A DNA stretch of 64,000 nt from Bartonella harrusi (GTDB taxonomy: Bacteria; Pseudomonadota; Alphaproteobacteria; Rhizobiales; Rhizobiaceae): contig NZ_CP101114.1 in assembly GCF_024297065.1 (NCBI RefSeq), positions 1,826,501 through 1,890,500 on the forward strand. Reading direction: 5' to 3'. The notes under the pieces are model-generated. The model was given only the letters and a program-made list of their open reading frames with translations. It did not search any database and had not been told where the DNA came from. Shown piece by piece: positions 1 to 64,000 of the stretch (positions are counted from its first letter, which is position 1; each line of letters starts with the position of its first letter). A program made the position numbers and the translations under genes.

Positions 1-794
1 GCCGCGGCAATATCGCCCAAATCATTGCGATAACCACTCAAAGCACGCATAAGGCTATTATACATAATAACAGCCGGAATAGCCACAAAAAGCCCGATAG
101 CCGTTGCTAATAAGGCTTCAGCGATTCCAGGAGCCACCACATCAAGCCGTGTGGTTTGCGACTGAGCAATGCCGATAAAAGAATTCATGATTCCCCAAAC
201 GGTTGCAAAAAGCCCCACAAAGGGAGCAATAGCGCCAATGGTTGCCAGAACGGCGCTGCCACATGCAACACGCCTTGTCGCAGCTAACAAGCAGCGTGAC
301 AAAAGCGAATGAACTCTTTCCTTTATACCCTCATTCATATCGTGCACATCCTCACTATAGCGATCTATTTCCTCATAGAAGAAGGGGGTTTCATGGGCAA
401 TGGGGGCCTCTTGTTTTGCATACGCTTTTTCATCAGTTCCAGCCCCTTCATTGCCCATAAAACGCACTTGTTGTGTAGAAAGATACACTTCTTTAAGAAC
501 CTCTTTGAGAAAGACCACACCGGCACCTTTGCTTTCCTTTAAGCTGGCAGCCAAACGCGTGAGGGTTTGGGCATTGAGAACCAACTGAAGTTCACGACGC
601 ACTCTTCGTTTTGCCAAAGAGATTTCAACAATTTTGACAAAAGCAATGGTCCAAGAGGCAAGAGAAGCCAACAACAAAAGAACGATAACGGACTTGACAA
701 CAAAATCAGCCGCCATAAACATAGCAAAAGGGGAAAGGTCATGCGCAGCAAGCAGAGAAGATGCGCTCTCTAAGGGGACTGTTTCAGTTTCCAT
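1..794 (-). CDS. exbB: ExbB/TolQ-family proton channel, partial (C-terminus beyond the window)
   Basis: Inner-membrane proton-channel subunit of the MotA/TolQ/ExbB family; with ExbD it would energise TonB-dependent uptake such as heme or iron. The visible part has an N-terminal hydrophobic segment, a long cytoplasmic stretch, and the conserved block with [13 protein letters not shown] and [22 protein letters not shown]. It is a paralogue of tolQ at 26315-27028, but its longer N-terminus and the absence of tol neighbours favour ExbB over TolQ. The gene runs off the left edge, so the stop is not seen. Start: ATG at 794; an in-frame GTG at 875, with an AAAAGGGA sequence close by, is the alternative. 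The assignment to exbB rather than another family member is inference. Confidence 0.85.
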
Positions 795-1032
795 TTCTCT
801 CACACCATTATGGATTGCACTTGGTTTTACAGCTGTGCCATCAACCCCCGCAGCACCACCCTTCCAAAATGCCACGTCCCTTTTAATATCACTCTGTATA
901 CAATCTAAAAAATAAAACTTGATAAATCAAGTATAGTTTTATTTCAGGAAAGAACTCTTTCAAGAGGAATATGAAAGAAATTTTTCTTCACAAAAATTAA
1001 ACTGAACTTGTCTCAACAATAAGTTGCTTGCA

Positions 1033-1415
1033 CAAAAGACTTAAACACACAAACGGCTCTTATAACAAGCCAAATAACATTGGCAGCACAAAAATAGAAT
1101 GGGTCTTTCTTTTTCATAAATGGAAAGATGATAGCCTTCTATAGACTTTTACCAATGCATTTTTTACGCAACCATTCATGAACAAAAAAGAATTTTTTTT
1201 CATAAAACTTAAACTGAATTTATCTCAACAATACAGCCCTCTTGGTTGTTGCGTAGGTGCCCAAAACGCTTTTGAAGTAATAAAGCTCTTTAAAAAAATG
1301 AGCAATTTAAAACTGCACAAAAATACCTCATTTTTTCCGTGAACAACATTGCTTTTGATACTCTTTTAGAGAATAGGGCAATGTCTTCAATGTGATGGAT
1401 TATAACGTTATAGCG
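1033..1415. repeat. array-flanking repeat, copy 1
   Basis: Non-coding. It begins with a block around GACTTAAACACACAAACGGC and ends with a palindrome, AACGTTATAACG-like, just downstream of the regulator gene at 1416. Nearly the same sequence recurs at 7353-7740; the first half recurs at about 4783-4945, and the second half in inverted orientation at 39739-39900 and 42137-42300. It always lies next to a leader RNA/XRE regulator unit, so it seems to travel with the arrays. Nothing else is seen between exbB and this repeat. Confidence 0.6.
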
Positions 1416-1784
1416 TTAAAAACTTTCCTTTTGATCAGAGAGGAGCTGTAAAATGGCTTTCTGTTTTACAGAATTCAGCACTCTGAAGCTTTTTAAAAGC
1501 AAATATTCTTCTTTGCTCGAGATGATCTCTTCGTAATGGTATGGGGGCTGTTGCTTTGTTAAGAGATCCGCATAAAAAAAGGCAAGAGGAACATCCAGTT
1601 TTTCAGCAATTTCCTTCAAACGCCCGGCGCTTACACGATTGAGTCCCGTTTCATATTTTTGAATTTGTTGTGCGCTTAACCCTAAGAGGTTTCCGAGTTC
1701 TTTCTGAGACATTTTCAACATTTTTCGCTTAAAGCGAATTTTTTTGCCGATAGAAATGTCGTGAAAAAGGTTTTTGCCTTGCAT
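1416..1784 (-). CDS. XRE-family regulator (Trp-like), intact array copy
   Basis: A 122-residue DNA-binding protein. Residues about 10-65 form a Cro/C1-type helix-turn-helix with KMSQKELGNLLGLSAQQIQK followed by YETGLNRVSAGRLKEIAEKL. The C-terminal 45 residues (EEYLLLKSFRVLNSVKQKA) are specific to this repeat family. The start ATG follows a conserved GGGGGAAT ribosome-binding region that ends the structured leader RNA at 1785-2012. This copy has DQKESF at its end instead of the usual DQK. The leader/regulator layout matches the Brt/Trp pairs known from Bartonella henselae, where one Trp protein acts on badA expression; the target here is unknown. Confidence 0.85.
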   Translation of the reverse strand: MQGKNLFHDISIGKKIRFKRKMLKMSQKELGNLLGLSAQQIQKYETGLNRVSAGRLKEIAEKLDVPLAFFYADLLTKQQPPYHYEEIISSKEEYLLLKSFRVLNSVKQKAILQLLSDQKESF

Positions 1785-2012
1785 TTTATTCCCCCACCGG
1801 GTGCGAGCGCCCTCGCATTGGTATTCCGGGAGTCTAAAAACACTGACTCAAATCAGCATTTTGCTTTTAGTGCTTGATAAGCACCTGGACATAGCAAAAT
1901 CTCCCGGAATCCCGGGATACCCACAAAGTGGGCTCATTTTTATGTTTGAGTCTTCGGGTTTTTAGATCCCTATTGGTCGTTGCGTAGGCGACCAAAACTA
2001 CCTTTTTAGTCA
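1785..2012 (-). ncRNA. Brt-like structured leader RNA, matched pairing element
   Basis: Conserved leader of about 225 nt upstream of the XRE gene. On the minus strand it has a 5' hairpin (GGTCG/CGACC), a CCCAC-TTT-GTGGG hairpin, the pair ATTCCGGGAG/CTCCCGGAAT enclosing a TTTTGCT/AGCAAAA stem, and a CTGA...TCAG hairpin. The loop of this last hairpin (forward 1845-1852) is exactly complementary to forward 1945-1952 (8 bases; RNA-sense GACTCAAA with TTTGAGTC). The RNA ends next to the regulator's start codon. RNA boundaries are estimated by comparison with the other copies. Confidence 0.7.
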
Positions 2013-2178
2013 TAAAGGAATTTCAAAGGATTTACAATAAAAATGAAAAAGTTTCTGTACTGTAGAGTTTTGTAATGCGAGCAGCTTCTTACATAAGAGG
2101 CACTGCGCTGTTTATCAAAGAGAAGATGGTGAGAAAAGCAATAGCACTTTTGTGTATTGATCTTGTTAGTCCAAGATT

Positions 2179-2540
2179 TTATTTCTGATCAGAGAGGAGT
2201 TGTAAAATGGCTTTCTGTTTTATAGAGTTCAGCACTCTAAAGCTTTTTAAAAGCAAATATTCCTCTTTGCTCGAGATGATCTCATCATTATGGTATGGAG
2301 GCTCTTGCTTCGTTAAAAGATCTCAGCGTAAAAAAAGGACAGGGGCACATCGCGTTTTTCAGCAATTTCCTTCAAACGCCCAGCGCTTACACGGTTGAGG
2401 CCCGTTTCATATTTTTGAATTTGTTGTGCGCTTAACCCTAAGAGGTTTCCGAGTTCTTTCTGAGACATTTTCAACATTTTTCGCTTAAAGCGAATTTTTT
2501 TGCCGATAAAAATGTCGTTGAGAAGGTTTTTGCCTTGCAT
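2179..2540 (-). pseudogene. XRE-family regulator (Trp-like), frameshifted copy
   Basis: The N-terminal 60-odd residues, including the whole helix-turn-helix, are intact from the ATG at 2540. Near 2325-2335 the sequence AGATCTCAGCG replaces the family's AGATCCGCAT, which shifts the frame, so the family C-terminus (down to the stop at 2179) is read in another frame. The truncated product would be 75 residues and keep the DNA-binding domain. It could act as a short dominant-negative form, but decay is the simpler reading. Confidence 0.75.
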
Positions 2541-2768
2541 TTCATTCCCCCACCGGGTGCGAGCGCCCTCGCATTGGTATTCCGGGAGTCTAAAACACTG
2601 AGCTTAATCAGCCTTTTTGCTTTTAGTGCTAAAAGCACCTGGACATAGCAAAATCTCCCGGAATCCCGGGATACCCACAAAGTGGGTTCATTTTTACGCT
2701 AGGGTTTAGGGTTTTTAGATCCCTATTGATCGTTGCGTAGGCGACCAAAACTACCTTTTTAGTCATAA
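2541..2768 (-). ncRNA. Brt-like leader RNA, mismatched pairing element
   Basis: Same architecture as the other leaders. The two halves of the copy-specific pairing do not match: the hairpin loop side (forward 2601-2608, AGCTTAAT) is of the type seen in the next copy, while the upstream side (forward 2699-2706, CTAGGGTT) belongs to the type at 8862-9085. It looks like a recombinant between two leader types, upstream of a broken regulator. Confidence 0.6.
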
Positions 2769-2931
2769 AGGAATTTCAAAGGATTTACAATAAAAATGAA
2801 AAAGTTTCTGTACTGTATCGTTTTGTAATGAGAGCGACTTCTTACATGAGAGGCACTGCGTTGCTTATCAAAGAGAAGATGGTGAGAAAAGCAATAGCAC
2901 TTTTGTGTATTGATCTTGTTAGTCCAAGATT

Positions 2932-3289
2932 TTATTTCTGATCAGAGAGGAGTTGTAAAATGGCTTTCTGTTTTACTGAATTTAGCACTCTGAAGCTTTT
3001 TAAAAGCAGATATTCCTCTTTGCTTGAGATGATCTCATCATGATGGTATGGGGGCTGTTGCTTTGTTAAGAGATCCGCATAAAAAAGGCAAGAGGAACAT
3101 CGCGTTTTTCAGCAATTTCCTTTAAGCGCCCAGCGCTTACACGGTTGAGTCCCGTTTCATATTTTTGAATTTGTTGCGCGCTTAACCCTAAGCGGTTTCC
3201 TCATTTTTCTGAGACATTTTCAACATTTTTCGCTTAAAGCGAATTTTTTTGCCGATAGAAATGTCGTGAAAAAGGTTTTTGTCTTGCAT
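2932..3289 (-). pseudogene. XRE-family regulator (Trp-like), doubly frameshifted copy
   Basis: All parts of the 119-residue regulator can be aligned from the ATG at 3289 to the stop at 2932. One base is missing within the helix-turn-helix (around 3198-3206, GGTTTCCTCATTTTTC instead of GGTTTCCGAGTTCTTTC), and an A is missing from the run near 3080. No functional product is expected. Its leader keeps a matched pairing element, the only broken copy to do so. Confidence 0.75.
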
Positions 3290-3518
3290 TTTATTCCCCC
3301 ACCGGGTGCGAGCGCCCTCGCATTGGTATTCCGGGAGTCTAAAACACTGAGCTTAATCAGCCTTTTTGCTTTTAGTGCTAAAAGCACCTGGACATGGCAA
3401 AAACTCCCGGAATCCGGGAGATACCCCACAAAGGGGTATCGATTTTAATGTATTAAGCTTTCGGGGTTTTAGATCCCTATTGGTCGTTGCGTAGGCGACC
3501 AAAACTACCTTTTTAGTC
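3290..3518 (-). ncRNA. Brt-like leader RNA, matched pairing element
   Basis: Complete leader. The loop side (forward 3350-3357, AGCTTAAT) is exactly complementary to the upstream side (forward 3452-3459, ATTAAGCT). This is a pair type found in no other intact copy of the window. The palindrome near 3415 and the long CTCCCGGAAT helix are present. The flanking TTTTTATTGTAAATCC...TTTATGAC region is the presumed promoter. Confidence 0.65.
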
Positions 3519-3706
3519 ATAAAGGAATTTCAAAGGATTTACAATAAAAATGAAAAAGTTTCTGTACTGTAGAGTTTTGTAATGAGAGCAGCTTCTTACA
3601 TAAGAGGCACTGCGCTGTTTAGCAAAGCAAAGATGATGAGAAAAGCAATAGCACTTTTGTGTATTGATCTTGTTTGTCCAAGATTTTATTTCTGATCAGA
3701 GAGGAG

Positions 3707-4045
3707 TTATAAAATTGCTTTCTGTTTTATAGAGTTCAGCACTCTAAAGCTTTTTAAAAGCAGATATTCCTCTTTGCTCGAGATGATCTCATCATAATGG
3801 TATGGGGGCTGTTGCTTTGTTAAAAGATCAGCATAAAAAAAGGCAAGAGGAACATCCAGTTTTTCAGCAATTTCCTTTAAGCGCCCAGCGCTTACACGGT
3901 TGAGTCCCGTTTCATATTTTTGAATTTGTTGTGCGCTTAACCCTAAGAGGTTTCCGAGTTCTTTCTGAGATATTTTCAACATTTTTCGCTTAAAGCGAAT
4001 TTTTTTGCCGATAGAAATGTCGCGAAAAAGGTTTTTATCTTGCAT
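3707..4045 (-). CDS. XRE-family regulator (Trp-like), seven residues short
   Basis: The regulator is complete through the helix-turn-helix and most of the C-terminal module, but a C-to-T change makes a TAA where the family has CAA, so the protein ends at KQKAIL (112 residues) instead of continuing to LLSDQK. DNA binding should be retained; whether the missing tail matters is unknown. The leader upstream is truncated at its 5' end and has mismatched pairing halves. Confidence 0.65.
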   Translation of the reverse strand: MQDKNLFRDISIGKKIRFKRKMLKISQKELGNLLGLSAQQIQKYETGLNRVSAGRLKEIAEKLDVPLAFFYADLLTKQQPPYHYDEIISSKEEYLLLKSFRVLNSIKQKAIL

Positions 4046-4245
4046 TTCATACCCACCACCAGTTGCGAACGCCCTCGCATTGGTATTCCGGGAGTCTAAA
4101 ATACTGAACCCTAGTCAGCTTTTTGCTTTTAGTGCTTGATAAGCACCTGGACAGAACAAAATCTCCCGGAATTGTGAGAGAGCTGCAAAGCGGAGCAAAT
4201 TTATTTATCGAGGCTTTAAGGGCTATATTAGTCGTTGTGTATTGA
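4046..4245 (-). ncRNA. Brt-like leader RNA, 5' end fused to a regulator fragment
   Basis: The 3' two-thirds of the leader are typical, with the CTCCCGGAAT helix and CTGA...TCAG hairpin. The upstream pairing side is of the CCTCGAT type (forward 4207-4213, ATCGAGG) but the loop side is of the CTAGGGTT type (forward 4107-4114), so they do not pair. The 5' end runs directly into the truncated regulator copy at 4246-4322, with no intervening promoter block. Confidence 0.5.
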
Positions 4246-4782
4246 GATATTTTTAACATTTTTCTTCTGAAGCGGATTTTTTTGCCGATAGAAATGTCGT
4301 GAAAAAGGTTTTTATCTTGCATTTTATTCCCCCACCGGGTGCGAGCGCCCTCGCATTGGTATTCCGGGAGTCTAAAATACTGAACCCTAGTCAGCTTTTT
4401 GCTTTTAGTGCTAAAAGCACCTGGACATGGCAAAAACTCCCGGAATTTTGAGAGAGCTGCAAAGCGGAGCAAATTTATTTATCGAGGCTTTAAGGGCTAT
4501 ATTAGTCGTTGTGTATTGAAATATTTTTAACATTTTTTTTCTGAAGCGGATTTTTTTGTCGATAGAAATGTCGTGAAAAAGGTCTTTGCCTTGCATTTCA
4601 TTTTCCAAACTTAGTGCGAGCGCCCTCGCATTGGTATTCCGGGAGTCTAAAAACACTGACTCAAATCAGCCTTTTGCTTTTAGTGCTTGACAGCACCTGG
4701 ACAGAACAAAATCTCCCGGAATCCTAAGAGAGCTGCAAAGCGGAGAAAATTTATCTATCGAGGCTTTGAGGCTTTACCAACC
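4246..4782 (-). repeat. two deleted leader + regulator N-terminal units
   Basis: Two successive units, each with a leader RNA and the first 23 or so codons of the regulator (ATG at 4322 and at 4596, MQDKNLF and MQGKDLF), then a direct jump into the next leader. The deletion joins the start of the helix-turn-helix to the ACGCAACGAC-like hairpin of the following leader. Both leaders (about 4323-4515 and 4597-4780) have mismatched pairing halves. No functional protein is expected. Confidence 0.65.
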
Positions 4783-4945
4783 CTTGCACAAAAGACTTAA
4801 ACACGCAAACTGCTCTTACGAACAAGCCAAATAACATTGGCAGCAAGAAAAGAGAATGGGATCTTTCTTTTTCATAAACGGAAAGAGAGCAGCCTGCAAA
4901 AGATTTTTACCAATGCATTTTTACTCAACTATTCATGAACAAAAC
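4783..4945. repeat. array-flanking repeat, partial copy
   Basis: Diverged copy of the first half of the repeats at 1033 and 7353, starting in GACTTAAACACGCAAACTGC. It marks the end of the first leader/regulator array. The following 200 bases up to the membrane-protein gene show no feature. Confidence 0.5.
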
Positions 4946-5166
4946 TGCTTTTATCATCAAGGTGGAAAAAAGATAAAAAGACCGCTTTTCAAATTAAGAT
5001 GTGTACATGATTTATTTTAAGCACAACGCTTTTAAATGAAACAACCAATGGAACGAAAAAAAGCGTTTGACGTTACAAAAGCAGTGAAAATTTTTACTCC
5101 AAAGCAAATGATCACTATGAACACACAAAGATGCGTAATGCTGAATCAACAGAGGGAAAAAGCATC

Positions 5167-5703
5167 ATGGCAAACAACAAAACAACAGAGGACCACAAAA
5201 TGGCAACAGAAAAAGAACCACGGGGGCAATTTAAGAAGTTACGCAAGGACGTTTCAGATGTTACCGCATCATTGGCAGATGCTGGTGCAAACACATTGAA
5301 CGCAGCCAAAGACAAAGCCAAAGAACTGTATCATGCCGCGAAAGAAGGCAGTGAAGATATTCTCTCACAAGCAAAACAAAAAATTGATGACATAACAAAA
5401 GGAGATAACATGACAACAGGAAAAGAACCACGGGAACAATTTGAGAAGTTACGCAAAGATGTTTCAAATGTCACCTCATCATTAGCAGATGCTGGTGCAA
5501 ACACATTGAACGCAGCCAAAGACAAAGCGGGAAAATTGTATCATGCAGCGAAAGAAAATGGTGAAGACATTCTCTCTCAAGCAAAAGAGAAAATCGGTGA
5601 TTTTGAACAAAATATGCATCAATATGTTCGTAAAAATCCGAACAAAAGCATTCTGTTTGCAGCGGGGATTGGTTTTATTCTTTCTCAATTGTTGCGTCGT
5701 TGA
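5167..5703 (+). CDS. YqjD/ElaB-like (DUF883) membrane-anchored protein with internal duplication
   Basis: A 178-residue protein made of two near-identical blocks (residues about 12-85 and 86-150), each containing LRKDVS, SLADAGANTLNAAKDKA and LYHAAKE. The C-terminus, YVRKNPNKSILFAAGIGFIL followed by SQLLRR, is the glycine-zipper membrane anchor typical of the DUF883 family, whose E. coli members associate with ribosomes at the inner membrane. The duplication makes it about twice the usual 100 residues. Start chosen at MANNKTT after GAGGGAAAA; an ATG at 5201 and an upstream in-frame ATG at 5131 are alternatives. The next gene, a YqjE-like protein, starts 3 bases after the stop, as in the yqjDE arrangement. 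Confidence 0.75.
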   Translation: MANNKTTEDHKMATEKEPRGQFKKLRKDVSDVTASLADAGANTLNAAKDKAKELYHAAKEGSEDILSQAKQKIDDITKGDNMTTGKEPREQFEKLRKDVSNVTSSLADAGANTLNAAKDKAGKLYHAAKENGEDILSQAKEKIGDFEQNMHQYVRKNPNKSILFAAGIGFILSQLLRR

Positions 5704-5706
5704 TCA

Positions 5707-6150
5707 ATGCATAAGTTTATCGCTCCTCTTTTTAACCATCTTGTCGGCGGAGGGCTTAAAAGGACCGTCAAGCAAGTGCGTCTTCAAGCAATCATCTGCG
5801 GAATTGTTGGCATTTCATTATTGATGTCGCTGTTCTTTTTATGTCTTATCATTTTTCTTGCCTTATGTTCGGTTATGACACCGCTTGCAGCCGCCAGTAC
5901 ACTGTTTTTCATTTGGCTTTTGCTTGCAGGTTTAGGTTTTGTCACGAGTCGCATTCTCAAAACGTATCAACGCTACGAACAACAAAAGAAATCGGAAGAA
6001 CAACGCCATCAACTTATGGCAGATGCAACGCTTTCCAGTCTTGCACTTTTAAGCAAACATCTCCCTTTTGCTAAATTGAGCGTTCCGGTTCTTGGACTTG
6101 CAACTTATTTCCTGTGGAAAAAAGATAAAAAAAACCACTTTTCAAAGTAA
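5707..6150 (+). CDS. YqjE/holin-like integral membrane protein
   Basis: A 147-residue protein with two strong membrane segments at residues about 30-55 (IICGIVGISLLMSLFFLCLI) and 60-85, a charged loop (RYEQQKKSEEQRHQL), and a weaker third hydrophobic stretch near the end. Size, topology and position directly behind a DUF883 gene fit the YqjE/putative holin-like superfamily; the function is unknown. It is co-transcribed with the upstream gene (3-base gap) and ends at a strong terminator at 6181. Confidence 0.65.
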   Translation: MHKFIAPLFNHLVGGGLKRTVKQVRLQAIICGIVGISLLMSLFFLCLIIFLALCSVMTPLAAASTLFFIWLLLAGLGFVTSRILKTYQRYEQQKKSEEQRHQLMADATLSSLALLSKHLPFAKLSVPVLGLATYFLWKKDKKNHFSK

Positions 6151-6178
6151 GATGTGCAATTGTGCACTTCTAACCCCC

Positions 6179-6223
6179 CCGGTGTTTTCTCTCTAAAATG
6201 AGAGAAAACACCTTTTTATTTTT
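6179..6223 (+). terminator. intrinsic terminator of the YqjD/YqjE-like operon
   Basis: A perfect 13-bp hairpin (GGTGTTTTCTCTC, loop TAAAAT, then the complement), followed by a T-rich run. It lies about 30 bases after the stop codon of the YqjE-like gene. Confidence 0.9.
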
Positions 6224-6429
6224 CAAAGACCTTTTTTATGTCTTATTTTTCAATGTTCATGCAACATTCAACCTGAAGAATTGATCCCTATCCCCCTTAA
6301 TCATCCCTTATCGCCTTTTCATCCCCCCTTTACCCGCCCCCTACCACACCTCTTAGCCTCCCTTACCGCCTCTCTTAATCATCCCTTGCCCCTTATTGCC
6401 TCTTATCGAACTCTTAATCACCATTAGAT
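6224..6429. other. pyrimidine-rich, imperfectly repetitive spacer
   Basis: From about 6280 to 6425 the plus strand is almost only C and T with scattered A. It is built of variations on CTTAATCATCCCTTA and CCGCCTCTTA. No gene is seen. Confidence 0.5.
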
Positions 6430-7270
6430 AACACGTTGATTTATAAATATACTTCATCATTTTGCCTGTTACATAAGAAATCCGAATATCCTGAGATTCT
6501 TTCATTTTAAACCTGCTTTATGTCGAATCAATTAAAACTATCCCCTTGCACGTCACAAGTGAGATTATTGTGTAGATAAAAAAACAAAGAAGAAAGGCGT
6601 AAAAATGCCTTTAATGAATCGTCTAAAAACCAAGGGCTATCGCAATATTAGAGCCGGTAAAGCGTATGATAGTGCTAGCTTGTACCAACCCGAATTGAAA
6701 AGTGTGCTTAACTCTATGGATATTTCTAAAGACACCATTAGCAAATTCCATATTTTAAGAGGTTTTTAGAAGTGTCCAAGAGCACAAAGAAATCATAAAA
6801 TAACAAATGACGCAAGTTACTGGTGGTGCTCAATGGCTTTACCGCTATACCATTCACGGGCACCGTCGTGAAGTGAGTTTGGGTGCTTTAAGAGAGATTT
6901 CTTTAAAGAAAGCACGTGAATTTAGCAACACAATAACATTCGCTGCTGCATGAAGAACGTGATTCCATTAAAAGACATGACGAACAAAAACGTGAGGCAA
7001 TATGTCATATCCATTCTTGAAAAGACATGACTTTGGATGCTTAAAACCATAAATTTAAATGAAAAGGAGTTGGTAAAAGATGAAAACGGGTTTCTCCCCT
7101 AACAGCCTCATATTGTCCGTCAATGCGGCAGCCTCCCAGTTTCACAAATGACGCAAACAGAGAGTGCAATACCCTTGCCCCATTTGACACACACACAATC
7201 CGAAGCAACGCGTGTTGCCTCAAACCGTCTTAATCTATCTCTCAAGCATACCGCATCTCAAACATACCAC
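6430..7270 (+). pseudogene. tyrosine-recombinase (P4-type integrase) relic
   Basis: A conserved 170-base leader ending in GAAAGGCGTAAAA precedes an ATG at 6605, reading MPLMNRLKTKGYRNI and AGKAYDSA, the N-terminus shared by all integrase relics in this window. Around 6829-6960 the arm-binding domain is recognisable (GGAQWLYRYTIHGHRREV), then the frame breaks. At 7140-7250 a piece of the core-binding domain remains (TQTESAIPLPHLTHTQSEAT). The catalytic domain is missing. Confidence 0.7.
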
Positions 7271-7352
7271 TGCGCTAAATTTGCATGTTAATTCCCAGAG
7301 AAGTGCAAAAATGAAAGCCCTCTTGTTCATTTCAATCTAAAAGAGCTTCAAA

Positions 7353-7740
7353 TAAAAAAGACTTAAACACACAAACGGCTCTTATAACAAACCAAATAAC
7401 ATTGGCAGCACGAAAATAGAATGGATCTTTCTTTTTCATAAATGGAAAGATGATAACCTTCTATAGACTTTTACCAATGTATTTTTACGCAACGATTCAT
7501 GAACAAAAAAGAAATTTTTTTCATAAAACTTAAATTTGAATTTATCTCAACAATACAGCCCTCTTGGTTGTTGCGTAGGTGCCCAAAACACTTTTGAAGT
7601 AATAAAGCGCTTTAAAGAAATGAGCAATTTGAAACTGCACCAACATGCCTCATATTTTCCGTTAACAACATTGCTTTTGATACTCTTTTAGAGAATAGGG
7701 CAATGTCTTCAATGTGATGAATTATAACGTTATAGCGTTA
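7353..7740. repeat. array-flanking repeat, copy 2
   Basis: Close copy of 1033-1415, including the AACGTTATAGCGTT end. It again sits immediately downstream of a minus-strand regulator copy (7722). Together with 1033-1415 it shows that the two minus-strand arrays have the same boundary. Confidence 0.65.
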
Positions 7741-8108
7741 AAAACTTTCCTTTTGATCAGAGAGGAGCTGTAAAATGGCTTTCTGTTTTTTACAGAGTTC
7801 AGCACTCGAAAGCTTTTTAAAAGCAAATATTCTTCTTTGCTCGAGATGATTTCATCATGATGGTATGGGGGCTCTTGCTTTGTTAAAAGATCCGCATAAA
7901 AAAAGGCAAGAGGAACATCCAGTTTTTCAGCAATTTCCTTTAAGCACCCAGCGCTTACACGATTGAGTCCCGTTTCATATTTTTGGATTTGTTGTGCGCT
8001 TAACCCTAAGAGGTTTCCGAGTTCTTTCTGAGATATTTTCAACATTTTTCGCTTAAAGCGGATTTTTTTGCCGATAGAAATGTCGTGAAAAAGGTTTTTA
8101 TCTTGCAT
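7722..8108 (-). CDS. XRE-family regulator (Trp-like), frameshifted tail
   Basis: From the ATG at 8108 the helix-turn-helix and most of the C-terminal module are intact. One extra T in a run near 7785-7790 shifts the frame, so the end reads KNRKPFYSSSL instead of KQKAILQLLSDQK. The protein is 128 residues. A cysteine replaces arginine in SAGCLKEIAEKL, shared with the copy at 8502. Its leader has mismatched pairing halves. It may still bind DNA. Confidence 0.6.
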   Translation of the reverse strand: MQDKNLFHDISIGKKIRFKRKMLKISQKELGNLLGLSAQQIQKYETGLNRVSAGCLKEIAEKLDVPLAFFYADLLTKQEPPYHHDEIISSKEEYLLLKSFRVLNSVKNRKPFYSSSLIKRKVFNAITL

Positions 8109-8340
8109 TTTATTCCCCCACCGGGTGCGAGCGCCCTCGCATTGGTATTCCGGGAGTAACAAGTACTGAACCCTAGTCAGCTTTTTGCTTTTAGTGCTTG
8201 ACAGCACCTGGACATAGCAAAATCTCCCGGAATCCCGGGAACACCCATGGGAATGGGCTTATTTTTATGCTCGGATTTTAGGGTTTTTAGATCCCTCTTG
8301 GTCGTTGCGTAGGCGACCAAAACACCAGCCAAATAATAAA
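8109..8340 (-). ncRNA. Brt-like leader RNA, mismatched pairing element
   Basis: Complete leader with all stems. The upstream side (forward 8270-8277, CTCGGATT) is of the type at 39140-39370, while the loop side (forward 8169-8176, AACCCTAG) is of the type at 8862-9085; they do not pair. A nearby AACCCTAA in the RNA could pair imperfectly with the loop. Confidence 0.6.
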
Positions 8341-8501
8341 GGAATTTGAGGGGATTGCAATAGAAATGAAAAAGTTTCTGTAATGTATTGTTTTGTAATG
8401 AGAGCGACTTCTTACATGAAAGGCACTGCGTTGCTTATCAAAGAGAAGATAGTGAGAAAAGCAGTGGTACTTTTGCGTGTTGATCTTGTTTGTTCAAGAT
8501 T

Positions 8502-8861
8502 TTATTTCTGATCAGAGAGGAGTTGTAAAATGGCTTTCTGTTTTACAGAGTTTAGCACTCGAAAGCTTTTTAAAAGCAGATATTCTTCTTTGCTCGAGAT
8601 GATTTCATCATGATGGTATGGGGGCTCTTGCTTTGTTAAAAGATCCGCATAAAAAAAGGCAAGAGGAACATCCAGTTTTTCAGCAATTTCCTTTAAGCAC
8701 CCAGCGCTTACACGATTGAGTCCCGTTTCATATTTTTGGATTTGTTGTGCGCTTAACCCTAAGAGGTTTCCGAGTTCTTTCTGAGATATTTTCAACATTT
8801 TTCGCTTAAAGCGGATTTTTTTGCCGATAGAAATATCGTGAAAAAGGTTTTTATCTTGCAT
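8502..8861 (-). CDS. XRE-family regulator (Trp-like), intact array copy
   Basis: Full-length 119-residue copy from MQDKNLF to LLSDQK. The helix-turn-helix covers residues about 10-65. It differs from other intact copies by SAGCLKEIAEKL and KISQKELG. The leader upstream (8862-9085) has a matched pairing element. The reading frame stays open into the leader, up to an ATG at 9002, but the conserved ribosome-binding region just before 8861 supports this start. Confidence 0.85.
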   Translation of the reverse strand: MQDKNLFHDISIGKKIRFKRKMLKISQKELGNLLGLSAQQIQKYETGLNRVSAGCLKEIAEKLDVPLAFFYADLLTKQEPPYHHDEIISSKEEYLLLKSFRVLNSVKQKAILQLLSDQK

Positions 8862-9085
8862 TTTATGCCCCCACCGAGTGCGAGCGCCCTCGCATTGGTA
8901 TTCCGGGAGTAACAAGTACTGAACCCTAGTCAGCTTTTTGCTTTTAGTGCTTGACAGCACCTGGACATAGCAAAATCTCCCGGAATCCCGGGCTATCCAC
9001 AAAGTGGGTTCATTTTTACGCTAGGGTTTAGGGCTTGTTTTCCCTCTTGGTCGTTGCGTAGACGACCAAAATCATATGGTTAAAT
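8862..9085 (-). ncRNA. Brt-like leader RNA, matched pairing element
   Basis: Loop side (forward 8922-8929, AACCCTAG) and upstream side (forward 9021-9028, CTAGGGTT) are complementary over 8 bases. Hairpins CCCAC-TTT-GTGG and GGTCG/CGACC-like are present. The same pair type recurs on the other strand at 33118-33334. Confidence 0.7.
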
Positions 9086-9253
9086 CATAAAGTACTTTGA
9101 GGGGATTTACAATAAAAATGAAAAAGTTTCTGTAATGTAGAGTTTTGTAATGAGAGCGACTTCTTACCTGAGAGGCACTGCGCTGTTTATCCAATCGAAG
9201 ATGATGAAAAAAGCAATAGTACTTTTGCGTATTGATCTTGTTTGTCCAAGATT

Positions 9254-9553
9254 TTATTTCTGATCAGAGAGGAGCTGTAAAATGGCTTTCTGTTTTACAG
9301 AGTTTAGCACTCGAAAGCTTTTTAAAAGCAGATATTCCTCTTTGCTCGAGATGATCTCATCATGATATGCAATAACTTCCATCATCTCTGTAACAACAGC
9401 ATTGATCACTTCTTGTTCATCACCTTCAAGCATCATGCGAAAACCCTGCTTCAAAAACCTCTCCTCAAGCAACGCATTGGCAAAATCTCTCTTATCTCCC
9501 CCCAAAATATCCCACAAATCCCTCAAGAGCCTTCTTGCAAACGCACTCTTCAT
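9254..9553 (-). pseudogene. chimeric ORF: glmM-tail repeat fused to a regulator C-terminus
   Basis: A 99-residue open frame. Its first part (FARRLLRDLWDILGGDKRDF and the glmM-like [18 protein letters not shown]) comes from the 380-bp repeat unit; after AYHD it continues as EIISSKEEYLLLKSF to LLSDQK, the regulator C-terminus. The join is inside a shared TCATGAT-like sequence near 9360. It is a recombination scar; expression is not demonstrated. Confidence 0.65.
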
Positions 9554-10123
9554 CGCTCTTTTATTGATTGCCTTTCAATCAGGTGCCCATAACCCGCACT
9601 TTGAGAAAAAATCACCAGCGATATTTTTCCAACAGTATCACTTCCCCTATGTATAATATAATCAAAAACACGAGCTGATTCATAGATTTTAGAAAGGATT
9701 CACGCTTTCTCGAGGGAAACTTCCTCTTTTGCAAGCGTATCGTGATATGCAATAACTTCCATCATCTCTGTAACAACAGCATTGATCACTTCTTGTTCAT
9801 CACCTTCAAGCATCATGCGAAAACCCTGCTTCAAAAACCTCTCCTCAAGCAACGCATTGGCAAAATCTCTCTTATCTCCCCCCAAAATATCCCACAAATC
9901 CCTCAAGAGCCTTCTTGCAAACGCACTCTTCATCGCTCTTTTATTGATTGCCTTTCAATCAGGTGCCCATAACCCGCACTTTGAGAAAAAATCACCAGCG
10001 ATATTTTTCCAACAGTATCACTTCCCCTATGTATAATATAATCAAAAACACGAGCTGATTCATAGATTTTAGAAAGGATTCACGCTTTCTCGAGGGAAAC
10101 TTCCTCTTTTGCAAGCGTATCGT
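9364..10123 (-). repeat. 380-bp tandem repeat containing the glmM 3' end (two extra copies)
   Basis: Two exact or near-exact units at 9364-9743 and 9744-10123; the corresponding start of a third is the real glmM end at 10080-10190. Each unit holds the last 40 or so glmM codons, the glmM stop, a spacer, and the start of an unidentified ORF (MKSAFARRLLRDLWDILGG) that fuses back into a glmM tail. The complete ORF in the second unit is 9700-9933 (77 residues). Confidence 0.8.
9700..9933 (-). pseudogene. unidentified ORF start fused to a glmM tail
   Basis: 77 residues: about 35 of unknown origin (LLRDLWDILGGDKRDFANAL) then [12 protein letters not shown] to the normal GlmM end. The first part may be the start of the gene that once followed glmM. 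In the fusion RMMLEGDEQ replaces the GlmM sequence RIMAEGDEQ. Probably not functional. Confidence 0.5.
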
Positions 10124-11459
10124 GATATGCAATAACTTCCATCATCTCTGTAACAACAGCATTGATCACTTCTTGTTCATCGCCTTCAGCCATAATTCGG
10201 ATAACCGGTTCTGTTCCAGAAGCACGGATGACCAATCGTGCGTTTTTCCCCAACCGTTGCGTTGCTTGATCTATTGCTTTTTTAACCGGATTCTTTTTCA
10301 ACACATTTTTGTTTTTAATCGTTATATTTTTTAAAACTTGTGGCACAGGCTCAAACCGTTTACACAATTGGCTCATAGGCGTTTGGCTCTCTTGCATACA
10401 CGCTAAAATTTGCAAAGCAGCCACCAGCCCATCACCGGTTGTACCAAAATCACTCAGCACGATATGCCCCGAAGCTTCACCACCAACATTATATCCCTTT
10501 TCGCGCATTGCTTCGACAACATAACGATCCCCAACATTGGTCCGAACAACATCCAAACATTTGCCGTTCAAGAAGCGCTCGAGTCCAAGATTTGACATAA
10601 TCGTTGTAACAACACCGTTACACTGTAAACGCCCCATTTTATGCCAATGTTCAGCAATTACAGCGATCAACTGATCCCCATCAATGGTTTGTGCTTTTTC
10701 ATCGACAAGCAAAACACGGTCACCATCACCATCAAGTGCGATCCCCACATCGGCACGCACTTCATGCACTTTCTTTTTTAAAGAAGTTAAATCGGTTGAC
10801 CCACATTTTTGATTAATATTCATCCCATTGGGTGTATCATGAATAGAAAAAACTTCAGCGCCCAATTCCCATAACGCACGTGGAGCCGCTTTATAAGCAG
10901 CGCCATTGGCACAATCGACGACGATACGCACAGCATCAAGACGCACATCACGGGGTAAAGTTCGTTTTGCATATTCAATATAGCGATAAATATCGCCCTC
11001 AACCCGTTTTGCATAGCCAATTTCAGCACAATCTGCTAAGGATTTTGTAAGATCTATATCGATCAATTGCTCAATTTTTTCTTCCATCTCATCAGAAAGC
11101 TTAAAACCATCGGGTCCAAAAAGTTTAATGCCATTATCATAGAAGGGATTATGAGAAGCAGAAATCATCACGCCAAGATCAGCACGCAGGGAACGACAAA
11201 GCATAGCAACAGCAGGTGTTGGGACAGGTCCAAGCAAGAAAGCCTCCATTCCCGCAGCGGTAAATCCTGAAACCAAAGCATTTTCCAACATATAACCCGA
11301 TAATCGGGTATCCTTACCAATCACCACACGACGCGACTGATGTTGTGAGCGAAACAACACCCCCACAGCCATCCCCACTTTCATAGCAAAATCTGCTGTC
11401 ATAGGGAAAGAATTAGCTTTTCCCCGAATTCCATCAGTACCAAAATATTTTTGCGCCAT
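10080..11459 (-). CDS. glmM: phosphoglucosamine mutase
   Basis: Interconverts glucosamine-6-phosphate and glucosamine-1-phosphate in the cytoplasm, feeding UDP-GlcNAc for peptidoglycan and lipopolysaccharide. At 459 residues it has normal length. Visible motifs: GTDGIRG near the start, the catalytic phosphoserine loop [18 protein letters not shown] with Ser102, the metal-binding DGDGDR, the sugar-binding GEASGH, and the phosphate-binding [12 protein letters not shown]. Start chosen at MAQKYF, not the longer frame at 11522, because the family begins there and AAAGGA lies upstream. It is last in the cpoB-tilS-ftsH-glmM gene order, separated from ftsH by a 0.7-kb spacer with a duplicated 210-bp block. 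Its 3' end is copied twice downstream. Confidence 0.97.
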
Positions 11460-11601
11460 CCCTCTTTCCTTTACACAACTCTTTTTCTTCTTTCCTAACA
11501 GGCAAAATCCCTGATACAACACCTTTCCTGTGATGAAATCATTGGCACCTCTTCATTTCCAAACTTTCAGAAAATCACACCGCACACCAAGCCCGCTGCT
11601 G

Positions 11602-12058
11602 AGAACAACTCTCTCATTTCCCCAACAACCACATACACTCTAGAAATGATGCTTTGAGGTCTCCACAAAAAGGAATATTATGCTCTCTCATAAGCAAACG
11701 CTCTCCTTTTTAAACAAAAGCAAATACCTTAAAGCAACCAGCTCTCCACACACAACAAGACACAAAACCAAAGGCTTCAGAACACCTCTTACCACATAGA
11801 CCGCAAACAACAAAAAAACTACCGCAACACATACCAAGCTCACCACCTAGAACAACTCTCTCATTTCCCCAACAACCACATACACTCTAGAAATGATGCT
11901 TTGAGGTCTCCACAAAAAGGAATATTATGCTCTCTCATAAGCAAACGCTCTCCTTTTTAAACAAAAGCAAATACCTTAAAGCAACCAGCTCTCCACACAC
12001 AACAAGACACAAAACCAAAGGCTTCAGAACACCTCTTACCACATAGACCGCAAACAAC
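11602..12058. repeat. direct repeat of 210 bp (period 247)
   Basis: 11602-11811 and 11849-12058 are nearly identical (starting AGAACAACTCTCTCATTTCC, ending CGCAAACAAC). No coding capacity is seen. It fills most of the spacer between ftsH and glmM and probably includes the glmM promoter region. Confidence 0.8.
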
Positions 12059-12135
12059 GCCAAACACCGCGACAGAGATCACAAGCCAATAACCCTATAA
12101 TATCTTTGATCACAGAATTTCCTAAATATACTTTT

Positions 12136-12164
12136 AAGGCGCAAGTCTTCCTTGCGCCTTTTTC
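12136..12164 (-). terminator. hairpin downstream of ftsH
   Basis: GGCGCAAG, loop TCTTC, CTTGCGCC: an 8-bp GC-rich stem 40 bases after the ftsH stop. The T-run is better on the plus strand (CTTTTTC) than on the minus strand, so it may act in both directions or mainly as a 3'-end stabiliser. Confidence 0.6.
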
Positions 12165-12203
12165 AAAGAAATTTGCTTAAAATTTCTCCCAACACATTGT
12201 CAT

Positions 12204-14378
12204 TTAAGCGTCTTTAGAAGGCTTTCCTTTATCACGTTGTGTAGCATTTGGCTTCTTACCAGCGCTTATTTTACTTTTAGGGCGACTTGCTGTTTTGGTG
12301 GAGCTTTTCGCGTTTTGTGCTTTTTTCTCAGCCCCACGGGATTGCGGTTCTTTCCCCTCAGAATCATTGGCTTGAATATCAGAAGACTTCGCTGTTTGCA
12401 TTTCAGCATCTATCTCTGCTTTTCTCCCCTTTTCTTGATCAACATCTGTCTCATCAACATCTGTTTTATCTGCTGTTGTTACAGCTTCGCTTTGAGACTC
12501 TGCTTTAATCGTTCCCGTTTTAGGGACAGAGGAAATGCGCGGTGTGTTTCCTTCATCTTTTTGTGTTCGTGAAGGAGGCTTTCCAGCAATAACTTCTTTA
12601 ATTTCAGCGCCCGTTAAAGTTTCATACTCTAACAAGCCTTGTGCCAAAGCGAACCATTCTTTCTTTTTTTCTTTCAGAATTTTAGTAGCACTTTTATAAG
12701 CATCATCAATAAGCTTACGCACTTCAGCATCAATCATGCGCGCTGTTTCCTCAGAGACATTTTGTGTTCGAGCCACAGAATGCCCTAAAAAGACTTCATC
12801 CTGATTATCACCATAAGCAACATTACCAAGCAGATCAGAAAATCCCCAACGTGTGATCATCGCCCGTGCCAATTTTGTTGCTTGTTCAATATCGGAAGAA
12901 GCCCCAGAAGTGATATTTTCTTTTCCAAATTTCAATTCCTCAGCGACACGTCCACCCATCATGATAGCCAACCGAGAAATCATCCACCGGTAACTCATAG
13001 AATAGCGATCCCCTTCGGGCAATTGCATCACCATTCCTAAAGCTCTTCCCCTTGGCACGATGGTTGCTTTATGCACAGGGTCGGCAACAGGCACACAAAG
13101 AGCCACGATAGCATGTCCTGCTTCATGATAAGCGGTGAGTTCTTTTTCTTCTTGTGTCATCGCGGATGAACGCCGTTCGGCTCCCATCATCACCTTATCT
13201 TTTGCATCTTCAAACTCTTGCATAGTGACGACTCTTTTATTACGGCTAGCCGCCATAAGAGCAGCCTCATTGACAAGGTTCATCAGATCAGCCCCAGAGA
13301 ATCCTGGTGTTCCCCGTGCCAAAACTTTTAGATCAACATTAGGCGCTAAAGGAACATTGCGCACATGCACTTTTAGGATTTGCTCACGTCCAGAAATATC
13401 AGGATTTGGCACAACGACTTGTCGATCAAAACGCCCTGGTCTTAACAAAGCTGGATCGAGCACATCAGGTCTGTTTGTTGCAGCAATAAGAATGATACTT
13501 TCATTGGGTTCAAAACCATCCATTTCGACAAGCAACTGATTTAAAGTTTGCTCACGTTCGTCATTTCCACCTCCCAATCCGGCACCACGATGGCGCCCAA
13601 CCGCGTCGATTTCATCGATGAAGATAATACAGGGCGCATTTTTTTTCGCCTGTTCGAACATATCGCGCACTCGGCTTGCACCAACACCAACAAACATTTC
13701 AACAAAATCGGACCCTGAAATGGTAAAGAAGGGTACATTTGCTTCCCCTGCCACAGAGCGAGCAAGCAAAGTTTTACCAGTTCCAGGAGGCCCAACCAGC
13801 AAAACGCCCCGTGGAATACGTCCTCCTAGGCGTTGGAATTTTTGTGGTTCACGTAAAAACTCAACAATTTCTTGGAGATCCTGTTTTGCTTCTTCCACAC
13901 CAGCAACATCTTGAAAGGTGACACGACCCTGCGCTTCATTGAGCAATTTTGCTTTTGATTTACCAAATCCCATAGCCCCACGTGAGCCATTTTGCATTTG
14001 CCGCATAAAGAAGACCCACGCCCCAACGATAATAATCACAGGCAATAAGGAAAAGAGCAGATTAAGGAAAATACTATTACCAGAACTCTCAGGAATAGCT
14101 TTAACATTAACATTTTTGCTTTCCAATTTTTGGATCAAACCCGGATCTCGAGGCGCGTAAGTTGAAACAGTTCTGTGCTCGACAGTTCGTCCCGTTAACT
14201 TTTGCCCTTGAATGGTTACGGTTTTCAGCTCATTATTCTCAACTTTTTGCAAAAATTCGGAATAAGAGACCTCTCCTCCTCCAGAACGTTGGTTGTCTCC
14301 ATTGAAGAGAGAAAACGACACAATCAAAATTAAGGCGATAACTCCCCAAATGAGGAGAGAGCGGTAATTAGAATTCAT
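12204..14378 (-). CDS. ftsH: ATP-dependent zinc metalloprotease FtsH
   Basis: Membrane-anchored AAA+ protease that degrades misfolded membrane proteins and short-lived regulators. Two membrane segments (residues about 7-25 and 103-124) flank a periplasmic domain. Walker A GPPGTGKT is at 196-203, Walker B IIFIDEID at about 251-258, and the zinc-binding HEAGH at 418-422. Length 724 residues, longer than the usual 640-650: the extra part is a Lys/Ser/Glu-rich, apparently disordered C-terminal tail after the protease domain. Start chosen at [12 protein letters not shown]; the frame extends 7 codons upstream. It lies between tilS and glmM, the usual rhizobial order. Confidence 0.97.
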
Positions 14379-14495
14379 ATTCAGCCCACACTTAATCAAA
14401 TCTAGATTTTAAATTATTCTCCCTTAACATATAACCTTGTACGCCCCTTGCCAAGGGATGAGGAGACGTTTATTGTCTTTTAGCGTGATTTTTCT

Positions 14496-16019
14496 TTATC
14501 TTTTCACCTCGATATTAAAAAAAGGCTCCACAACATTCACCAGAGCGGCATCTTCACGTGATAAAAGCCAATCGAAGGGTGCCATAATCCGCTTGATATG
14601 AACATTTGAAGAAGAATGCGTTTGAGAAGTTAACTCTGGAATATCATATCCTTTGTCATTTGAAAACATTAACAATGATTGTAAAGAGGGGAAATGGGGA
14701 TTTTCAAGATCAAGAGCGCTTTTTTGCAAAAGCGCTTTTAGCTGCGTCAAACCTGCGGCACCAATCTTGATGGGCTCTCCTCCATGATTGGTGATCTGAT
14801 AGCGCCCATCCCATAGAAACGTTTTTCCAGGCTCAACAACCTCCTCTTTCATATTGCGAGATTCGCGCCAAAGAACAACTCCGCTCCTATTTGATTCAAT
14901 GACAGCTCCAGCGAGAGTAAAGCGTTGCTTTTCTGAGGCGTCGAGACAGAGCTTTTGAGCAAGAATCCTCAATTTTTGAGCAGGAAGTAAATATGATCCC
15001 CCGCCCATCAATACAGCAAACAACCCAACGACAAAGGGAAAACTTGGATGTTGTTGTAAGAATGGCGCGGGTTTTGCAATAACACAACGTCCATAGGCAA
15101 CAGCAATATCCAGAGCCAAAATGAGATCAGCAACAATTTTTACCTGTTGACGACGTTTTAATGCGGCTTCATGAACCTTTTGTACAATCTCGGCAAGTTT
15201 TTTTTGCTGAAGGGATTGACGCACACGCACGCGTTCAAAATTGCGATCTTCATTGGTTGGATCATCAATCCACCTTTTGCCCTTTAGGTGCAAATAAGTA
15301 CGCAATGTTTGCCGCTTAACATCAAGGAGCGGACGAATCAAGCGTATTTCTCGACAAAGCAATGCCTCACGTGGAATACAAGATAACCCCCGCGCATACA
15401 TCAACCCATCGTTTTTTTCAGCCATAAGACACATTTTTTGCGCACTCTTTTCTTCAACCTCTCTAGAAGAGATTCGACCACGCATACCTTCAAAGGATTC
15501 AGCGGATAAAACACCGGCAGATGCTCTCATATAATCGCCACCCGACATATTGGAAAAAGCAAGTTGCCGCCTCTCCTCTGTAACCTTCTGGAGACGTTGG
15601 CAACGCATTTGATAGGTTTCAACCTGATCATTGAGGGTATGCCCTGTCATAATAAGGGTTGCACCCTGTTTTTGCGCTTCTTTAAAGAGCAGGTTATAAC
15701 GCGCAATACGCGCACTTGAAGCGATATGAGTCTTTGGTTTTTTTCCCTCCCACCGCACAATACGATGTTTAATGCGATGGGCACGACAAATTTCTGCAAC
15801 GGTTAAAGCTTCACGGGTTGATTCTTTGCGTAATTGATGATCAACGGTAACAGCAATGATTTCCGGAGCAGAAGAGAGCGTTTTAAAATGGTCTTTGACT
15901 AAAAACAGCAAAGCCAGAGAATCGCTCCCTCCTGAGACAGCAAGAATCACCTTTTGACACTGGATAAAATCCGATGTTTTAAAGAGATTTCCTGCGAGTC
16001 TAACGCACACCGTGACCAA
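14496..16019 (-). CDS. tilS: tRNA(Ile)-lysidine synthetase
   Basis: Modifies C34 of the CAU anticodon of tRNA-Ile2 to lysidine, using ATP and lysine, so that it reads AUA. The PP-loop ATP-binding motif SGGSDS is at residues 29-34; GHTLNDQVETYQMR and LIRPLLDVKRQTLRTYL are the further conserved blocks of the N-terminal domain. At 507 residues it is longer than most family members: about 70 residues (from about LQKVTEERRQLAFSNMSGG to KNDGLMYARG) are inserted between these blocks. The start overlaps the end of cpoB by 20 bases, indicating translational coupling. Confidence 0.93.
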   Translation of the reverse strand: MVTVCVRLAGNLFKTSDFIQCQKVILAVSGGSDSLALLFLVKDHFKTLSSAPEIIAVTVDHQLRKESTREALTVAEICRAHRIKHRIVRWEGKKPKTHIASSARIARYNLLFKEAQKQGATLIMTGHTLNDQVETYQMRCQRLQKVTEERRQLAFSNMSGGDYMRASAGVLSAESFEGMRGRISSREVEEKSAQKMCLMAEKNDGLMYARGLSCIPREALLCREIRLIRPLLDVKRQTLRTYLHLKGKRWIDDPTNEDRNFERVRVRQSLQQKKLAEIVQKVHEAALKRRQQVKIVADLILALDIAVAYGRCVIAKPAPFLQQHPSFPFVVGLFAVLMGGGSYLLPAQKLRILAQKLCLDASEKQRFTLAGAVIESNRSGVVLWRESRNMKEEVVEPGKTFLWDGRYQITNHGGEPIKIGAAGLTQLKALLQKSALDLENPHFPSLQSLLMFSNDKGYDIPELTSQTHSSSNVHIKRIMAPFDWLLSREDAALVNVVEPFFNIEVKR

Positions 16020-18237
16020 CCTCGTTCCTTTTTACAGGTTTACAAAAGACAGCCTCCAACGTTTTAGGATATTTTGTTTTTTTCACTACAGCTGGACAAG
16101 CCTCTTTATTTTTCTCGAGAGTTACCATACTCAGTGCTAATTTCAACAAGATTTCAGAACTATAGAGCTGCTTTTTATCTGTATACCACGCAGTGAGATA
16201 CACTTGTGCCGCTTCATGATAGCGTTTTTGTCCTAACAAAGCTTCTGCTAACCAGAACAATGCATCATCACTCAAAGGGTCTTTTTTATACCGCTGTTGA
16301 AAAGCACAGAAGGACTTTTCAGCATCAACATAGTTTGCCAAACGAAGAAAATCGTAGCCTTTTTTATACAACGCTTTAGAAGAGGAAAGTGAAGAATCCT
16401 CATCCATCTGCGCATTGCCATCATTTTTTTCTTGATGATTCTTCTCTAAAGGATTTTCCTGCAAATGGTCTTCTGTTTCCTTCACATCTTTATGGACTTC
16501 CTTCAGATGATCACCTGTTTTTTTCACATGGCCATAGATATCCTGTAAATGGCGTTCATAATCATGGCTTTCCACATTAGCAACACTCTCCTGGACATCT
16601 TTTACACTATGCTTGTGCCTCATATCTTCTTTTACAGCTGGCAAATTTTCATCCACAGTCGCACTTTCAAAAGCACAAGAATACACAGAAGCGTCTTTTT
16701 GATCAAAAAGCTTGTGGAATTGCTTTTGTACATTTTTCAAACTGTTATGTTCAAGCACGGTCCGTATATTCTGCAAGAGTTTATCCAAATCATAATCTTT
16801 AAACAGAGCCTTTTGATTTTCTAAAATAAACTCTCGACTTTGAATCATTCCCTGAAAAGCAGGGACTGTCGCAGCCTTTTCCACCACACCCGCAGCTTTA
16901 TCACTAACATCAGCATCAGCCTTCTTCACCGCATCGACAGCTTTATCCGCAGCAGGCGCAGCCTTTTCTACCGCACCCGCGGCTTTATCACTAACATCAG
17001 CACCAGCCTTCTTCACCGCATCGACAGCTTTATCCGCAGCAGACGCAGCCTTTTCCACCACACCCGCAGCCTTATCACTAACATCAGCACCAACCTTCTT
17101 CACCGCATCGACAGCTTTATCCGCAGCAGACGCAGCCTTTTCCACCACACCCGCAGCCTTATCACTAACATCAGCACCAACCTTCTTCACCGCATCGACA
17201 GCCTTATCACTAACATCAGCACCAGCCTTCTTCACCGCATCGACAGCCTTATCCGCAGCAGACGCAGCCTTTTCTACCACACCCGCAGCCTTATCACTAA
17301 CATCAGCACCAGCCTTCTTCACCGCATCGACAGCTTTATCCGCAGCAGGCGCAGCCTTTTCTACCGCACCCGCGGCTTTATCACTAACATCAGCATCAGC
17401 CTTCTTCACCGCATCGACAGCTTTATCCGCAGCATCAGCACCAACCTTTTTCACCGCATCGACAGCCTTATCCGCAGCAGGCGCAGCCTTTTCTACCGCA
17501 CCCGCGGCTTTATCACTAACATCAGCACCAGCCTTCTTCACCGCATCGACAGCCTTATCCGCAGCAGGCGCAGCCTTTTCTACCGCACCCGCGGCTTTAT
17601 CACTAACATCAGCACCAGCCTTCTTCACCGCATCGACAGCTTTATCCGCAGCAGGCGCAGCCTTTTCTACCACACCCGCAGCCTTATCACTAACATCAGC
17701 ACCAGCCTTCTTCACCGCATCGACAGCTTTATCCGCAGCAGGCGCAGCCTTTTCCACCGCACTCGCGGCCTTATCACTAACATCAGCACCAGCCTTCTTC
17801 ACCGCATCGACAGCTTTATCCGCAGCAGGCGCAGCCTTTTCTACCGCACCCGCGGCTTTATCACTAACATCAGCACCAGCCTTCTTCACCGCATCGACAG
17901 CTTTATCCGCAGCAGGCGCAGCCTTTTCTACCGCACCCGCGGCTTTATCACTAACATCAGCACCAGCCTTCTTCACCGCATCGACAGCCTTATCCGCAGC
18001 AGGCGCAGCTTTTTCCACCGCATCCGCAGCATCATCTGTAGCAGGCTCCGCCTTCTCCCCCGCAGCTTTATCGGTAGCATCAACGCCAGCCTTACTCTGA
18101 GCAGCAGAATCCGAGTTTTCTTTAGAATATTGCGAAGGCCATCGTGCCGCACTTTGGACAGACGAAGCAAAGCAAGTGATGAAAACAGCCACACACAAGG
18201 CTGTTTCCCAGTTTTTTTTACGCCATATTAACATCAT
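16000..18237 (-). CDS. cpoB: Tol-Pal system protein CpoB/YbgF with 14 internal repeats
   Basis: Periplasmic coordinator of peptidoglycan synthesis and outer-membrane constriction in the Tol-Pal machine. An N-terminal signal peptide (residues about 1-31, ending VQSAARW) and a C-terminal TPR domain (last 140 residues, ALYKKGYDFLRLANYVDAEK; LSDDALFWLAEALLGQKRYH) identify the family, with the gene's position between pal and tilS. Between them lie 14 tandem units of DKAVDAVKKAGADVS plus DKAAGAVEKAAPAA (29 residues, 87 bases); units 7 and 10 are shortened to 15 residues. At 745 residues it is over twice the normal length. The repeat is Ala/Lys/Asp-rich and should form amphipathic helix or coiled coil. 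The repeat leaves long false ORFs open on the opposite strand. Confidence 0.9.
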   Translation of the reverse strand: MMLIWRKKNWETALCVAVFITCFASSVQSAARWPSQYSKENSDSAAQSKAGVDATDKAAGEKAEPATDDAADAVEKAAPAADKAVDAVKKAGADVSDKAAGAVEKAAPAADKAVDAVKKAGADVSDKAAGAVEKAAPAADKAVDAVKKAGADVSDKAASAVEKAAPAADKAVDAVKKAGADVSDKAAGVVEKAAPAADKAVDAVKKAGADVSDKAAGAVEKAAPAADKAVDAVKKAGADVSDKAAGAVEKAAPAADKAVDAVKKVGADAADKAVDAVKKADADVSDKAAGAVEKAAPAADKAVDAVKKAGADVSDKAAGVVEKAASAADKAVDAVKKAGADVSDKAVDAVKKVGADVSDKAAGVVEKAASAADKAVDAVKKVGADVSDKAAGVVEKAASAADKAVDAVKKAGADVSDKAAGAVEKAAPAADKAVDAVKKADADVSDKAAGVVEKAATVPAFQGMIQSREFILENQKALFKDYDLDKLLQNIRTVLEHNSLKNVQKQFHKLFDQKDASVYSCAFESATVDENLPAVKEDMRHKHSVKDVQESVANVESHDYERHLQDIYGHVKKTGDHLKEVHKDVKETEDHLQENPLEKNHQEKNDGNAQMDEDSSLSSSKALYKKGYDFLRLANYVDAEKSFCAFQQRYKKDPLSDDALFWLAEALLGQKRYHEAAQVYLTAWYTDKKQLYSSEILLKLALSMVTLEKNKEACPAVVKKTKYPKTLEAVFCKPVKRNEVGHGVR

Positions 18238-18276
18238 TTTCTCCCCTTAAAGAATTAATTTTAACGATCGTTTCTA

Positions 18277-18783
18277 TCATTGAAGAGTTGTAACAGCGCG
18301 ACGATTTTGGTTCCAACAGGAAATATCATCACACACTGCGACAGGTCTTTCTTTTCCATAAGAAATTGTTTGAATACGTTGTGCAGACACACCAAGAGAA
18401 ATCAAATAATTACGCACAGCAACAGCACGACGTTGCCCCAGTGCCAAATTATATTCACGCGTACCACGTTCATCAGCGTGACCTTCAATCATAATAGAAT
18501 GATAAGGATAACGCAGTAACCATTCTGCTTGGCGCATTAAAATGCGTTCAGCATCAGGTTCAATTGAAGAAGAATCGAGACTAAAGAAAACGCGATCTCC
18601 CACGTTAACAGTAAACTCTTGTCCTGAACCCGCAGGGGCTTGATTAAAGCCAGCACCATTCAAATAAGCATTATTCATACCATTACGGTTGCCGACATGT
18701 TTTTCTCCACAACCAATCAACGACAAAGACATTGAAAGGAGGATGGCTAAGGGATAAAAGCCAATATTTTTGGTAGAGCGCAT
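18277..18783 (-). CDS. pal: peptidoglycan-associated lipoprotein Pal
   Basis: Outer-membrane lipoprotein that binds peptidoglycan non-covalently and interacts with TolB, TolA and CpoB. A lipoprotein signal ends in SLIGC (lipid-modified Cys at residue 25). The C-terminal OmpA-like domain (residues about 58-168) contains FSLDSSSIEPDAERIL, IEGHADERGTREYNLALGQR and ISYGKERPVA. Length 168 is normal. It precedes cpoB by 39 bases in the same operon. Unusually, tolB is not directly upstream: trcR, yebC and an integrase relic lie between. Confidence 0.96.
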   Translation of the reverse strand: MRSTKNIGFYPLAILLSMSLSLIGCGEKHVGNRNGMNNAYLNGAGFNQAPAGSGQEFTVNVGDRVFFSLDSSSIEPDAERILMRQAEWLLRYPYHSIMIEGHADERGTREYNLALGQRRAVAVRNYLISLGVSAQRIQTISYGKERPVAVCDDISCWNQNRRAVTTLQ

Positions 18784-18983
18784 ACGCTAATTCTCCTTAA
18801 TTAATAAAATCGCAAGGATACCTTTTTTCAAAAGCGCTTTAAGAATAACCGTTAATTCCTAATGAAGAAAAAATTTTCCCACTTTTTACGACTTAGCATC
18901 CCTTTAATTTCTGCTGTTTTTCATCCTCAGCCTTGCAACACCCATGAAAAAACCACGCTTACGTTTCAAGATTGCACATCATC

Positions 18984-19736
18984 TCATTTATGATCTTCTT
19001 GCTGGTTTTTTTTGAGTGCATTGAGCTTTGCAAAAACTTTATCGGCATCAAAATTTTTGTTATGATCGTCTTCTCTCTGATATTCCCCATGTGCTTTCTC
19101 ATGCGTTTCCCCATGTACTTGCCCATGTACTTGCCCATGTACTTGATTGAGAGCAACATTTTCTGTCACTGATGCAGGCAACAAAGACGGATCTTCTTCT
19201 GCCGCAACAGGACGATTTTTTGCCGCACGGTGGAGTTCGAAATCTAAATCAATTTGTGAGCATAGCCCCAATCCGACAGGATCGAGAGGAACCAAATTAA
19301 CGCTATTCCAATGGGTTCTCAGACGAATTTGTTCAATCGTTGCCTTTGTTGTCCCAATCAACCGTGAAATTTGCGCATCTTTCAATTCGGGATGGTTCAT
19401 CACCAACCACAAGATACCATTGGGACGATCTTGACGCCGAGAAAGAGGGATATAACGCGCACCTTTGCGTTTTTTTTCTGGAATATGCACTCTAGACTCG
19501 GAAATTTTTAAGCGGGCATTTTGATCAGCCTCCACCCGTGCGATTTCACTGCGCGTCAATTGCCCAGAATTAATGGGATTGAGACCTTTAATACCATGCG
19601 CTGCTTCACCATCGGCAATAGCCTTCACTTCTAAGACGTGCAATTTACAAAATTCTGCAATTTGATCAAAAGAAAGAGCAGTGTTATCAACCAGCCAAAC
19701 AGCTGTTGCTTTGGGCATCAAAAGTTGCGTTGCCAT
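18984..19736 (-). CDS. trcR: DUF1013 cell-cycle regulator family protein (TrcR-like)
   Basis: A 250-residue protein of the alphaproteobacterial DUF1013 family, which includes TrcR, described as a cell-cycle transcriptional regulator. Conserved blocks are LLMPKATAVWLVDNTALSFD, IAEFCKLHVLEVKAIADGE, RRQDRPNGILWLVMNHPELK and DAQISRLIGTTKATIEQIR; the last looks like a helix-turn-helix. The C-terminal tail after about residue 195 is low-complexity with QVHGQVHGQVHGETHEKAHG, a short four-residue repeat, and is probably disordered. Start ATG at 19736. The gene is monocistronic, with 200 bases to pal. Confidence 0.85.
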   Translation of the reverse strand: MATQLLMPKATAVWLVDNTALSFDQIAEFCKLHVLEVKAIADGEAAHGIKGLNPINSGQLTRSEIARVEADQNARLKISESRVHIPEKKRKGARYIPLSRRQDRPNGILWLVMNHPELKDAQISRLIGTTKATIEQIRLRTHWNSVNLVPLDPVGLGLCSQIDLDFELHRAAKNRPVAAEEDPSLLPASVTENVALNQVHGQVHGQVHGETHEKAHGEYQREDDHNKNFDADKVFAKLNALKKNQQEDHK

Positions 19737-20174
19737 TTCTACAATATCCTCTTAACTTCGCCTCTTTATGGAGTTCTTGAGGCAGATTATCGCCCCTTGT
19801 GGAGCACTAGATCTTTTTCTTACATACCGGTCTTTTTCACCCACACTTCAGTGAAAGCGAGAGATGAAATAAAACACTTTTACCATGAAATTATATACTG
19901 TTATAACCTGATTTTTAAAGAACGACAAGACACCTCTCTTATCAAGATCCTTAATAGAGGATCTTTACCTTTAACGCGATTTTTTTTATAAAGGATTTAT
20001 TTGATCACTTCACCTTATGTTACGGTATGTTACAACATATTTATTCTGGTAATTTATTCTGGTAGGATAGGTCTTTCATTGCCTTAAATTCAAGGATACT
20101 CTCACAAGAACAACCGCAATAGAAACAGGGACAACCTCACGAGAAAAAGAGCCCTCAAAATTGGAAAGAAAACG
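19737..20174. other. intergenic region between divergent trcR and yebC
   Basis: 438 bases holding the divergent promoters of trcR (minus) and yebC (plus). A short tandem TTTATTCTGGTA occurs twice near 20040-20063. No gene is recognised. Confidence 0.4.
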
Positions 20175-20921
20175 ATGGCAGGTCATTCACAATTTAAAAA
20201 CATTATGCACCGTAAAGGGCGTCAAGATGCGATGCGCTCGAAAATATTTTCTAAGCTTGCACGTGAAATTACCGTTGCAGCCAAACAAGGTGCCCCCGAT
20301 CCAGCCATGAATCCACGTTTAAGGCTTGCTGTCCAGAATGCGAAGGCACAATCAATGCCAAAAGACAATATTGAACGTGCCATTAAGAAAGCTTCAGGCG
20401 GCGATGTCGAAAATTATGATGAAGTGCGCTACGAAGGATATGGTCCAGGTGGTGTTGCCGTTATTGTTGAAGCCTTAACAGATAACCGCAACCGCACAGC
20501 TTCCAACGTGCGTGCAGCCTTCACCAAATCGGGTGGCGCCTTAGGAGAAACAGGTTCCGTGAGTTTTATGTTTAATCGCATTGGTGAAATCGTCTATAAG
20601 AGCGAAGCCGGAACGGCAGAGAGCATCATGGATGCCGCAATTGAAGCCGGTGCTGAAGATGTACAATCAGAAGAAACGGAACACCATATTACTTGTGCAT
20701 TTGAAGATATTGGTGAAGTTTCCAAAATGCTTGAAGCAAAACTTGGTGAAGCAGAATCGATCAAAACGATTTGGAAAGCCATCACCCTTGCACCAGTAGA
20801 TGAAGAAAAAGCTTTATCGGTTTTACGCCTTATTTCAACATTAGAAGAAGATGATGACGTACAAAATGTTTATGCTAATTTTGATGTCAGCGATGAGATT
20901 TTAGCAAAACTCTCTGGTTAA
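20175..20921 (+). CDS. yebC: YebC/PmpR (TACO1) family protein
   Basis: Cytoplasmic protein of 248 residues, classed as a transcriptional regulator and recently linked in this family to translation of proline-rich stretches. The N-terminus [20 protein letters not shown] (with SQ instead of the usual SK) and the blocks [20 protein letters not shown] and [13 protein letters not shown] are diagnostic. Rhizobiales usually keep it just upstream of ruvC; here ruvC is 10 kb away, so the locus has been rearranged. RBS GGAAAGAAAACG precedes the ATG. Confidence 0.96.
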
Positions 20922-21964
20922 TTTTTATCCAAACCCCGCACGCAAAACACCCGCCTATAAAGTGCCTGCGTACAAGGGCGTCTATAGGAAAAGAGGATGA
21001 CGGGCGCTCTCTTTCTCCATGAGAGATGCGCTTATTTTCTGTGCTTTTTTGTACAAGCTGTCATCACCTAGCATTTTGCCCCAACACAGACAACACCTTA
21101 CTTTAAAAGCAAAATATTTAAGACAGACAAACACTTTCAACCAACAACACCAATGCAACGAAAAACCAAAGCTCTCCGTTAATTTTTTCTCTGTCACTTT
21201 TTCAAGAAAATCTTTCCAAAAGCATTTCTAAAGGCTTTTCCCAAACACTCTTTATCAGCGAGAAACCATGACAACGTGACGGAGACGTGTAAAGTTTACA
21301 ACAAGTGACAAATGTTATTTACCATGGGAACCACAGTATCGTACAAAACAACATTATAAAGTATAGCCACTATGATTTTATTTATTTTTTATCCCCTCTT
21401 GTATCTCTTAATGTTATAAATTTAAAAGATCCTCTCTCGGAGCTATTTTTTGGCCTTTAGCATGCTTCTTCCAAGCAAAGTTTGGGTTGAGACAGTAAGA
21501 TCTATCAATCCCAATATGATATCCAACCGAAAGGATATCCATTCTACAATCTGATCAAAAGAGCGATTCATCTTGTTACACTTTGATGAAAAGGATATCT
21601 TCTTATGCCTATTGCCTTATACCAATTGTTTGAGCAAATTGCCTTTGAGGTAACGACTCAATTCCGTTTGATGAACGACAAAGAGATTTTCAAAATCAAG
21701 ACGAGAAGCGAGAATAAAAAATACCTTGAGATCCTATTCGTTGAAATCGCCTTTTGCTCTTATAACCATTGGATATTAAGACATTGTCATCCATTTCTTT
21801 CTAGAACCGTTTGATCTTTTAGACACAACATAAACAACAAAATCATCCATAACATCGCCTGTTTTGCTGTCCATTGGGTATTATTTTCTCTCTGTATCTT
21901 TAAGCACACCTATTGTAAAAGAGCATGCCTTCCCTCTCAAACAGCAGGAACATAACAGTACAAA
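20922..21964. other. gene-poor spacer after yebC
   Basis: About 1 kb with no recognisable gene. The only sizeable frame on the plus strand, 21605-21814 (69 residues, MPIALYQLFEQIAF), has no clear ribosome-binding site or known motif and may be chance or a relic. The region ends at the conserved leader of the integrase relic. Confidence 0.4.
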
Positions 21965-22746
21965 TATTGATTTATAATGATAATTTACTGTTTTGTCTGT
22001 TAAATGAGACCCTCGAATATTGTAAGATTCTCTTAATTCAAATCCCCTTATGTTGAATCAAGTGAAATGATGTTTCTGCACGTCATAAGCGGGGTTGGTG
22101 TGTGGGGTGAAAACAGTCTAGAAAGGAGCAAAAATGCCTTTAATGAATCGTCTCAATACCAAGGGCTTTGCAACATTGGGGCTCGGTAAAGCGTATGAAG
22201 GTGCTGGTTTGCACCTTCATAAGCGTAAAGAGGTGGTGCGCAATGGCTTTACCCTTATACCCTTCACGGATAGCGTCGTGAAATGGACTTCTGTACTTTA
22301 AGAGATGTCTCTTTAAAACAAGCCCGTGAATTGGCAACACAATGGCATTTTGTTCTTTGTGAGGGGGCATTCTATTTTACGTGAGGGTCGTGACCCCATT
22401 CAAGAACGTGAAAAACAAAAGCGTGAGGCAATGCGTAATCTCCATTATTTAAAAGAGATTGCCGTGGATGCTTTTGAAAGCCGCAAAGCAGAATTAAAAG
22501 GTGATGGTAAAGATAGAGATTAGTTTTCACCTTTACAACTTCATATTCTCCCTAAATGAGTTTGTATGCCGGTTTCAGAGATTACACAAACCGATATACG
22601 CAATACGCTTGCCCCCATCTGGCATACAAAAGCTGGAGCAACTCGTAGAGCTCTCATTCGTCTTAATATTTGTTTTAAACAGATTACGCATGATCACAGA
22701 GCTCTGATGAACTTTCACACGGTTTGTTTTGATGAAAGGAACAGTA
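21965..22746 (+). pseudogene. tyrosine-recombinase (P4-type integrase) relic
   Basis: The conserved leader (21965-22133, with ATTTATAATGATAATTTA) and RBS AAAGGAGC precede ATG 22134 (MPLMNRLNTKGFATLGLGKA). Frameshifts break the arm domain; fragments at 22380-22520 (EGRDPIQEREKQKREAMRNL) and 22566-22690 (SEITQTDIRNTLAPIWHTKA) preserve the linker and core-binding domain. No catalytic domain is left. It abuts the 3' end of tolB, and the pal-tolB separation lies exactly here. Confidence 0.75.
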
Positions 22747-24072
22747 TTACCGAACATTGAGCAATGGCGACCACGCTGGATCAGAAGCATCATTGGGTGT
22801 GTGTACTTGGCGTTCATTGCGTCCAGTAATATCAATGGTATAAAGTTTAGGGCCCTCGCCTGGATTTTTGCGAAAGAACATCAAGACACGACCATTGGGA
22901 GCCCAAGTTGGTCCTTCATTATGAAAACCTGTTGTGAGAATTCTTTCTCCTTGTCCATCAGGGTGCATAACACCGATAGAGAATTGTCCGTCCAATTGTT
23001 TCGTAAAGGCAATATAATCACCCCGTGGTGACCAAATGGGTGTGGAATAACTTCCCTCTTTTGAGGAAATACGTTGGACATTGGTCCCATCCGCATTCAT
23101 GGTATAGATTTGCGGTTTTCCACTACGGTCAGATGAAAAGGCAATTTTTGTTCCATCTGGTGAATAAGAAGCGGATGTATCGATAGCTGAAGTATCCGTA
23201 AGGCGCATTGTTGTGCGTGTCCGCAAATCCATGGTGTAAAGATTGGCACTCCCATCATTTTGCAACAAACTCATAATGACTTTTCGTCCATCTGAAGAAA
23301 AACGTGGTGCAATTGTCATATTTTCAAAGGTGCCTATTAGCTCATTTTGCCCTTTTTCAATTTGTTGAAGATAAACATGGGGCACTTGATTGCGTTTGTA
23401 AGCCATATAGGTAATTTCTTGCCGTTTGGGTGAAAAACGCGGTGTAAGCACCAACTCATGACCATCAGAAAGATAAAGCAAATTTGCTCCATCTTGATCC
23501 ATAATCGCTAAACGTTTAATACGTGCATTTTGCGGACCTGTTTCATCTATAAAAACAATCTTCGTATCAAAATAACCACTTTCCCCTGTCATTTCGCTAT
23601 AAATTTCATCGGCAATCATATGGGCAACACGCCGCCAATATTCTGTAGCAGTATAAAAACGCCGTCCTTTAAGTTGTCGCTGTCCAAACACATCCCACAA
23701 ACGAAAATCAACTCTCAATCGTCCATCGGTTTCTCTGATAACCTGTCCGCTAACCAAACCTTGCGCTTTTATTTTTTTCCAATCCGCAAAATGGGGTTGC
23801 TGAGAAGGATTGACGAATTTTTCCAAAAAAGATTCCTTATCAAGGGGTTGGAAAAGCCCTGACCGTTCAAGATCGGCTGTAATCACAGCAGTGATTTTCA
23901 ACCCTATCGAATCGTTAGAAGTAAAATCCGCAATAGCAATAGGAATAGGATTAAAGTCAGCGCTAGAAATAGTGCCTTTGAGCTGTGCTGAAGCGCATGA
24001 AAAACTCGAAATCCACACCCCCAAAATAATAATAAACCAAGAAAAAAATTTGTATCTCGTTATCGTTATCAT
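22747..24072 (-). CDS. tolB: Tol-Pal system periplasmic protein TolB
   Basis: Periplasmic beta-propeller that links TolA to Pal and peptidoglycan. A signal peptide ends around SCASAQ (residue 30); the N-terminal domain ([20 protein letters not shown]) is followed by propeller blades with repeated [33 protein letters not shown] and [12 protein letters not shown] motifs. Start chosen at [10 protein letters not shown] (AAAGGA eight bases upstream) rather than the ATG-like frame start at 24117, giving 441 residues. It follows tolA by 41 bases. Confidence 0.95.
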
Positions 24073-24113
24073 GGAATGTATCCTTTCATTTCGAGAAAAA
24101 ATATCTCTTTCTT

Positions 24114-25787
24114 TCATTGTGTTATCTCTTGAAGGGGATCAACATTAAAATCGAAACCCTGCCCCCATAGATCATATTGATCACGGGGAAGATCTGCATA
24201 GGGTTGACATGAAAAAACAGCTGCATACACCTGTCTTACCATAATGGCTTTCTGACTTTGTGCACCGCTTAACGGATCAATAATGGGATCTCCCACAACC
24301 ATTCCTTCACGGTTTAGATAAAATCGCAACCGCACCGCTGGACGGTTTTTTAAATCACCACCAAGCGCCACAAGTTTAAGCTTCTGTTGAATACATCCCC
24401 CAACAATGCTGACCAATGTTTGTGCCATTTTTGTGGTATCATTGATATTTTTTCTCGCTCCCAAAGCTTCAGGTGTCGTGGAACGTTTTGCCCCACCGCC
24501 TTGCGTTCGTGCACGATTCAACAGATTATTTTCTTCCATTGCCAAAATATCTTCAATTGTCTCACTCTCCATGTGTTGGTTGTTCTTTTTTGTTGCTTGC
24601 ACATTTTGAAAAGCAGGCTTTTTATCAGACTTCGGTTTGAAGTGAGGAAGAGGGAATTTATCGGGCAGCGTTATTTGGGGCGTTTGTGGACGCGCTGGTG
24701 CTTGTTCTATAGAGGCTTTGGGGATGGTGAGAGCAGGCTCTTGCGGCAATGTTCTTTTTTCATTTTTGCGCATCTCCAAAGGCGCATCAGGCAGCACCTT
24801 TGGCGCTTCCTCTTGCGGCGTCTCCAAAGGCGCATCGGGCAGCACCTTTGGCGCTTCCTCTTGCAGCGTCTCCAAAGGCGCATCAGGCAGCACCTTTGGT
24901 GCTTCCTCTTGCAGCGTCTCCAAAGGCGCATCAGGCAGCACCTTTGGTGCTTCCTCTTGCAGCGTCTCCAAAGGCGCATCAGGCAGCACCTTTGGCGCTT
25001 CCTCTTGCGGCGTCTCCAAAGGTGCATCAGGCAGCACCTTTGGCGCTTCCTCTTGCGGCGTCTCCAAAGGCGCATCAGGCAGCACCTTTGGCGCTTCCCC
25101 TTGCGGCGTCTCCAAAGGCGCATCGGGCAGCACCTTTGGCGCTTCCTCTTGCGGCGTCTCCAAAGGCGCATCGGGCAGCACCTTTGGCGCTTCCTCTTGC
25201 GGCGTCTCCAAAGGCGCATCAGGCAGCACCTTTGGCGCTTCCTCTTGCGGCGTCTCCAAAGGCGCATCGGGCAGCACCTTTGGCGCTTCCTCTTGCGGCA
25301 TCTCCAAAGGTGCATCAGGCAGCACCTTTGGCGCTTCCTCTTGAGGAGGCTCTATTTTTGGCGGCATTTCCGTTTTTGCTTGTGAGAATTCTTGCTCTAT
25401 CAATTCTGGTGAAGATTTTTCCGGTACGTCTTCTTTTCCTGGTGGTGGAGGTGTTGTATCAACAAGTCGTGGTTTTTCGTTTGGTTTAAAAGGCGCGAGA
25501 CTATCGAGTTTTCCTTCTCCAAAATAACGAGCATCTTCTTTTTCTTGTGGTTTGGTCGTTGGTTTTATTGCTGGAACAGCACCCACAGGAGCATCCACTG
25601 CCCCTTGCTGTGAAGAAAGCTCTTGCGTTACAGGAGCAAGGGTGATGGGAATTGCTTCCAATTGTTGTGGCAAAGAGACCGCACTGATGAAATGGACACT
25701 CGCCCAACTGAGCAAAATCCCATGTATGACAAGGGATAAAGCCAAGCCTCGTTTCATGCTATGATAAGAGTCTTTGTTCATCTCCAT
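24114..25787 (-). CDS. tolA: TolA with 12 copies of a 16-residue repeat
   Basis: Inner-membrane protein that spans the periplasm and transmits TolQR energy to TolB/Pal. One membrane segment lies at residues about 13-35 ([19 protein letters not shown]). The C-terminal domain III (last 100 residues) has [26 protein letters not shown] and [11 protein letters not shown]. The central domain carries 12 tandem units of [16 protein letters not shown] (48 bases each), Pro/Glu-rich rather than the usual Ala/Lys/Glu helix. The start may be ATG 25787 or 25781 (better spacing from AAGG). It is in the operon tolQ-tolR-tolA-tolB. The repeats leave false ORFs on both strands. Confidence 0.93.
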
Positions 25788-25853
25788 GCCTTGTGTTTTT
25801 TATTAAAAACTTTTTACTGCTTTGCATACAACCTGTAACAGTTCATCACACTC

Positions 25854-26303
25854 TTATTGTGCCAAACTGGCCAAAGCGACTTGCGAAAAACCTGCTTTTT
25901 GAATATCGGCGAGCAATTTTAACACTTGTTGATATTCAACAGTTTTCGCCGCACGCACAAAAATACGTTTATTCTTTTGTCCAGGTTCAGAATCCAATTT
26001 GGCTTTAAGTTGTGCAATCAGAGCTTCAGCTGTTTCATAATAGTCCTGATTGATAGCAAGACGCCCTTGCGCATCCAATGAAACCGTAAGAGGCGTGTCT
26101 TGCATTTGCACGGGTCCCGCTTGACTATGAGGCAAATCCAAGGGCACCCCGTTGACCAAAAGGGGAGCAGAAACCATAAAAATAATCAACAGCACCAACA
26201 TAACATCAACAAATGGCGTAACATTAATCTCACTCATCAATTGGCTATGTGAATGATGCCGTCTGCGTGTCTTTTTTTGCGAAGAAGCAACAGAAATTCC
26301 CAT
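25854..26303 (-). CDS. tolR: TolR/ExbD-family biopolymer transport protein
   Basis: 149-residue inner-membrane protein with one membrane segment (residues about 31-55, VDVMLVLLIIFMVSAPLLVN) preceded by SEINVTPFVDVMLVLLIIF, which holds the proton-relay Asp of the family. The periplasmic domain reads LAINQDYYETAEALIAQLKA and VFAR-like FVRAAKTVEY. Position between tolQ (11 bases upstream) and tolA makes it TolR rather than ExbD. Confidence 0.96.
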   Translation of the reverse strand: MGISVASSQKKTRRRHHSHSQLMSEINVTPFVDVMLVLLIIFMVSAPLLVNGVPLDLPHSQAGPVQMQDTPLTVSLDAQGRLAINQDYYETAEALIAQLKAKLDSEPGQKNKRIFVRAAKTVEYQQVLKLLADIQKAGFSQVALASLAQ

Positions 26304-26314
26304 AAAAGCCCCCT

Positions 26315-27028
26315 TTATAATGGTGAATGTGATGTGGTTGTTTCATCAATACGTCGTGAGACAATGGTCGAGAATTCATCAGCAAAGTTTTCTATTTGTG
26401 TAATAATTCGCGCACTTTCATGAACCAGTTTGTTATAAGCAATAACCGCTGGAATTGCGGCAAACAACCCAATAGCGGTAGCCAAAAGTGCTTCTGCAAT
26501 GCCTGGAGCAACGATAGCCAATGAGGTATTTTGAGACGCTGAAATAGAAAGAAAGGAACGCATAATACCAATCACCGTTCCAAACAGCCCAATAAAAGGT
26601 CCTGCCGATCCAAGGGTCGCGAGAAATCCTAATTTTGCTTCTATTTTTGCACTTTCACGTCCCAGCGTGAGATCCATCGCCTTATCAATGCGACTTTGCA
26701 AACTTATTGAAGTATGAATGCCCTTTTCAAGAGATTTTTGCCATTCCACCATTGCTGCCATAAAAACAGCAGAGATACTGCTGGTACGCCGACTTTTACA
26801 TTCTGCATAAAGATCTTCTAATGCCTTACCCGACCAAAAGACGCGTTCAAATTGTTTTATGTCACGCCGTATTCTTCGATAGGTCAAGATTTTATCAAAA
26901 ATAATAGCCCAACTCCATACAGAAGCAAGCAACAAGCCAACCATCACAGCTTTAACAGCAAAACCCGCTTGCATAAACAAATGCAATATTCCAATCACCT
27001 CTGGATTTGTTAATTCTACATGCGGCAT
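26315..27028 (-). CDS. tolQ: Tol-Pal proton channel subunit TolQ
   Basis: Inner-membrane proton channel with TolR. Three membrane segments: residues about 15-40 (FAVKAVMVGLLLASVWSW), 130-155 and 165-190. The conserved block is GLFGTVIGIMRSF and [22 protein letters not shown]. Start chosen at ATG 27028 (MPHVELTNP) instead of an upstream TTG at 27046; GAGAGGGACC precedes it. Length 237 is typical. Paralogous to exbB at the left edge of the window. Confidence 0.96.
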   Translation of the reverse strand: MPHVELTNPEVIGILHLFMQAGFAVKAVMVGLLLASVWSWAIIFDKILTYRRIRRDIKQFERVFWSGKALEDLYAECKSRRTSSISAVFMAAMVEWQKSLEKGIHTSISLQSRIDKAMDLTLGRESAKIEAKLGFLATLGSAGPFIGLFGTVIGIMRSFLSISASQNTSLAIVAPGIAEALLATAIGLFAAIPAVIAYNKLVHESARIITQIENFADEFSTIVSRRIDETTTSHSPL

Positions 27029-27187
27029 TCTTTTGGTCCCTCTCAATGAAAGATTGATTTATTAAAACTTAATAAAGCAGATTGTTTTATAGTTTCTAAA
27101 TTTCAGAAAAAATTTCACTCTCTGCTCAGCCAAAGCATCGATACCCAAAGCATCAAGACAATGTTCATTTTTGAACAGAGTACAATT

Positions 27188-27625
27188 TTAAACAAGCATT
27201 GTTGAAAAAAGCTCTTTTGGTAAACGTCGTGGTTTTCCTAGCTCGTTAATGAGGGCAATTTCAACTTTTGCTGTTACCAACATCTCATCCTCACGCATCA
27301 GCACCTGTTCCATAAAAAAGCGTGCTCCTTTACGACAATTGATCCGTGTTTTGATTGTTAACAGATTATCAATTTGCGCGGGACGTAAAAAATTGATATC
27401 CAGATGACGAACCACAAAAAACCGTTTTTCTCCCTCCACTCCTGATGCTAGCATCTTGTTATTAAAACCTGTCTCCCGTAAAAATTCTGAACGTCCGCGT
27501 TCAAAAAACTCCAAATAGCGTGCATGATAAACCACACCAGAGAAATCTGTATCAGCCACATAAACACGTACCTGAAAATTATGAAAAGTGTTTGTATAAT
27601 CATTTTTAAAAGAAGACTTTTCCAT
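27188..27625 (-). CDS. ybgC: acyl-CoA thioesterase YbgC
   Basis: Hot-dog-fold thioesterase of 145 residues, first gene of most tol-pal operons. The active-site segment VADTDFSGVVYHARYLEFFE is clear, with RGRSEFLRETGF after it and the C-terminal MEQVLMREDEMLVTAKVEIA. The ATG at 27625 or a GTG one codon earlier could be the start. It is separated from tolQ by 160 bases, so it may be in the same transcript or have its own terminator. Confidence 0.93.
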   Translation of the reverse strand: MEKSSFKNDYTNTFHNFQVRVYVADTDFSGVVYHARYLEFFERGRSEFLRETGFNNKMLASGVEGEKRFFVVRHLDINFLRPAQIDNLLTIKTRINCRKGARFFMEQVLMREDEMLVTAKVEIALINELGKPRRLPKELFSTMLV

Positions 27626-27844
27626 CACCTACACCATCCCATTCTTTGAAGTCGTAAATTATCTCTTATATCACATCATTGACGGTATTTTTGTGTTAAA
27701 ATCGTGGAAGTGAAAACATATGCTCCCTCCAAGATTCCAAGCTTATTCTATACACTCCCCCACAGCCCCTATAGAGACAACATCCCCATACAGACACTCT
27801 ATTGTTCTCTATAATCAACACTGCCCGCTTTAAAAAACACTCTT

Positions 27845-28939
27845 TTAGTCATCTTCTTCATCCCACAGTGTCGTTTGAAGGGATGAATTGTTTTGTCTCT
27901 CAACCAATGGAGTACGTTTTTGTATTGAAACTGTAGTGATCGGAGCAGACAATCCCAAATGTCCCCAAGCTTGTTCTGTAAGAATCCGCCCTCGTGCCGT
28001 GCGTTGTATAAAACCTTGCTGAAGCAGATAGGGTTCAATAATATCTTCAATGGCATCCCGCGGTTCTGAAAGAGCAGCCGCAATCGTTTCAATACCCACC
28101 GGACCACCTAAAAAAGTCTCCGCAATCAGCAGCAAATAACGACGATCAAGCGGATCGAGCCCTAAATGGTCAACTTCAAGACGAGACAGCGCTTCATCGG
28201 CTACTTTTTGATCAATTTCTCCGGCTCCTTTAACCAGAGCAAAGTCACAAACCCTGCGCAACAATCGCCCAGCAATGCGTGGTGTCCCACGTGCACGACG
28301 GGCAATTTCATGGGCACCATCATCACTAATATTTACGGCAAAAAGCCGTGCATTGCGTTTTACGATATATTCCAATTCCTCTATGGTATAAAAATTAAGA
28401 CGGATTGGGATACCGAAACGATCTCGTAATGGGGTTGTCAACAACCCCAAACGGGTCGTTGCCGCCACTAAGGTAAAATTCGCAAGATCAATTTTAACCG
28501 AACGGGCTGCGGGTCCTTCGCCAATGATAAGATCCAGCTGATAATCTTCCATAGCTGGATAAAGAATTTCCTCAATTGCTGGACTTAAACGATGAATTTC
28601 ATCAATAAAAAGCACATCACGTTCTTCTAGATTGGTCAAAAGAGCCGCTAAATCTCCTGCTTTAGCAATAACCGGTCCTGAGGTAGAGCGAAAATTAACA
28701 CCCAATTCTTTAGCCATAATTTGTGAAAGGGTTGTTTTCCCCAATCCAGGAGGACCAACAAACAAAACATGGTCGAGTGCTTCTTGGCGCGCCTTTGCCG
28801 CTTCAATAAATATTTTCAAATTTGCCCGCGCCGCCTCTTGACCAATAAAGTCATCAAGCACTTGTGGCCTTAAGGAACGATCTGGGTCGTTAGGAAGGGG
28901 AATGGCCCCCAACAGGCGTTGTTCTTCATCTTTATGCAT
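27845..28939 (-). CDS. ruvB: Holliday junction branch-migration helicase RuvB
   Basis: AAA+ motor that drives branch migration with RuvA. Walker [11 protein letters not shown], Walker [10 protein letters not shown], sensor-like [19 protein letters not shown], and the C-terminal winged helix ([17 protein letters not shown]) are present; 364 residues against about 345 usual, with a short Gln/Asp-rich tail. It starts 13 bases after ruvA and ends 219 bases before ybgC. Confidence 0.97.
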
Positions 28940-28952
28940 TGTTACCTTTTAC

Positions 28953-29570
28953 TCAAGTAGAGGAAGAAAGCAGTTTGAGACTATGACGAATAAGCACAGC
29001 AGAAGAAACATCTTCCCCTCCAAGCGCTTTCATTGCCAAAGCAAGAGCACGCGCTGCTTGATCCCGCTCAAAACCGAGATTAATCAAAGCAGACAGTGCA
29101 TCATTGGTTGGTTTATTGGCCATTTCCAAATGCGCAATGGGAGCAGACTGAAAAACATTGTCGTGGAAAGGAAGAGTTTTACTTTTGAGTTCCCGAACAA
29201 TTCTTTCACTGACTTTTTTACCAACGCCTGGAGCACGGCTTATCATGGCAATATCATTTAATGCAATCGCTTGTGCGAGTTCATCTGGTGATAAAGTCCC
29301 CAAAATTGCCAACGCAACCTTTGCCCCCACACCTGGGACATTTTGCAACAAGCAAAACCATTCTTGTTCCGCTCTTGTCGAAAAACCAAACAGGCGAATT
29401 GCCTCTTCACGCACATGCGTTTCGATAAAGAGACTAATACTCTCACCAAGAGCTGGTAAAGAAGGACGCAATCGATTTGAAACAAAAACGACATACCCCA
29501 CCCCATGAACATCAACAAGGATATGATCATCAAAGATATGTTCAAGGATACCTTTTAATTTACCAATCAT
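28953..29570 (-). CDS. ruvA: Holliday junction DNA helicase RuvA
   Basis: Binds the Holliday junction as a tetramer and loads RuvB. Residues 1-65 form the OB domain ([13 protein letters not shown]); two helix-hairpin-helix motifs follow ([19 protein letters not shown] and [18 protein letters not shown]), then the RuvB-binding domain III ([20 protein letters not shown]). Start at ATG 29570 (a TTG two codons upstream is unlikely). Length 205 is normal. Its upstream region is occupied by the ruvC-tail repeats. Confidence 0.96.
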
Positions 29571-29576
29571 ACCCAA

Positions 29577-30767
29577 ATCCCCATCATGCTGTGACCTTCA
29601 AACGATGCGAGAAACTGTTACAGCGCAACCCATAGTAAACCACAAGGGCAAGGGCATCAGCCGCATCATGGCACGCAAATTCAGCACGAGGAAGCAGAGT
29701 TTTCACCATCATCATAGCAGTATCACAAAGACCTTTGAATTCACTCATCATACCCAAATCTCCATCATGCCGTAACCCTCAAACGATCAGAGAAACTGTT
29801 ACGATGCATACTATGGCAAATCGCAAGGGCAAGAGCATCTGCCGCATCATTGCTATCAAATTCAGCACGAGGAAGCAGAGTTTTCACCATCATCATAGCA
29901 GTATCACAAAGACCTTTGAATTCACTCATCATACCCAAATCTCCATCATGCCGTAACCCTCAAACGATCAGAGAAACTGTTACGATGCATACTATGGCAA
30001 ATCGCAAGGGCAAGAGCATCTGCCGCATCATTGCTATCAAATTCAGCACGAGGAAGCAGAGTTTTCACCATCATCATGGCAGCATCACAAAGACCTTTGA
30101 ATTCACTCATCATACCCTAACCCTCATCATGCTGTGACCCTCAAACGATGCGAGAGACTGTTACGATGCATACTATAGCAAATCGCAAGGGCAAGGGCAT
30201 CAGCCGCATCATTGCTATCAAATTCAGCACAAGGAAGTAGAGTTTTCACCATCATCATAGCAGTATCACAAAGACCTTTGAGTTCACTCATCATACCCAA
30301 ATCCCCATCATGCCGTAACCCTCAAACGATCAGAGAAACTGTTACGATGCATACTATGGCAAATCGCAAGGGCAAGAGCATCTGCCGCATCATTGCTATC
30401 AAATTCAGCACAAGGAAGCAGAGTTTTCACCATCATCATAGCAGTATCACAAAGACCTTTGAGTTCACTCATCATACCCAAATCTCCATCATGCCGTAAT
30501 CCTCAAACGATGCGAGGAACTGTTACAGCGCAACCCATAGTAAACCGCAAAGTCATCAGCCGCATCATGGCACGCAAATTCAGCACAAGGAAGCAGAGTT
30601 TTCACCATCATCATAGCAGTATCACAAAGACCTTTGAATTCACTCATCATACCCAAATCTCCATCATGCCGTAACCCTCAAACGATCAGAGAAACTGTTA
30701 CGATGCATACTATGGCAAATCGCAAGGGCAAGAGCATCTGCCGCATCATTGCTATCAAATTCAGCAC
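29577..30767 (-). repeat. tandem array of the ruvC 3' end, about 181 bp per unit
   Basis: Units begin at about 29688, 29869, 30050, 30231, 30412 and 30587 (GAGGAAGCAGAGTTTTCACC or a variant, spacing 181, one of 175), leading to the real ruvC at 30768. Each holds the last 45 or so codons of ruvC, with its stop, and a short spacer ending TCATACCCAAATC, the sequence just upstream of ruvA. The array thus inflates the ruvC-ruvA junction from about 10 to 1100 bases. Confidence 0.9.
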
Positions 30768-31173
30768 GAGGAAGCAGCGTTTTCACCATCATATGAATTT
30801 GTTCTTTTGCACCATGACCAACACCAATAACGGCTTTTTTCACTTTATTTGGAGCATATTCAAAAACGGGCAAATTTGCTTGCGCTGGTACAAGCAGAGC
30901 AACAGCCCGTGCCTGTCCAAGTTTTAAAGTTGCTGTAGCATCTTTATTAACAAACACATGTTCTACGGCGGCTTCATGGGGCATAAATTGATGCACGATC
31001 TCCGAAAGCCCCTTATGAAGCTGGCAAAGTCTAGAAGCAAGATCACACTGCACATGAGAAGAAACCGTCCCCGCCGCAATGAATTGCAAACGATTCCCTA
31101 AAAGATCAATCACACCCCATCCCGTATACCGTAGCCCAGGATCAATACCTATAATACGAATCGTCTCTGCCAT
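30664..31173 (-). CDS. ruvC: crossover junction endodeoxyribonuclease RuvC
   Basis: Resolves Holliday junctions together with RuvAB. Catalytic acidic residues are in [13 protein letters not shown] (Asp), [11 protein letters not shown] (Glu) and [15 protein letters not shown] (two Asp). Start chosen at [13 protein letters not shown]; a longer frame (to 31293) lacks family similarity. 169 residues, normal. The 3' end is followed by about six more copies of itself before ruvA. RuvC, RuvA and RuvB remain in order, but co-transcription across the repeats is uncertain. Confidence 0.95.
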
Positions 31174-31199
31174 AAGTTGCGACTCTATACAGTTTTTCC

Positions 31200-31565
31200 A
31201 TGTTTGAACAGAGGTGCATAAAACGAACAGGGAATTGAAAGAAGCTCTCTTTAGCAATGCACATCCCCCCATAGGCGCCTTTAAACACCGCACCGGTTCT
31301 TTTCAATGAAGGAAAAAACCAGATTTCTTATAAATTGTTTCTACCACAAATCCCAAAACTCTCTCTTTCCCTCCATGAGAACAAAAGTAAAGAGCAATAA
31401 AACAGGGTGAAGATCTGTACTTGAACAGAAACGCACAAAAAAACAGGAAATCGAAAGAAGCTTTCTTGAACGATGCACATAACCCCCATAGGCGCCTTTA
31501 AACACCCCACCGGTTCCTTTCAATGAAGGAAAAAACAGACTTCTTATAAATTGTTTCTAATTTTA
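31200..31565. repeat. direct repeat upstream of ruvC, two copies
   Basis: 31200-31345 and about 31420-31560 share CATAGGCGCCTTTAAACACC, AATGAAGGAAAAAA and ATAAATTGTTTCTA with similar spacing. No gene is seen. The duplication covers the likely ruvC promoter region. Confidence 0.55.
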
Positions 31566-31579
31566 AGTTCCAATTCTGT

Positions 31580-31990
31580 CTCCTTTTCACGAAAAGCAAA
31601 ACACCCAAAGAAAACACCATGTGTTGCACATTCACACAGTTTTCTAAAAAAACATCTCTTGAAGAAGGCACCCAAACCCATTTCGCAGTAGCGCCTGTAA
31701 AGGGTCTGGTCATAAATCCACTGTCAATCGATTGTGCACCACCATCTTTATGCTTATGACGGTACAATCCAGCAGCAGCATTCTCTTTACCAGCCCTGAA
31801 ATGCTCAGAAAGTTCTCGCATGAAGACGATTCATAACAAGCATTTTTACTTTTTTCTCAAACGATTTCATTCACACACTCCTCCACCTTGTGCCATGCAA
31901 GGAGATGGTTTCGTGTGATTCAACATAAAACAGATTTGAAATGAGAAAATTTTAAGGTATTTAAGGGTTTTTACTCAACAGACAAAGTGA
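31580..31990 (-). pseudogene. integrase relic with leader, minus strand
   Basis: Initiator CAT at 31841-31843 with GTAAAA before it; the arm-domain fragment reads as AGLYRHKHKDGGAQ then diverges. The conserved leader in reverse (31844-31990) ends at TTATCATTATTCCGGG, exactly where the truncated leader RNA begins. It faces away from the array at 32.0-34.5 kb. Confidence 0.6.
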
Positions 31991-31999
31991 TAAATTATC

Positions 32000-32225
32000 A
32001 TTATTCCGGGAGATTTTGCTCTGTCCAGGTGCTTATCAAGCACTAAAAGCAAAAGGCTGATTCAGACTTCAGTTCTTTCAACTCCCGGAATACCAATGCG
32101 AGAGCACTCGCACCCGGTGGGGGAGTAAAATGCAAAGCAAAAACCTTTTTCACGACATTTTTATCGGCAAAAAATTGCTTCAGAGGAAAATATTAAACAA
32201 ACAAGATCAATGCACAAAAGTGCTA
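32000..32225 (+). pseudogene. truncated leader + regulator unit
   Basis: The leader lacks its 5' half and starts at ATTCCGGGAG. The regulator begins at ATG 32130 (MQSKNLFHDIFIGKK) but after about 15 codons is joined to the normal 3' flank (AAACAAACAAGATCAA) by an internal deletion. The same deletion is found at 40098, 41313 and 42496. Confidence 0.65.
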
Positions 32226-32344
32226 TCACTTTTTTCACCATCTTCTCTCTGATAAACAGCGCAGTGCCTCTCATGTAAGAAGTCGCTCTCATTATAAAAC
32301 TCTACAGTAGAGAAACTTTTTCATTTTTATTGTAAATCCTTTGA

Positions 32345-32582
32345 AATTCCTTTATGACTAAAAAGGTCATTTTGGTCGTATACGCAACGATCAATGGAGT
32401 GTTGGAAGCTCTAAGACTCAAACATAAAAATTGATCCCGCTTTGCGGGTGTCCCGGAATTCCGGGAGCTTTTGCTATGTCCAGGTGCTTTTAGCACTAAA
32501 AGCAAAAGGCTGATTTGAGTTCAGTGCTTCCAACCTCCCGGAATACCAACGCGAGGGCGCTCGCACCCGGTGGGGGAATGAG
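32345..32582 (+). ncRNA. Brt-like leader RNA, matched pairing element
   Basis: The upstream side ACTCAAA (32416-32422) is complementary to the loop TTTGAGT (32514-32520) of the CTGA...TCAG hairpin, with one further G-U possible. CCCGC-TTT-GCGGG replaces the CCCAC-TTT-GTGGG stem of other copies, a compensatory change. A TTGTAA-17-TATGAC promoter-like pair lies just upstream. Confidence 0.7.
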
Positions 32583-32942
32583 ATGCAAGGCAAAGACCTT
32601 CTCAACGACATTTTTATCGGCAAAAAAATCCGCTTCAGAAGAAAAATGTTGAAAATGTCTCAAAAAGAATTGGGGCAATCTTTAAATCTAAGCGCACAAC
32701 AAATTCAAAAATATGAAACGGGTCTCAATCGTGTAAGCGCTGGGCGTTTGAAGGAAATTGCTGAAAAACTGGATGTTCCTCTTGCCTTTTTTTATGCTGA
32801 TCTCTTAACAAAACAACAGCCTCCATACCATCATGATGAAATCATCTCGAGCAAAGAGGAATATCTGCTTTTAAAAAGCTTTAGAGTGCTAAACTCTGTA
32901 AAACAAAAAGCCATTTTACAGCTCCTCTCTGATCAGAAATAA
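32583..32942 (+). CDS. XRE-family regulator (Trp-like), intact array copy
   Basis: 119 residues, starting MQGKDLLNDIFIGKKIRF. The helix-turn-helix is KMSQKELGQSLNLSAQQIQK followed by YETGLNRVSAGRLKEIAEKL; plus-strand copies have SLNLS where minus-strand copies have LLGLS. The C-terminal module ends LLSDQK. The gene is first of three consecutive intact units with a period of about 750 bases. The 3' flank has a short ATCTTG/CAAGAT stem. Confidence 0.88.
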   Translation: MQGKDLLNDIFIGKKIRFRRKMLKMSQKELGQSLNLSAQQIQKYETGLNRVSAGRLKEIAEKLDVPLAFFYADLLTKQQPPYHHDEIISSKEEYLLLKSFRVLNSVKQKAILQLLSDQK

Positions 32943-33083
32943 AATCTTGGACAAACAAGATCAATGCACAAAAGTGCTATCACTTTTTTCACCATCTTCT
33001 CTCTGATAAACAGCGCAGTGCCTCTCATGTAAGAAGTCGCTCTCATTATAAAACTCTACAGTAGAGAAACTTTTTCATTTTTA

Positions 33084-33112
33084 TTGTAAATCCTTTGAAA
33101 TTCCTTTATGAC
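33084..33112 (+). promoter_or_regulatory. putative promoter of a leader RNA
   Basis: TTGTAA (33084-33089), 17 bases, TATGAC (33107-33112). The pair and its spacing are conserved before the leaders at 32345, 33118, 33860, 39140 and 41537, even where the spacer differs (TCCTTTGAAATTCC or TCCCCTAAAATTCC). Transcription would start around 33119, just before the GGTCG hairpin. Inferred by comparison only. Confidence 0.5.
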
Positions 33113-33117
33113 TAAAA

Positions 33118-33334
33118 AGGTAGTTTTGGTCGCCTACGCAACGACCAATATGGGTTTGAAAGCCCGAAACCCTAGCGTAAAAATGGACCCACTTTGTGGG
33201 GATCCCGGAAGTCCGGGAGTTTTTGCTATGTCCAGGTGCTGTCAAGCACTAAAAGCAAAAAGCTGACTAGGGTTCAGTTCTTTCAACTCCCGGAATACCA
33301 ACGCGAGGGCGCTCGCACCCGGTGGGGGAATGAA
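33118..33334 (+). ncRNA. Brt-like leader RNA, matched pairing element
   Basis: AACCCTAG (33168-33175) is complementary to CTAGGGTT (33267-33274) in and beside the loop of the CTGA...TCAG hairpin. The CCCAC-TTT-GTGGG stem, the CCGGGAG/CTCCCGG long-range helix and the TTTTGCT/AGCAAAA stem are all present. Same pair type as 8862-9085 on the other strand. Confidence 0.72.
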
Positions 33335-33694
33335 ATGCAAGGCAAAGACCTTCTCAACGACATTTTTATCGGCAAAAAAATCCGCTTCAGAAGAAAAATG
33401 TTGAAAATGTCTCAAAAAGAATTGGGACACTCTTTAAATCTAAGCGCACAACAAATTCAAAAATATGAAACGGGTCTCAATCGTGTAAGCGCTGGGCGTT
33501 TGAAGGAAATTGCTGAAAAACTGGATGTTCCTCTTGCCTTTTTTTATGCTGATCTCTTAACAAAACAACAGCCTCCATACCATCATGATGAAATCATCTC
33601 GAGCAAAGAGGAATATCTGCTTTTAAAAAGCTTTAGAGTGCTAAACTCTGTAAAACAAAAAGCCATTTTACAGCTCCTCTCTGATCAGAAATAA
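33335..33694 (+). CDS. XRE-family regulator (Trp-like), intact array copy
   Basis: 119 residues, nearly identical to the copy at 32583 (SLNLS in the helix-turn-helix, with H for Q in KELGHSL). Start at ATG 33335, after GGTGGGGGAATGAA; the frame is open upstream through the leader to 33194, but that extension is RNA structure, not conserved protein. Middle unit of the three-copy array. Confidence 0.88.
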   Translation: MQGKDLLNDIFIGKKIRFRRKMLKMSQKELGHSLNLSAQQIQKYETGLNRVSAGRLKEIAEKLDVPLAFFYADLLTKQQPPYHHDEIISSKEEYLLLKSFRVLNSVKQKAILQLLSDQK

Positions 33695-33859
33695 AATCTT
33701 GGACAAACAAGATCAATACACAAAAGTGCTCCTGCTTTTCTCACCATCTTCTCTTTGATAAGCAGCGCAGTGCCTTTCATGTAAGAAGTCGCTCTCATTA
33801 CAAAACTCTACAGTAGAGAAACTTTTTCATTTTTATTGTAAATCCTTTGAAATTCCTTT

Positions 33860-34087
33860 ATGACTAAAAAGGTAGTTTTGGTCGCCTACGCAACGACCAA
33901 TAGGGACCTTGAAAACCCGAAGCCTCGATATATAAACTTGCCCCGCTTTGCGGGTGTCCCGGAATTCCGGGAGTTTTTGCTATGTCCAGGTGCTTTTGGC
34001 ACTAAAAGCAAAAAGGCTGATCGAGGTCAGATTTTCAAGCTCCCGGAATACCAACGCGAGGGCGCTCGCACCCGGTGGGGGAATGAA
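33860..34087 (+). ncRNA. Brt-like leader RNA, matched pairing element
   Basis: CCTCGAT (33923-33929) pairs with ATCGAGG (34020-34026). The long helix is ATTCCGGGAG (33964-33973) with CTCCCGGAAT (34040-34049); inside it TTTTGCT (33975-33981) pairs with AGCAAAA (34007-34013), and GTGC/GCAC closes a hairpin. This copy shows the whole fold most clearly. Confidence 0.72.
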
Positions 34088-34447
34088 ATGCAAGGCAAAG
34101 ACCTTCTCAACGACATTTTTATCGGCAAAAAAATCCGCTTCAGAAGAAAAATGTTGAAAATGTCTCAAAAAGAATTGGGACACTCTTTAAATCTAAGCGC
34201 ACAACAAATTCAAAAATATGAAACGGGACTCAATCGTGTAAGTGCCGGGCGCTTAAAGGAAATTGCTGAGAAGCTCAATGTGCCCCTTTCCTTTTTTTAC
34301 GCTGATCTTTTAACAAAGCAACAGCCCCCATACCATCATGATGAAATCATCTCGAGCAAAGAGGAATATCTGCTTTTAAAAAGCTTTCGAGTGCTAAACT
34401 CTGTAAAACAGAAAGCCATTTTACAGCTCCTCTCTGATCAGAAATAA
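34088..34447 (+). CDS. XRE-family regulator (Trp-like), intact array copy
   Basis: 119 residues, third unit of the array. It differs from its neighbours by EKLNVPLSFFYADLL in place of EKLDVPLAFFYADLL, the end of the DNA-binding domain. The C-terminal module is unchanged. About 90 bases after the stop, the conserved leader of another integrase relic begins. Confidence 0.88.
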   Translation: MQGKDLLNDIFIGKKIRFRRKMLKMSQKELGHSLNLSAQQIQKYETGLNRVSAGRLKEIAEKLNVPLSFFYADLLTKQQPPYHHDEIISSKEEYLLLKSFRVLNSVKQKAILQLLSDQK

Positions 34448-34534
34448 AATCTTGAACAAACAAGATCAACACGCAAAAGGACTATTGCTTTTCTCATAAG
34501 TTTTGATGTGATGCAAAATATAAAAGACAAAATA

Positions 34535-34996
34535 TTGATTCATAATAATAATTCATCTTTTTGCATATTGAATAAGAGTTCCGAATATCCTAAGATTCTC
34601 TCATTTCAATCTTGTTTATGATAAATCAAATCAAACCATTCCCTTGCACGTAACAAGTGGGATTATCGTATGGATAAAAAAGAGAGAAGAAAGGAGTAAA
34701 AATGCCTGTTATGAATCGTCTAAATACCAAGGACTTTTGCAACATTGGCGGCTGGTAAAGAGTATGATGGTGCCGGCGTGTATCTTCATAAGCGTAAAGA
34801 TGGTAGTGCTCAATGGCTTTACCGATATACCATCCACGGGCATCGTCGTGAAATCGGCTTGGGTACTTTAAGAAATATCTCTTTAAAAAAGCGCGTGAAT
34901 GTGCAACAAAATGGCGTTCTGTTTTGAATGAAGGGCGAGCCCCCATTAAAGAACGTGACAAACAAAAACGCGGTACAAAATTTTCTAAGAACTAAG
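34535..34996 (+). pseudogene. integrase relic with leader
   Basis: Leader 34535-34701 with RBS AAAGGAG; ATG 34702 (MPVMNRLNTKDFCNIGGW, then stop by frameshift). The best-preserved arm domain of the window follows in the next frame: AAGKEYDGAGVYLHKRKDGS and AQWLYRYTIHGHRREIGLG. It ends near 34990, overlapping the 3' end of rcdA. Facing outward from the array at 32.0-34.5 kb. Confidence 0.75.
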
Positions 34997-35510
34997 AACG
35001 CCGAAATGCTGTTTTCAACAGTTCGATTTGTTTATTTACTGGATTTTCCTCTTCTACAATATGGGAAAGTTCACCTTCTTTATCGGCACGCACATACTGC
35101 ATACGTGCTTCAAGACGCAGTGAACGTGCAACAAAATGGCGAAAAACTTCCGGCAACTCTTGCCAATGGGCACTTTCTAATTCCAGTGTAGATGTATGAA
35201 GCGATACTTTTGCAATTTCTTTTTGTATTTGTTCTGTTGTCATTTCCCCTTCACGCTCTGCACGCAGCAGGAGCAGTTGAGAGGCAATTTGCATAAGCCT
35301 TGTACTAAGAAACATTGCTTCTTTTGCATAAATTGCAGAAATTTCTGCTGAAAGAGAACGGGCAACGAATTTGCCTTCTGTATCAATATAAGTTGCCGTT
35401 TCTTCGATCAATGTCATCGTCTCTTCATAAAGCCGATTAAAAGCATTTTCAAAAGCACTATGCTCAATCATGATAATGGGTTCATCATCGGAATGTTTAT
35501 GTGCGCTCAC
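34992..35510 (-). CDS. rcdA: RcdA-like (DUF1465) protein
   Basis: 172 residues of the alphaproteobacterial DUF1465 family. In Caulobacter, RcdA is an adaptor that helps ClpXP degrade CtrA at the G1-S transition. The conserved N-terminal block is EPIIMIEHSAFENAFNRLYE; RLMQIASQLLLLRAEREGEM and FVARSLRLEARM are the other helical parts. Start is GTG at 35510 (MSAHKH) without a strong ribosome-binding site. The C-terminus touches the integrase relic, so the last residues may be altered. The role in cell-cycle proteolysis is inferred from the family. Confidence 0.8.
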   Translation of the reverse strand: MSAHKHSDDEPIIMIEHSAFENAFNRLYEETMTLIEETATYIDTEGKFVARSLSAEISAIYAKEAMFLSTRLMQIASQLLLLRAEREGEMTTEQIQKEIAKVSLHTSTLELESAHWQELPEVFRHFVARSLRLEARMQYVRADKEGELSHIVEEENPVNKQIELLKTAFRRS

Positions 35511-35676
35511 GCTTTACATACTCCAAATATCAACACAAAAATTACGATACTCAAACGAAGTAACAATGAAAAAGTTTCTTTTGTCGCTATGATAAAAAGT
35601 TTTTTACTAACTACCTCTTTTAAAATTCGTGCGCAACATACTTCTTAAGCTAAGGTTAACGCGCCCTCTTATCGGA

Positions 35677-36819
35677 TTACAGACGAATAGGTCTCCTTGC
35701 AAGGAACCGCTGTAGAGAACACTGTCTCTCATAATAATAGGCGACTGCCAATTGCACGACAATACCGCTTATAATAAGGAGTGTATCGGAAAAAAACGTT
35801 CCCGTCATCACTGTTTTTACAATTTGTCCAAACATAGCAAAAACAGTTCCTGTCACAAAGACAGGGAGGCTGTGTTTTCCTAAAACTGCTAAGGGATGTT
35901 GTGGTGAGACGTGAAAGCATTGACGCAAGCGAGGCAAGCAGAGGATGAGAGTTGCGAGAGCAACAACATGGAACAAACGCGGCAAACTTAAAAAAGTTTT
36001 ATTAAAATTCATCAAAGGAGAAGACCATTGAAACCATCCCACAACGCCCCACCAATTTAAACGCACCCATAACAGCGAAAGCACAAGATAGCCGGCGGAA
36101 AGAACGATCAAAAAAGGCTGAAAGGGGATTGTTTTCCCTTGTTTTAAAGACAAAGTGCTGATCAAGCCTATGACAAACAACAATTGCCAAGACAAAGGGT
36201 TTAAAAACCACTTTCCCGCTAAAGGATAAGAAGGTGGAGCAATTTTATAAAATCCGCAAATGAGATAGAGCAGAAACGAGCCCAACAGCAGCAGCCCTTT
36301 TCTTTGACACCCCCAATAAAGTACAAAAGGTGCAAACAGCATCAAAACAATATAAAGCGGCAGAATATTATTATAGCCCAATTGATGCCCCAAGCTTAAA
36401 GTACTCAAAAATGCCACAAAAGGCTCTGTGAAAAAGAGCCCTATATTATTCATCGATAACAGCTTCTCGACACGCCATAATAAAAAGCCCCCTAAAAAAA
36501 GGATAAGCGTTGCAAAAGTTGTCAAAAGATAGGCCCCATAGAGCTGTAAAGCCCTCCACCAAAGTTTGCGAACCATAAAAAGCAAAGACTCTTGAGCAAG
36601 ACGCGCGTGAAAACTCAATCCAAGCGAAACACCTGACAGCAAAACAAAAACTTCAGCAGCGTCAGAAAAACCGAAATTTCTATGTGTGATATGTTCATAT
36701 AAAGTTCCAGGAATATGGTTGATGAAAATTGTCAATAAAGCTAAAGAGCGAAAAACATCAATACGCGTATCGCGATAAGAAGGATGTTCCTTATGATTAA
36801 CAACACCTTTGTATCCCAT
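35677..36819 (-). CDS. opgC: OpgC-family integral membrane acyl/succinyl transferase
   Basis: 380 residues with about ten hydrophobic segments. The N-terminus RDTRIDVFRSLALLTIFINH and FSDAAEVFVLLSGVSLGLSF are typical of the OpgC/acyltransferase-like family that modifies periplasmic glucans with succinyl groups in Rhizobiales. Whether glucans are made here is not visible; another surface glycan could be the substrate. It is a single gene, divergent from the thiE-like gene. Confidence 0.82.
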   Translation of the reverse strand: MGYKGVVNHKEHPSYRDTRIDVFRSLALLTIFINHIPGTLYEHITHRNFGFSDAAEVFVLLSGVSLGLSFHARLAQESLLFMVRKLWWRALQLYGAYLLTTFATLILFLGGFLLWRVEKLLSMNNIGLFFTEPFVAFLSTLSLGHQLGYNNILPLYIVLMLFAPFVLYWGCQRKGLLLLGSFLLYLICGFYKIAPPSYPLAGKWFLNPLSWQLLFVIGLISTLSLKQGKTIPFQPFLIVLSAGYLVLSLLWVRLNWWGVVGWFQWSSPLMNFNKTFLSLPRLFHVVALATLILCLPRLRQCFHVSPQHPLAVLGKHSLPVFVTGTVFAMFGQIVKTVMTGTFFSDTLLIISGIVVQLAVAYYYERQCSLQRFLARRPIRL

Positions 36820-36919
36820 AAATGGCTTCCCATAAGCAATAAGGTGATCTTTTCCTTGCGCACAGCGTATTTATAAGGTGAAATTTTATTTTGTTTATTT
36901 TAAAAATCAAGGACTTTAT

Positions 36920-37948
36920 ATGACAAAGCAACAAAACCAACCACCGAAATCTGTTTCTGACATGCGATCAGATCCTCGCACACCCTCTGAGTTTCAAACG
37001 CTCTCTGATCCTCATACAGCCTCTGCGTCTCAAACACCTTCACATCCTCAATCTGCCTCTCAAACGCCTTCTGATCCTCATACAGCCTCTAAGCCTCAAA
37101 CGCACTCTCATCCTCAATCTGCCCCTCAAACGCTCTCTGATCTTCACACAGCCTCTGCGTCTCAAACGCACTCCCATCCTCAATCTGCCCCTCAAACGCC
37201 TTCTGAGCTTCACACAGCCTCTGAACCTCAAACGCACTCCCATCCTCAATCTGCCCCTCAAACACCTTCTGAGCTTCACACAGCCTCTGAACCTCACACC
37301 GCCTCTAAGCCTCAAACAGCATCTCATCCTCAATTGGTTTTGACATTAGATGTTCGACGGGCTGTAGACCCTGTCCTTTTGCGTCAACTTTTGCGAAGTA
37401 AACACGCATCAGCCAAATCTTTTGCATGCGTTATTCTTTATGACTCTGAGGGTGATGATGTTTTTTTACAAAAACAAGCACAACTCTATGGAGAAGATAT
37501 TCAACGCACAGATACCGCCCTTCTCATTGCGGGTGACAGCCGCATTGCGGGCAGAATAAAGGCGGATGGCTTGCATATAGAGGGTGATCTTAACGCTCTT
37601 GAAAACCTTGAAAATCAGAAACGCGAGCAAAAAATCATCGGTTTTGGCAATGTGCGCAACCGCCATAGCGCCATGCTTGCTGGAGAAGCCGGTGTTGATT
37701 ACCTTCTGTTTGGAAAACTTGGTGCTGATAAAAAACCGCATGCGCACCCGCGCAATGTTCAGTTAGGACAATGGTGGGCAGAGATTATGGAAATCCCGTC
37801 CATTCTTCAAGCAGGCAGTGACTTTGCAACTTTTGATGAAGTGTTAAACACCGCCTGTGAATTTATCGCTGTTGAAGAAATCCTTTTTTCCCACGACAAG
37901 CCCTTGCTAATCCTTGAAATGATGGCAAAAAAATGTAAAAACCCATGA
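36920..37948 (+). CDS. thiamine-phosphate-synthase-like protein with a repetitive N-terminus
   Basis: 342 residues. The C-terminal 200 residues resemble a diverged ThiE/TenI TIM barrel: IKADGLHIEGDL, KIIGFGNVRNRHSAMLAGEA and VDYLLFGKLGADKKPHAHPR correspond to the phosphate- and substrate-binding loops of the family. The first 130 residues are Ser/Pro/His/Thr/Gln-rich with about five units of 22 residues (QTPSDPHTASKPQTHSHPQ and variants), an addition not expected in ThiE. Start at MTKQQN with AAGGAC upstream. In related genomes a ThiE-like gene precedes a Sel1 gene, efp and an IMPase; here 8.9 kb of accessory DNA intervenes. A remnant of this gene's 3' end lies at about 45464. Confidence 0.75.
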   Translation: MTKQQNQPPKSVSDMRSDPRTPSEFQTLSDPHTASASQTPSHPQSASQTPSDPHTASKPQTHSHPQSAPQTLSDLHTASASQTHSHPQSAPQTPSELHTASEPQTHSHPQSAPQTPSELHTASEPHTASKPQTASHPQLVLTLDVRRAVDPVLLRQLLRSKHASAKSFACVILYDSEGDDVFLQKQAQLYGEDIQRTDTALLIAGDSRIAGRIKADGLHIEGDLNALENLENQKREQKIIGFGNVRNRHSAMLAGEAGVDYLLFGKLGADKKPHAHPRNVQLGQWWAEIMEIPSILQAGSDFATFDEVLNTACEFIAVEEILFSHDKPLLILEMMAKKCKNP

Positions 37949-38062
37949 CTGTGATACGGGGGAAACCTTCATAAGAAAACATACGCAAAACAGTGGTAAA
38001 AAATCCCACACGCATCTTTGTACTCTATAAATGACACACACAATGATAAAAAGGGGCATAAA

Positions 38063-38919
38063 ATGAAATACAGAGGAACACTTGAAGAGCTAAAAAAATC
38101 ATTCGCAAAGCCGGATATAACTTCATAATAGCTAAGCCCACACAACACACCTCCTCTGGTTCAGTGCATCAGAGCAGAACCTCTGAGGGACATAAAATCA
38201 CAGTATATAAACTCGTGCAACGCTTCTCCTTTGATCCAATGTCTCCGATCAAAACCTACGAGACTGGCATCATCAATTGGTGTGAAAAAACAGGAATAAT
38301 CAGTATTCAAGGTGACCTAGCCATACAAGAGAAACTAAAAGAAGTATTGCCTCCCCATATTGAAGAAAAATCTCAAAACCCTTCTCCAAAAACTTCCCTC
38401 TCGCCTTCCCCTTCTTCAGAAGCTCCTCTCTTACCTCCCCCTCCTCCAAAATTTTTTATCGTTCACGGTCATGATCATGTTTCCTTAGATTACCTCGAAC
38501 TTACTCTTCGCAGGCTTGAACTTGCCCCTTACATCTTACAAAATACGAGCGGTAATGGTTTAACAATCATTGAAGCTTTGGAACAAGAAATCTGTGCGCA
38601 AAACCGTTCTATAAAATTTGGTATTGTATTGCTTACTCCCGATGACATGGGCTATGCTAAAACTGATGGTCCACAAAAAGCACGACCTCGTGCACGCGAA
38701 AATGTTATTTTTGAAATGGGCATGTTAATATCCGCGCTTTCTCGCAAAAATGTTGCCATTCTCATGAAAGAAGATGTTGATCTTCTTTCAGATATCAAAG
38801 GGATTAGGTATATTCCTTTCAAGAACCATGTAAAAGAAACAGTACCAAAACTTATCGATCGATTACTAGACTCTGGATTTGATTTAGATCCAAAGAAAAT
38901 GGCTAAAGCATCCAATTAA
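38063..38919 (+). CDS. TIR-like domain protein (Cap12/Pycsar-effector type), frameshifted at A7
   Basis: The C-terminal domain (KFFIVHGHDHVSLDYLELTL; GLTIIEALEQ; FGIVLLTPDDMGYAK; ARPRARENVIFEMGMLISAL; DIKGIRYIPFK) is the TIR-like nucleotide-binding domain found in cyclic-nucleotide-activated defence effectors, which are NADases; the Glu in NVIFEMG fits the catalytic position. The N-terminal module (INWCEKTGIISIQGD) is the usual partner domain. ATG 38063 (AAGGGG upstream) reads MKYRGTLEELKK; then a run of seven A at 38092-38098 must be read with a -1 shift to continue as IIRKAGYNFIIAKPTQ. Without it the 251-residue frame from 38164 (GTG) is all that remains. No cyclase gene is adjacent. Confidence 0.72.
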
Positions 38920-39139
38920 ATTTTAACAACGGCCTCATATTGATTTTGCAATACATTCTGCGCGCCTATAATAGACTTCAAAAGAAAATATCCAATACGC
39001 CAGAGTTCCACTGCTTTTCTCACCATTTTCGATTGGATAAACAGCGCAGTGCCTCTCATGTAAGAAGCCGCTCTCATTATAAAACTCTACAGTACAGAAA
39101 CTTTTTCATTTTTATTGTAAATCCCCTAAAATTCCTTTA

Positions 39140-39370
39140 TGACTAAAAAGGTAGTTTTGGTCGTCTACGCAACGATCAATAGGGCCTTGAAAACCCTAAA
39201 ATCCGAGCACAAAAATAAACCCATTACCATGGGTAATCCCGGGATTCCGGGAGTTTTTGCTATGTCCAGGTGCTGTCAAGCACTAAAAGCAAAAAGGCTG
39301 ACTCGGATTCAGTGTTTTCAAGCTCCCGGAATACCAATGCGAGGGCGCTCGCACCCGGTGGGGGAATGAA
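39140..39370 (+). ncRNA. Brt-like leader RNA, matched pairing element
   Basis: AATCCGAG (39200-39207) is complementary to CTCGGATT (39302-39309). The stem CCCATTACCATGGG replaces the CCCAC-TTT-GTGGG stem, keeping pairing. TTGTAA-17-TATGAC lies just upstream. Confidence 0.7.
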
Positions 39371-39730
39371 ATGCAAGGCAAAGACCTTTTTCGCGACATG
39401 TTTATCGGCAAAAAAATCCGCTTCAGAAGAAAAATGTTAAAAATGTCTCAAAAAGAATTGGGGCAATCTTTGAGGTTAAGCGCACAACAAATTCAAAAAT
39501 ATGAAACGGGTCTCAATCGTGTAAGCGCTGGGCGTTTGCAGGAAATTGCTGAAAAACGCGATGTGCCCCTGTCCTTTTTTTATGCGGATCTCTTAACAAA
39601 GCAAGAGCCCCCATACCATCATGATGAGATCATCTCGAGCAAAGAGGAATATCTGCTTTTAAAAAGCTTTCGAGTGCTGAACTCTGTAAAACAGAAAGCA
39701 ATTTTACAGCTCCTCTCTGATCAAAAATAA
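39371..39730 (+). CDS. XRE-family regulator (Trp-like), intact array copy
   Basis: 119 residues, MQGKDLFRDMFIGKKIRF to LLSDQK. Variant positions: SLRLSAQQIQKYE in the helix-turn-helix, GRLQEIAEKRDVPLSFFYA after it. The 3' flank has the palindrome AACGTTATAACGTTA and the block shared with 1240-1415. The whole unit, leader to flank, is repeated at 41537-42370 with few differences. Confidence 0.88.
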   Translation: MQGKDLFRDMFIGKKIRFRRKMLKMSQKELGQSLRLSAQQIQKYETGLNRVSAGRLQEIAEKRDVPLSFFYADLLTKQEPPYHHDEIISSKEEYLLLKSFRVLNSVKQKAILQLLSDQK

Positions 39731-39879
39731 AGTTTTTAACGTTATAACGTTACAATCCATAACATTGAAGACATTGCTCTATTCTCTAAAAGAGTATCAA
39801 AAACAATGTTGTTAACGGAAAACATGAGGCATGTTGGTGCAGTTTCAAATTGCTCATTTCTTTAAAGAGCTTTATTACT

Positions 39880-40213
39880 TAAAAAGCGTTTTGGTCGCTT
39901 ACGTAACGACTAATATAGCCCTTAAAGCCCCGATAGGATAAATTTACCCTGCTTTATAGGTATTTTAGAATTCCGGGAGATTTTGCTCTGTCCAAGTGCT
40001 TTTAGCACTAAAAGCAAAATGCTGATCGAGGTCAGTTCTTTCAACTCCCGGAATACTAATGCGAGGGCGCTCGCACCCGGTGGGGGAATGAAATGCAAGG
40101 CAAAGACCTTCTCAACGACATTTTTATCGGCAAAAAAATCACTTCAGGAGAAAATATTAAACAAACAAGATCAATACGCAAAATGACAATCATTTTCTCA
40201 TCATTTTCACTTT
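39880..40213 (+). pseudogene. truncated leader + regulator unit
   Basis: The leader is full length but lacks the usual promoter block and its pairing halves are CCCCGAT and ATCGAGG, one mismatch. The regulator (ATG 40093) loses everything after about 15 codons by the recurrent internal deletion, leaving a 40-residue frame (MQGKDLLNDIFIGKKITSG). From 40214 to 40513 only scraps of a further regulator copy (ACAACAAATTCAAGAATATG) are seen. Confidence 0.6.
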
Positions 40214-40513
40214 GAAGTAAACCGCAAAAATGAGAGTGCTACTCAAATGTAAGCACGCAACAAATTCAAGAATATGCAACAGGATTAAATCATCTAAATG
40301 CGGGACGTTTGAAAGAATTTGTCTATTAAACATAAGCTTTCATTGCTCTTGAAGATGATTGTTAAAAAAACGCATGAAAGATTGATTTATTCCCGCTTGA
40401 TTAGAAATTGATATTTTGTTACAGCGTGGTAAATAGTAAAATGTTCTTAATTTATAGAAGCTTCCCAATTTAGAAGACTTCTGAAGAGGAAGTAATAATA
40501 AGGGGAAATCAAA

Positions 40514-40918
40514 ATGTTCAAATATTTAGTGTTGCCACCGCTTGTGTTGGCAGCGGGTTGTGCGTCTGTTAACGGAATTTCATCCAGTTATGTTGGTCAA
40601 GGTATTAAGCCGAGTGCTGTGAAATTTATCGCTAACGATTTTTATCAAGAGATCAAAAATCGTTTACCAGCAGCAACAACAACGCTTATTATAAAGAAAA
40701 ACAATCCAGCAGATAACTTTACCCCCGTATTTGTCGATCTATTACGGCGAAAGGGATATCATGTGATCTCTACAGATCAACCCAAACAACAGCAAAACAT
40801 GGGTGTAACTTTAACTTACATGCTAACACCAAAAGAGAATGGACGTATAGTTTCTATTTTTCAGTATGTGTGGAATGGAGAGCTCTGTGATCATATCCGT
40901 ATGTATGATAATAAATAA
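40514..40918 (+). CDS. small lipoprotein, TrbH-like
   Basis: 134 residues with a lipoprotein signal ending VLAAGC (lipid-modified Cys at residue 16). The remaining part (FYQEIKNRLPAATTTLIIKK; FVDLLRRKGYHVISTD; GVTLTYMLTPKENGRIVSI) has the layout of TrbH-type conjugation lipoproteins. RBS AAGGGGAAATC precedes the ATG. No other conjugation gene is near, so it is an orphan. The TrbH assignment rests on the general pattern and is tentative; the lipoprotein call is firmer. Confidence 0.6.
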   Translation: MFKYLVLPPLVLAAGCASVNGISSSYVGQGIKPSAVKFIANDFYQEIKNRLPAATTTLIIKKNNPADNFTPVFVDLLRRKGYHVISTDQPKQQQNMGVTLTYMLTPKENGRIVSIFQYVWNGELCDHIRMYDNK

Positions 40919-40925
40919 ATCCGCT

Positions 40926-41021
40926 CTTCGAGGTGCAAGTTTTATTTATTTGAGACGGCAAAACTTAAAAACTGTCTCTCAAAAAGAGAGATTTGCACCT
41001 CAAAAAGCTCTTCTTTTTGAG
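40926..41021 (+). other. large imperfect inverted repeat and hairpin after the lipoprotein gene
   Basis: GAGGTGCAA (40930-40938) faces TTGCACCTC (40993-41001), with GAGAC/GTCTC inside; immediately after, TCAAAAAG and CTTTTTGA form a second hairpin. Probably a transcription end for the lipoprotein gene. Confidence 0.5.
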
Positions 41022-41079
41022 CCAAGCTGTTTGCGTTTTATTGGTCACGGCTCAAATGACTTTATTCCTTAAAATGGCT

Positions 41080-41440
41080 TTATGATAAAAAGGGTGTTTT
41101 GGACACCTACACAACAACCAATGGGGCTCGTAAAGCCCCCAAAACCTCGATAAATAAATTTGCCCTGCTTTGCAGCTATCTCAAAATTCCGGGAGATTTT
41201 GTTCTGTCCAGGTGCTTTTAGCACTAAAAGCAAAAATGCTGACTAGAATTCAGTCTTTTGTACTCCCGGAATACCAATGCGAGGGCGCTCGCACCATGGT
41301 TTGAGAAATGAAATGCAAGGCAAAGACCTTCTTAACGACATTTTTATCGGCAAAAAATTGCTTCAGAGAAAAATATTAAACAAACAAGATCAACACGCAA
41401 AAGGACCACTGCTTTTCTCACCATCTTCGATTGGATAAAC
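41080..41440 (+). pseudogene. truncated leader + regulator unit
   Basis: The leader has a diverged 5' hairpin (GTTTTGGACACC) and mismatched pairing halves (CCTCGAT upstream, CTAGAATT in the loop). The GGGGGA before the start is replaced by GGTTTGAGAA. The regulator (ATG 41313, MQGKDLLNDIFIGKK) has the recurrent internal deletion. Confidence 0.6.
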
Positions 41441-41536
41441 AGCGCAGTGCCTCTCATGTAAGAAGCCGCTCTCATGACAAAATTCTACATTACAGAAACT
41501 TTTTCATTTTTATTGTAAATCCCCTAAAATTCCTTT

Positions 41537-41768
41537 ATGACTAAAAAGGTAGTTTTGATCGAATACGCAACGATCAATAGGGCCTTGAAAACCCTAAAAT
41601 CCGAGCACAAAAATAAACCCATTACCATGGGTAATCCCGGGATTCCGGGAGTTTTTGCTATGTCCAGGTGCTGTCAAGCACTAAAAGCAAAAAGGCTGAC
41701 TCGGATTCAGTGTTTTCAAGCTCCCGGAATACCAACGCGAGGGCGCTCGCACCCGGTGGGGGAATGAA
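41537..41768 (+). ncRNA. Brt-like leader RNA, matched pairing element
   Basis: AATCCGAG (41598-41605) is complementary to CTCGGATT (41700-41707). The first hairpin is GATCG/CGATC here, where other copies have GGTCG/CGACC, a compensated change. Otherwise almost identical to 39140-39370. Confidence 0.7.
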
Positions 41769-42128
41769 ATGCAAGGCAAAGACCTTCTCAACGACATTTT
41801 TATCGGCAAAAAAATCCGCTTCAGAAGAAAAATGTTGAAAATGTCTCAAAAAGAATTGGGACAATCTTTAAATCTAAGCGCACAACAAATTCAAAAATAT
41901 GAAACGGGTCTCAATCGTGTAAGCGCTGGGCGTTTGCAGGAAATTGCTGAGAAACTCAATGTGCCCCTGTCCTTTTTTTATGCGGATCTCTTAACAAAGC
42001 AAGAGCCCCCATACCATCATGATGAGATCATCTCGAGCAAAGAGGAATATCTGCTTTTAAAAAGCTTTCGAGTGCTGAACTCTGTAAAACAGAAAGCAAT
42101 TTTACAGCTCCTCTCTGATCAAAAATAA
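41769..42128 (+). CDS. XRE-family regulator (Trp-like), intact array copy
   Basis: 119 residues. N-terminal half like the copies at 32583-34447 (SLNLSAQQIQK), C-terminal half and 3' flank like the copy at 39371 (GRLQEIAEKLNVPLSFFY; flank AACGTTATAACGTTA). It may therefore be a recombinant of the two subtypes. Confidence 0.88.
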   Translation: MQGKDLLNDIFIGKKIRFRRKMLKMSQKELGQSLNLSAQQIQKYETGLNRVSAGRLQEIAEKLNVPLSFFYADLLTKQEPPYHHDEIISSKEEYLLLKSFRVLNSVKQKAILQLLSDQK

Positions 42129-42274
42129 AGTTTTTAACGTTATAACGTTACAATCCATAACATTGAAGACATTGCTCTATTCTCTAAAAGAGTATCAAAA
42201 ACAATGTTGTTAACGGAAAACATGAGGCATGTTGGTGCAGTTTCAAATTGCTCATTTCTTTAAAGAGCTTTATT

Positions 42275-42620
42275 ACTTAAAAAGCGTTTTGGTCGCTTAC
42301 GTAACGACTAATATAGCCCTTAAAGCCCCGATAGGATAAATTTACCCTGCTTTATAGGTATTTTAGAATTCCGGGAGATTTTGCTCTGTCCAGGTGCTGT
42401 CAAGCACTAAAAGCAAAAAGGCTGATTAAGCTCAGTATTTTCAAGCTCCCGGAATACCAACGCGAGGGCGCTCGCACTCGGTGGGAGGGAGTGAAATACA
42501 AACCAAAAAAACCTTCTTAAAAGCATTTTTATTGGCAAAAAAATCCGCTTCAGAAGAAAATATTAAACAAACAAGATCAACACGCAAAAATGCCACTGCT
42601 TTTCTCACCATCTTCTCTTT
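42275..42620 (+). pseudogene. truncated leader + regulator unit
   Basis: Leader with mismatched pairing halves (CCCCGAT upstream, ATTAAGCT in the loop). The start region is altered (GGTGGGAGGGAGTGAAATAC, ATG lost to ATA) and the regulator has the recurrent internal deletion. Confidence 0.6.
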
Positions 42621-42724
42621 GAGAAGCAGCGCAGTGCCTCTCATGTAAGAAGCCGCTCTCATGACAAAATTCTACAGTACAGAAACTTTTTCATTTTTAT
42701 TGTAAATCCCCTAAAATTCCTTTA

Positions 42725-42953
42725 TGATTTAACCATATGATTTTGGTCGCCTACGCAACGATCAATAGGGACTTGAAAACCCGAAACTCAAACATAAAGA
42801 TGAACCCACTTTGTGGGTATCCCGGAATTCCGGGAGATTTTGCTATGTCCAGGTGCTTATCAAGCACTAAAAGCAAAATGCTGATTTGAGTTCAGTGTTT
42901 TCAAGCTCCCGGAATACCAACGCGAGGGCGCTCGCACCCGGTGGGGGAATAAA
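42725..42953 (+). ncRNA. Brt-like leader RNA, matched pairing element
   Basis: AACTCAAA (42785-42792) is complementary to TTTGAGTT (42885-42892). The -10 element is TATGAT here. CCCAC-TTT-GTGGG and the palindromic CCCGGAATTCCGGG are present. The pair type is close to 1785-2012 and 32345-32582. Confidence 0.7.
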
Positions 42954-43331
42954 ATGCAAGGCAAGAACCTTTTTCGCGACATTTTTATCGGTAAAAAAAT
43001 CCGCTTCAGAAGAAAAATGTTGAAAATGTCTCAGAAAGAATTGGGGCAATCTTTAAATCTAAGCGCACAACAAATTCAAAAATATGAAACGGGTCTCAAT
43101 CGTGTAAGTGCTGGGCGTTTGCAGAAAATTGCTGAGAAGCTCGATGTGCCCCTGTCCTTTTTTTATGCGGATCTCTTAACAAAGCAACAGCCCCCATACC
43201 ATCATGATGAGATCATCTCGAGCAAAGAGGAATATCTGCTTTTAAAAAGCTTTAGAGTGCTAAATTCTGTAAAACAAAAAGCCATTTTACAGCTCATCTC
43301 TGATCAAAAGGAAAATAATTTTCAAAATTAA
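42954..43331 (+). CDS. XRE-family regulator (Trp-like), extended tail
   Basis: 125 residues, MQGKNLFRDIFIGKKIRF to QLISDQKENNFQN. The six extra residues result from loss of the usual TAA after DQK. The helix-turn-helix is standard. It is the last unit of the island array; beyond it the base composition drops sharply in GC. Confidence 0.87.
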   Translation: MQGKNLFRDIFIGKKIRFRRKMLKMSQKELGQSLNLSAQQIQKYETGLNRVSAGRLQKIAEKLDVPLSFFYADLLTKQQPPYHHDEIISSKEEYLLLKSFRVLNSVKQKAILQLISDQKENNFQN

Positions 43332-43509
43332 TATCATTATTTTTGATTATCTTATGAGAAATCACAATACTCAGGAGCATCGTTCATTTCTTCTCGTAAA
43401 ACTTTAATAAGTGTTTTATTTTCTCATTATATTCGGGTACGTAATTTTTTCTATTTGTTGTGTTTACAATAACGTATAATTCGCTTGCAATACATGAAAG
43501 AAGCTCTTT

Positions 43510-44271
43510 TTATGATAGAATAACCAGACATTCTATAGAAGGGTCTTCGAGTGCATAAGGAGTTGCGTATGCATCATGATCTCCGATTTCAAAGTTATGA
43601 ACATATAAACAATATGCCATAACAACCCCCTGTTCTATTAACCAATTTCTAAAGCTATTGAAAGCAAGGCGTTTTGTAGCCTCTAAAAAATTGATGTGAT
43701 ATTTTTTTCTAACATTTTGCCTATTAACCTGTTCCCATGTTGTGGTTTTTTCTTTTTGAGAAATTTTTTAAAAGAAAGCGTTATTCCACTAAAATTTTTC
43801 TTAACAGGCTTATTTTTATTGTGTCATATCTCACCATCTTCTCTTTATTATAGAGAGATCTGCTTTTTTATGTAATGCCTTTTTAGCATATCTTTTACAA
43901 TTTCATTTTGTACTTTATCAAATTTTTCAGTAATAATTGGGAAGATGTTATCATTTTTGAAAACGAGAGATCTTTTTAATTTTTTATAATATTTATTAAA
44001 GTTTTCTCATTGTTTTTCGTTTTGAGGAATTGCATTAAAATGATGTGCTTGCCTAGGGACAGATTGATTAAATTTAACTAATTTTACTGTAAAATTTTCT
44101 TTTTTTCGCTTACCATTTTTTTAATTTTATGCTAATATTTCTAACATTCTTAACAGTAACAGGTTCACTAGGCTCGAATTTTTCCATAAATTCAGTACCC
44201 AATGTAGTATTAAGATGTTTATTAGCATAATTGATTCTTGCTAATAAATTTTTCTTGAGATTTTTTTTCAT
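43510..44271 (-). pseudogene. decayed AT-rich gene of unknown function
   Basis: Reading from ATG 44271: MKKNLKKNLLARINYANKHL, then a stop after KKW; further pieces in shifted frames are SVPRQAHHFNAIPQNEKQ, KDMLKRHYIKKQISL and, most convincingly, TTTWEQVNRQNVRKKYHINF continuing to HNFEIGDHDAYATPYALEDP with a TAA at 43510. Four or more breaks. Codon use and AT content differ from the core genes, indicating foreign origin. No family recognised. Confidence 0.45.
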
Positions 44272-44358
44272 AGCGTCCCGCTTTTTTGAAAAAATTTTTC
44301 ATTACAATTCTTTAAAAAAACCCTTATGTGAGTACTAATCTTATAAGGGTCTTTTATT

Positions 44359-44922
44359 TTAGCTTTCTAAAAATTTTTGTAATCTTTCTTTATTGATTTC
44401 AGTTAGTGGACCTTCGTAAGTTTTACCTCTACCTAATATATCAAAAAGATAATATGATTTATTACCTTCATTTGTTAGTATTATGGAAATAACAAGACCA
44501 TTATTTTTACTAGGTGTTCCAAATCTTTTAAAGATATCGAATAGTTTTTTAAGAGCTGTAGATGCTGGTACGAATACGAGTGTGTTATCGTGTAAATAAA
44601 GGTATAAAGCAGTTTGAACACTTACATAAGATTTATTATTTGTTTCTTTTGGTATCTCAATTCTAGAGACAGCGTAACCCATTATTTTACATATAACTTG
44701 ATTGTTATTATCTCTATCTCCAAAATTATCTACTCATTTTTTAAGGACAATAGCACTTTCATCTTTATTATTATAAGCATCATATTTATTCATATTTACA
44801 TATGAAATATCTTCAATAGGGAGTGTATTAAATTCTTTATCATATATTAAATTATATACAGTTTCTGTCTCAGGTTCTATAGTATGGATATCATGATCAA
44901 ATGGAACAATTTCATTTGTCAT
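44359..44922 (-). pseudogene. AT-rich hypothetical gene split by an in-frame TGA
   Basis: MTNEIVPFDHDIHTIEPETE opens at 44922; TGA at 44734-44736 interrupts, and the same frame continues (VDNFGDRDNNNQVICKIMGY; SVQTALYLYLHDNTLVFVPA; YYLFDILGRGKTYEGPLTEI) to 44359. Without the stop it would be 187 residues. A TGG-to-TGA change is the likely cause. The second part may be translated from ATG 44682. It could be a phage or plasmid gene; no function is recognised. Confidence 0.55.
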
Positions 44923-45124
44923 TTTTTAACTCCTTATTAATAATATCATCTATTTTAAAATCTTTTATATGAGTGTGAATTTCATTATTAATTGATTTTA
45001 AATATTTTAAAATTCTTATAAATTAATATTCATAAAGGATATACATGAAAAATTGGAAAAATACTTAAGTAGCATCGAATACATTATCTAGCGGTAAATC
45101 GCATTATTTAACAGTAAATCCACT

Positions 45125-45233
45125 AAGCACCACCGTCTTTATCCTTATAAAAGAACAAGCCAACATCATTATTTTATTTACCAATTCCCAATGTTGCAAC
45201 AGCTCTTGCCTTAAGGCAATTCATAACAGGCAT
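45125..45233 (-). pseudogene. integrase N-terminal relic, minus strand
   Basis: ATG at 45233 reads MPVMNCLKARAVATLGIGK, then a stop, with KDKDGGA recognisable at the end. Short remnant of the same family as 34702. Confidence 0.55.
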
Positions 45234-45463
45234 TTTTACTTTTAAAATCATAGTAGCCCCCCTTCTCTGTCCATAAGCATTCAATAGAAAAAATGACCAC
45301 ACTAAATGGGACAGCCAAACACTCCCAAATAAGAGTTTGGTAACTAAACAAAGCTTCTTTAAAAAAATGATAAAAGGCCATCCATCTCATTTCAGTGGCG
45401 ACGGCTATCCGTCCTTTTCAACACCCCTTCCTCCTTTTCAGGAGATTTTAAATCCATAGCAAA

Positions 45464-45612
45464 ATATCCATGAAAAAACCACCTCCACACCCGCACAATG
45501 TTCCATGATCACAATCACGCAATCTTTAGTGAAGACAATGATGTGCAGAAAAGATGAAAAGCCCAGCATTTTTCCAAGCAGGAAACAATCTTACAACTCA
45601 ACTGATTTTTTG
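45464..45612 (+). pseudogene. remnant of the thiE-like 3' region
   Basis: AAAAAACCACCTCCACACCC then GCACAATGTTC matches the thiE-like sequence coding KKPHAHPRNV at 37735-37760, and CAGAAAAGATGAAAAGCCC with CAAGCAGGAAACAATCTTAC matches the part coding EIMEIPSILQAGSDFAT. Frames are broken. It lies on the Sel1 side of the island while the intact gene lies on the other side. Nothing else is seen from 45234 to 45634. Confidence 0.5.
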
Positions 45613-45634
45613 CTGGTGCCTATAAATACAATAC

Positions 45635-46020
45635 ATTGTTTTATAATGATAATTCATCGTTTTGCCTATTGAATGAAGACCCCCGAATATTGTAAGATTC
45701 TCTCATCTCAAATCCTCTTATCTTGAATCAAGTGAAACGATGTTTCTGTACATCACAAGTGGGATTAACGTGTGGATAGAAAACGTTTAGAAAGGAACAA
45801 AAATGCCTGTTATGAATCGTCTAAATACCAAGGGCTATCGCAACATTGGGGGCTAGCAAAGTGTATGATGGTGCTGGCTTGTACCTTCATAAGCGTAAAG
45901 ATGGTGGTGCTCAATGACCTTTACGCTATACCATTCACAGGCGCCGTCATGAAAGGAATAATTTATCATACGATACTCTAAAAAGAGAGTTAATGGGCTT
46001 TGGGGCTTTAAGAAATGTCT
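45635..46020 (+). pseudogene. integrase relic with leader
   Basis: Leader 45635-45802 and ATG 45803 (MPVMNRLNTKGYRNIGG, then a stop by frameshift); LYLHKRKDGGAQ follows in another frame, with a TGA replacing a Trp codon. It runs into the 239-bp repeats. Confidence 0.7.
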
Positions 46021-46027
46021 CTTTAAT

Positions 46028-46742
46028 ATGAATTTACTGCCATTACTGATACCCTTTTTACCCACAATAATCCCTTTACGAGACTTAAAATAATAAGAAA
46101 AAAGCCCGTAAATGTGCAACCCAATAGCGTTCTGTTTTACATGAGGGTCGTAACCCTCTTAAAGAAGAAAAGCTTTAGAAATTTCTATACAACAATCAAA
46201 GACAAAAGAAGATAAAAATAGCCAAAAATGCGTTGCAACTCTTGAGAAACGATTAAAACGACCTATGAATTTACTGCCATTACTGATATTCTCTTTACCC
46301 ACAACAATCCCTTGACGAGACTTAAAATAATAAGAAAAAAAAGCCCGTAAATGCGCAACCCAATAGCGTTCTGTTTTACATGAGGGTCGTAACCCTCTTA
46401 AAGAAGAAAAGCTTTAGAAATTTCTATACAACAATCAAAGACAAAAGAAGATAAAAATAGCCAAAAATGCGTTGCAACTCTTGAGAAACGATTAAAACGA
46501 CCTATGAATTTACTGCCATTGCTGATATCCTCTTTACCCCCAACAATCCCTTGACGAGACTTAAAATAATAAGAAAAAAAAGCCCGTAAATGCGCAACCC
46601 AATAGCGTTCTGTTTTACATGAGGGTCGTAACCCTCTTAAAGAAGAAAAGCTTTAGAAATTTCTATACAACAATCAAAGACAAAAGAAGATAAAAATAGC
46701 CAAAAATGCGTTGCAACTCTTGAGAAACAATTAAAACGACCT
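46028..46742 (+). repeat. tandem repeat of about 239 bp, three units before the Sel1 gene
   Basis: Units begin with ATGAATTTACTGCCATT at 46028, 46264 and 46504; a fourth start at 46743 leads into the Sel1 frame. Each unit contains an integrase-like piece (CCCAATAGCGTTCTGTTTTA, CATGAGGGTCGTAACCC), so the unit combines integrase debris with the upstream region of the Sel1 gene. Confidence 0.8.
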
Positions 46743-46865
46743 ATGAATTTACTGCCATTACTGATATCCTCTTTACCCCCAACAATCCCTTACCAACACT
46801 TGCCAACACTTGAAATGATAAGAAAAAAATGTAAAATTTCTTCCATTGCTGGAGAGAGAACGCCA

Positions 46866-47924
46866 ATGATAAAGCAAAGCATGATAAAAAAAAGCACAAC
46901 GCTGTTCATTTTGAGTATGATGTGGTTTGCAACCACTGCGAAAAGCTTTGCTGTCATTTCTGGAGAATCCTCAGATCCTGAACATTCTTTTAATACCATT
47001 CAAGAACCTTCAAAAAAAGACCAATCTTTCCAGCCCTTACAGGCAGGGCAATATGATCAAGCCTATGACTATTACATCCAAGGCTATTATTTGAAAGCTT
47101 TTCGTGAAGCGCTAAGACGTGCGGAACAAAATGATCCTTTTGCCCAAACCCTTCTTGCACGAATTTATATGGAAGGATGTGCCATTCCTGTTGATGGAGC
47201 GCGTGCTGCCTTATGGTTTGGACGCGCAGCAAAACAAGGTGAACCACAAGCACAATTGCGCTATGGCCTCATGTTATTTGATGGTAATTTTATTACACAA
47301 AATCAAGAGCTTGGTGAACAATTTATTCGAAAATCTCTCGAGGCTGGTGTAAAGGAATCCTATTATTATTATGGACAAATGCTCCTTTATAAGGCTTCGC
47401 GTGAAAAGCAGGTTCTCGCTGGTGTCTCTTCACAAAGCAGCGAAGATGAAGCAAATGAGCAAGCACTAAAATGGTTTTTAAAAGGTGCCGCTCTTGGTGA
47501 TGCTGAGGCTGCTTTTGCTGCGGCAAAAATTCTTTCCTCAGGCACTTTAACACGCCCAAAGGATGACCGTAATGCACGCAAACTCATAGAAACCGCAGCT
47601 CAAAACAAACATACCGCAGCGCAACTTCTTTTAGCCAAATGGCTTATAGAAGGACGTGGTGGTGAAACGGATTTTCAACGCGCTTTTCAATTGCTTCTCA
47701 GCAATGCCAACAATATGGTCGCACCGGCACAAATCTCCCTTGCTAGGCTTTATCGAGATGGGATAGGCACGAAAGGCGATATAGTAATGGCAGCAGCGTG
47801 GTATATGCTTGCACAACAAGCGAAAATGCAAGCACCTGATCTTGACATAATGCTTGAAGGAATGGACAAGGCACAATTAGAAAAAGCACAGAAAGAAGCT
47901 TTGTCGCTTCTTCCTGTTTTTTAA
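46866..47924 (+). CDS. secreted Sel1-repeat protein
   Basis: 352 residues. A signal peptide (MIKQSMIKKSTTLFILSMMW, cleavage after about AKSFA) is followed by Sel1-like helical repeats: ARAALWFGRAAKQGEPQAQL, ALKWFLKGAALGDAEAAFAA, RKLIETAAQNKHTAAQLLLA and AAWYMLAQQAKMQAPD. Such periplasmic repeat proteins act as scaffolds or regulators (ExoR is one rhizobial example); the partner here is unknown. Start at 46866 rather than the long frame from 46743, whose first 41 codons come from the tandem repeat. Gene order with efp and the IMPase is conserved in relatives. Confidence 0.8.
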   Translation: MIKQSMIKKSTTLFILSMMWFATTAKSFAVISGESSDPEHSFNTIQEPSKKDQSFQPLQAGQYDQAYDYYIQGYYLKAFREALRRAEQNDPFAQTLLARIYMEGCAIPVDGARAALWFGRAAKQGEPQAQLRYGLMLFDGNFITQNQELGEQFIRKSLEAGVKESYYYYGQMLLYKASREKQVLAGVSSQSSEDEANEQALKWFLKGAALGDAEAAFAAAKILSSGTLTRPKDDRNARKLIETAAQNKHTAAQLLLAKWLIEGRGGETDFQRAFQLLLSNANNMVAPAQISLARLYRDGIGTKGDIVMAAAWYMLAQQAKMQAPDLDIMLEGMDKAQLEKAQKEALSLLPVF

Positions 47925-47954
47925 AACACGCTTCTCTGCTTCAAAGAGAGCAAG

Positions 47955-48445
47955 TTGATAGAAATTCCAAGAGTTTTTGCTATGTCTAAGTGCTTTAAGC
48001 ACTAAAAGCAAAAAAGCTAATGACGTTTCAGTATTTTCAAGCGCATGGAATACGCATAAGAGGACGCCCACAACCGGTGGGGGAGAAAATGCAAAGTAAA
48101 AATTTTCATATTGATCTTTTTGTAAGTAAAAAAATTCGTTTTAGATGAAAATGCTAAAAATGTCTCAAAAAAACATGAAGCCAGCATTCTAAGTGTAACC
48201 TTCCAACAAATCCAGAAATATGAAAAAGGCTCAAATTTCATGAGCACAGAACAGTTAAAAAAATGACCGATATCTTAGAGATATTCCACTTGTCTTTTTT
48301 ATGCTGCTACCTTAACAAAACAGCAGCCTTCCACACCACCATGATAAAATCGCGTCAAGCACAAAGAAATACCTGCTGCTTAAAAAATTTAGATTTCTAA
48401 CCTCACTGAAACAAAGAGCCATTTTACAGTTAATCTCTGATTAAA
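47955..48445 (+). pseudogene. strongly decayed leader + regulator unit
   Basis: The leader core is recognisable (TTTTTGCTATGTCTAAGTGC, GCACTAAAAGCAAAAAAGCT, CACAACCGGTGGGGGAG). The regulator (ATG 48090) has several stops; KKIRFR, CCAACAAATCCAGAAATATG and TTAACAAAACAGCAGCC mark its parts. The oldest-looking copy in the window. Confidence 0.6.
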
Positions 48446-48621
48446 ATGCAAGCTAACATCACACGATAGCACATACCAAGCTCTCTCACATGAGACACTA
48501 TAACAAACTCTGTCCTAAATATTCATTACATATTTTCATAAAAACACCTCATAATTTCACAGAACCTATATCATTCTACCAATGATGATATTTTACGACA
48601 CAATGGGATAAATTCCCCCAA

Positions 48622-49040
48622 AAATTCAAAAAAAACTTTGTGCAAATTTTTAAAGGGCTTGCGTCTGAGCACTTTTTATGATCTTGCAAAGAGCTGGAAA
48701 GTAAGAATACAAAGAGGTCTTTTGGGTACTGATCTAGGCTTTTCTCTGAAGAAAAATCGTGGAAAATCTCACCTCAAGGGGGATGAAAGAGCATCAGCAA
48801 ACTCTCTCAAATCTCTAAAAATTTGGAGCAAAATTCAAAAAAAACTTTGTGCAAATTTTTAAAGGGCTTGCGTCTGAGCACTTTTTATGGTCTTGCAAAG
48901 AGCTGGAAAGTAAGAATACAAAGAGGTCTTTTGGGTACTGATCTAGGCTTTTCTCTGAAGAAAAATCGTGGAAAATCTCACCTCAAGGGGGATGAAAGAG
49001 CACACAACAAAGACCATAAAAGAGCCCATCGCAAGAACAA
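48622..49040 (+). repeat. direct repeat of 209 bp upstream of efp
   Basis: Units at 48622 and 48831 (AAATTCAAAAAAAACTTTGT) are nearly identical up to CACCTCAAGGGGGATGAAAG. Small frames (48638-48862, 48823-49116) exist but show no family similarity and change with the repeat. Presumably the efp promoter region, duplicated. Confidence 0.75.
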
Positions 49041-49148
49041 AAAGGGCTCTTATTACAAAACGACAAAAGAGCGCACTGTCAAAACAACAAGGGGAATTTC
49101 TTTAAAAACAAAATAGAGAGCGCTAAGAAAGAGGATTGGATAGAGACG

Positions 49149-49721
49149 ATGAAAATTAATGGCAACGAAATTCGCCCTGGCAATGTCATTGAACATCAAG
49201 GCAGCTTATGGGTCGCTGTTAAATGCAATGCTGTAAAACCAGGAAAAGGTGGTGCATTTAATCAAGTTGAAATGAAAAATTTAATCGATGGTACAAAACT
49301 CAATGAACGATTTCGTGCCGCTGAAACAGTTGAACGCGTGCGACTGGAACAAAAGGATTTTACTTTCCTTTATGAACAAGGTGAGGCTCTGGTTTTTATG
49401 GATTCCCAATCCTATGAACAACTTGAATTACAAAAAGATTTTGTTGGCGAGCGTGCCGCTTTTCTACAAGATGGCATGACTGTCACTGTTGAACTTTATC
49501 AAGAAAAGCCTATCGGCATATCACTTCCTGATCAAGTCACAGTGACGATTGCAGAGGCTGATCCTGCCATTAAAGGACAAACGGTCACCTCCTCTTATAA
49601 GCCTGCTGTTCTTGAAAATGGTATGCGTATTCTTGTGCCACCTTTTATTAATGCTGGCGAACGTGTCATTGTCGATACCAATGAGCTGATTTATTTGCGT
49701 CGTGCAAATGAAAAAGGATAA
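49149..49721 (+). CDS. efp: translation elongation factor P
   Basis: Relieves ribosome stalling at polyproline. 190 residues with the three EF-P domains; the modified-lysine loop is KPGKGGAF with Lys33 as the expected beta-lysylation site. The C-terminal signature is near [16 protein letters not shown]. The suhB-like gene follows after 15 bases, suggesting one transcript. The proline-rich TolA repeats in this genome would be natural EF-P clients (inference). Confidence 0.97.
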
Positions 49722-49736
49722 ATAAAGGAAGAAAAG

Positions 49737-50528
49737 ATGGCCCATTCTGCAATCATGAATGTCATGGTGCAAGCCGCGATGAAAGCTGGACGCTCATTGG
49801 TGCGTGATTATGGTGAAGTACAAAATTTGCAAGTCTCTTTGAAAGGACCAGCAGATTATGTAAGCCAAGCCGATCGTAAAGCTGAAAAAATTATTTTTAA
49901 TGAATTGAGCAAAGCACGGCCAACATTTGGGTTTCTGATGGAAGAATCTGAAGAAATCATTGGTGAAGATTCACAGCACCGTTTCATTGTTGACCCCTTG
50001 GACGGCACGACAAATTTTCTTCATGGCATTCCTTTTTTTGCTGTTTCCATTGCTTTAGAAAGTCAAGGAAGAATCGTTGCTGGTGTTATTTATAATCCTG
50101 TGAGTGATGAACTTTTCTCCGCTGAACGCGGTGGTGGTGCTTTTTTTAATGACCGGCGCTGTCGGGTTTCAGCACGTAGAAAATTAGAAGATTGCGTTAT
50201 TGCCACAGGTATGCCTCATTTGGGCCGTTCAGATCATGGTGCCTATCTTATTGAATTGCGCAATGTAATGGCAGAAGTTGCGGGCCTTCGTCGTTTTGGA
50301 GCAGCGGCTCTTGATTTGGCTTATGTTGCTGCTGGAAGAACCGATGGATTTTGGGAAGATAATCTACAAATTTGGGATATGGCCGCTGGAATACTGATGG
50401 TACGCGAAGCTGGTGGTTTTGTCACCGATAAAGAAGGAGGCGACGCGATATTTCGCAAAAAGAATATCATCGCCGGCAATGAACGCATCCGCAGCAAATT
50501 AGAAGAAACACTCAAAAAAGGTCTTTAA
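49737..50528 (+). CDS. suhB: inositol monophosphatase family protein
   Basis: 263-residue Mg-dependent phosphatase. Metal-binding motifs: MEESEEIIGED, DPLDGTTNFLHGIPFFAVSI and IWDMAAGILMVREAGG. Length is normal. It follows efp closely. The last 35 codons (from about ITDKEGGDAIFRKKN) are the source of the five or more downstream tail copies, which carry the sequence ITNKAGGNAIFRKKN instead. Confidence 0.92.
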   Translation: MAHSAIMNVMVQAAMKAGRSLVRDYGEVQNLQVSLKGPADYVSQADRKAEKIIFNELSKARPTFGFLMEESEEIIGEDSQHRFIVDPLDGTTNFLHGIPFFAVSIALESQGRIVAGVIYNPVSDELFSAERGGGAFFNDRRCRVSARRKLEDCVIATGMPHLGRSDHGAYLIELRNVMAEVAGLRRFGAAALDLAYVAAGRTDGFWEDNLQIWDMAAGILMVREAGGFVTDKEGGDAIFRKKNIIAGNERIRSKLEETLKKGL

Positions 50529-50559
50529 ACCTCAAAAGAAGCGTTTCCCTAAAGGCAAG

Positions 50560-51510
50560 ATTTGAGAGCATCACTCTCCACTTTCTAAACAAGAATGTTG
50601 TTGGTTCGCAAAACTGATAATTTTATCACCAATAAAGCAGGCGGAAACGCGATATTTCGCAAAAAGAATATCATCGCCGGCAATAAACGCATCCGCAGCA
50701 AATTAGAAGAAATACTCAAAAAAGGTCTTTAAACCTCAAAAGAAGCGTCTCCCTAAAGGCAAGATTTGAGAGCATCACTCTCCACTTTCTAAACAAGAAT
50801 GTTGTTGGTTCGCAAAACTGATAATTTTATCACCAATAAAGCAGGCGGAAACGCGATATTTCGCAAAAAAATATCATCGCCGGCAATGAACGCATCCGCA
50901 GCAAATTAGAAGAAACACTCAAAAAAGGTCTTTAAACCTCAAAAGAAGCGTCTCTCTAAAGGCAAGATTTGAGAGCATCACTCTCCACTTTCTAAACAAG
51001 AATGTTGTTGGTTCGCAAAACTGATAATTTTATCACCAATAAAGCAGGCGGAAACACTCTATTTCGCAAAAAAAATATCATCGCCGGCAATGAACGCATC
51101 CGCAGCAAATTAGAAGAAACACTCAAAAAAGGTCTTTAAACCTCAAAAGAAGCGTCTCTCTAAAGGCAAGATTTGAGAGCATCACTCTCCACTTTCTAAA
51201 CAAGAATGTTGTTGGTTCGCAAAACTGATAATTTTATCACCAATAAAGCAGGCGGAAACACTCTATTTCGCAAAAAAAATATCATCGCCGGCAATGAACG
51301 CATCCGCAGCAAATTAGAAGAAACACTCAAAAAAGGTCTTTAAACCTCAAAAGAAGCGTCTCCCTAAAGGCAAGATTTGAGAGCATCACTCTCCACTTTC
51401 TAAACAAGAATGTTGTTGGTTCGCAAAACTGATAATTTTATCACCAATAAAGCAGGCGGAAACGCGATATTTCGCAAAAAAATATCATCGCCGGCAATGA
51501 ACGCATTCCT
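50560..51510 (+). repeat. tandem array of the suhB 3' end, about 204 bp per unit
   Basis: The motif GGTCTTTAAACCTCAAAAGA recurs at 50520, 50725, 50927, 51131 and 51335, and a sixth unit breaks off near 51506. Each unit has the last suhB codons, the stop and an 80-base spacer (GCATCACTCTCCACTTTCTA). The copies lack a start. Small indels in A-runs differ among units. Confidence 0.88.
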
Positions 51511-51825
51511 ATAAAGCAGGAAAAAACACCTCACAAAAAACATTGATCTTTCAACTATTCGAGCCCTCTATCCTATACTTTCCATAACAGTAATATTTCC
51601 CCCATTTCAATCCAAACAGTTTAATACACCAGATTTAAAAGCCCTCAATTTTGCTAAAGCTATGATTGAAGCTACCAAGCTCGCTGCCTTTCTCTCATCT
51701 TTCTGCAACACCATCAAAAAAACCATCCCACGCACATCTTACCCCCTTACGTTTTACTCTCAACATTTTTCACCAAAACACGCGAGTAAGGGCAATTTCC
51801 ATCAATTTACCCATTCATATGGTTG
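51511..51825. other. spacer after the suhB-tail array
   Basis: No gene recognised. Two overlapping short frames at 51662-51884 lack start signals and homology. Confidence 0.4.
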
Positions 51826-53249
51826 TCACATACCTACCTTTATTTTTCGTTTTCGAGATAGCTTATGAAATGCAAGCAGGATAGATCGTAACGAAAATCT
51901 TTTTTTCAGCAATTGCTTCCTGAAATTCTCTTGTAACCTGTTCTTGTCCTTTTTCGATAAACTCTTCCAGTGCTTCCACTTTCTTCTCACCCCAAATGAT
52001 TTGTAACTTTTTTTCGCGTTTTCTATTTTTATAAGCCTATTCCAAAAAGCCAACTGATTATCAAATTTCTCATTTGCTACATTCATCCACTCTATGACTC
52101 CCAATTTATAAGTTTTCTCAAATGTTGAAGTCCCTATAAAAACAGGAGAATCTTTTTTCCTGTTTTTGTCTAACTTTTTATACTCATCGAATTTATGTTT
52201 AACCATCGAGGGACAACAATCTTTGCTAAAAGCAATATAGCCCTCTTTTACCGTATCAATCAGCATCTTATAGTGAATGAAAGCTTCTCTTGCCGCCTCA
52301 TAAGTATCGGAAATATCATATAATAATGACAAGATATCCTTTTTGTTATATAATGGCACTTTATGTTCCCAAGACAGAGAATCTAAGTTATTTAATATTT
52401 TCTCCATCTCTTCATGTTGTCTATTTGTAAATATGTTGTTCTGACAACTCCCGGTAGCTACCTGCTTTCCATTCACGCTCTTAGATTTTGTTTTTTCTTA
52501 TTGTCTTGTCAAATCTATGATCGTATCATCAACCACATACAACCACCAATGAAGTAATAACACCGTAGGTGCAATCCGTTCTTTGTTAATACGAGAATCT
52601 ATAAACTTTTCCAGAATTATTTCATTATTTTCCATTAAACGCACTGTTTTTACATAATATTCCTTATGATAAGAAAAATTCTCTAAAAGGTCCCATACTT
52701 TTTTACAATGCTCATCAGTAAGTTCTTTTTCAAATGTATCGTACAATGAACACGCTTCTTTTTTTCCCTGAACACAAATATCTCATACCAATGGAGGACA
52801 ATCTCCACTGACTTGCATATTTTTCCTAGTTTTTTTATCTCGAATATACTCCTTTCCCACTGTTTTACTCCCTCATTCCATTTTCTAATCCATTCTTGCA
52901 ATATTTTTTGCGTTTCTTGAAAAAGCTTTTCGTTCCTTTTTTCAATGATTTCTCAGTATATCGCTACCTCTCGATCGTGTCGTTGCTTAAATTGTTTTTT
53001 CTGATAATTTGCTAATATAAACATTAAAGTTACAACAAAATACGCTAGAATTGCCGTACCTAACAAAACGTTTTTTGAAGCTTCCAAATACCAAAGCACT
53101 CCCATCAATATAATGAATAAAATGATACTTGTAATTGCCTCCCAACATCCCTTTCTTTTCTTCAAAAGAGATACAACTATAGGTGGTATTAAGCGTATTA
53201 TTATAGGGGTTATTGAGGCTATTACTCGTTCTAGTTCAATTCCACGCAT
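51826..53249 (-). pseudogene. AT-rich membrane protein gene broken into four pieces
   Basis: One original frame can be rebuilt. MRGIELERVIASITPIIIRL starts at 53249 with two or three membrane segments; TGA at 52953-52955; the same frame continues EIIEKRNEKLFQETQKILQE (52901); a shift in an A-run near 52765; then SLYDTFEKELTDEHCKKVWD to LTRQ and TAA at 52498; then the same frame KQVATGSCQNNIFTNRQHEE to the end at 51826. About 470 residues in all, Lys/Glu-rich and mostly helical after the membrane part. No family recognised. Low GC suggests acquisition. Separate translation of the pieces cannot be excluded. Confidence 0.55.
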
Positions 53250-53623
53250 TATATTATATGCTCTCTTCTTTTAAAAATATTTGTACATAACAACAATTGT
53301 ACGATTCTCTAAATAATTCAGCCTCTTAATATCATTATGTATTATTTGTGATTTTAAAATACTAGATATACAATCTATAAAAAAATAATACAAATTATAG
53401 ATTTGTATAAGAATCAATATAAAACAAATTGTATTTAACAATGCCGTCCTCTTTTGTCATATGATCTCTCATAGGGTGGGTGCACCCTTAAAATCCGCAA
53501 AACGCGCGCGTTTTTATCATTGAGAGATGTGTTCCTTACCAACAACAGCCCCCCAGAAAAAGCTGAAAAAGGACGTGCAATTGTCAATAACACTCTGAAA
53601 AAGACGGACCTTTATGAGAGAAC
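53250..53623. other. AT-rich spacer with palindromes
   Basis: Very AT-rich to about 53450. Near 53499-53515 AAAACGCGCGCGTTTTT is a perfect palindrome with T- and A-runs and could end transcription from either side, including the ABC-transporter gene. No gene seen. Confidence 0.4.
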
Positions 53624-55414
53624 TTATTCGTGTGCAAATTGTAATTTAGCGAGGTAGGCATAGACACCGTTTTTTGCAACAAGTTGCGTATGCGTCCCTT
53701 CTTCAACGATCATCCCCTTATCCATCACCAAGATACGATCTGCTTTCAAAATTGTTGCCAAACGATGAGCGATGACTAGGGTTGTGCGATTTTGCATCAA
53801 TCCTTCTAAGGCTTCTTGTACCAATTTCTCACTGTTTGCATCTAAGGCTGAAGTTGCTTCATCAAGCAGCAACAGGGGCGCATTTCGTAAAATCGCCCGA
53901 GCAATACCAACACGTTGTTTTTGCCCACCAGAAAGCATTGTCCCGCGCTCTCCGACTTGGGTATCAAAAGCATTGGGTAACGCTTCAATAAACTCAAGTG
54001 CATTGGCTGTTTTCGCCGCAGCAATAATCTGCTCTTCATGGACGTTTTCAGTACCAAAAGCAATATTATCACGCAATGTGCCATCAAAAATAGCAACCTC
54101 TTGGGGAACATAAGAAATGGCACCGCGTAAATCTTGCAAAGAAAGACGATTTGTCTCCACACCATCAAAGCGAATTTTCCCGCTGATTGGATCATAAAAA
54201 CGAAGGATTAAAGAAAAAAGCGTGCTTTTTCCAGCACCAGAAGCACCAACAAAAGCCACCGTTTCTCCCGCTTTGATAGAAAAAGAAAGAGAACGCAAAA
54301 CCTTCTCTTTTGGTCTGGAAGGATAACTAAAATCAACCTGATCAAAAACAATTGCGCCTTGGACAGGTTGAGCCAATGGCACGGGAACTGTTGGTGTTGA
54401 AATGGTCGGTTGTTCTTGCAACAATTCAGCAAGCCGTTCAGCAGCGCCTGCCGCTTGGATAAGTTCGGCACCAAGTTCCGATAATTGTGCAAAGGTTGTC
54501 GCTCCAAAAACGGCATAGAGAACAAATTGACCTAAAGCTCCTGCTGTCATAGTCCCATTCAAGACATCTCGTGAACCAATCCATAAAACAGCAACCACAC
54601 TGCTAAAAACCAGAAAAATCGCAAAACCGGTAAAAAAGGAACGCAAAATTACAGAAGCACGTGCGGTCTGAAAGGCACGTTCAATCAACTGTGAAAAATG
54701 TGTCGCAACGCGCCTTTCAGCGGTAAAAGCTTGCACAGTACGAATAGCGCTTACCTGTTCGGTTGCCAACGCATTGGCATCTGCAACACGATCTTGTGCT
54801 GCGCGTGTGCGTGTACGAACCCTGCGCCCAAAGACAACCAATGGAATAGCAACAAAGGGAATAGCAAGCAGCACCAGCGCAGATAATTTAGCATTGGTAA
54901 TAACCATCATCACGATTGCCCCAATCACCACAATCAGATGGCGTAAAGCGGTAGAAGCAGTGGAGCCAACGGCTAACTTTATTTGCGTTGTATCAGTAAG
55001 CAGCCTTGAAACAAGTTCACCAGAATGAGATTTATCAAAAAAAGCTGATGAGAGCTTCATAATATGGACAAAAACATCACGCCGTAAATCAGCAACAATG
55101 CGTTCTCCCAAGGTGATGACGCAATAATAACGGCAAGCCGAAGCAAGTGCGAGAAGCAAAGCTAAGACAAATAAAATAAAAAAATAAAAATTGATATGGC
55201 CGTGACTTGAAGTGGAAAAACCATGATCAAACATTTTACCAATAGCAACGGGCAACGCTAATGTGACAAGGGCAGCAACAGTCAAAGCCAGAAAGGCAAA
55301 GATAAACAACCAACGATAGCGTAAAAAATAAGGACGAAAAGTCGCAAGCGAAGACAATGAAGGTTTCGTCGTGGAAGATTTTATCGATTTTTCTGAATGA
55401 TTGAAAAAATTCAT
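53624..55414 (-). CDS. ABC exporter, fused permease and ATPase (MsbA-like)
   Basis: 596-residue half-transporter. Six membrane segments in residues about 35-320; the nucleotide-binding domain has Walker A GASGAGKSTL, signature LSGGQKQR, Walker B LLLLDEATSALD and the switch His in LVIAHRLAT. It would act as a homodimer exporting a lipid, peptide or drug. The substrate is not determined; MsbA-type lipid A flippase is one option, but no lpx gene is adjacent. Single gene, divergent from rpmE. Confidence 0.9.
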   Translation of the reverse strand: MNFFNHSEKSIKSSTTKPSLSSLATFRPYFLRYRWLFIFAFLALTVAALVTLALPVAIGKMFDHGFSTSSHGHINFYFFILFVLALLLALASACRYYCVITLGERIVADLRRDVFVHIMKLSSAFFDKSHSGELVSRLLTDTTQIKLAVGSTASTALRHLIVVIGAIVMMVITNAKLSALVLLAIPFVAIPLVVFGRRVRTRTRAAQDRVADANALATEQVSAIRTVQAFTAERRVATHFSQLIERAFQTARASVILRSFFTGFAIFLVFSSVVAVLWIGSRDVLNGTMTAGALGQFVLYAVFGATTFAQLSELGAELIQAAGAAERLAELLQEQPTISTPTVPVPLAQPVQGAIVFDQVDFSYPSRPKEKVLRSLSFSIKAGETVAFVGASGAGKSTLFSLILRFYDPISGKIRFDGVETNRLSLQDLRGAISYVPQEVAIFDGTLRDNIAFGTENVHEEQIIAAAKTANALEFIEALPNAFDTQVGERGTMLSGGQKQRVGIARAILRNAPLLLLDEATSALDANSEKLVQEALEGLMQNRTTLVIAHRLATILKADRILVMDKGMIVEEGTHTQLVAKNGVYAYLAKLQFAHE

Positions 55415-55601
55415 AGGCTTTCACTCACTTTATGAGGTTATCTATAACACTTGATGCAATGATGTATCTTGAACACTTGTTTTTTGATGCGTGCTCAGTT
55501 ATAGGAATGGTACTTTAATCAATTTATCAAAAAGATAAGAGAAACGCACTTAAAAAGTGAAAAAGTGCCATTTCATTTTATAAACGCAAAAGGTTTGCCA
55601 C

Positions 55602-55823
55602 ATGAAAGCGAATATTCATCCAGACTATCACAAAATTACCGTTGTCATGACGGATGGCACTCAATATACAACACGCTCCACTTGGGGGAAAGAAGGTGCT
55701 GTCCTTAATCTCGATATTGATCCAACAACCCATCCCGCTTGGACGGGTGGGTCTCAAACCCTTGTAGACCGTGGTGGACGCGTCTCTAAATTCAAAAATC
55801 GTTTTGGAAACCTCGGCTTATAA
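55602..55823 (+). CDS. rpmE: 50S ribosomal protein L31
   Basis: 73 residues, [46 protein letters not shown]. There are no cysteines, so it is the zinc-independent form. A terminator follows at 55971, about 150 bases past the stop. Confidence 0.97.
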
Positions 55824-55968
55824 AAGCCTCCTTTTGATTGTAAAAGACTCAACAATTTTCTTGAGACGCATGGTTATTCAAAGGAAGCGCCTGTTATAAA
55901 CCTCGAGGAGAATGTGTTTTTAGAATTTTTACAATGAAGATTTTTTTAAACCTTTCTCATCAGTACCA

Positions 55969-55995
55969 AAAACCCACTTTAAAGTGGGTTTTTTG
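55969..55995 (+). terminator. intrinsic terminator downstream of rpmE
   Basis: AACCCACTTT directly followed by AAAGTGGGTT and a T-run: a hairpin of about 8-10 bp. The symmetric A-run upstream makes it usable in the other direction too. A 79-residue minus-strand frame (55960-56199, ISTPIGNLSAFEISLWVRFF) overlaps it and is doubtful. Confidence 0.85.
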
Positions 55996-55999
55996 CATA

Positions 56000-56499
56000 T
56001 TAGAGATAAATAAAAGCTGATTATAGTTGTATAAGCAGCAATGATATAGAAAGAAAAACCACCCTCGAAACATGAGAAAAAAACGCACCCATAGCGAGAT
56101 CTCAAACGCTGAGAGATTACCGATGGGGGTAGATATCCATTTAAGAAATTTTTTAAATTTCTTGGTGTGGATTAGCCATGCAAACACTTCTTTGGCCATA
56201 TAAATATTTCTTTGTCATTGTGAAATCACTCAAAGAGCATGCAAAGAAAGCAATTAATCACAAAAAGAGGTCAATCCATTTGTCGTCGTAAGAAGAATGT
56301 TTAAAAAAAAGTACTGTTTTATGTACTCTTCCCAATGATAAAAACAATTACTTTTTTCTTGATAAATATAGGAGCTTTTCATGCCCTTTAAAATGGCAAC
56401 CAACGTTTCTTAGCAAGATGTGACATGCCTCCATATTATGAAATAACAAAAATTCTTTGAACGCCTTTTGGCTTCTTATAACTTTTACACAAAACACTG
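56000..56499. other. spacer with one doubtful minus-strand frame
   Basis: The minus-strand frame at 55960-56199 (79 residues, strongly hydrophobic and aromatic) has no recognised family and ends inside a terminator. Otherwise nothing is seen up to the integrase-relic leader. Confidence 0.35.
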
Positions 56500-56760
56500 A
56501 TTTATAATGATAATTTATCATTTTTCATGTTGAATAAGAGTCCCGAATATCCTCAGATTCTCTCATTTCAAACCTGCTTATGTTGAATCAATTAAAATCA
56601 TCCCCTTGCACATCACAAGTGGAATTAACGTGTGGATAAAAAAACCTTTAGAAAGGTGTAAAAACGCCTCTCAATGAATCGTCTCAATACCAAGAGCTGT
56701 CGCAACATTGGAGTCCAATAAAGAGTATGATGGCGCCGACTTGTATAAAATCTCACAAAC
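56500..56760 (+). pseudogene. integrase relic with leader, start codon lost
   Basis: Leader 56500-56660 with AGAAAGGTGT; the initiator ATG is ACG at 56664. LNESSQYQEL-like and EYDGADLYK fragments show the N-terminal domain, which then ends. Confidence 0.6.
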
Positions 56761-57049
56761 GGCATCATTTTGTAATGCACCAGCTGATCAAAACATTCGT
56801 AAAGAATGATTAAAAATGATGTGCCAATTTCCATTGGTAGTTATGAACCAAGTGATCTCAAGATCTGCTTTTAACGCATAAGATGTATCATACAAAAACC
56901 ACGTGATGAGAGAGCACTCTTAAAAGCCCCTAGAAGTGACCTTCGTTTTTCAATAGAGAGGATTTTTGATTTATTGTCTTAATTTTGTAAAATCTTTAAG
57001 CCCTTTATCTTCAAACAACGCAACCATAACTGGTTTATAAATCAACAAC

Positions 57050-57310
57050 ATATTGATTTATAATGATAGTTTATCTTTTGGCATGTTAAATAAGACCCCC
57101 GAATACCCTAAGATTCTCTCATCTCAAACCTGCTTTATGTACAATCAATCAAAATCATTTATTTACACGTCATAAGTGGGGCTGTCGTGTGGGTAAAAAA
57201 CTCTAAAGAAAGGAGTAAAAATACTTCTTAATGAATCGTCTTCATGCAAAGGCTGTTACAACATTGGCGGCTGACAAAGTGTATGATGGTGCTGGTTTGC
57301 TAGGGATCGT
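57050..57310 (+). pseudogene. integrase relic with leader, start codon lost
   Basis: Leader 57050-57220 (GTTTATCTTTTGGCATGTTA; AAAGGAG); the initiator is ATA at 57221. MNRLHAKAVTTLAADKVYDG and AGLL continue in frame, then unrelated sequence starts at about 57305. Confidence 0.65.
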
Positions 57311-57652
57311 TACGAGATATAATAAAAATCTATTCCTTATAGGAAAAACCAGTTTTTTCTCTATAACACACGCTCAAGTGCCATTGAGACACCATGAGAA
57401 ATTCCCTTTATATCCTAATTTTAGAGCTGCGTAAGAAAGACAAAACAAGCCATCTCAATGCTAGAACAAAAAGGGCGTCAAGTGCACTGGAGGAGTTTTC
57501 TTGACCTTAACCAAAGACTAATCCCTTCATTCTCTGTTCGTCACGTCATTAAAGAGAAACCTAATATCAAAATTTTGCTAAACTTTCATAAACTTTTGAA
57601 AAGCAAAAAGCCTCTCATTTTGATTTGGACATCAACGAAGCGCTCTCTCAAT
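57311..57652. other. unassigned sequence after the integrase relic
   Basis: A plus-strand frame at 57458-57691 (77 residues, Lys/Leu-rich) is of unknown significance. No clear gene. Confidence 0.3.
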
Positions 57653-57967
57653 TTATTGAAAGAGTATAAGATCATATTCAGGCGGTGCTAAACGGAATAA
57701 GAGAGTATCATACCCCCAACTAGCCCACATACAGGAAACAGAAAGAACACCTTCACCAATCGCTGTTATTAATGCGAGCGATATACCCGGCATGATCTGC
57801 TATTGCGTCATGGATTCTAAGAAATATCCAAAAGTAAAAAATAAGCACGCTATAGCACCCCAAAACGCAAAGAAATTTAGTGCAGTATGAATTGGTCTAC
57901 GAAAGAATAACAGGATAAAAAAATAAGTAAAATCCGTTGTTTTAATATCCAAGTTCATATTCTCCAT
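57653..57967 (-). pseudogene. small multi-spanning membrane protein with in-frame TAG
   Basis: ATG 57967 reads MENMNLDIKTTDFTYFFILL and HTALNFFAFWGAIACLFFTF, then TAG at 57800-57802; the same frame continues PGISLALITAIGEGVLSVSC and MWASWGYDTLLFRLAPPEYD to TAA at 57653. Intact length would be 104 residues with three hydrophobic segments. The long open frame across a single stop suggests a recently inactivated gene. No family recognised. Confidence 0.45.
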
Positions 57968-58293
57968 ATTATTTTAAATATCCACGCTAATATTATACGC
58001 ATTATCTTGAGCGTTTTTCGCATTATTATTAAAGAAACACTCTGTTTTGCATCTGGATTTTTTCTTTGCTGCTTGTCTTCTCAGCAGATATATTGTCCAC
58101 AGCGCCCCCATTTTTAAGCTCCGATCCTATAAAATGAGTCATGGATAATTACAGCATCATAAAAGGCAAGAACACTTTATTCGTTTTAACGACAAAATAA
58201 CTGAGAGCAAACGACTTCTTTTACAAACAAGCAATAAGTGACATGAAAAAGAAAAAGACCTTCATATCAAACTCTCTAATACGGCAATCACGT
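57968..58293. other. spacer
   Basis: No gene or structured element recognised. Confidence 0.3.
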
Positions 58294-58930
58294 TATGATT
58301 TCACCCCAAAAGCCAATATCCACCTCTAAACCACACCATAAAATGATACCACGCCATGATGCCACCCCATATGAACTTTAAAGTAACATCTTCCCTTCCC
58401 CCAGCCATACTTCTCAACAGCCATTATGCTCCACCATCTTTACGCTTATGAAGAAGCAAGCCGACATCATCATACGCTTTACCGCCTCTCTATGATTTCA
58501 CCCCAAAAGCCAATATCCACCTCTAAACCACACCATAAAATGATACCATGCCATGATGCCACCCCATATGGACTTTAAAGTAACATCTTCCCTTCCCCCA
58601 GCCATACTTCTCAACAGCCATTATGCTCCACTATCTTTACCCTCAGAAGAAGCAAACCAGCACCATCATACACTTTACTAGCCCTCAATGTGCGACAGCC
58701 TGTTCATTGAGACGATTGATAACAGGCATTTTTACCCCTTTCTCAATGTTTTTCCCCTCACATCAGCCCCGCTTATGACGGGCAAAGAAATGATTTTATT
58801 GAATTGAATAGAAGAAAGATTGAAATGAGAGGATTTAAGATAAGAGTATCTTGCGATATTCATCTCTCTCATTCAATAAGCAAAAAAATAAATGATCGTT
58901 ATCAATCAATATGTTGATAGTGCCCATAAA
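58294..58930 (-). pseudogene. integrase relic with leader, minus strand, partly duplicated
   Basis: ATG at 58729 (MPVINRLNEQAVAH) with the conserved leader in reverse to 58930. The downstream debris is present twice with a period of about 197 (TATGATTTCACCCCAAAAGC at 58294 and 58491). No other gene up to the aldolase. Confidence 0.6.
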
Positions 58931-59086
58931 GACATTCCCCTCAAGATATAAACAATGGCTAGGGAAAAAATTATGAGAAAACTTTTAAGACAAAAACCTT
59001 CCCCACCATTTTTATTATGATGGGGACACCACAAACCATACAGAAACAGGCAAAATTTTTCTGCATTTCAGCATAAAACTTATTTT

Positions 59087-60118
59087 CTAAGCACAAGATT
59101 GCTCATGTTCTTTTGTCCATTGTCCCAAAGCAGCCAGATGGTTCATTCGAGCACGATGACAAAAAGCCTTTTGCGCAACAGCAATATTTTCAGCTTTTCC
59201 AGCCCATGCCTTTAAGGCAGCAGCTTGCAAAGCACGTCCATAAGAAAAGGTCAATTTCCAAGGCAATGCGCCCAAAGCATTCATAGCAGACAAATGCGCC
59301 GTTGCTTCCTGATCGGATTGTCCTCCAGAAAGAAAAGCAATTCCTGGAACAGCAGCGGGAACCGTTTGTTTAAGAACCTGAACCGTTTTTTCCGCCACCT
59401 CTTCAACAGAAGCTCTGCGAGCATCTTTTCCATCAATCACCATATTGGGTTTTAAAATCATACCCTCTAAGCTAACCCGCGCCTCAAACAATTCTTTAAA
59501 TACCGTATGTAAGACAGCATGTGTCACCTCAAAGCAGCGCGCAATAGAATGCTGACGCGAAACCCCATCCATCAACACTTCCGGTTCAACGATCGGCACA
59601 AGTCCAACTTCTTGACACAAAGCAGCATAACGCGCGAGCGCTTGTGCATTTTGGCGTATTGCTCCTCTTGTTGGCAAAGCCTGTGCATCAATTGCAATCA
59701 CCGCCCGCCATTTAGCAAAACGTGCTCCTAAAGCATAATAGTCTTTTAACCGCTCACGAAGACCATCCAACCCTTCTGTTACCGTTTCCTGAGAAAAAGC
59801 GGCCAAAGGTTTAGCCCCACTATCAACTTTAATACCGGGTAAAGCGCCCGCCTCACGAATAAGATCTGTTAACATTTGCCCAGATGAAGCTTTTTGACGA
59901 ATGGTTTCATCAAATAAGATAACACCAGAGATGGCACTTTCCATGGTTTCTTTTGCGCTAAAAAGCATTTCACGATAAGTGCGGCGATTCTCTTCATTGG
60001 ATTCAACACCAATGCTTGCAAAGCGCTTTCCAATCGTCGCAGTGCTTTCATCAGCAGCCAAAATACCCTTACCAGCACTCACCAGAGCAAGTGCTCTCTC
60101 TTCAAGACGTTCATTCAT
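59087..60118 (-). CDS. class I fructose-bisphosphate aldolase
   Basis: Cleaves fructose-1,6-bisphosphate to dihydroxyacetone phosphate and glyceraldehyde-3-phosphate through a Schiff base. 343 residues of the eukaryote-like class I family: ALVSAGKGILAADESTATIG, NRRTYREMLF, ILFDETIRQ and the Schiff-base lysine region GMILKPNMVIDGKDA; FLSGGQSDQEATAHLSAMNA near the end. It lies 74 bases downstream of pgk and completes the tkt-gap-pgk-aldolase gene order. Confidence 0.95.
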   Translation of the reverse strand: MNERLEERALALVSAGKGILAADESTATIGKRFASIGVESNEENRRTYREMLFSAKETMESAISGVILFDETIRQKASSGQMLTDLIREAGALPGIKVDSGAKPLAAFSQETVTEGLDGLRERLKDYYALGARFAKWRAVIAIDAQALPTRGAIRQNAQALARYAALCQEVGLVPIVEPEVLMDGVSRQHSIARCFEVTHAVLHTVFKELFEARVSLEGMILKPNMVIDGKDARRASVEEVAEKTVQVLKQTVPAAVPGIAFLSGGQSDQEATAHLSAMNALGALPWKLTFSYGRALQAAALKAWAGKAENIAVAQKAFCHRARMNHLAALGQWTKEHEQSCA

Positions 60119-60191
60119 AAAACATTCCTCATTATTCTGTCTTCACTTCCAAAACTGAGCAGCATAACCAATGCATTGAGTTTATAAGTTA

Positions 60192-61418
60192 TCATTTTCC
60201 TTCATATTTTCTCAAACAAGCGCTTGAATCCTGCATGAGGGCAAGAATACCAGGAAGAACCTTCCCTTCCATCCACTCTAAGAAAGCACCTCCAGCTGTT
60301 GAAAGATAAGTAAAATCATCAGCAACACCCGCTTGATTTAGCGCAAAAACCGTATCTCCCCCTCCAGCGATAGAAACCAATTGTCCTGCCAAACTCCGTT
60401 CTGCCACATAGCGAGCAACAGCAATCGTTCCTTTATCAAAGGGAGGCATTTCAAAAACCCCAAGCGGTCCATTCCACACAAGAGTAGCAGCTTTATCAAT
60501 CACAGCATTAATATTCTTAATAGAGCGTGTTCCAATATCCAGAATCATACCCTCCTCAGGAATATCTCCGATATCATAGAGACGATGTGGCGCATTTTTT
60601 TCAAAGCGAAATCCAACCATTGCATCCACAGGAAGCAGAATGGTACATTGGCATTGCTGTGCTTTTTCAATAATTTTTTTCACTGTTTCTATGAGCGCAT
60701 ATTCACACAGTGATTTTCCAACACGCACACCTTTTGCTGCGAGAAAGCTGTTGGCCATACCGCCACCAATCACCAAATAATCGACCTTTTCCAGCAAATG
60801 ATTAAGCACAAACAACTTACTAGAAACCTTTGCCCCTCCAACAAGTGCAACCACTGGACGCGCTGGATAACCCAGCCCTTTTTCTAATGCTAGCAATTCA
60901 TATTGCAAAGAACGGCCTGCGTAGGAAGGCAATAAATGGGTTATTCCTTCCACTGAAGCATGGGCACGATGAGAAACTGAAAAAGCATCATTCACATAGA
61001 GATCACCATGATCGGCTAAGGCACCAGCAAAAGAACAATCATTTTTTTCCTCCCCTGAATGGAAACGCACATTTTCAAGCAGCAAAATACCACCATTTTT
61101 CAATGCTTCAATCGCGATCTGCGCTTCTGAACCAATGCAATCTGATGCAAAAGCAACCGGCTGATTCATTATTTTTTCCAACACTGGCACAACGGGATGA
61201 AGAGAAAACTCTGGTTCCACCTTTCCCTTAGGGCGCCCACAATGAGAAAGCAGAATAAGCTTAGCATCCCGCCTTTGCAGTTCCATCAGTGTCTCTTTAT
61301 GTCGTTTGAGACGCGTATCATCACAGACCTTACCCTGCGCCATAGGAACATTAAAGTCGACCCGTACAAGAACACGTTTTCCCGCAACATCAACATCATC
61401 AAGTGTACGAAACCCCAT
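60192..61418 (-). CDS. pgk: phosphoglycerate kinase
   Basis: Interconverts 1,3-bisphosphoglycerate and 3-phosphoglycerate with ADP/ATP. 408 residues: RVLVRVDFNVPM, the N-terminal 3PG site LLSHCGRPKGK, LLLENVRFHSGEE, VALVGGAKVSSKL and the C-terminal GGGDTVFALNQAG. ATG 61418 (GAGGAA six bases upstream) is preferred over a GTG one codon earlier. Confidence 0.97.
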   Translation of the reverse strand: MGFRTLDDVDVAGKRVLVRVDFNVPMAQGKVCDDTRLKRHKETLMELQRRDAKLILLSHCGRPKGKVEPEFSLHPVVPVLEKIMNQPVAFASDCIGSEAQIAIEALKNGGILLLENVRFHSGEEKNDCSFAGALADHGDLYVNDAFSVSHRAHASVEGITHLLPSYAGRSLQYELLALEKGLGYPARPVVALVGGAKVSSKLFVLNHLLEKVDYLVIGGGMANSFLAAKGVRVGKSLCEYALIETVKKIIEKAQQCQCTILLPVDAMVGFRFEKNAPHRLYDIGDIPEEGMILDIGTRSIKNINAVIDKAATLVWNGPLGVFEMPPFDKGTIAVARYVAERSLAGQLVSIAGGGDTVFALNQAGVADDFTYLSTAGGAFLEWMEGKVLPGILALMQDSSACLRKYEGK

Positions 61419-61421
61419 CAC

Positions 61422-61749
61422 CGCTTCCTCTTCACTTGTCGTTGTTCAAAACAAACGCACCCATTCAACTTTTTCTCCAGACAATTTTCTTCTTATCTTC
61501 AATGAAAAAAAATCCACATCGATCTTTTCTCACTGTTTGTTTTATTTAGTTCTCACGCTTTCAAATCCTGCTCTTTCCTGTTGATGTAAAGATGTGAAAA
61601 CAACACACAACCCTATCACAACACGTTCTTACACAGTCACGTACATCTTTCTATCGCACAAACAACGATCACCGAAAACAGTCTCTTTCTTTTTTCAAAA
61701 AAACTACGCCATCATGTTCTTTTATAAAACGCAACTTTAATGATTACAA
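61422..61749. other. spacer between gapA and pgk
   Basis: About 330 bases without recognisable gene; the pgk promoter should lie here because gapA ends in a terminator. Confidence 0.4.
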
Positions 61750-61772
61750 CAAAAAGGACCCGAAGGTCCTCT
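61750..61772 (-). terminator. intrinsic terminator of gapA
   Basis: On the minus strand AGGACC, TTCG loop, GGTCCT then TTTTTGTT: a UUCG tetraloop hairpin with a T-run, just after the gapA stop. Confidence 0.88.
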
Positions 61773-61773
61773 T

Positions 61774-62781
61774 TTATAGTGTTTTAGCAAAAGCGACTGC
61801 TGTATCACTCATGCGGTTAGAAAACCCCCACTCATTATCGTACCAAACCAGCACACGACAGAGTTGACCATCGATCACTTTCGTTTGATCATTGTGAAAA
61901 ATAGCCGAATGCGGATTATGATTAAAATCACAACTGACAAGCTTTTCCTCTGTCGTATCCAAAATTCCCTTGAGAGATCCGCGTGCAGCATTAAAAATAG
62001 CTGTATTAATTTCTTCAACTGTTGTGGAGCGCTTAGCCGTAAAGGTCAAATCCACTACGGAAACATTAGGGGTTGGCACACGAATCGACACACCATCAAG
62101 CAAGCCCTTTAATTCCGGCAAAACGAGCCCTACAGCTTTCGCAGCTCCTGTTGAAGTAGGAATCATCGAAAGAGCAGCAGCACGCGCACGATAAAGATCA
62201 CGATGCATTGTATCGAGCACAGGTTGATCACCGGTATAAGAATGAATGGTTGTCATAAACCCCTTTTCAATACCCACTGTGTTGTGCAAAACTTGTGCAA
62301 CAGGCGCCAAGCAATTGGTCGTACAAGAAGCATTTGAAACAACACGGTGCTCTTTGTTTAAAGACTGATGATTAACACCATAAACCACGGTGAGATCAGC
62401 GCCTTCAGAAGGTGCAGAAACAAGAACACGTTTTGCCCCAGCATTTAAATGAACACTTGCTTTATCACGGGCAGTAAAAAGTCCTGTACATTCTAACGCG
62501 ATATCAATATCCAAAGCTTTCCAAGGCAATTGTGCTGGATCACGCTCTGCCAACACCTTTATCAAACCACCCTCAACATCAAGAGCATCACCAACAACCT
62601 TAACAGATCCAGGGAACCGTCCATGGACTGAATCATAGCGCAATAAATGGGCATTGGTTTCCACCGATCCTAAATCATTAATAGCCACGACTTCAATATC
62701 TTTTCGCCCACTTTCCACAATAGCACGCAAAATATTACGCCCAATACGACCAAACCCATTAATTGCCACGCGAACAGTCAT
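61774..62781 (-). CDS. gapA: glyceraldehyde-3-phosphate dehydrogenase, type I
   Basis: NAD-dependent oxidation of glyceraldehyde-3-phosphate. 335 residues. Rossmann start [20 protein letters not shown], catalytic Cys in [17 protein letters not shown], and [12 protein letters not shown] at the C-terminus. Its first 48 codons are repeated upstream at least twice as short frames with their own start and stop. Confidence 0.97.
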
Positions 62782-62804
62782 TTCACATTTTCCTTGATCA
62801 AATT

Positions 62805-63290
62805 TTAATGCAACACATGAGCATTGGCTTCCACCAATCCCAAATCCTCAACCACCACGACTTCAATATCTTTTCGCCCACTTTCCACAATAGCACGCAA
62901 AATATTGCACCCAATACGACCAAACCCATCCATTGCTATGCAAATAGTCATTTCATATTTTCCTTGATCAAATTTAACGCAACACATGAGCATTGGCTTC
63001 CACCAATCCCAAATCCTCAACCACCACGACTTCAATATCTTTTCGCCCACTTTCCACAATAGCACGCAAAATATTGCACCCAATACGACCAAACCCATCC
63101 ATTGCTACGCAAACAGTCATTTCACATTTTCCTTGATCAGAGTTTAACGCAACACATGGGTGTTGATTTTCACCGATTCCAAAGCATGAACCATAATAAC
63201 TTTCAAGAACTTGTCCTATCATTTTCCATAATGGTAAGCAAAATATTATATCGAAAGCAAGCAACCCCATTCATTGCCATGCTCATCATT
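62805..63290 (-). repeat. tandem copies of the gapA 5' end
   Basis: Two clear copies, 62805-62951 and 62974-63120, each an ATG-started 48-codon frame ([38 protein letters not shown]) with the gapA ribosome-binding region AGGAAA before it, and a third, strongly diverged copy to about 63290 ([16 protein letters not shown]). All carry GFGRIGCNI instead of GFGRIGRNI. They could be translated into N-terminal Rossmann fragments, but are more likely inert. Confidence 0.85.
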
Positions 63291-64000
63291 TCACATTTTT
63301 CTTATGGATCTTTTCAAGCTCTTTTTCAACAGTCGCAATCACATTCTCACAAGTGATATTAAAATGCGAATAAAGTGTCTCCATTGTTCCACTCGCACCA
63401 AATCCATCCATACCAATAAACACACCATCACAACCGATAAAACGGTCCCATCCTTGCCGAACAGCAGCTTCAATAGCAATTTTCATTGGTGCATCTCCAA
63501 TAAGAGCACGTTGATAGGAAAGCGATTGCTGCGCAAAGAGTTCAAAACAAGGCACGGAAACGACACGCGTTGGGATACCCTTTTCTTCTAATATTGCATG
63601 GGCTTTAACAGCGATTTGCAACTCTGAACCGGAAGCAAATAACGTCACTTGCGCATCATCACTGGCAGTTAATAACTCGTAAGCGCCAAGCATACAGAGA
63701 TTTTCTTCTTCATGCTCTTGACGCAGAAGCGGTAAATTTTGTCTGCTCAAAGCCAAAGTAGAAGGTGTATTGCGTACTTTCAAAGCCAATTGCCAACATT
63801 CGACAGTTTCAACAGCATCAGCCGGGCGGAACACAAAGTGATTAGGCATTGCCCGCAAAGAAGCCAAATGTTCCACAGGTTGATGGGTAGGACCATCCTC
63901 ACCAAGACCAATAGAATCATGGGTCATGACATAAATCACCCGCAATCCCATTAAAGAGGAGAGCCGCATAGCAGGACGCATATAGTCAGAAAAGCATAAA
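63286..64000 (-). CDS. tkt: transketolase, partial (N-terminus beyond the window)
   Basis: Thiamine-diphosphate enzyme of the pentose-phosphate pathway. Only the C-terminal 238 or so residues are inside the window: [40 protein letters not shown] (with the His-Asp substrate-binding part), [20 protein letters not shown], and the C-terminal domain ending KIHKKNVK. First gene of the tkt-gap-pgk-aldolase order; the gapA 5' copies lie between it and gapA. Confidence 0.95.

Follow-up and report, generated by a model that had tools for sequence, protein, structure and literature searches.

Brt leader RNAs of Bartonella contain two neighbouring long-range helices, a/a′ and b/b′, the letters of which change from copy to copy and remain complementary; this matched two-helix clamp is real, occurs genus-wide, co-varies and is tied to an open downstream gene. 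The best reading, to which we assign a probability of roughly one half, is that of a two-state leader RNA in which a copy-specific clamp holds the folding in cis. The original prediction, made from the DNA alone, had described b/b′, in which seven or eight bases pair with the loop of a CTGA/TCAG hairpin about 100 bases further on, and had proposed that the resulting pseudoknot acts as a barcode that gives each copy an identity.

Brt leaders in the window

The window, which is the whole 64,000-nucleotide stretch of DNA that was analysed, contains 19 Brt-like leaders, a number on which a covariance model and a parser agree. They are about 225 bases long, sit before small HTH_3 regulator (trp) genes and are Brt leader RNAs: they are found directly upstream of a small HTH/XRE gene (HTH_3 in the trp genes of the window) and, among the genomes and loci compared, are restricted to Bartonella. 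In a 121-genome sample of the taxonomic family, searched under strict filters, model R1 matched the genome of the window itself (18 matches) and gave one weak further match (E = 2e-4), and the core was absent from all 63 non-Bartonella trp-like loci with flanks; Rfam gave 0 matches at the gathering score in the window. The position of the window leaders agrees with the published description of Brt as an abundant transcript of 194-203 nt that ends 10-18 nt before trp.

According to the accessible text of PMC5387305, nine Brts were identified by RNA-seq, RNAfold structures were given for each copy, a riboswitch hypothesis was put forward (Tu et al., 2016), and Brts are abundant and trps poorly transcribed. 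The accessible text of PMC8070961 reports that deletion of the 3′ region of brt1 raises trp1 transcription, as well as an effect of heme on a reporter. The pairing is not known to have been described: among the open-access papers retrieved for Brt, titles and the beginnings of abstracts contain no such report, and the accessible parts of PMC5387305, PMC8070961 and PMC7717549 make no mention of it (0 matches to the term Brt in the last of these).

Each of the nine pairs listed in the original prediction is exactly complementary, in reverse orientation, at the stated coordinates. The statement that each intact leader is paired holds for those nine, which are a selected half of the 19, because the other ten are truncated, diverged, chimeric or mismatched (Table 1). 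Both arms are matched in nine of the window leaders, eight of which precede an open trp frame; among the other ten, only two have a trp frame long enough to pass the test, and of these one is shortened and the other altered at its end (8/9 versus 2/10; Fisher P = 0.0055). A single a+b pair is repeated among the nine, in the leaders at 39152-39380 and 41550-41778.

Table 1. Brt-like leaders, their pairing elements and neighbouring trp genes in the window.
Feature	Position	Strand	Remark
Brt-like leader, first of three tandem copies	32367..32592	+	covariance model, 241 bits
a (GTTGGAAG), 5′ arm of second helix	32401..32408	+	pairs 8/8 with 32527-32534
b (ACTCAAA), 5′ arm of reported helix	32416..32422	+	
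p-x local hairpin TCCCGG-AATT-CCGGGA, then GCTTTTG (terminator- or pause-like pattern)	32451..32466	+	p-x formed in nested fold
b′ (TTTGAGT), CTGA on one side, TCAG on the other	32514..32520	+	
a′ (CTTCCAAC), abuts x′ directly	32527..32534	+	
x′ (CTCCCGGAAT), alternative partner of x	32535..32544	+	
trp gene, 119-aa HTH_3 (XRE/Cro-CI) regulator, behind first tandem leader	32583..32942	+	
Brt-like leader, second tandem copy	33121..33344	+	b 33169-33175/b′ 33267-33273; a 33156-33163/a′ 33279-33286
trp gene, second copy, 119-aa form from ATG inside longer ORF 33194-33694	33335..33694	+	
Brt-like leader, third tandem copy	33873..34097	+	b 33923-33928/b′ 34021-34026; a 33908-33915/a′ 34032-34039
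trp gene, third copy, within longer ORF 33860-34447	34088..34447	+	
Matched leader, ATCCGAG/CTCGGAT with CTTGAAAA/TTTTCAAG	39152..39380	+	trp open
Matched leader, a and b identical to 39152-39380	41550..41778	+	trp open
Matched leader, ACTCAAA/TTTGAGT with CTTGAAAA/TTTTCAAG	42738..42963	+	trp open
Matched leader, CTCAAA/TTTGAG with TCTAAAAA/TTTTTAGA	1775..2000	-	trp open
Matched leader, GCTTAA/TTAAGC with TCTAAAAC/GTTTTAGA	3280..3507	-	trp broken (sole exception of nine)
Matched leader, ACCCTAG/CTAGGGT with AACAAG/CTTGTT	8852..9074	-	trp open
Chimeric leader, b and b′ of unlike types	2531..2753	-	trp truncated
Chimeric leader, ATCCGAG type upstream with CTAGGGT loop	8099..8325	-	trp C-terminus altered
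Mismatched leader	4036..4250	-	trp frame shortened
Mismatched leader	4313..4526	-	trp frame not found at expected distance
Mismatched leader (core 4719), displaced 6-base match only	4587..4804	-	trp frame not found at expected distance
Leader, upstream half unrelated	31926..32139	+	trp frame not found at expected distance
Mismatched leader	39886..40102	+	trp broken
Mismatched leader	41094..41322	+	trp frame not found at expected distance
Mismatched leader	42284..42505	+	trp frame not found at expected distance
Leader remnant, strongly diverged	47888..48098	+	trp broken

Directly outside b/b′ lies a second co-varying helix, a/a′, which is as variable as the first and had been overlooked in the original prediction. 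Besides the pair of the first tandem copy, TCTAAAAA pairs with TTTTTAGA at 1966-1959/1840-1833 and CTTGAAAA with TTTTCAAG in four window leaders (33908, 39186, 41584 and 42772), and the leader at 8852-9074 has the pair AACAAG/CTTGTT; x′ starts where a′ ends. The description of everything around b/b′ as nearly invariant is thus correct only in part, a/a′ varying like b/b′, and HP1 and HP2 varying with compensation.

Matching of the arms across the genus

The core pattern was found in 45 of 71 genomes assigned to Bartonella from named loci, with positions taken from the matches listed, which include 19 of the 23 matches in genome G024, and 200 stretches were taken for the genus comparison; nine listed matches on other contigs lie outside the fetched set, and core matches less than 170 bases from a stretch end were left out. 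The first set held 518 distinct 340-base stretches, four of them lacking x′ and 511 of the remaining 514 having a usable loop; 502 leaders differed from one another in their arms, and of these 271 precede an open trp, 228 have a broken or missing trp and three are undecided. A larger parse gave 544 leaders, with 298 before an open trp at the expected distance, 241 before a broken or absent one and five undecided, and left out four at stretch edges, three without x′ and three without the loop.

The whole b′ loop has an exact upstream complement in 181 of the 271 open-trp leaders of the first set, compared with 1385 of 68762 swapped loops (2.0%) or, over a narrower search interval, 181 of 271 compared with 70 of 5067; before a broken trp the figures are 73 of 228 and 1199 of 49296. 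Helix a/a′ attains at least 0.8 of full pairing in 225 of the 271 open-trp leaders (swapped, 1124 of 5145); for the broken-trp leaders the count is 116 of 228 (swapped, 955 of 4296). The swapped-partner control is the main test, because MAFFT misregisters the partners where copy lengths differ, and it bears out genus-wide the copy-specific, co-varying pairing that had been proposed from the window. Both helices hold in 219/271 leaders with an open trp versus 86/228 of those whose trp is broken or missing (odds ratio 7.0, P = 3e-23) and, with structurally clean core elements only, in 178/212 versus 55/91 (odds ratio 3.4, P = 2e-5), P values that do not come from independent events because the leaders are related. 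One or both helices fail in 52 of the 271 open-trp leaders, including two of the nine leaders of genome G022.

In a MAFFT alignment of 40 leaders, unfitted to the pairing, two-sided changes occur in seven of eight a pairs and in all seven b pairs, and none of 500 shuffles reaches any of the whole-structure measures. For this alignment 118 representatives were put in random order and the first 40 taken, with one exchange made by hand (L148:1821-2045, which has a foreign upstream half, was replaced by one window leader); for this reason, the count was redone on all 118, and the result for a and b did not change: two-sided changes in six of seven a pairs and again in 7/7 b pairs, with 86.7% (a/a′) and 69.9% (b/b′) of cells paired.

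In total, 34 a types and 39 b types were seen in 118 combinations, which indicates that the two helices vary largely independently. The letters are nevertheless not free, since b′ has a purine at positions -2, -3 and -4 in 31, 38 and 35 of 38 b′ types, a bias that fits compensatory drift through G-U pairs. Such drift is what would be expected if a/a′ and b/b′ were an ordinary structural helix that changes in the manner of a riboswitch P1 stem, with differences between copies reflecting age and recombination and with letters devoid of identity; HP1, HP2 and part of HP3 likewise co-vary. We regard this explanation as a serious one, at a little below even odds, and return to it with the comparison of sister copies.

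Two predicted, competing folds

The segment x (ATTCCGGGAG) can pair with the distant x′ (CTCCCGGAAT), some 70-80 bases on, or with TCCCGG (p) just upstream. With p-x formed, a/a′ and b/b′ are predicted to be ordinary nested helices around HP2, p-x and HP3; a pseudoknot is thus possible and unneeded, and the claim that the fold must be one was not supported. In 157 of 202 leaders, chosen because their arms match and x and x′ have the standard form, the ensemble energy computed with each state forced was lower for the nested than for the x-x′ fold in 138 cases (median -4.5 kcal/mol), and minimum energies favoured the nested fold in 129 of 158 leaders. RNAalifold, applied to the MAFFT alignment, preferred the x-x′ fold and drew neither a/a′ nor b/b′; in this fold p is directed toward the ribosome-binding GGGG, a lies between GGG and CCC, and b′ lies in the CTGA/TCAG hairpin. 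Two competing folds of the Brt leader are plausible on these calculations.

Complementarity for crossing helices exists, but a true pseudoknot, in which the a/b helices and x-x′ coexist and are stacked end to end, is unlikely. It would make sense of the gapless junction of a′ and x′ in most leaders and of the near-invariance of x-x′, which is paired in 99.7% (40-leader alignment) and 99.4% (118). A further point in its favour is a single exchange from A-U to G-C in x-x′, carried by 16 of 20 leaders of the solitary type described below; the other four read G-A in this register. However, x has a local partner in p, which is kept in 264 of 298 open-trp and 168 of 241 broken-trp leaders, and the nested fold accounts for a/a′ and b/b′ without crossing helices. 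Double changes in the leader alignments number zero for the pairing of x′ or p with SD and at most one for p-x.

The ribosome-binding region is predicted to be unpaired at 0.38 versus 0.29 between the folds, with the nested fold hardly altering exposure, and as a marker of the ON state this quantity was discarded, as it does not tell which fold is ON. TTTT comes directly after the p-x hairpin, which fits a terminator pattern in each of the three leaders that were scanned; judged from sequence, p-x may therefore act as a weak terminator or as a pause hairpin. Five terminator-like patterns were present on both strands of the scanned stretch versus 2.6 expected. An intrinsic terminator ahead of trp (a GC stem and then a T-run) was sought as well, and a T-run of at least five within 60 nt from x′ was found in only 1 of 298 open-trp leaders, which makes it unlikely that the published Brt 3′ end is an intrinsic terminator.

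Divergence between sister copies

Sharing of arm types within a genome was compared with that in between-genome pairs of equal leader similarity outside the arms, leaving solitary-type leaders out of the similarity-stratified tests (18 of 263 in the first). Within genomes, the a+b pair was shared eight times versus 33.8 expected, a ratio of 0.24 (genome bootstrap 0.11-0.45); taken singly, b gave 0.59 and a gave 0.61, and the control elements of the identical leader set gave 1.16 (HP2), 2.36 (HP3 loop) and 0.86 (HP1). Among all broken-trp leaders the a+b ratio was 1.29 (0.72-2.1), and among the 99 of these that are still matched it was 0.47 (0-1.19), also leaning to a deficit. A deficit that is seen for a and b and is absent for HP1, HP2, the HP3 loop and the full broken-trp set argues against a merely structural helix. 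Collapsed repeats are not its cause, because complete-like assemblies (14 genomes, assigned by the author from contig sizes) and drafts agree for a+b (0.24 and 0.23); for HP2 they gave 0.82 and 1.49.

The signal is nevertheless confounded. Orthologues may inherit types and so raise the between-genome figure; when best-hit (orthologue-like) pairs were removed for this reason, the deficit was not significant (b 0.63, 0.43-1.09; a 0.69, 0.57-1.20; a+b 0.12, 0-2.01), as the structural-helix explanation would have it. Plain label shuffles gave P = 0.049 (b), 0.018 (a) and 0.074 (a+b) for matched leaders and P = 0.15, 0.0065 and 0.078, respectively, for all open-trp leaders; broken-trp copies showed an excess of a+b sharing by the same procedure (19 versus 9.1, P = 0.0045). 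Two variants of the sharing test were set aside: one on de-duplicated leaders (a+b 4 versus 12.0), which overstated the deficit as identical copies had been removed, and one stratified by trp identity (a+b 8 versus 38.2), as homogenisation can affect the trp genes within a genome.

Among 49 same-genome pairs in which trp identity reaches 95% or more, b differs in 40 and a likewise in 40, and both are shared in three, which speaks against structural drift alone. On the other hand, divergence is not confined to the arms, in keeping with such drift: it amounts to 31% in the upstream flanks of these pairs and also to 31% in the a-b region. The proposal that the barcode keeps copies apart therefore finds support in the depletion of a+b sharing and loses significance without the orthologue-like pairs; insulation of copies by their a+b pairs is suggestive. 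In its boldest form, which we hold tentatively and at clearly less than even odds, a and b would make up a two-part self-recognition code that allows near-identical, abundant RNAs to coexist without cross-folding, equal codes being selected against, the leaders being mutually insulated switches, and chimeras being failed or rewired members. Such an insulating code is a bold interpretation that draws on a statistical signal both specific and confounded, and a drifting structural helix is nearly as likely.

A solitary leader type followed across genomes

One solitary leader type (x = CCGGGGG) was followed in 20 genomes. Its b/b′ pairing is perfect in all 20 and a/a′ scarcely varies, and four b types occur, in eight, seven, three and two genomes. 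At least eight changes of b type are required on a trp1 tree of the 18 rows with trp1 (two rows without trp were left out), a partly resolved tree with 5 of 15 inner branches starred, and strongly supported sister rows of unlike b type are G022/G038, G026/G000 and G025/G049. That the type represents one orthologous place is only partly verified, because flanks match over 150 bases in few pairs (62 of 190 upstream and 21 of 190 downstream). Three further brt1-like copies, all before a broken trp, lie outside the 20; one is matched and two are not.

Genome G022, which we take to be B. henselae Houston-1, has nine leaders, two of which are identical and one of which stands before a broken trp. 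This pattern recalls the identity of Brt4 and Brt9 and the trp8 pseudogene of B. henselae given in the accessible text of PMC5387305, and the solitary locus, therefore, is probably Brt1.

A proposed two-state leader with a copy-specific clamp

In the mechanism that we favour, a/a′ and b/b′ are predicted to close the leader into the nested fold around HP2, p-x and HP3. In the rival state of the same strands, x-x′ would be paired, the ribosome-binding region would be available to p as a partner, and conserved arms would display a and b′ between them, as GGG[a]CCC and CTGA[b′]TCAG. The leader would then be a two-state switch that sets trp output, the state being decided by the copy-specific clamp; the clamp would act only in cis, because its letters differ from those of the sister Brt RNAs present in the cell. 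Selection against cross-pairing of sister leaders may keep the a+b pairs of one genome different.

A trans-acting seed, in which b′ in the CTGA/TCAG loop targets other mRNAs and b merely masks it, appears improbable. In the 40-leader alignment the CTGA/TCAG arms that flank b′ show 96.3% pairing, a figure that cannot be counted independently in the larger set because leaders were parsed by those arms, and a preliminary, unpublished pull-down of badA and Trp7 mRNAs with Brt1 is mentioned in the accessible text of PMC8070961. However, a/a′ varies likewise, though it lies outside that loop, and pairing quality follows the cis-linked trp frame. We give very little credence to an effect at the DNA level, by which the inverted repeats would be operators or recombination products with no RNA meaning: chimeric leaders do reveal recombination, and leaders within a genome can differ even where their trp genes are almost identical, but the paired segments lie about 100 bases apart, further RNA stems co-vary and the hairpin elements are conserved.

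The two-state leader provides a testable consensus fold, in which two states compete, for a regulator family that was known from the literature of a pathogen genus with little structural definition. If insulation is true, the Brts would represent natural orthogonal paralogous RNA switches separated by a short code, and the natural chimeras would be ready-made mutants.

Comparison with known systems

The leaders resemble Brt1-9/Trp1-9 of B. henselae, as described in the accessible text of PMC5387305, in standing directly before HTH/XRE genes, in being genus-specific and in having their most conserved part at the 3′ end. Unlike the present description, that text, as far as accessible, holds no co-varying long-range helices, alternative pairing or copy specificity ('pseudoknot' has 0 matches; Tu et al., 2016; PMC5387305). 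Precedents for insulated paralogous leaders were sought in the open-access literature and none was found.

Attenuators (trp-type leaders) work through mutually exclusive 1:2/3:4 and 2:3 pairing, and the p, x, x′ and ribosome-binding segments of Brt similarly form a ladder of mutually exclusive pairs. In contrast to attenuators, Brt has an added long-range clamp of copy-specific letters, and an upstream coding peptide or a ligand is only hypothetical in Brt.

Plasmid copy-control RNAs and the IS10 RNA-IN/RNA-OUT pair rely on loop-to-linear antisense recognition with copy specificity. They differ from Brt, in which both halves reside in one RNA and trans action is only hypothetical. The likeness lies in the variable recognition segments, held between conserved hairpin arms with the partner unpaired, and in the lack of equal types in one cell, which is reminiscent of incompatibility.

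Leader copies and repeats in the surrounding region

A further leader cluster, the second in this genome, lies at locus L113 (G000:C2:1740226-1751734, genome:contig:positions) and occupies both strands. From another genus in the 121-genome family sample, the covariance model returned a single weak match (G077:C29:6141-6386, E 2e-4), which is probably due to chance. At 4036-4804 of the window, three leaders with mismatched copy-specific arms are stacked, none of them with a full-length trp gene, an arrangement that would be expected after recombination among repeats.

Inspection by eye of the window's ORF list revealed other repeated pieces. C-terminal pieces of a glmM-like gene recur at 9254-10080, where ORF 9254-9553 joins one of them to the C-terminal tail of a trp, and a full gapA-like copy (61774-62781) is adjoined by two truncated N-terminal copies (62805-63270). 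Proteins encoded at 16000-18237 and 24114-25787, close to what looks like a tol-pal region, contain long in-frame repeats, AADKAVDAVKKAGADVSDKAAGAVEK and a 15-residue unit, and a repeated stretch at 29735-30674, adjoining ruvC/ruvA-like genes, yields near-identical small ORFs.

A terminator-like hairpin within the leaders

In the predicted p-x hairpin, segment x pairs with the TCCCGG (p) shortly before it. Together with the ensuing TTTT(T)G, this hairpin fits a terminator pattern in all three array leaders.

Terminator-like elements in the array leaders
Feature	Position	Basis
p-x hairpin + TTTT(T)G	32451-32466	terminator pattern match
p-x hairpin + TTTT(T)G	33203-33218	terminator pattern match
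p-x hairpin + TTTT(T)G	33957-33972	terminator pattern match

The hairpin may constitute a pause site; Brt RNAs, as described in the published account, extend beyond its position (PMC5387305).
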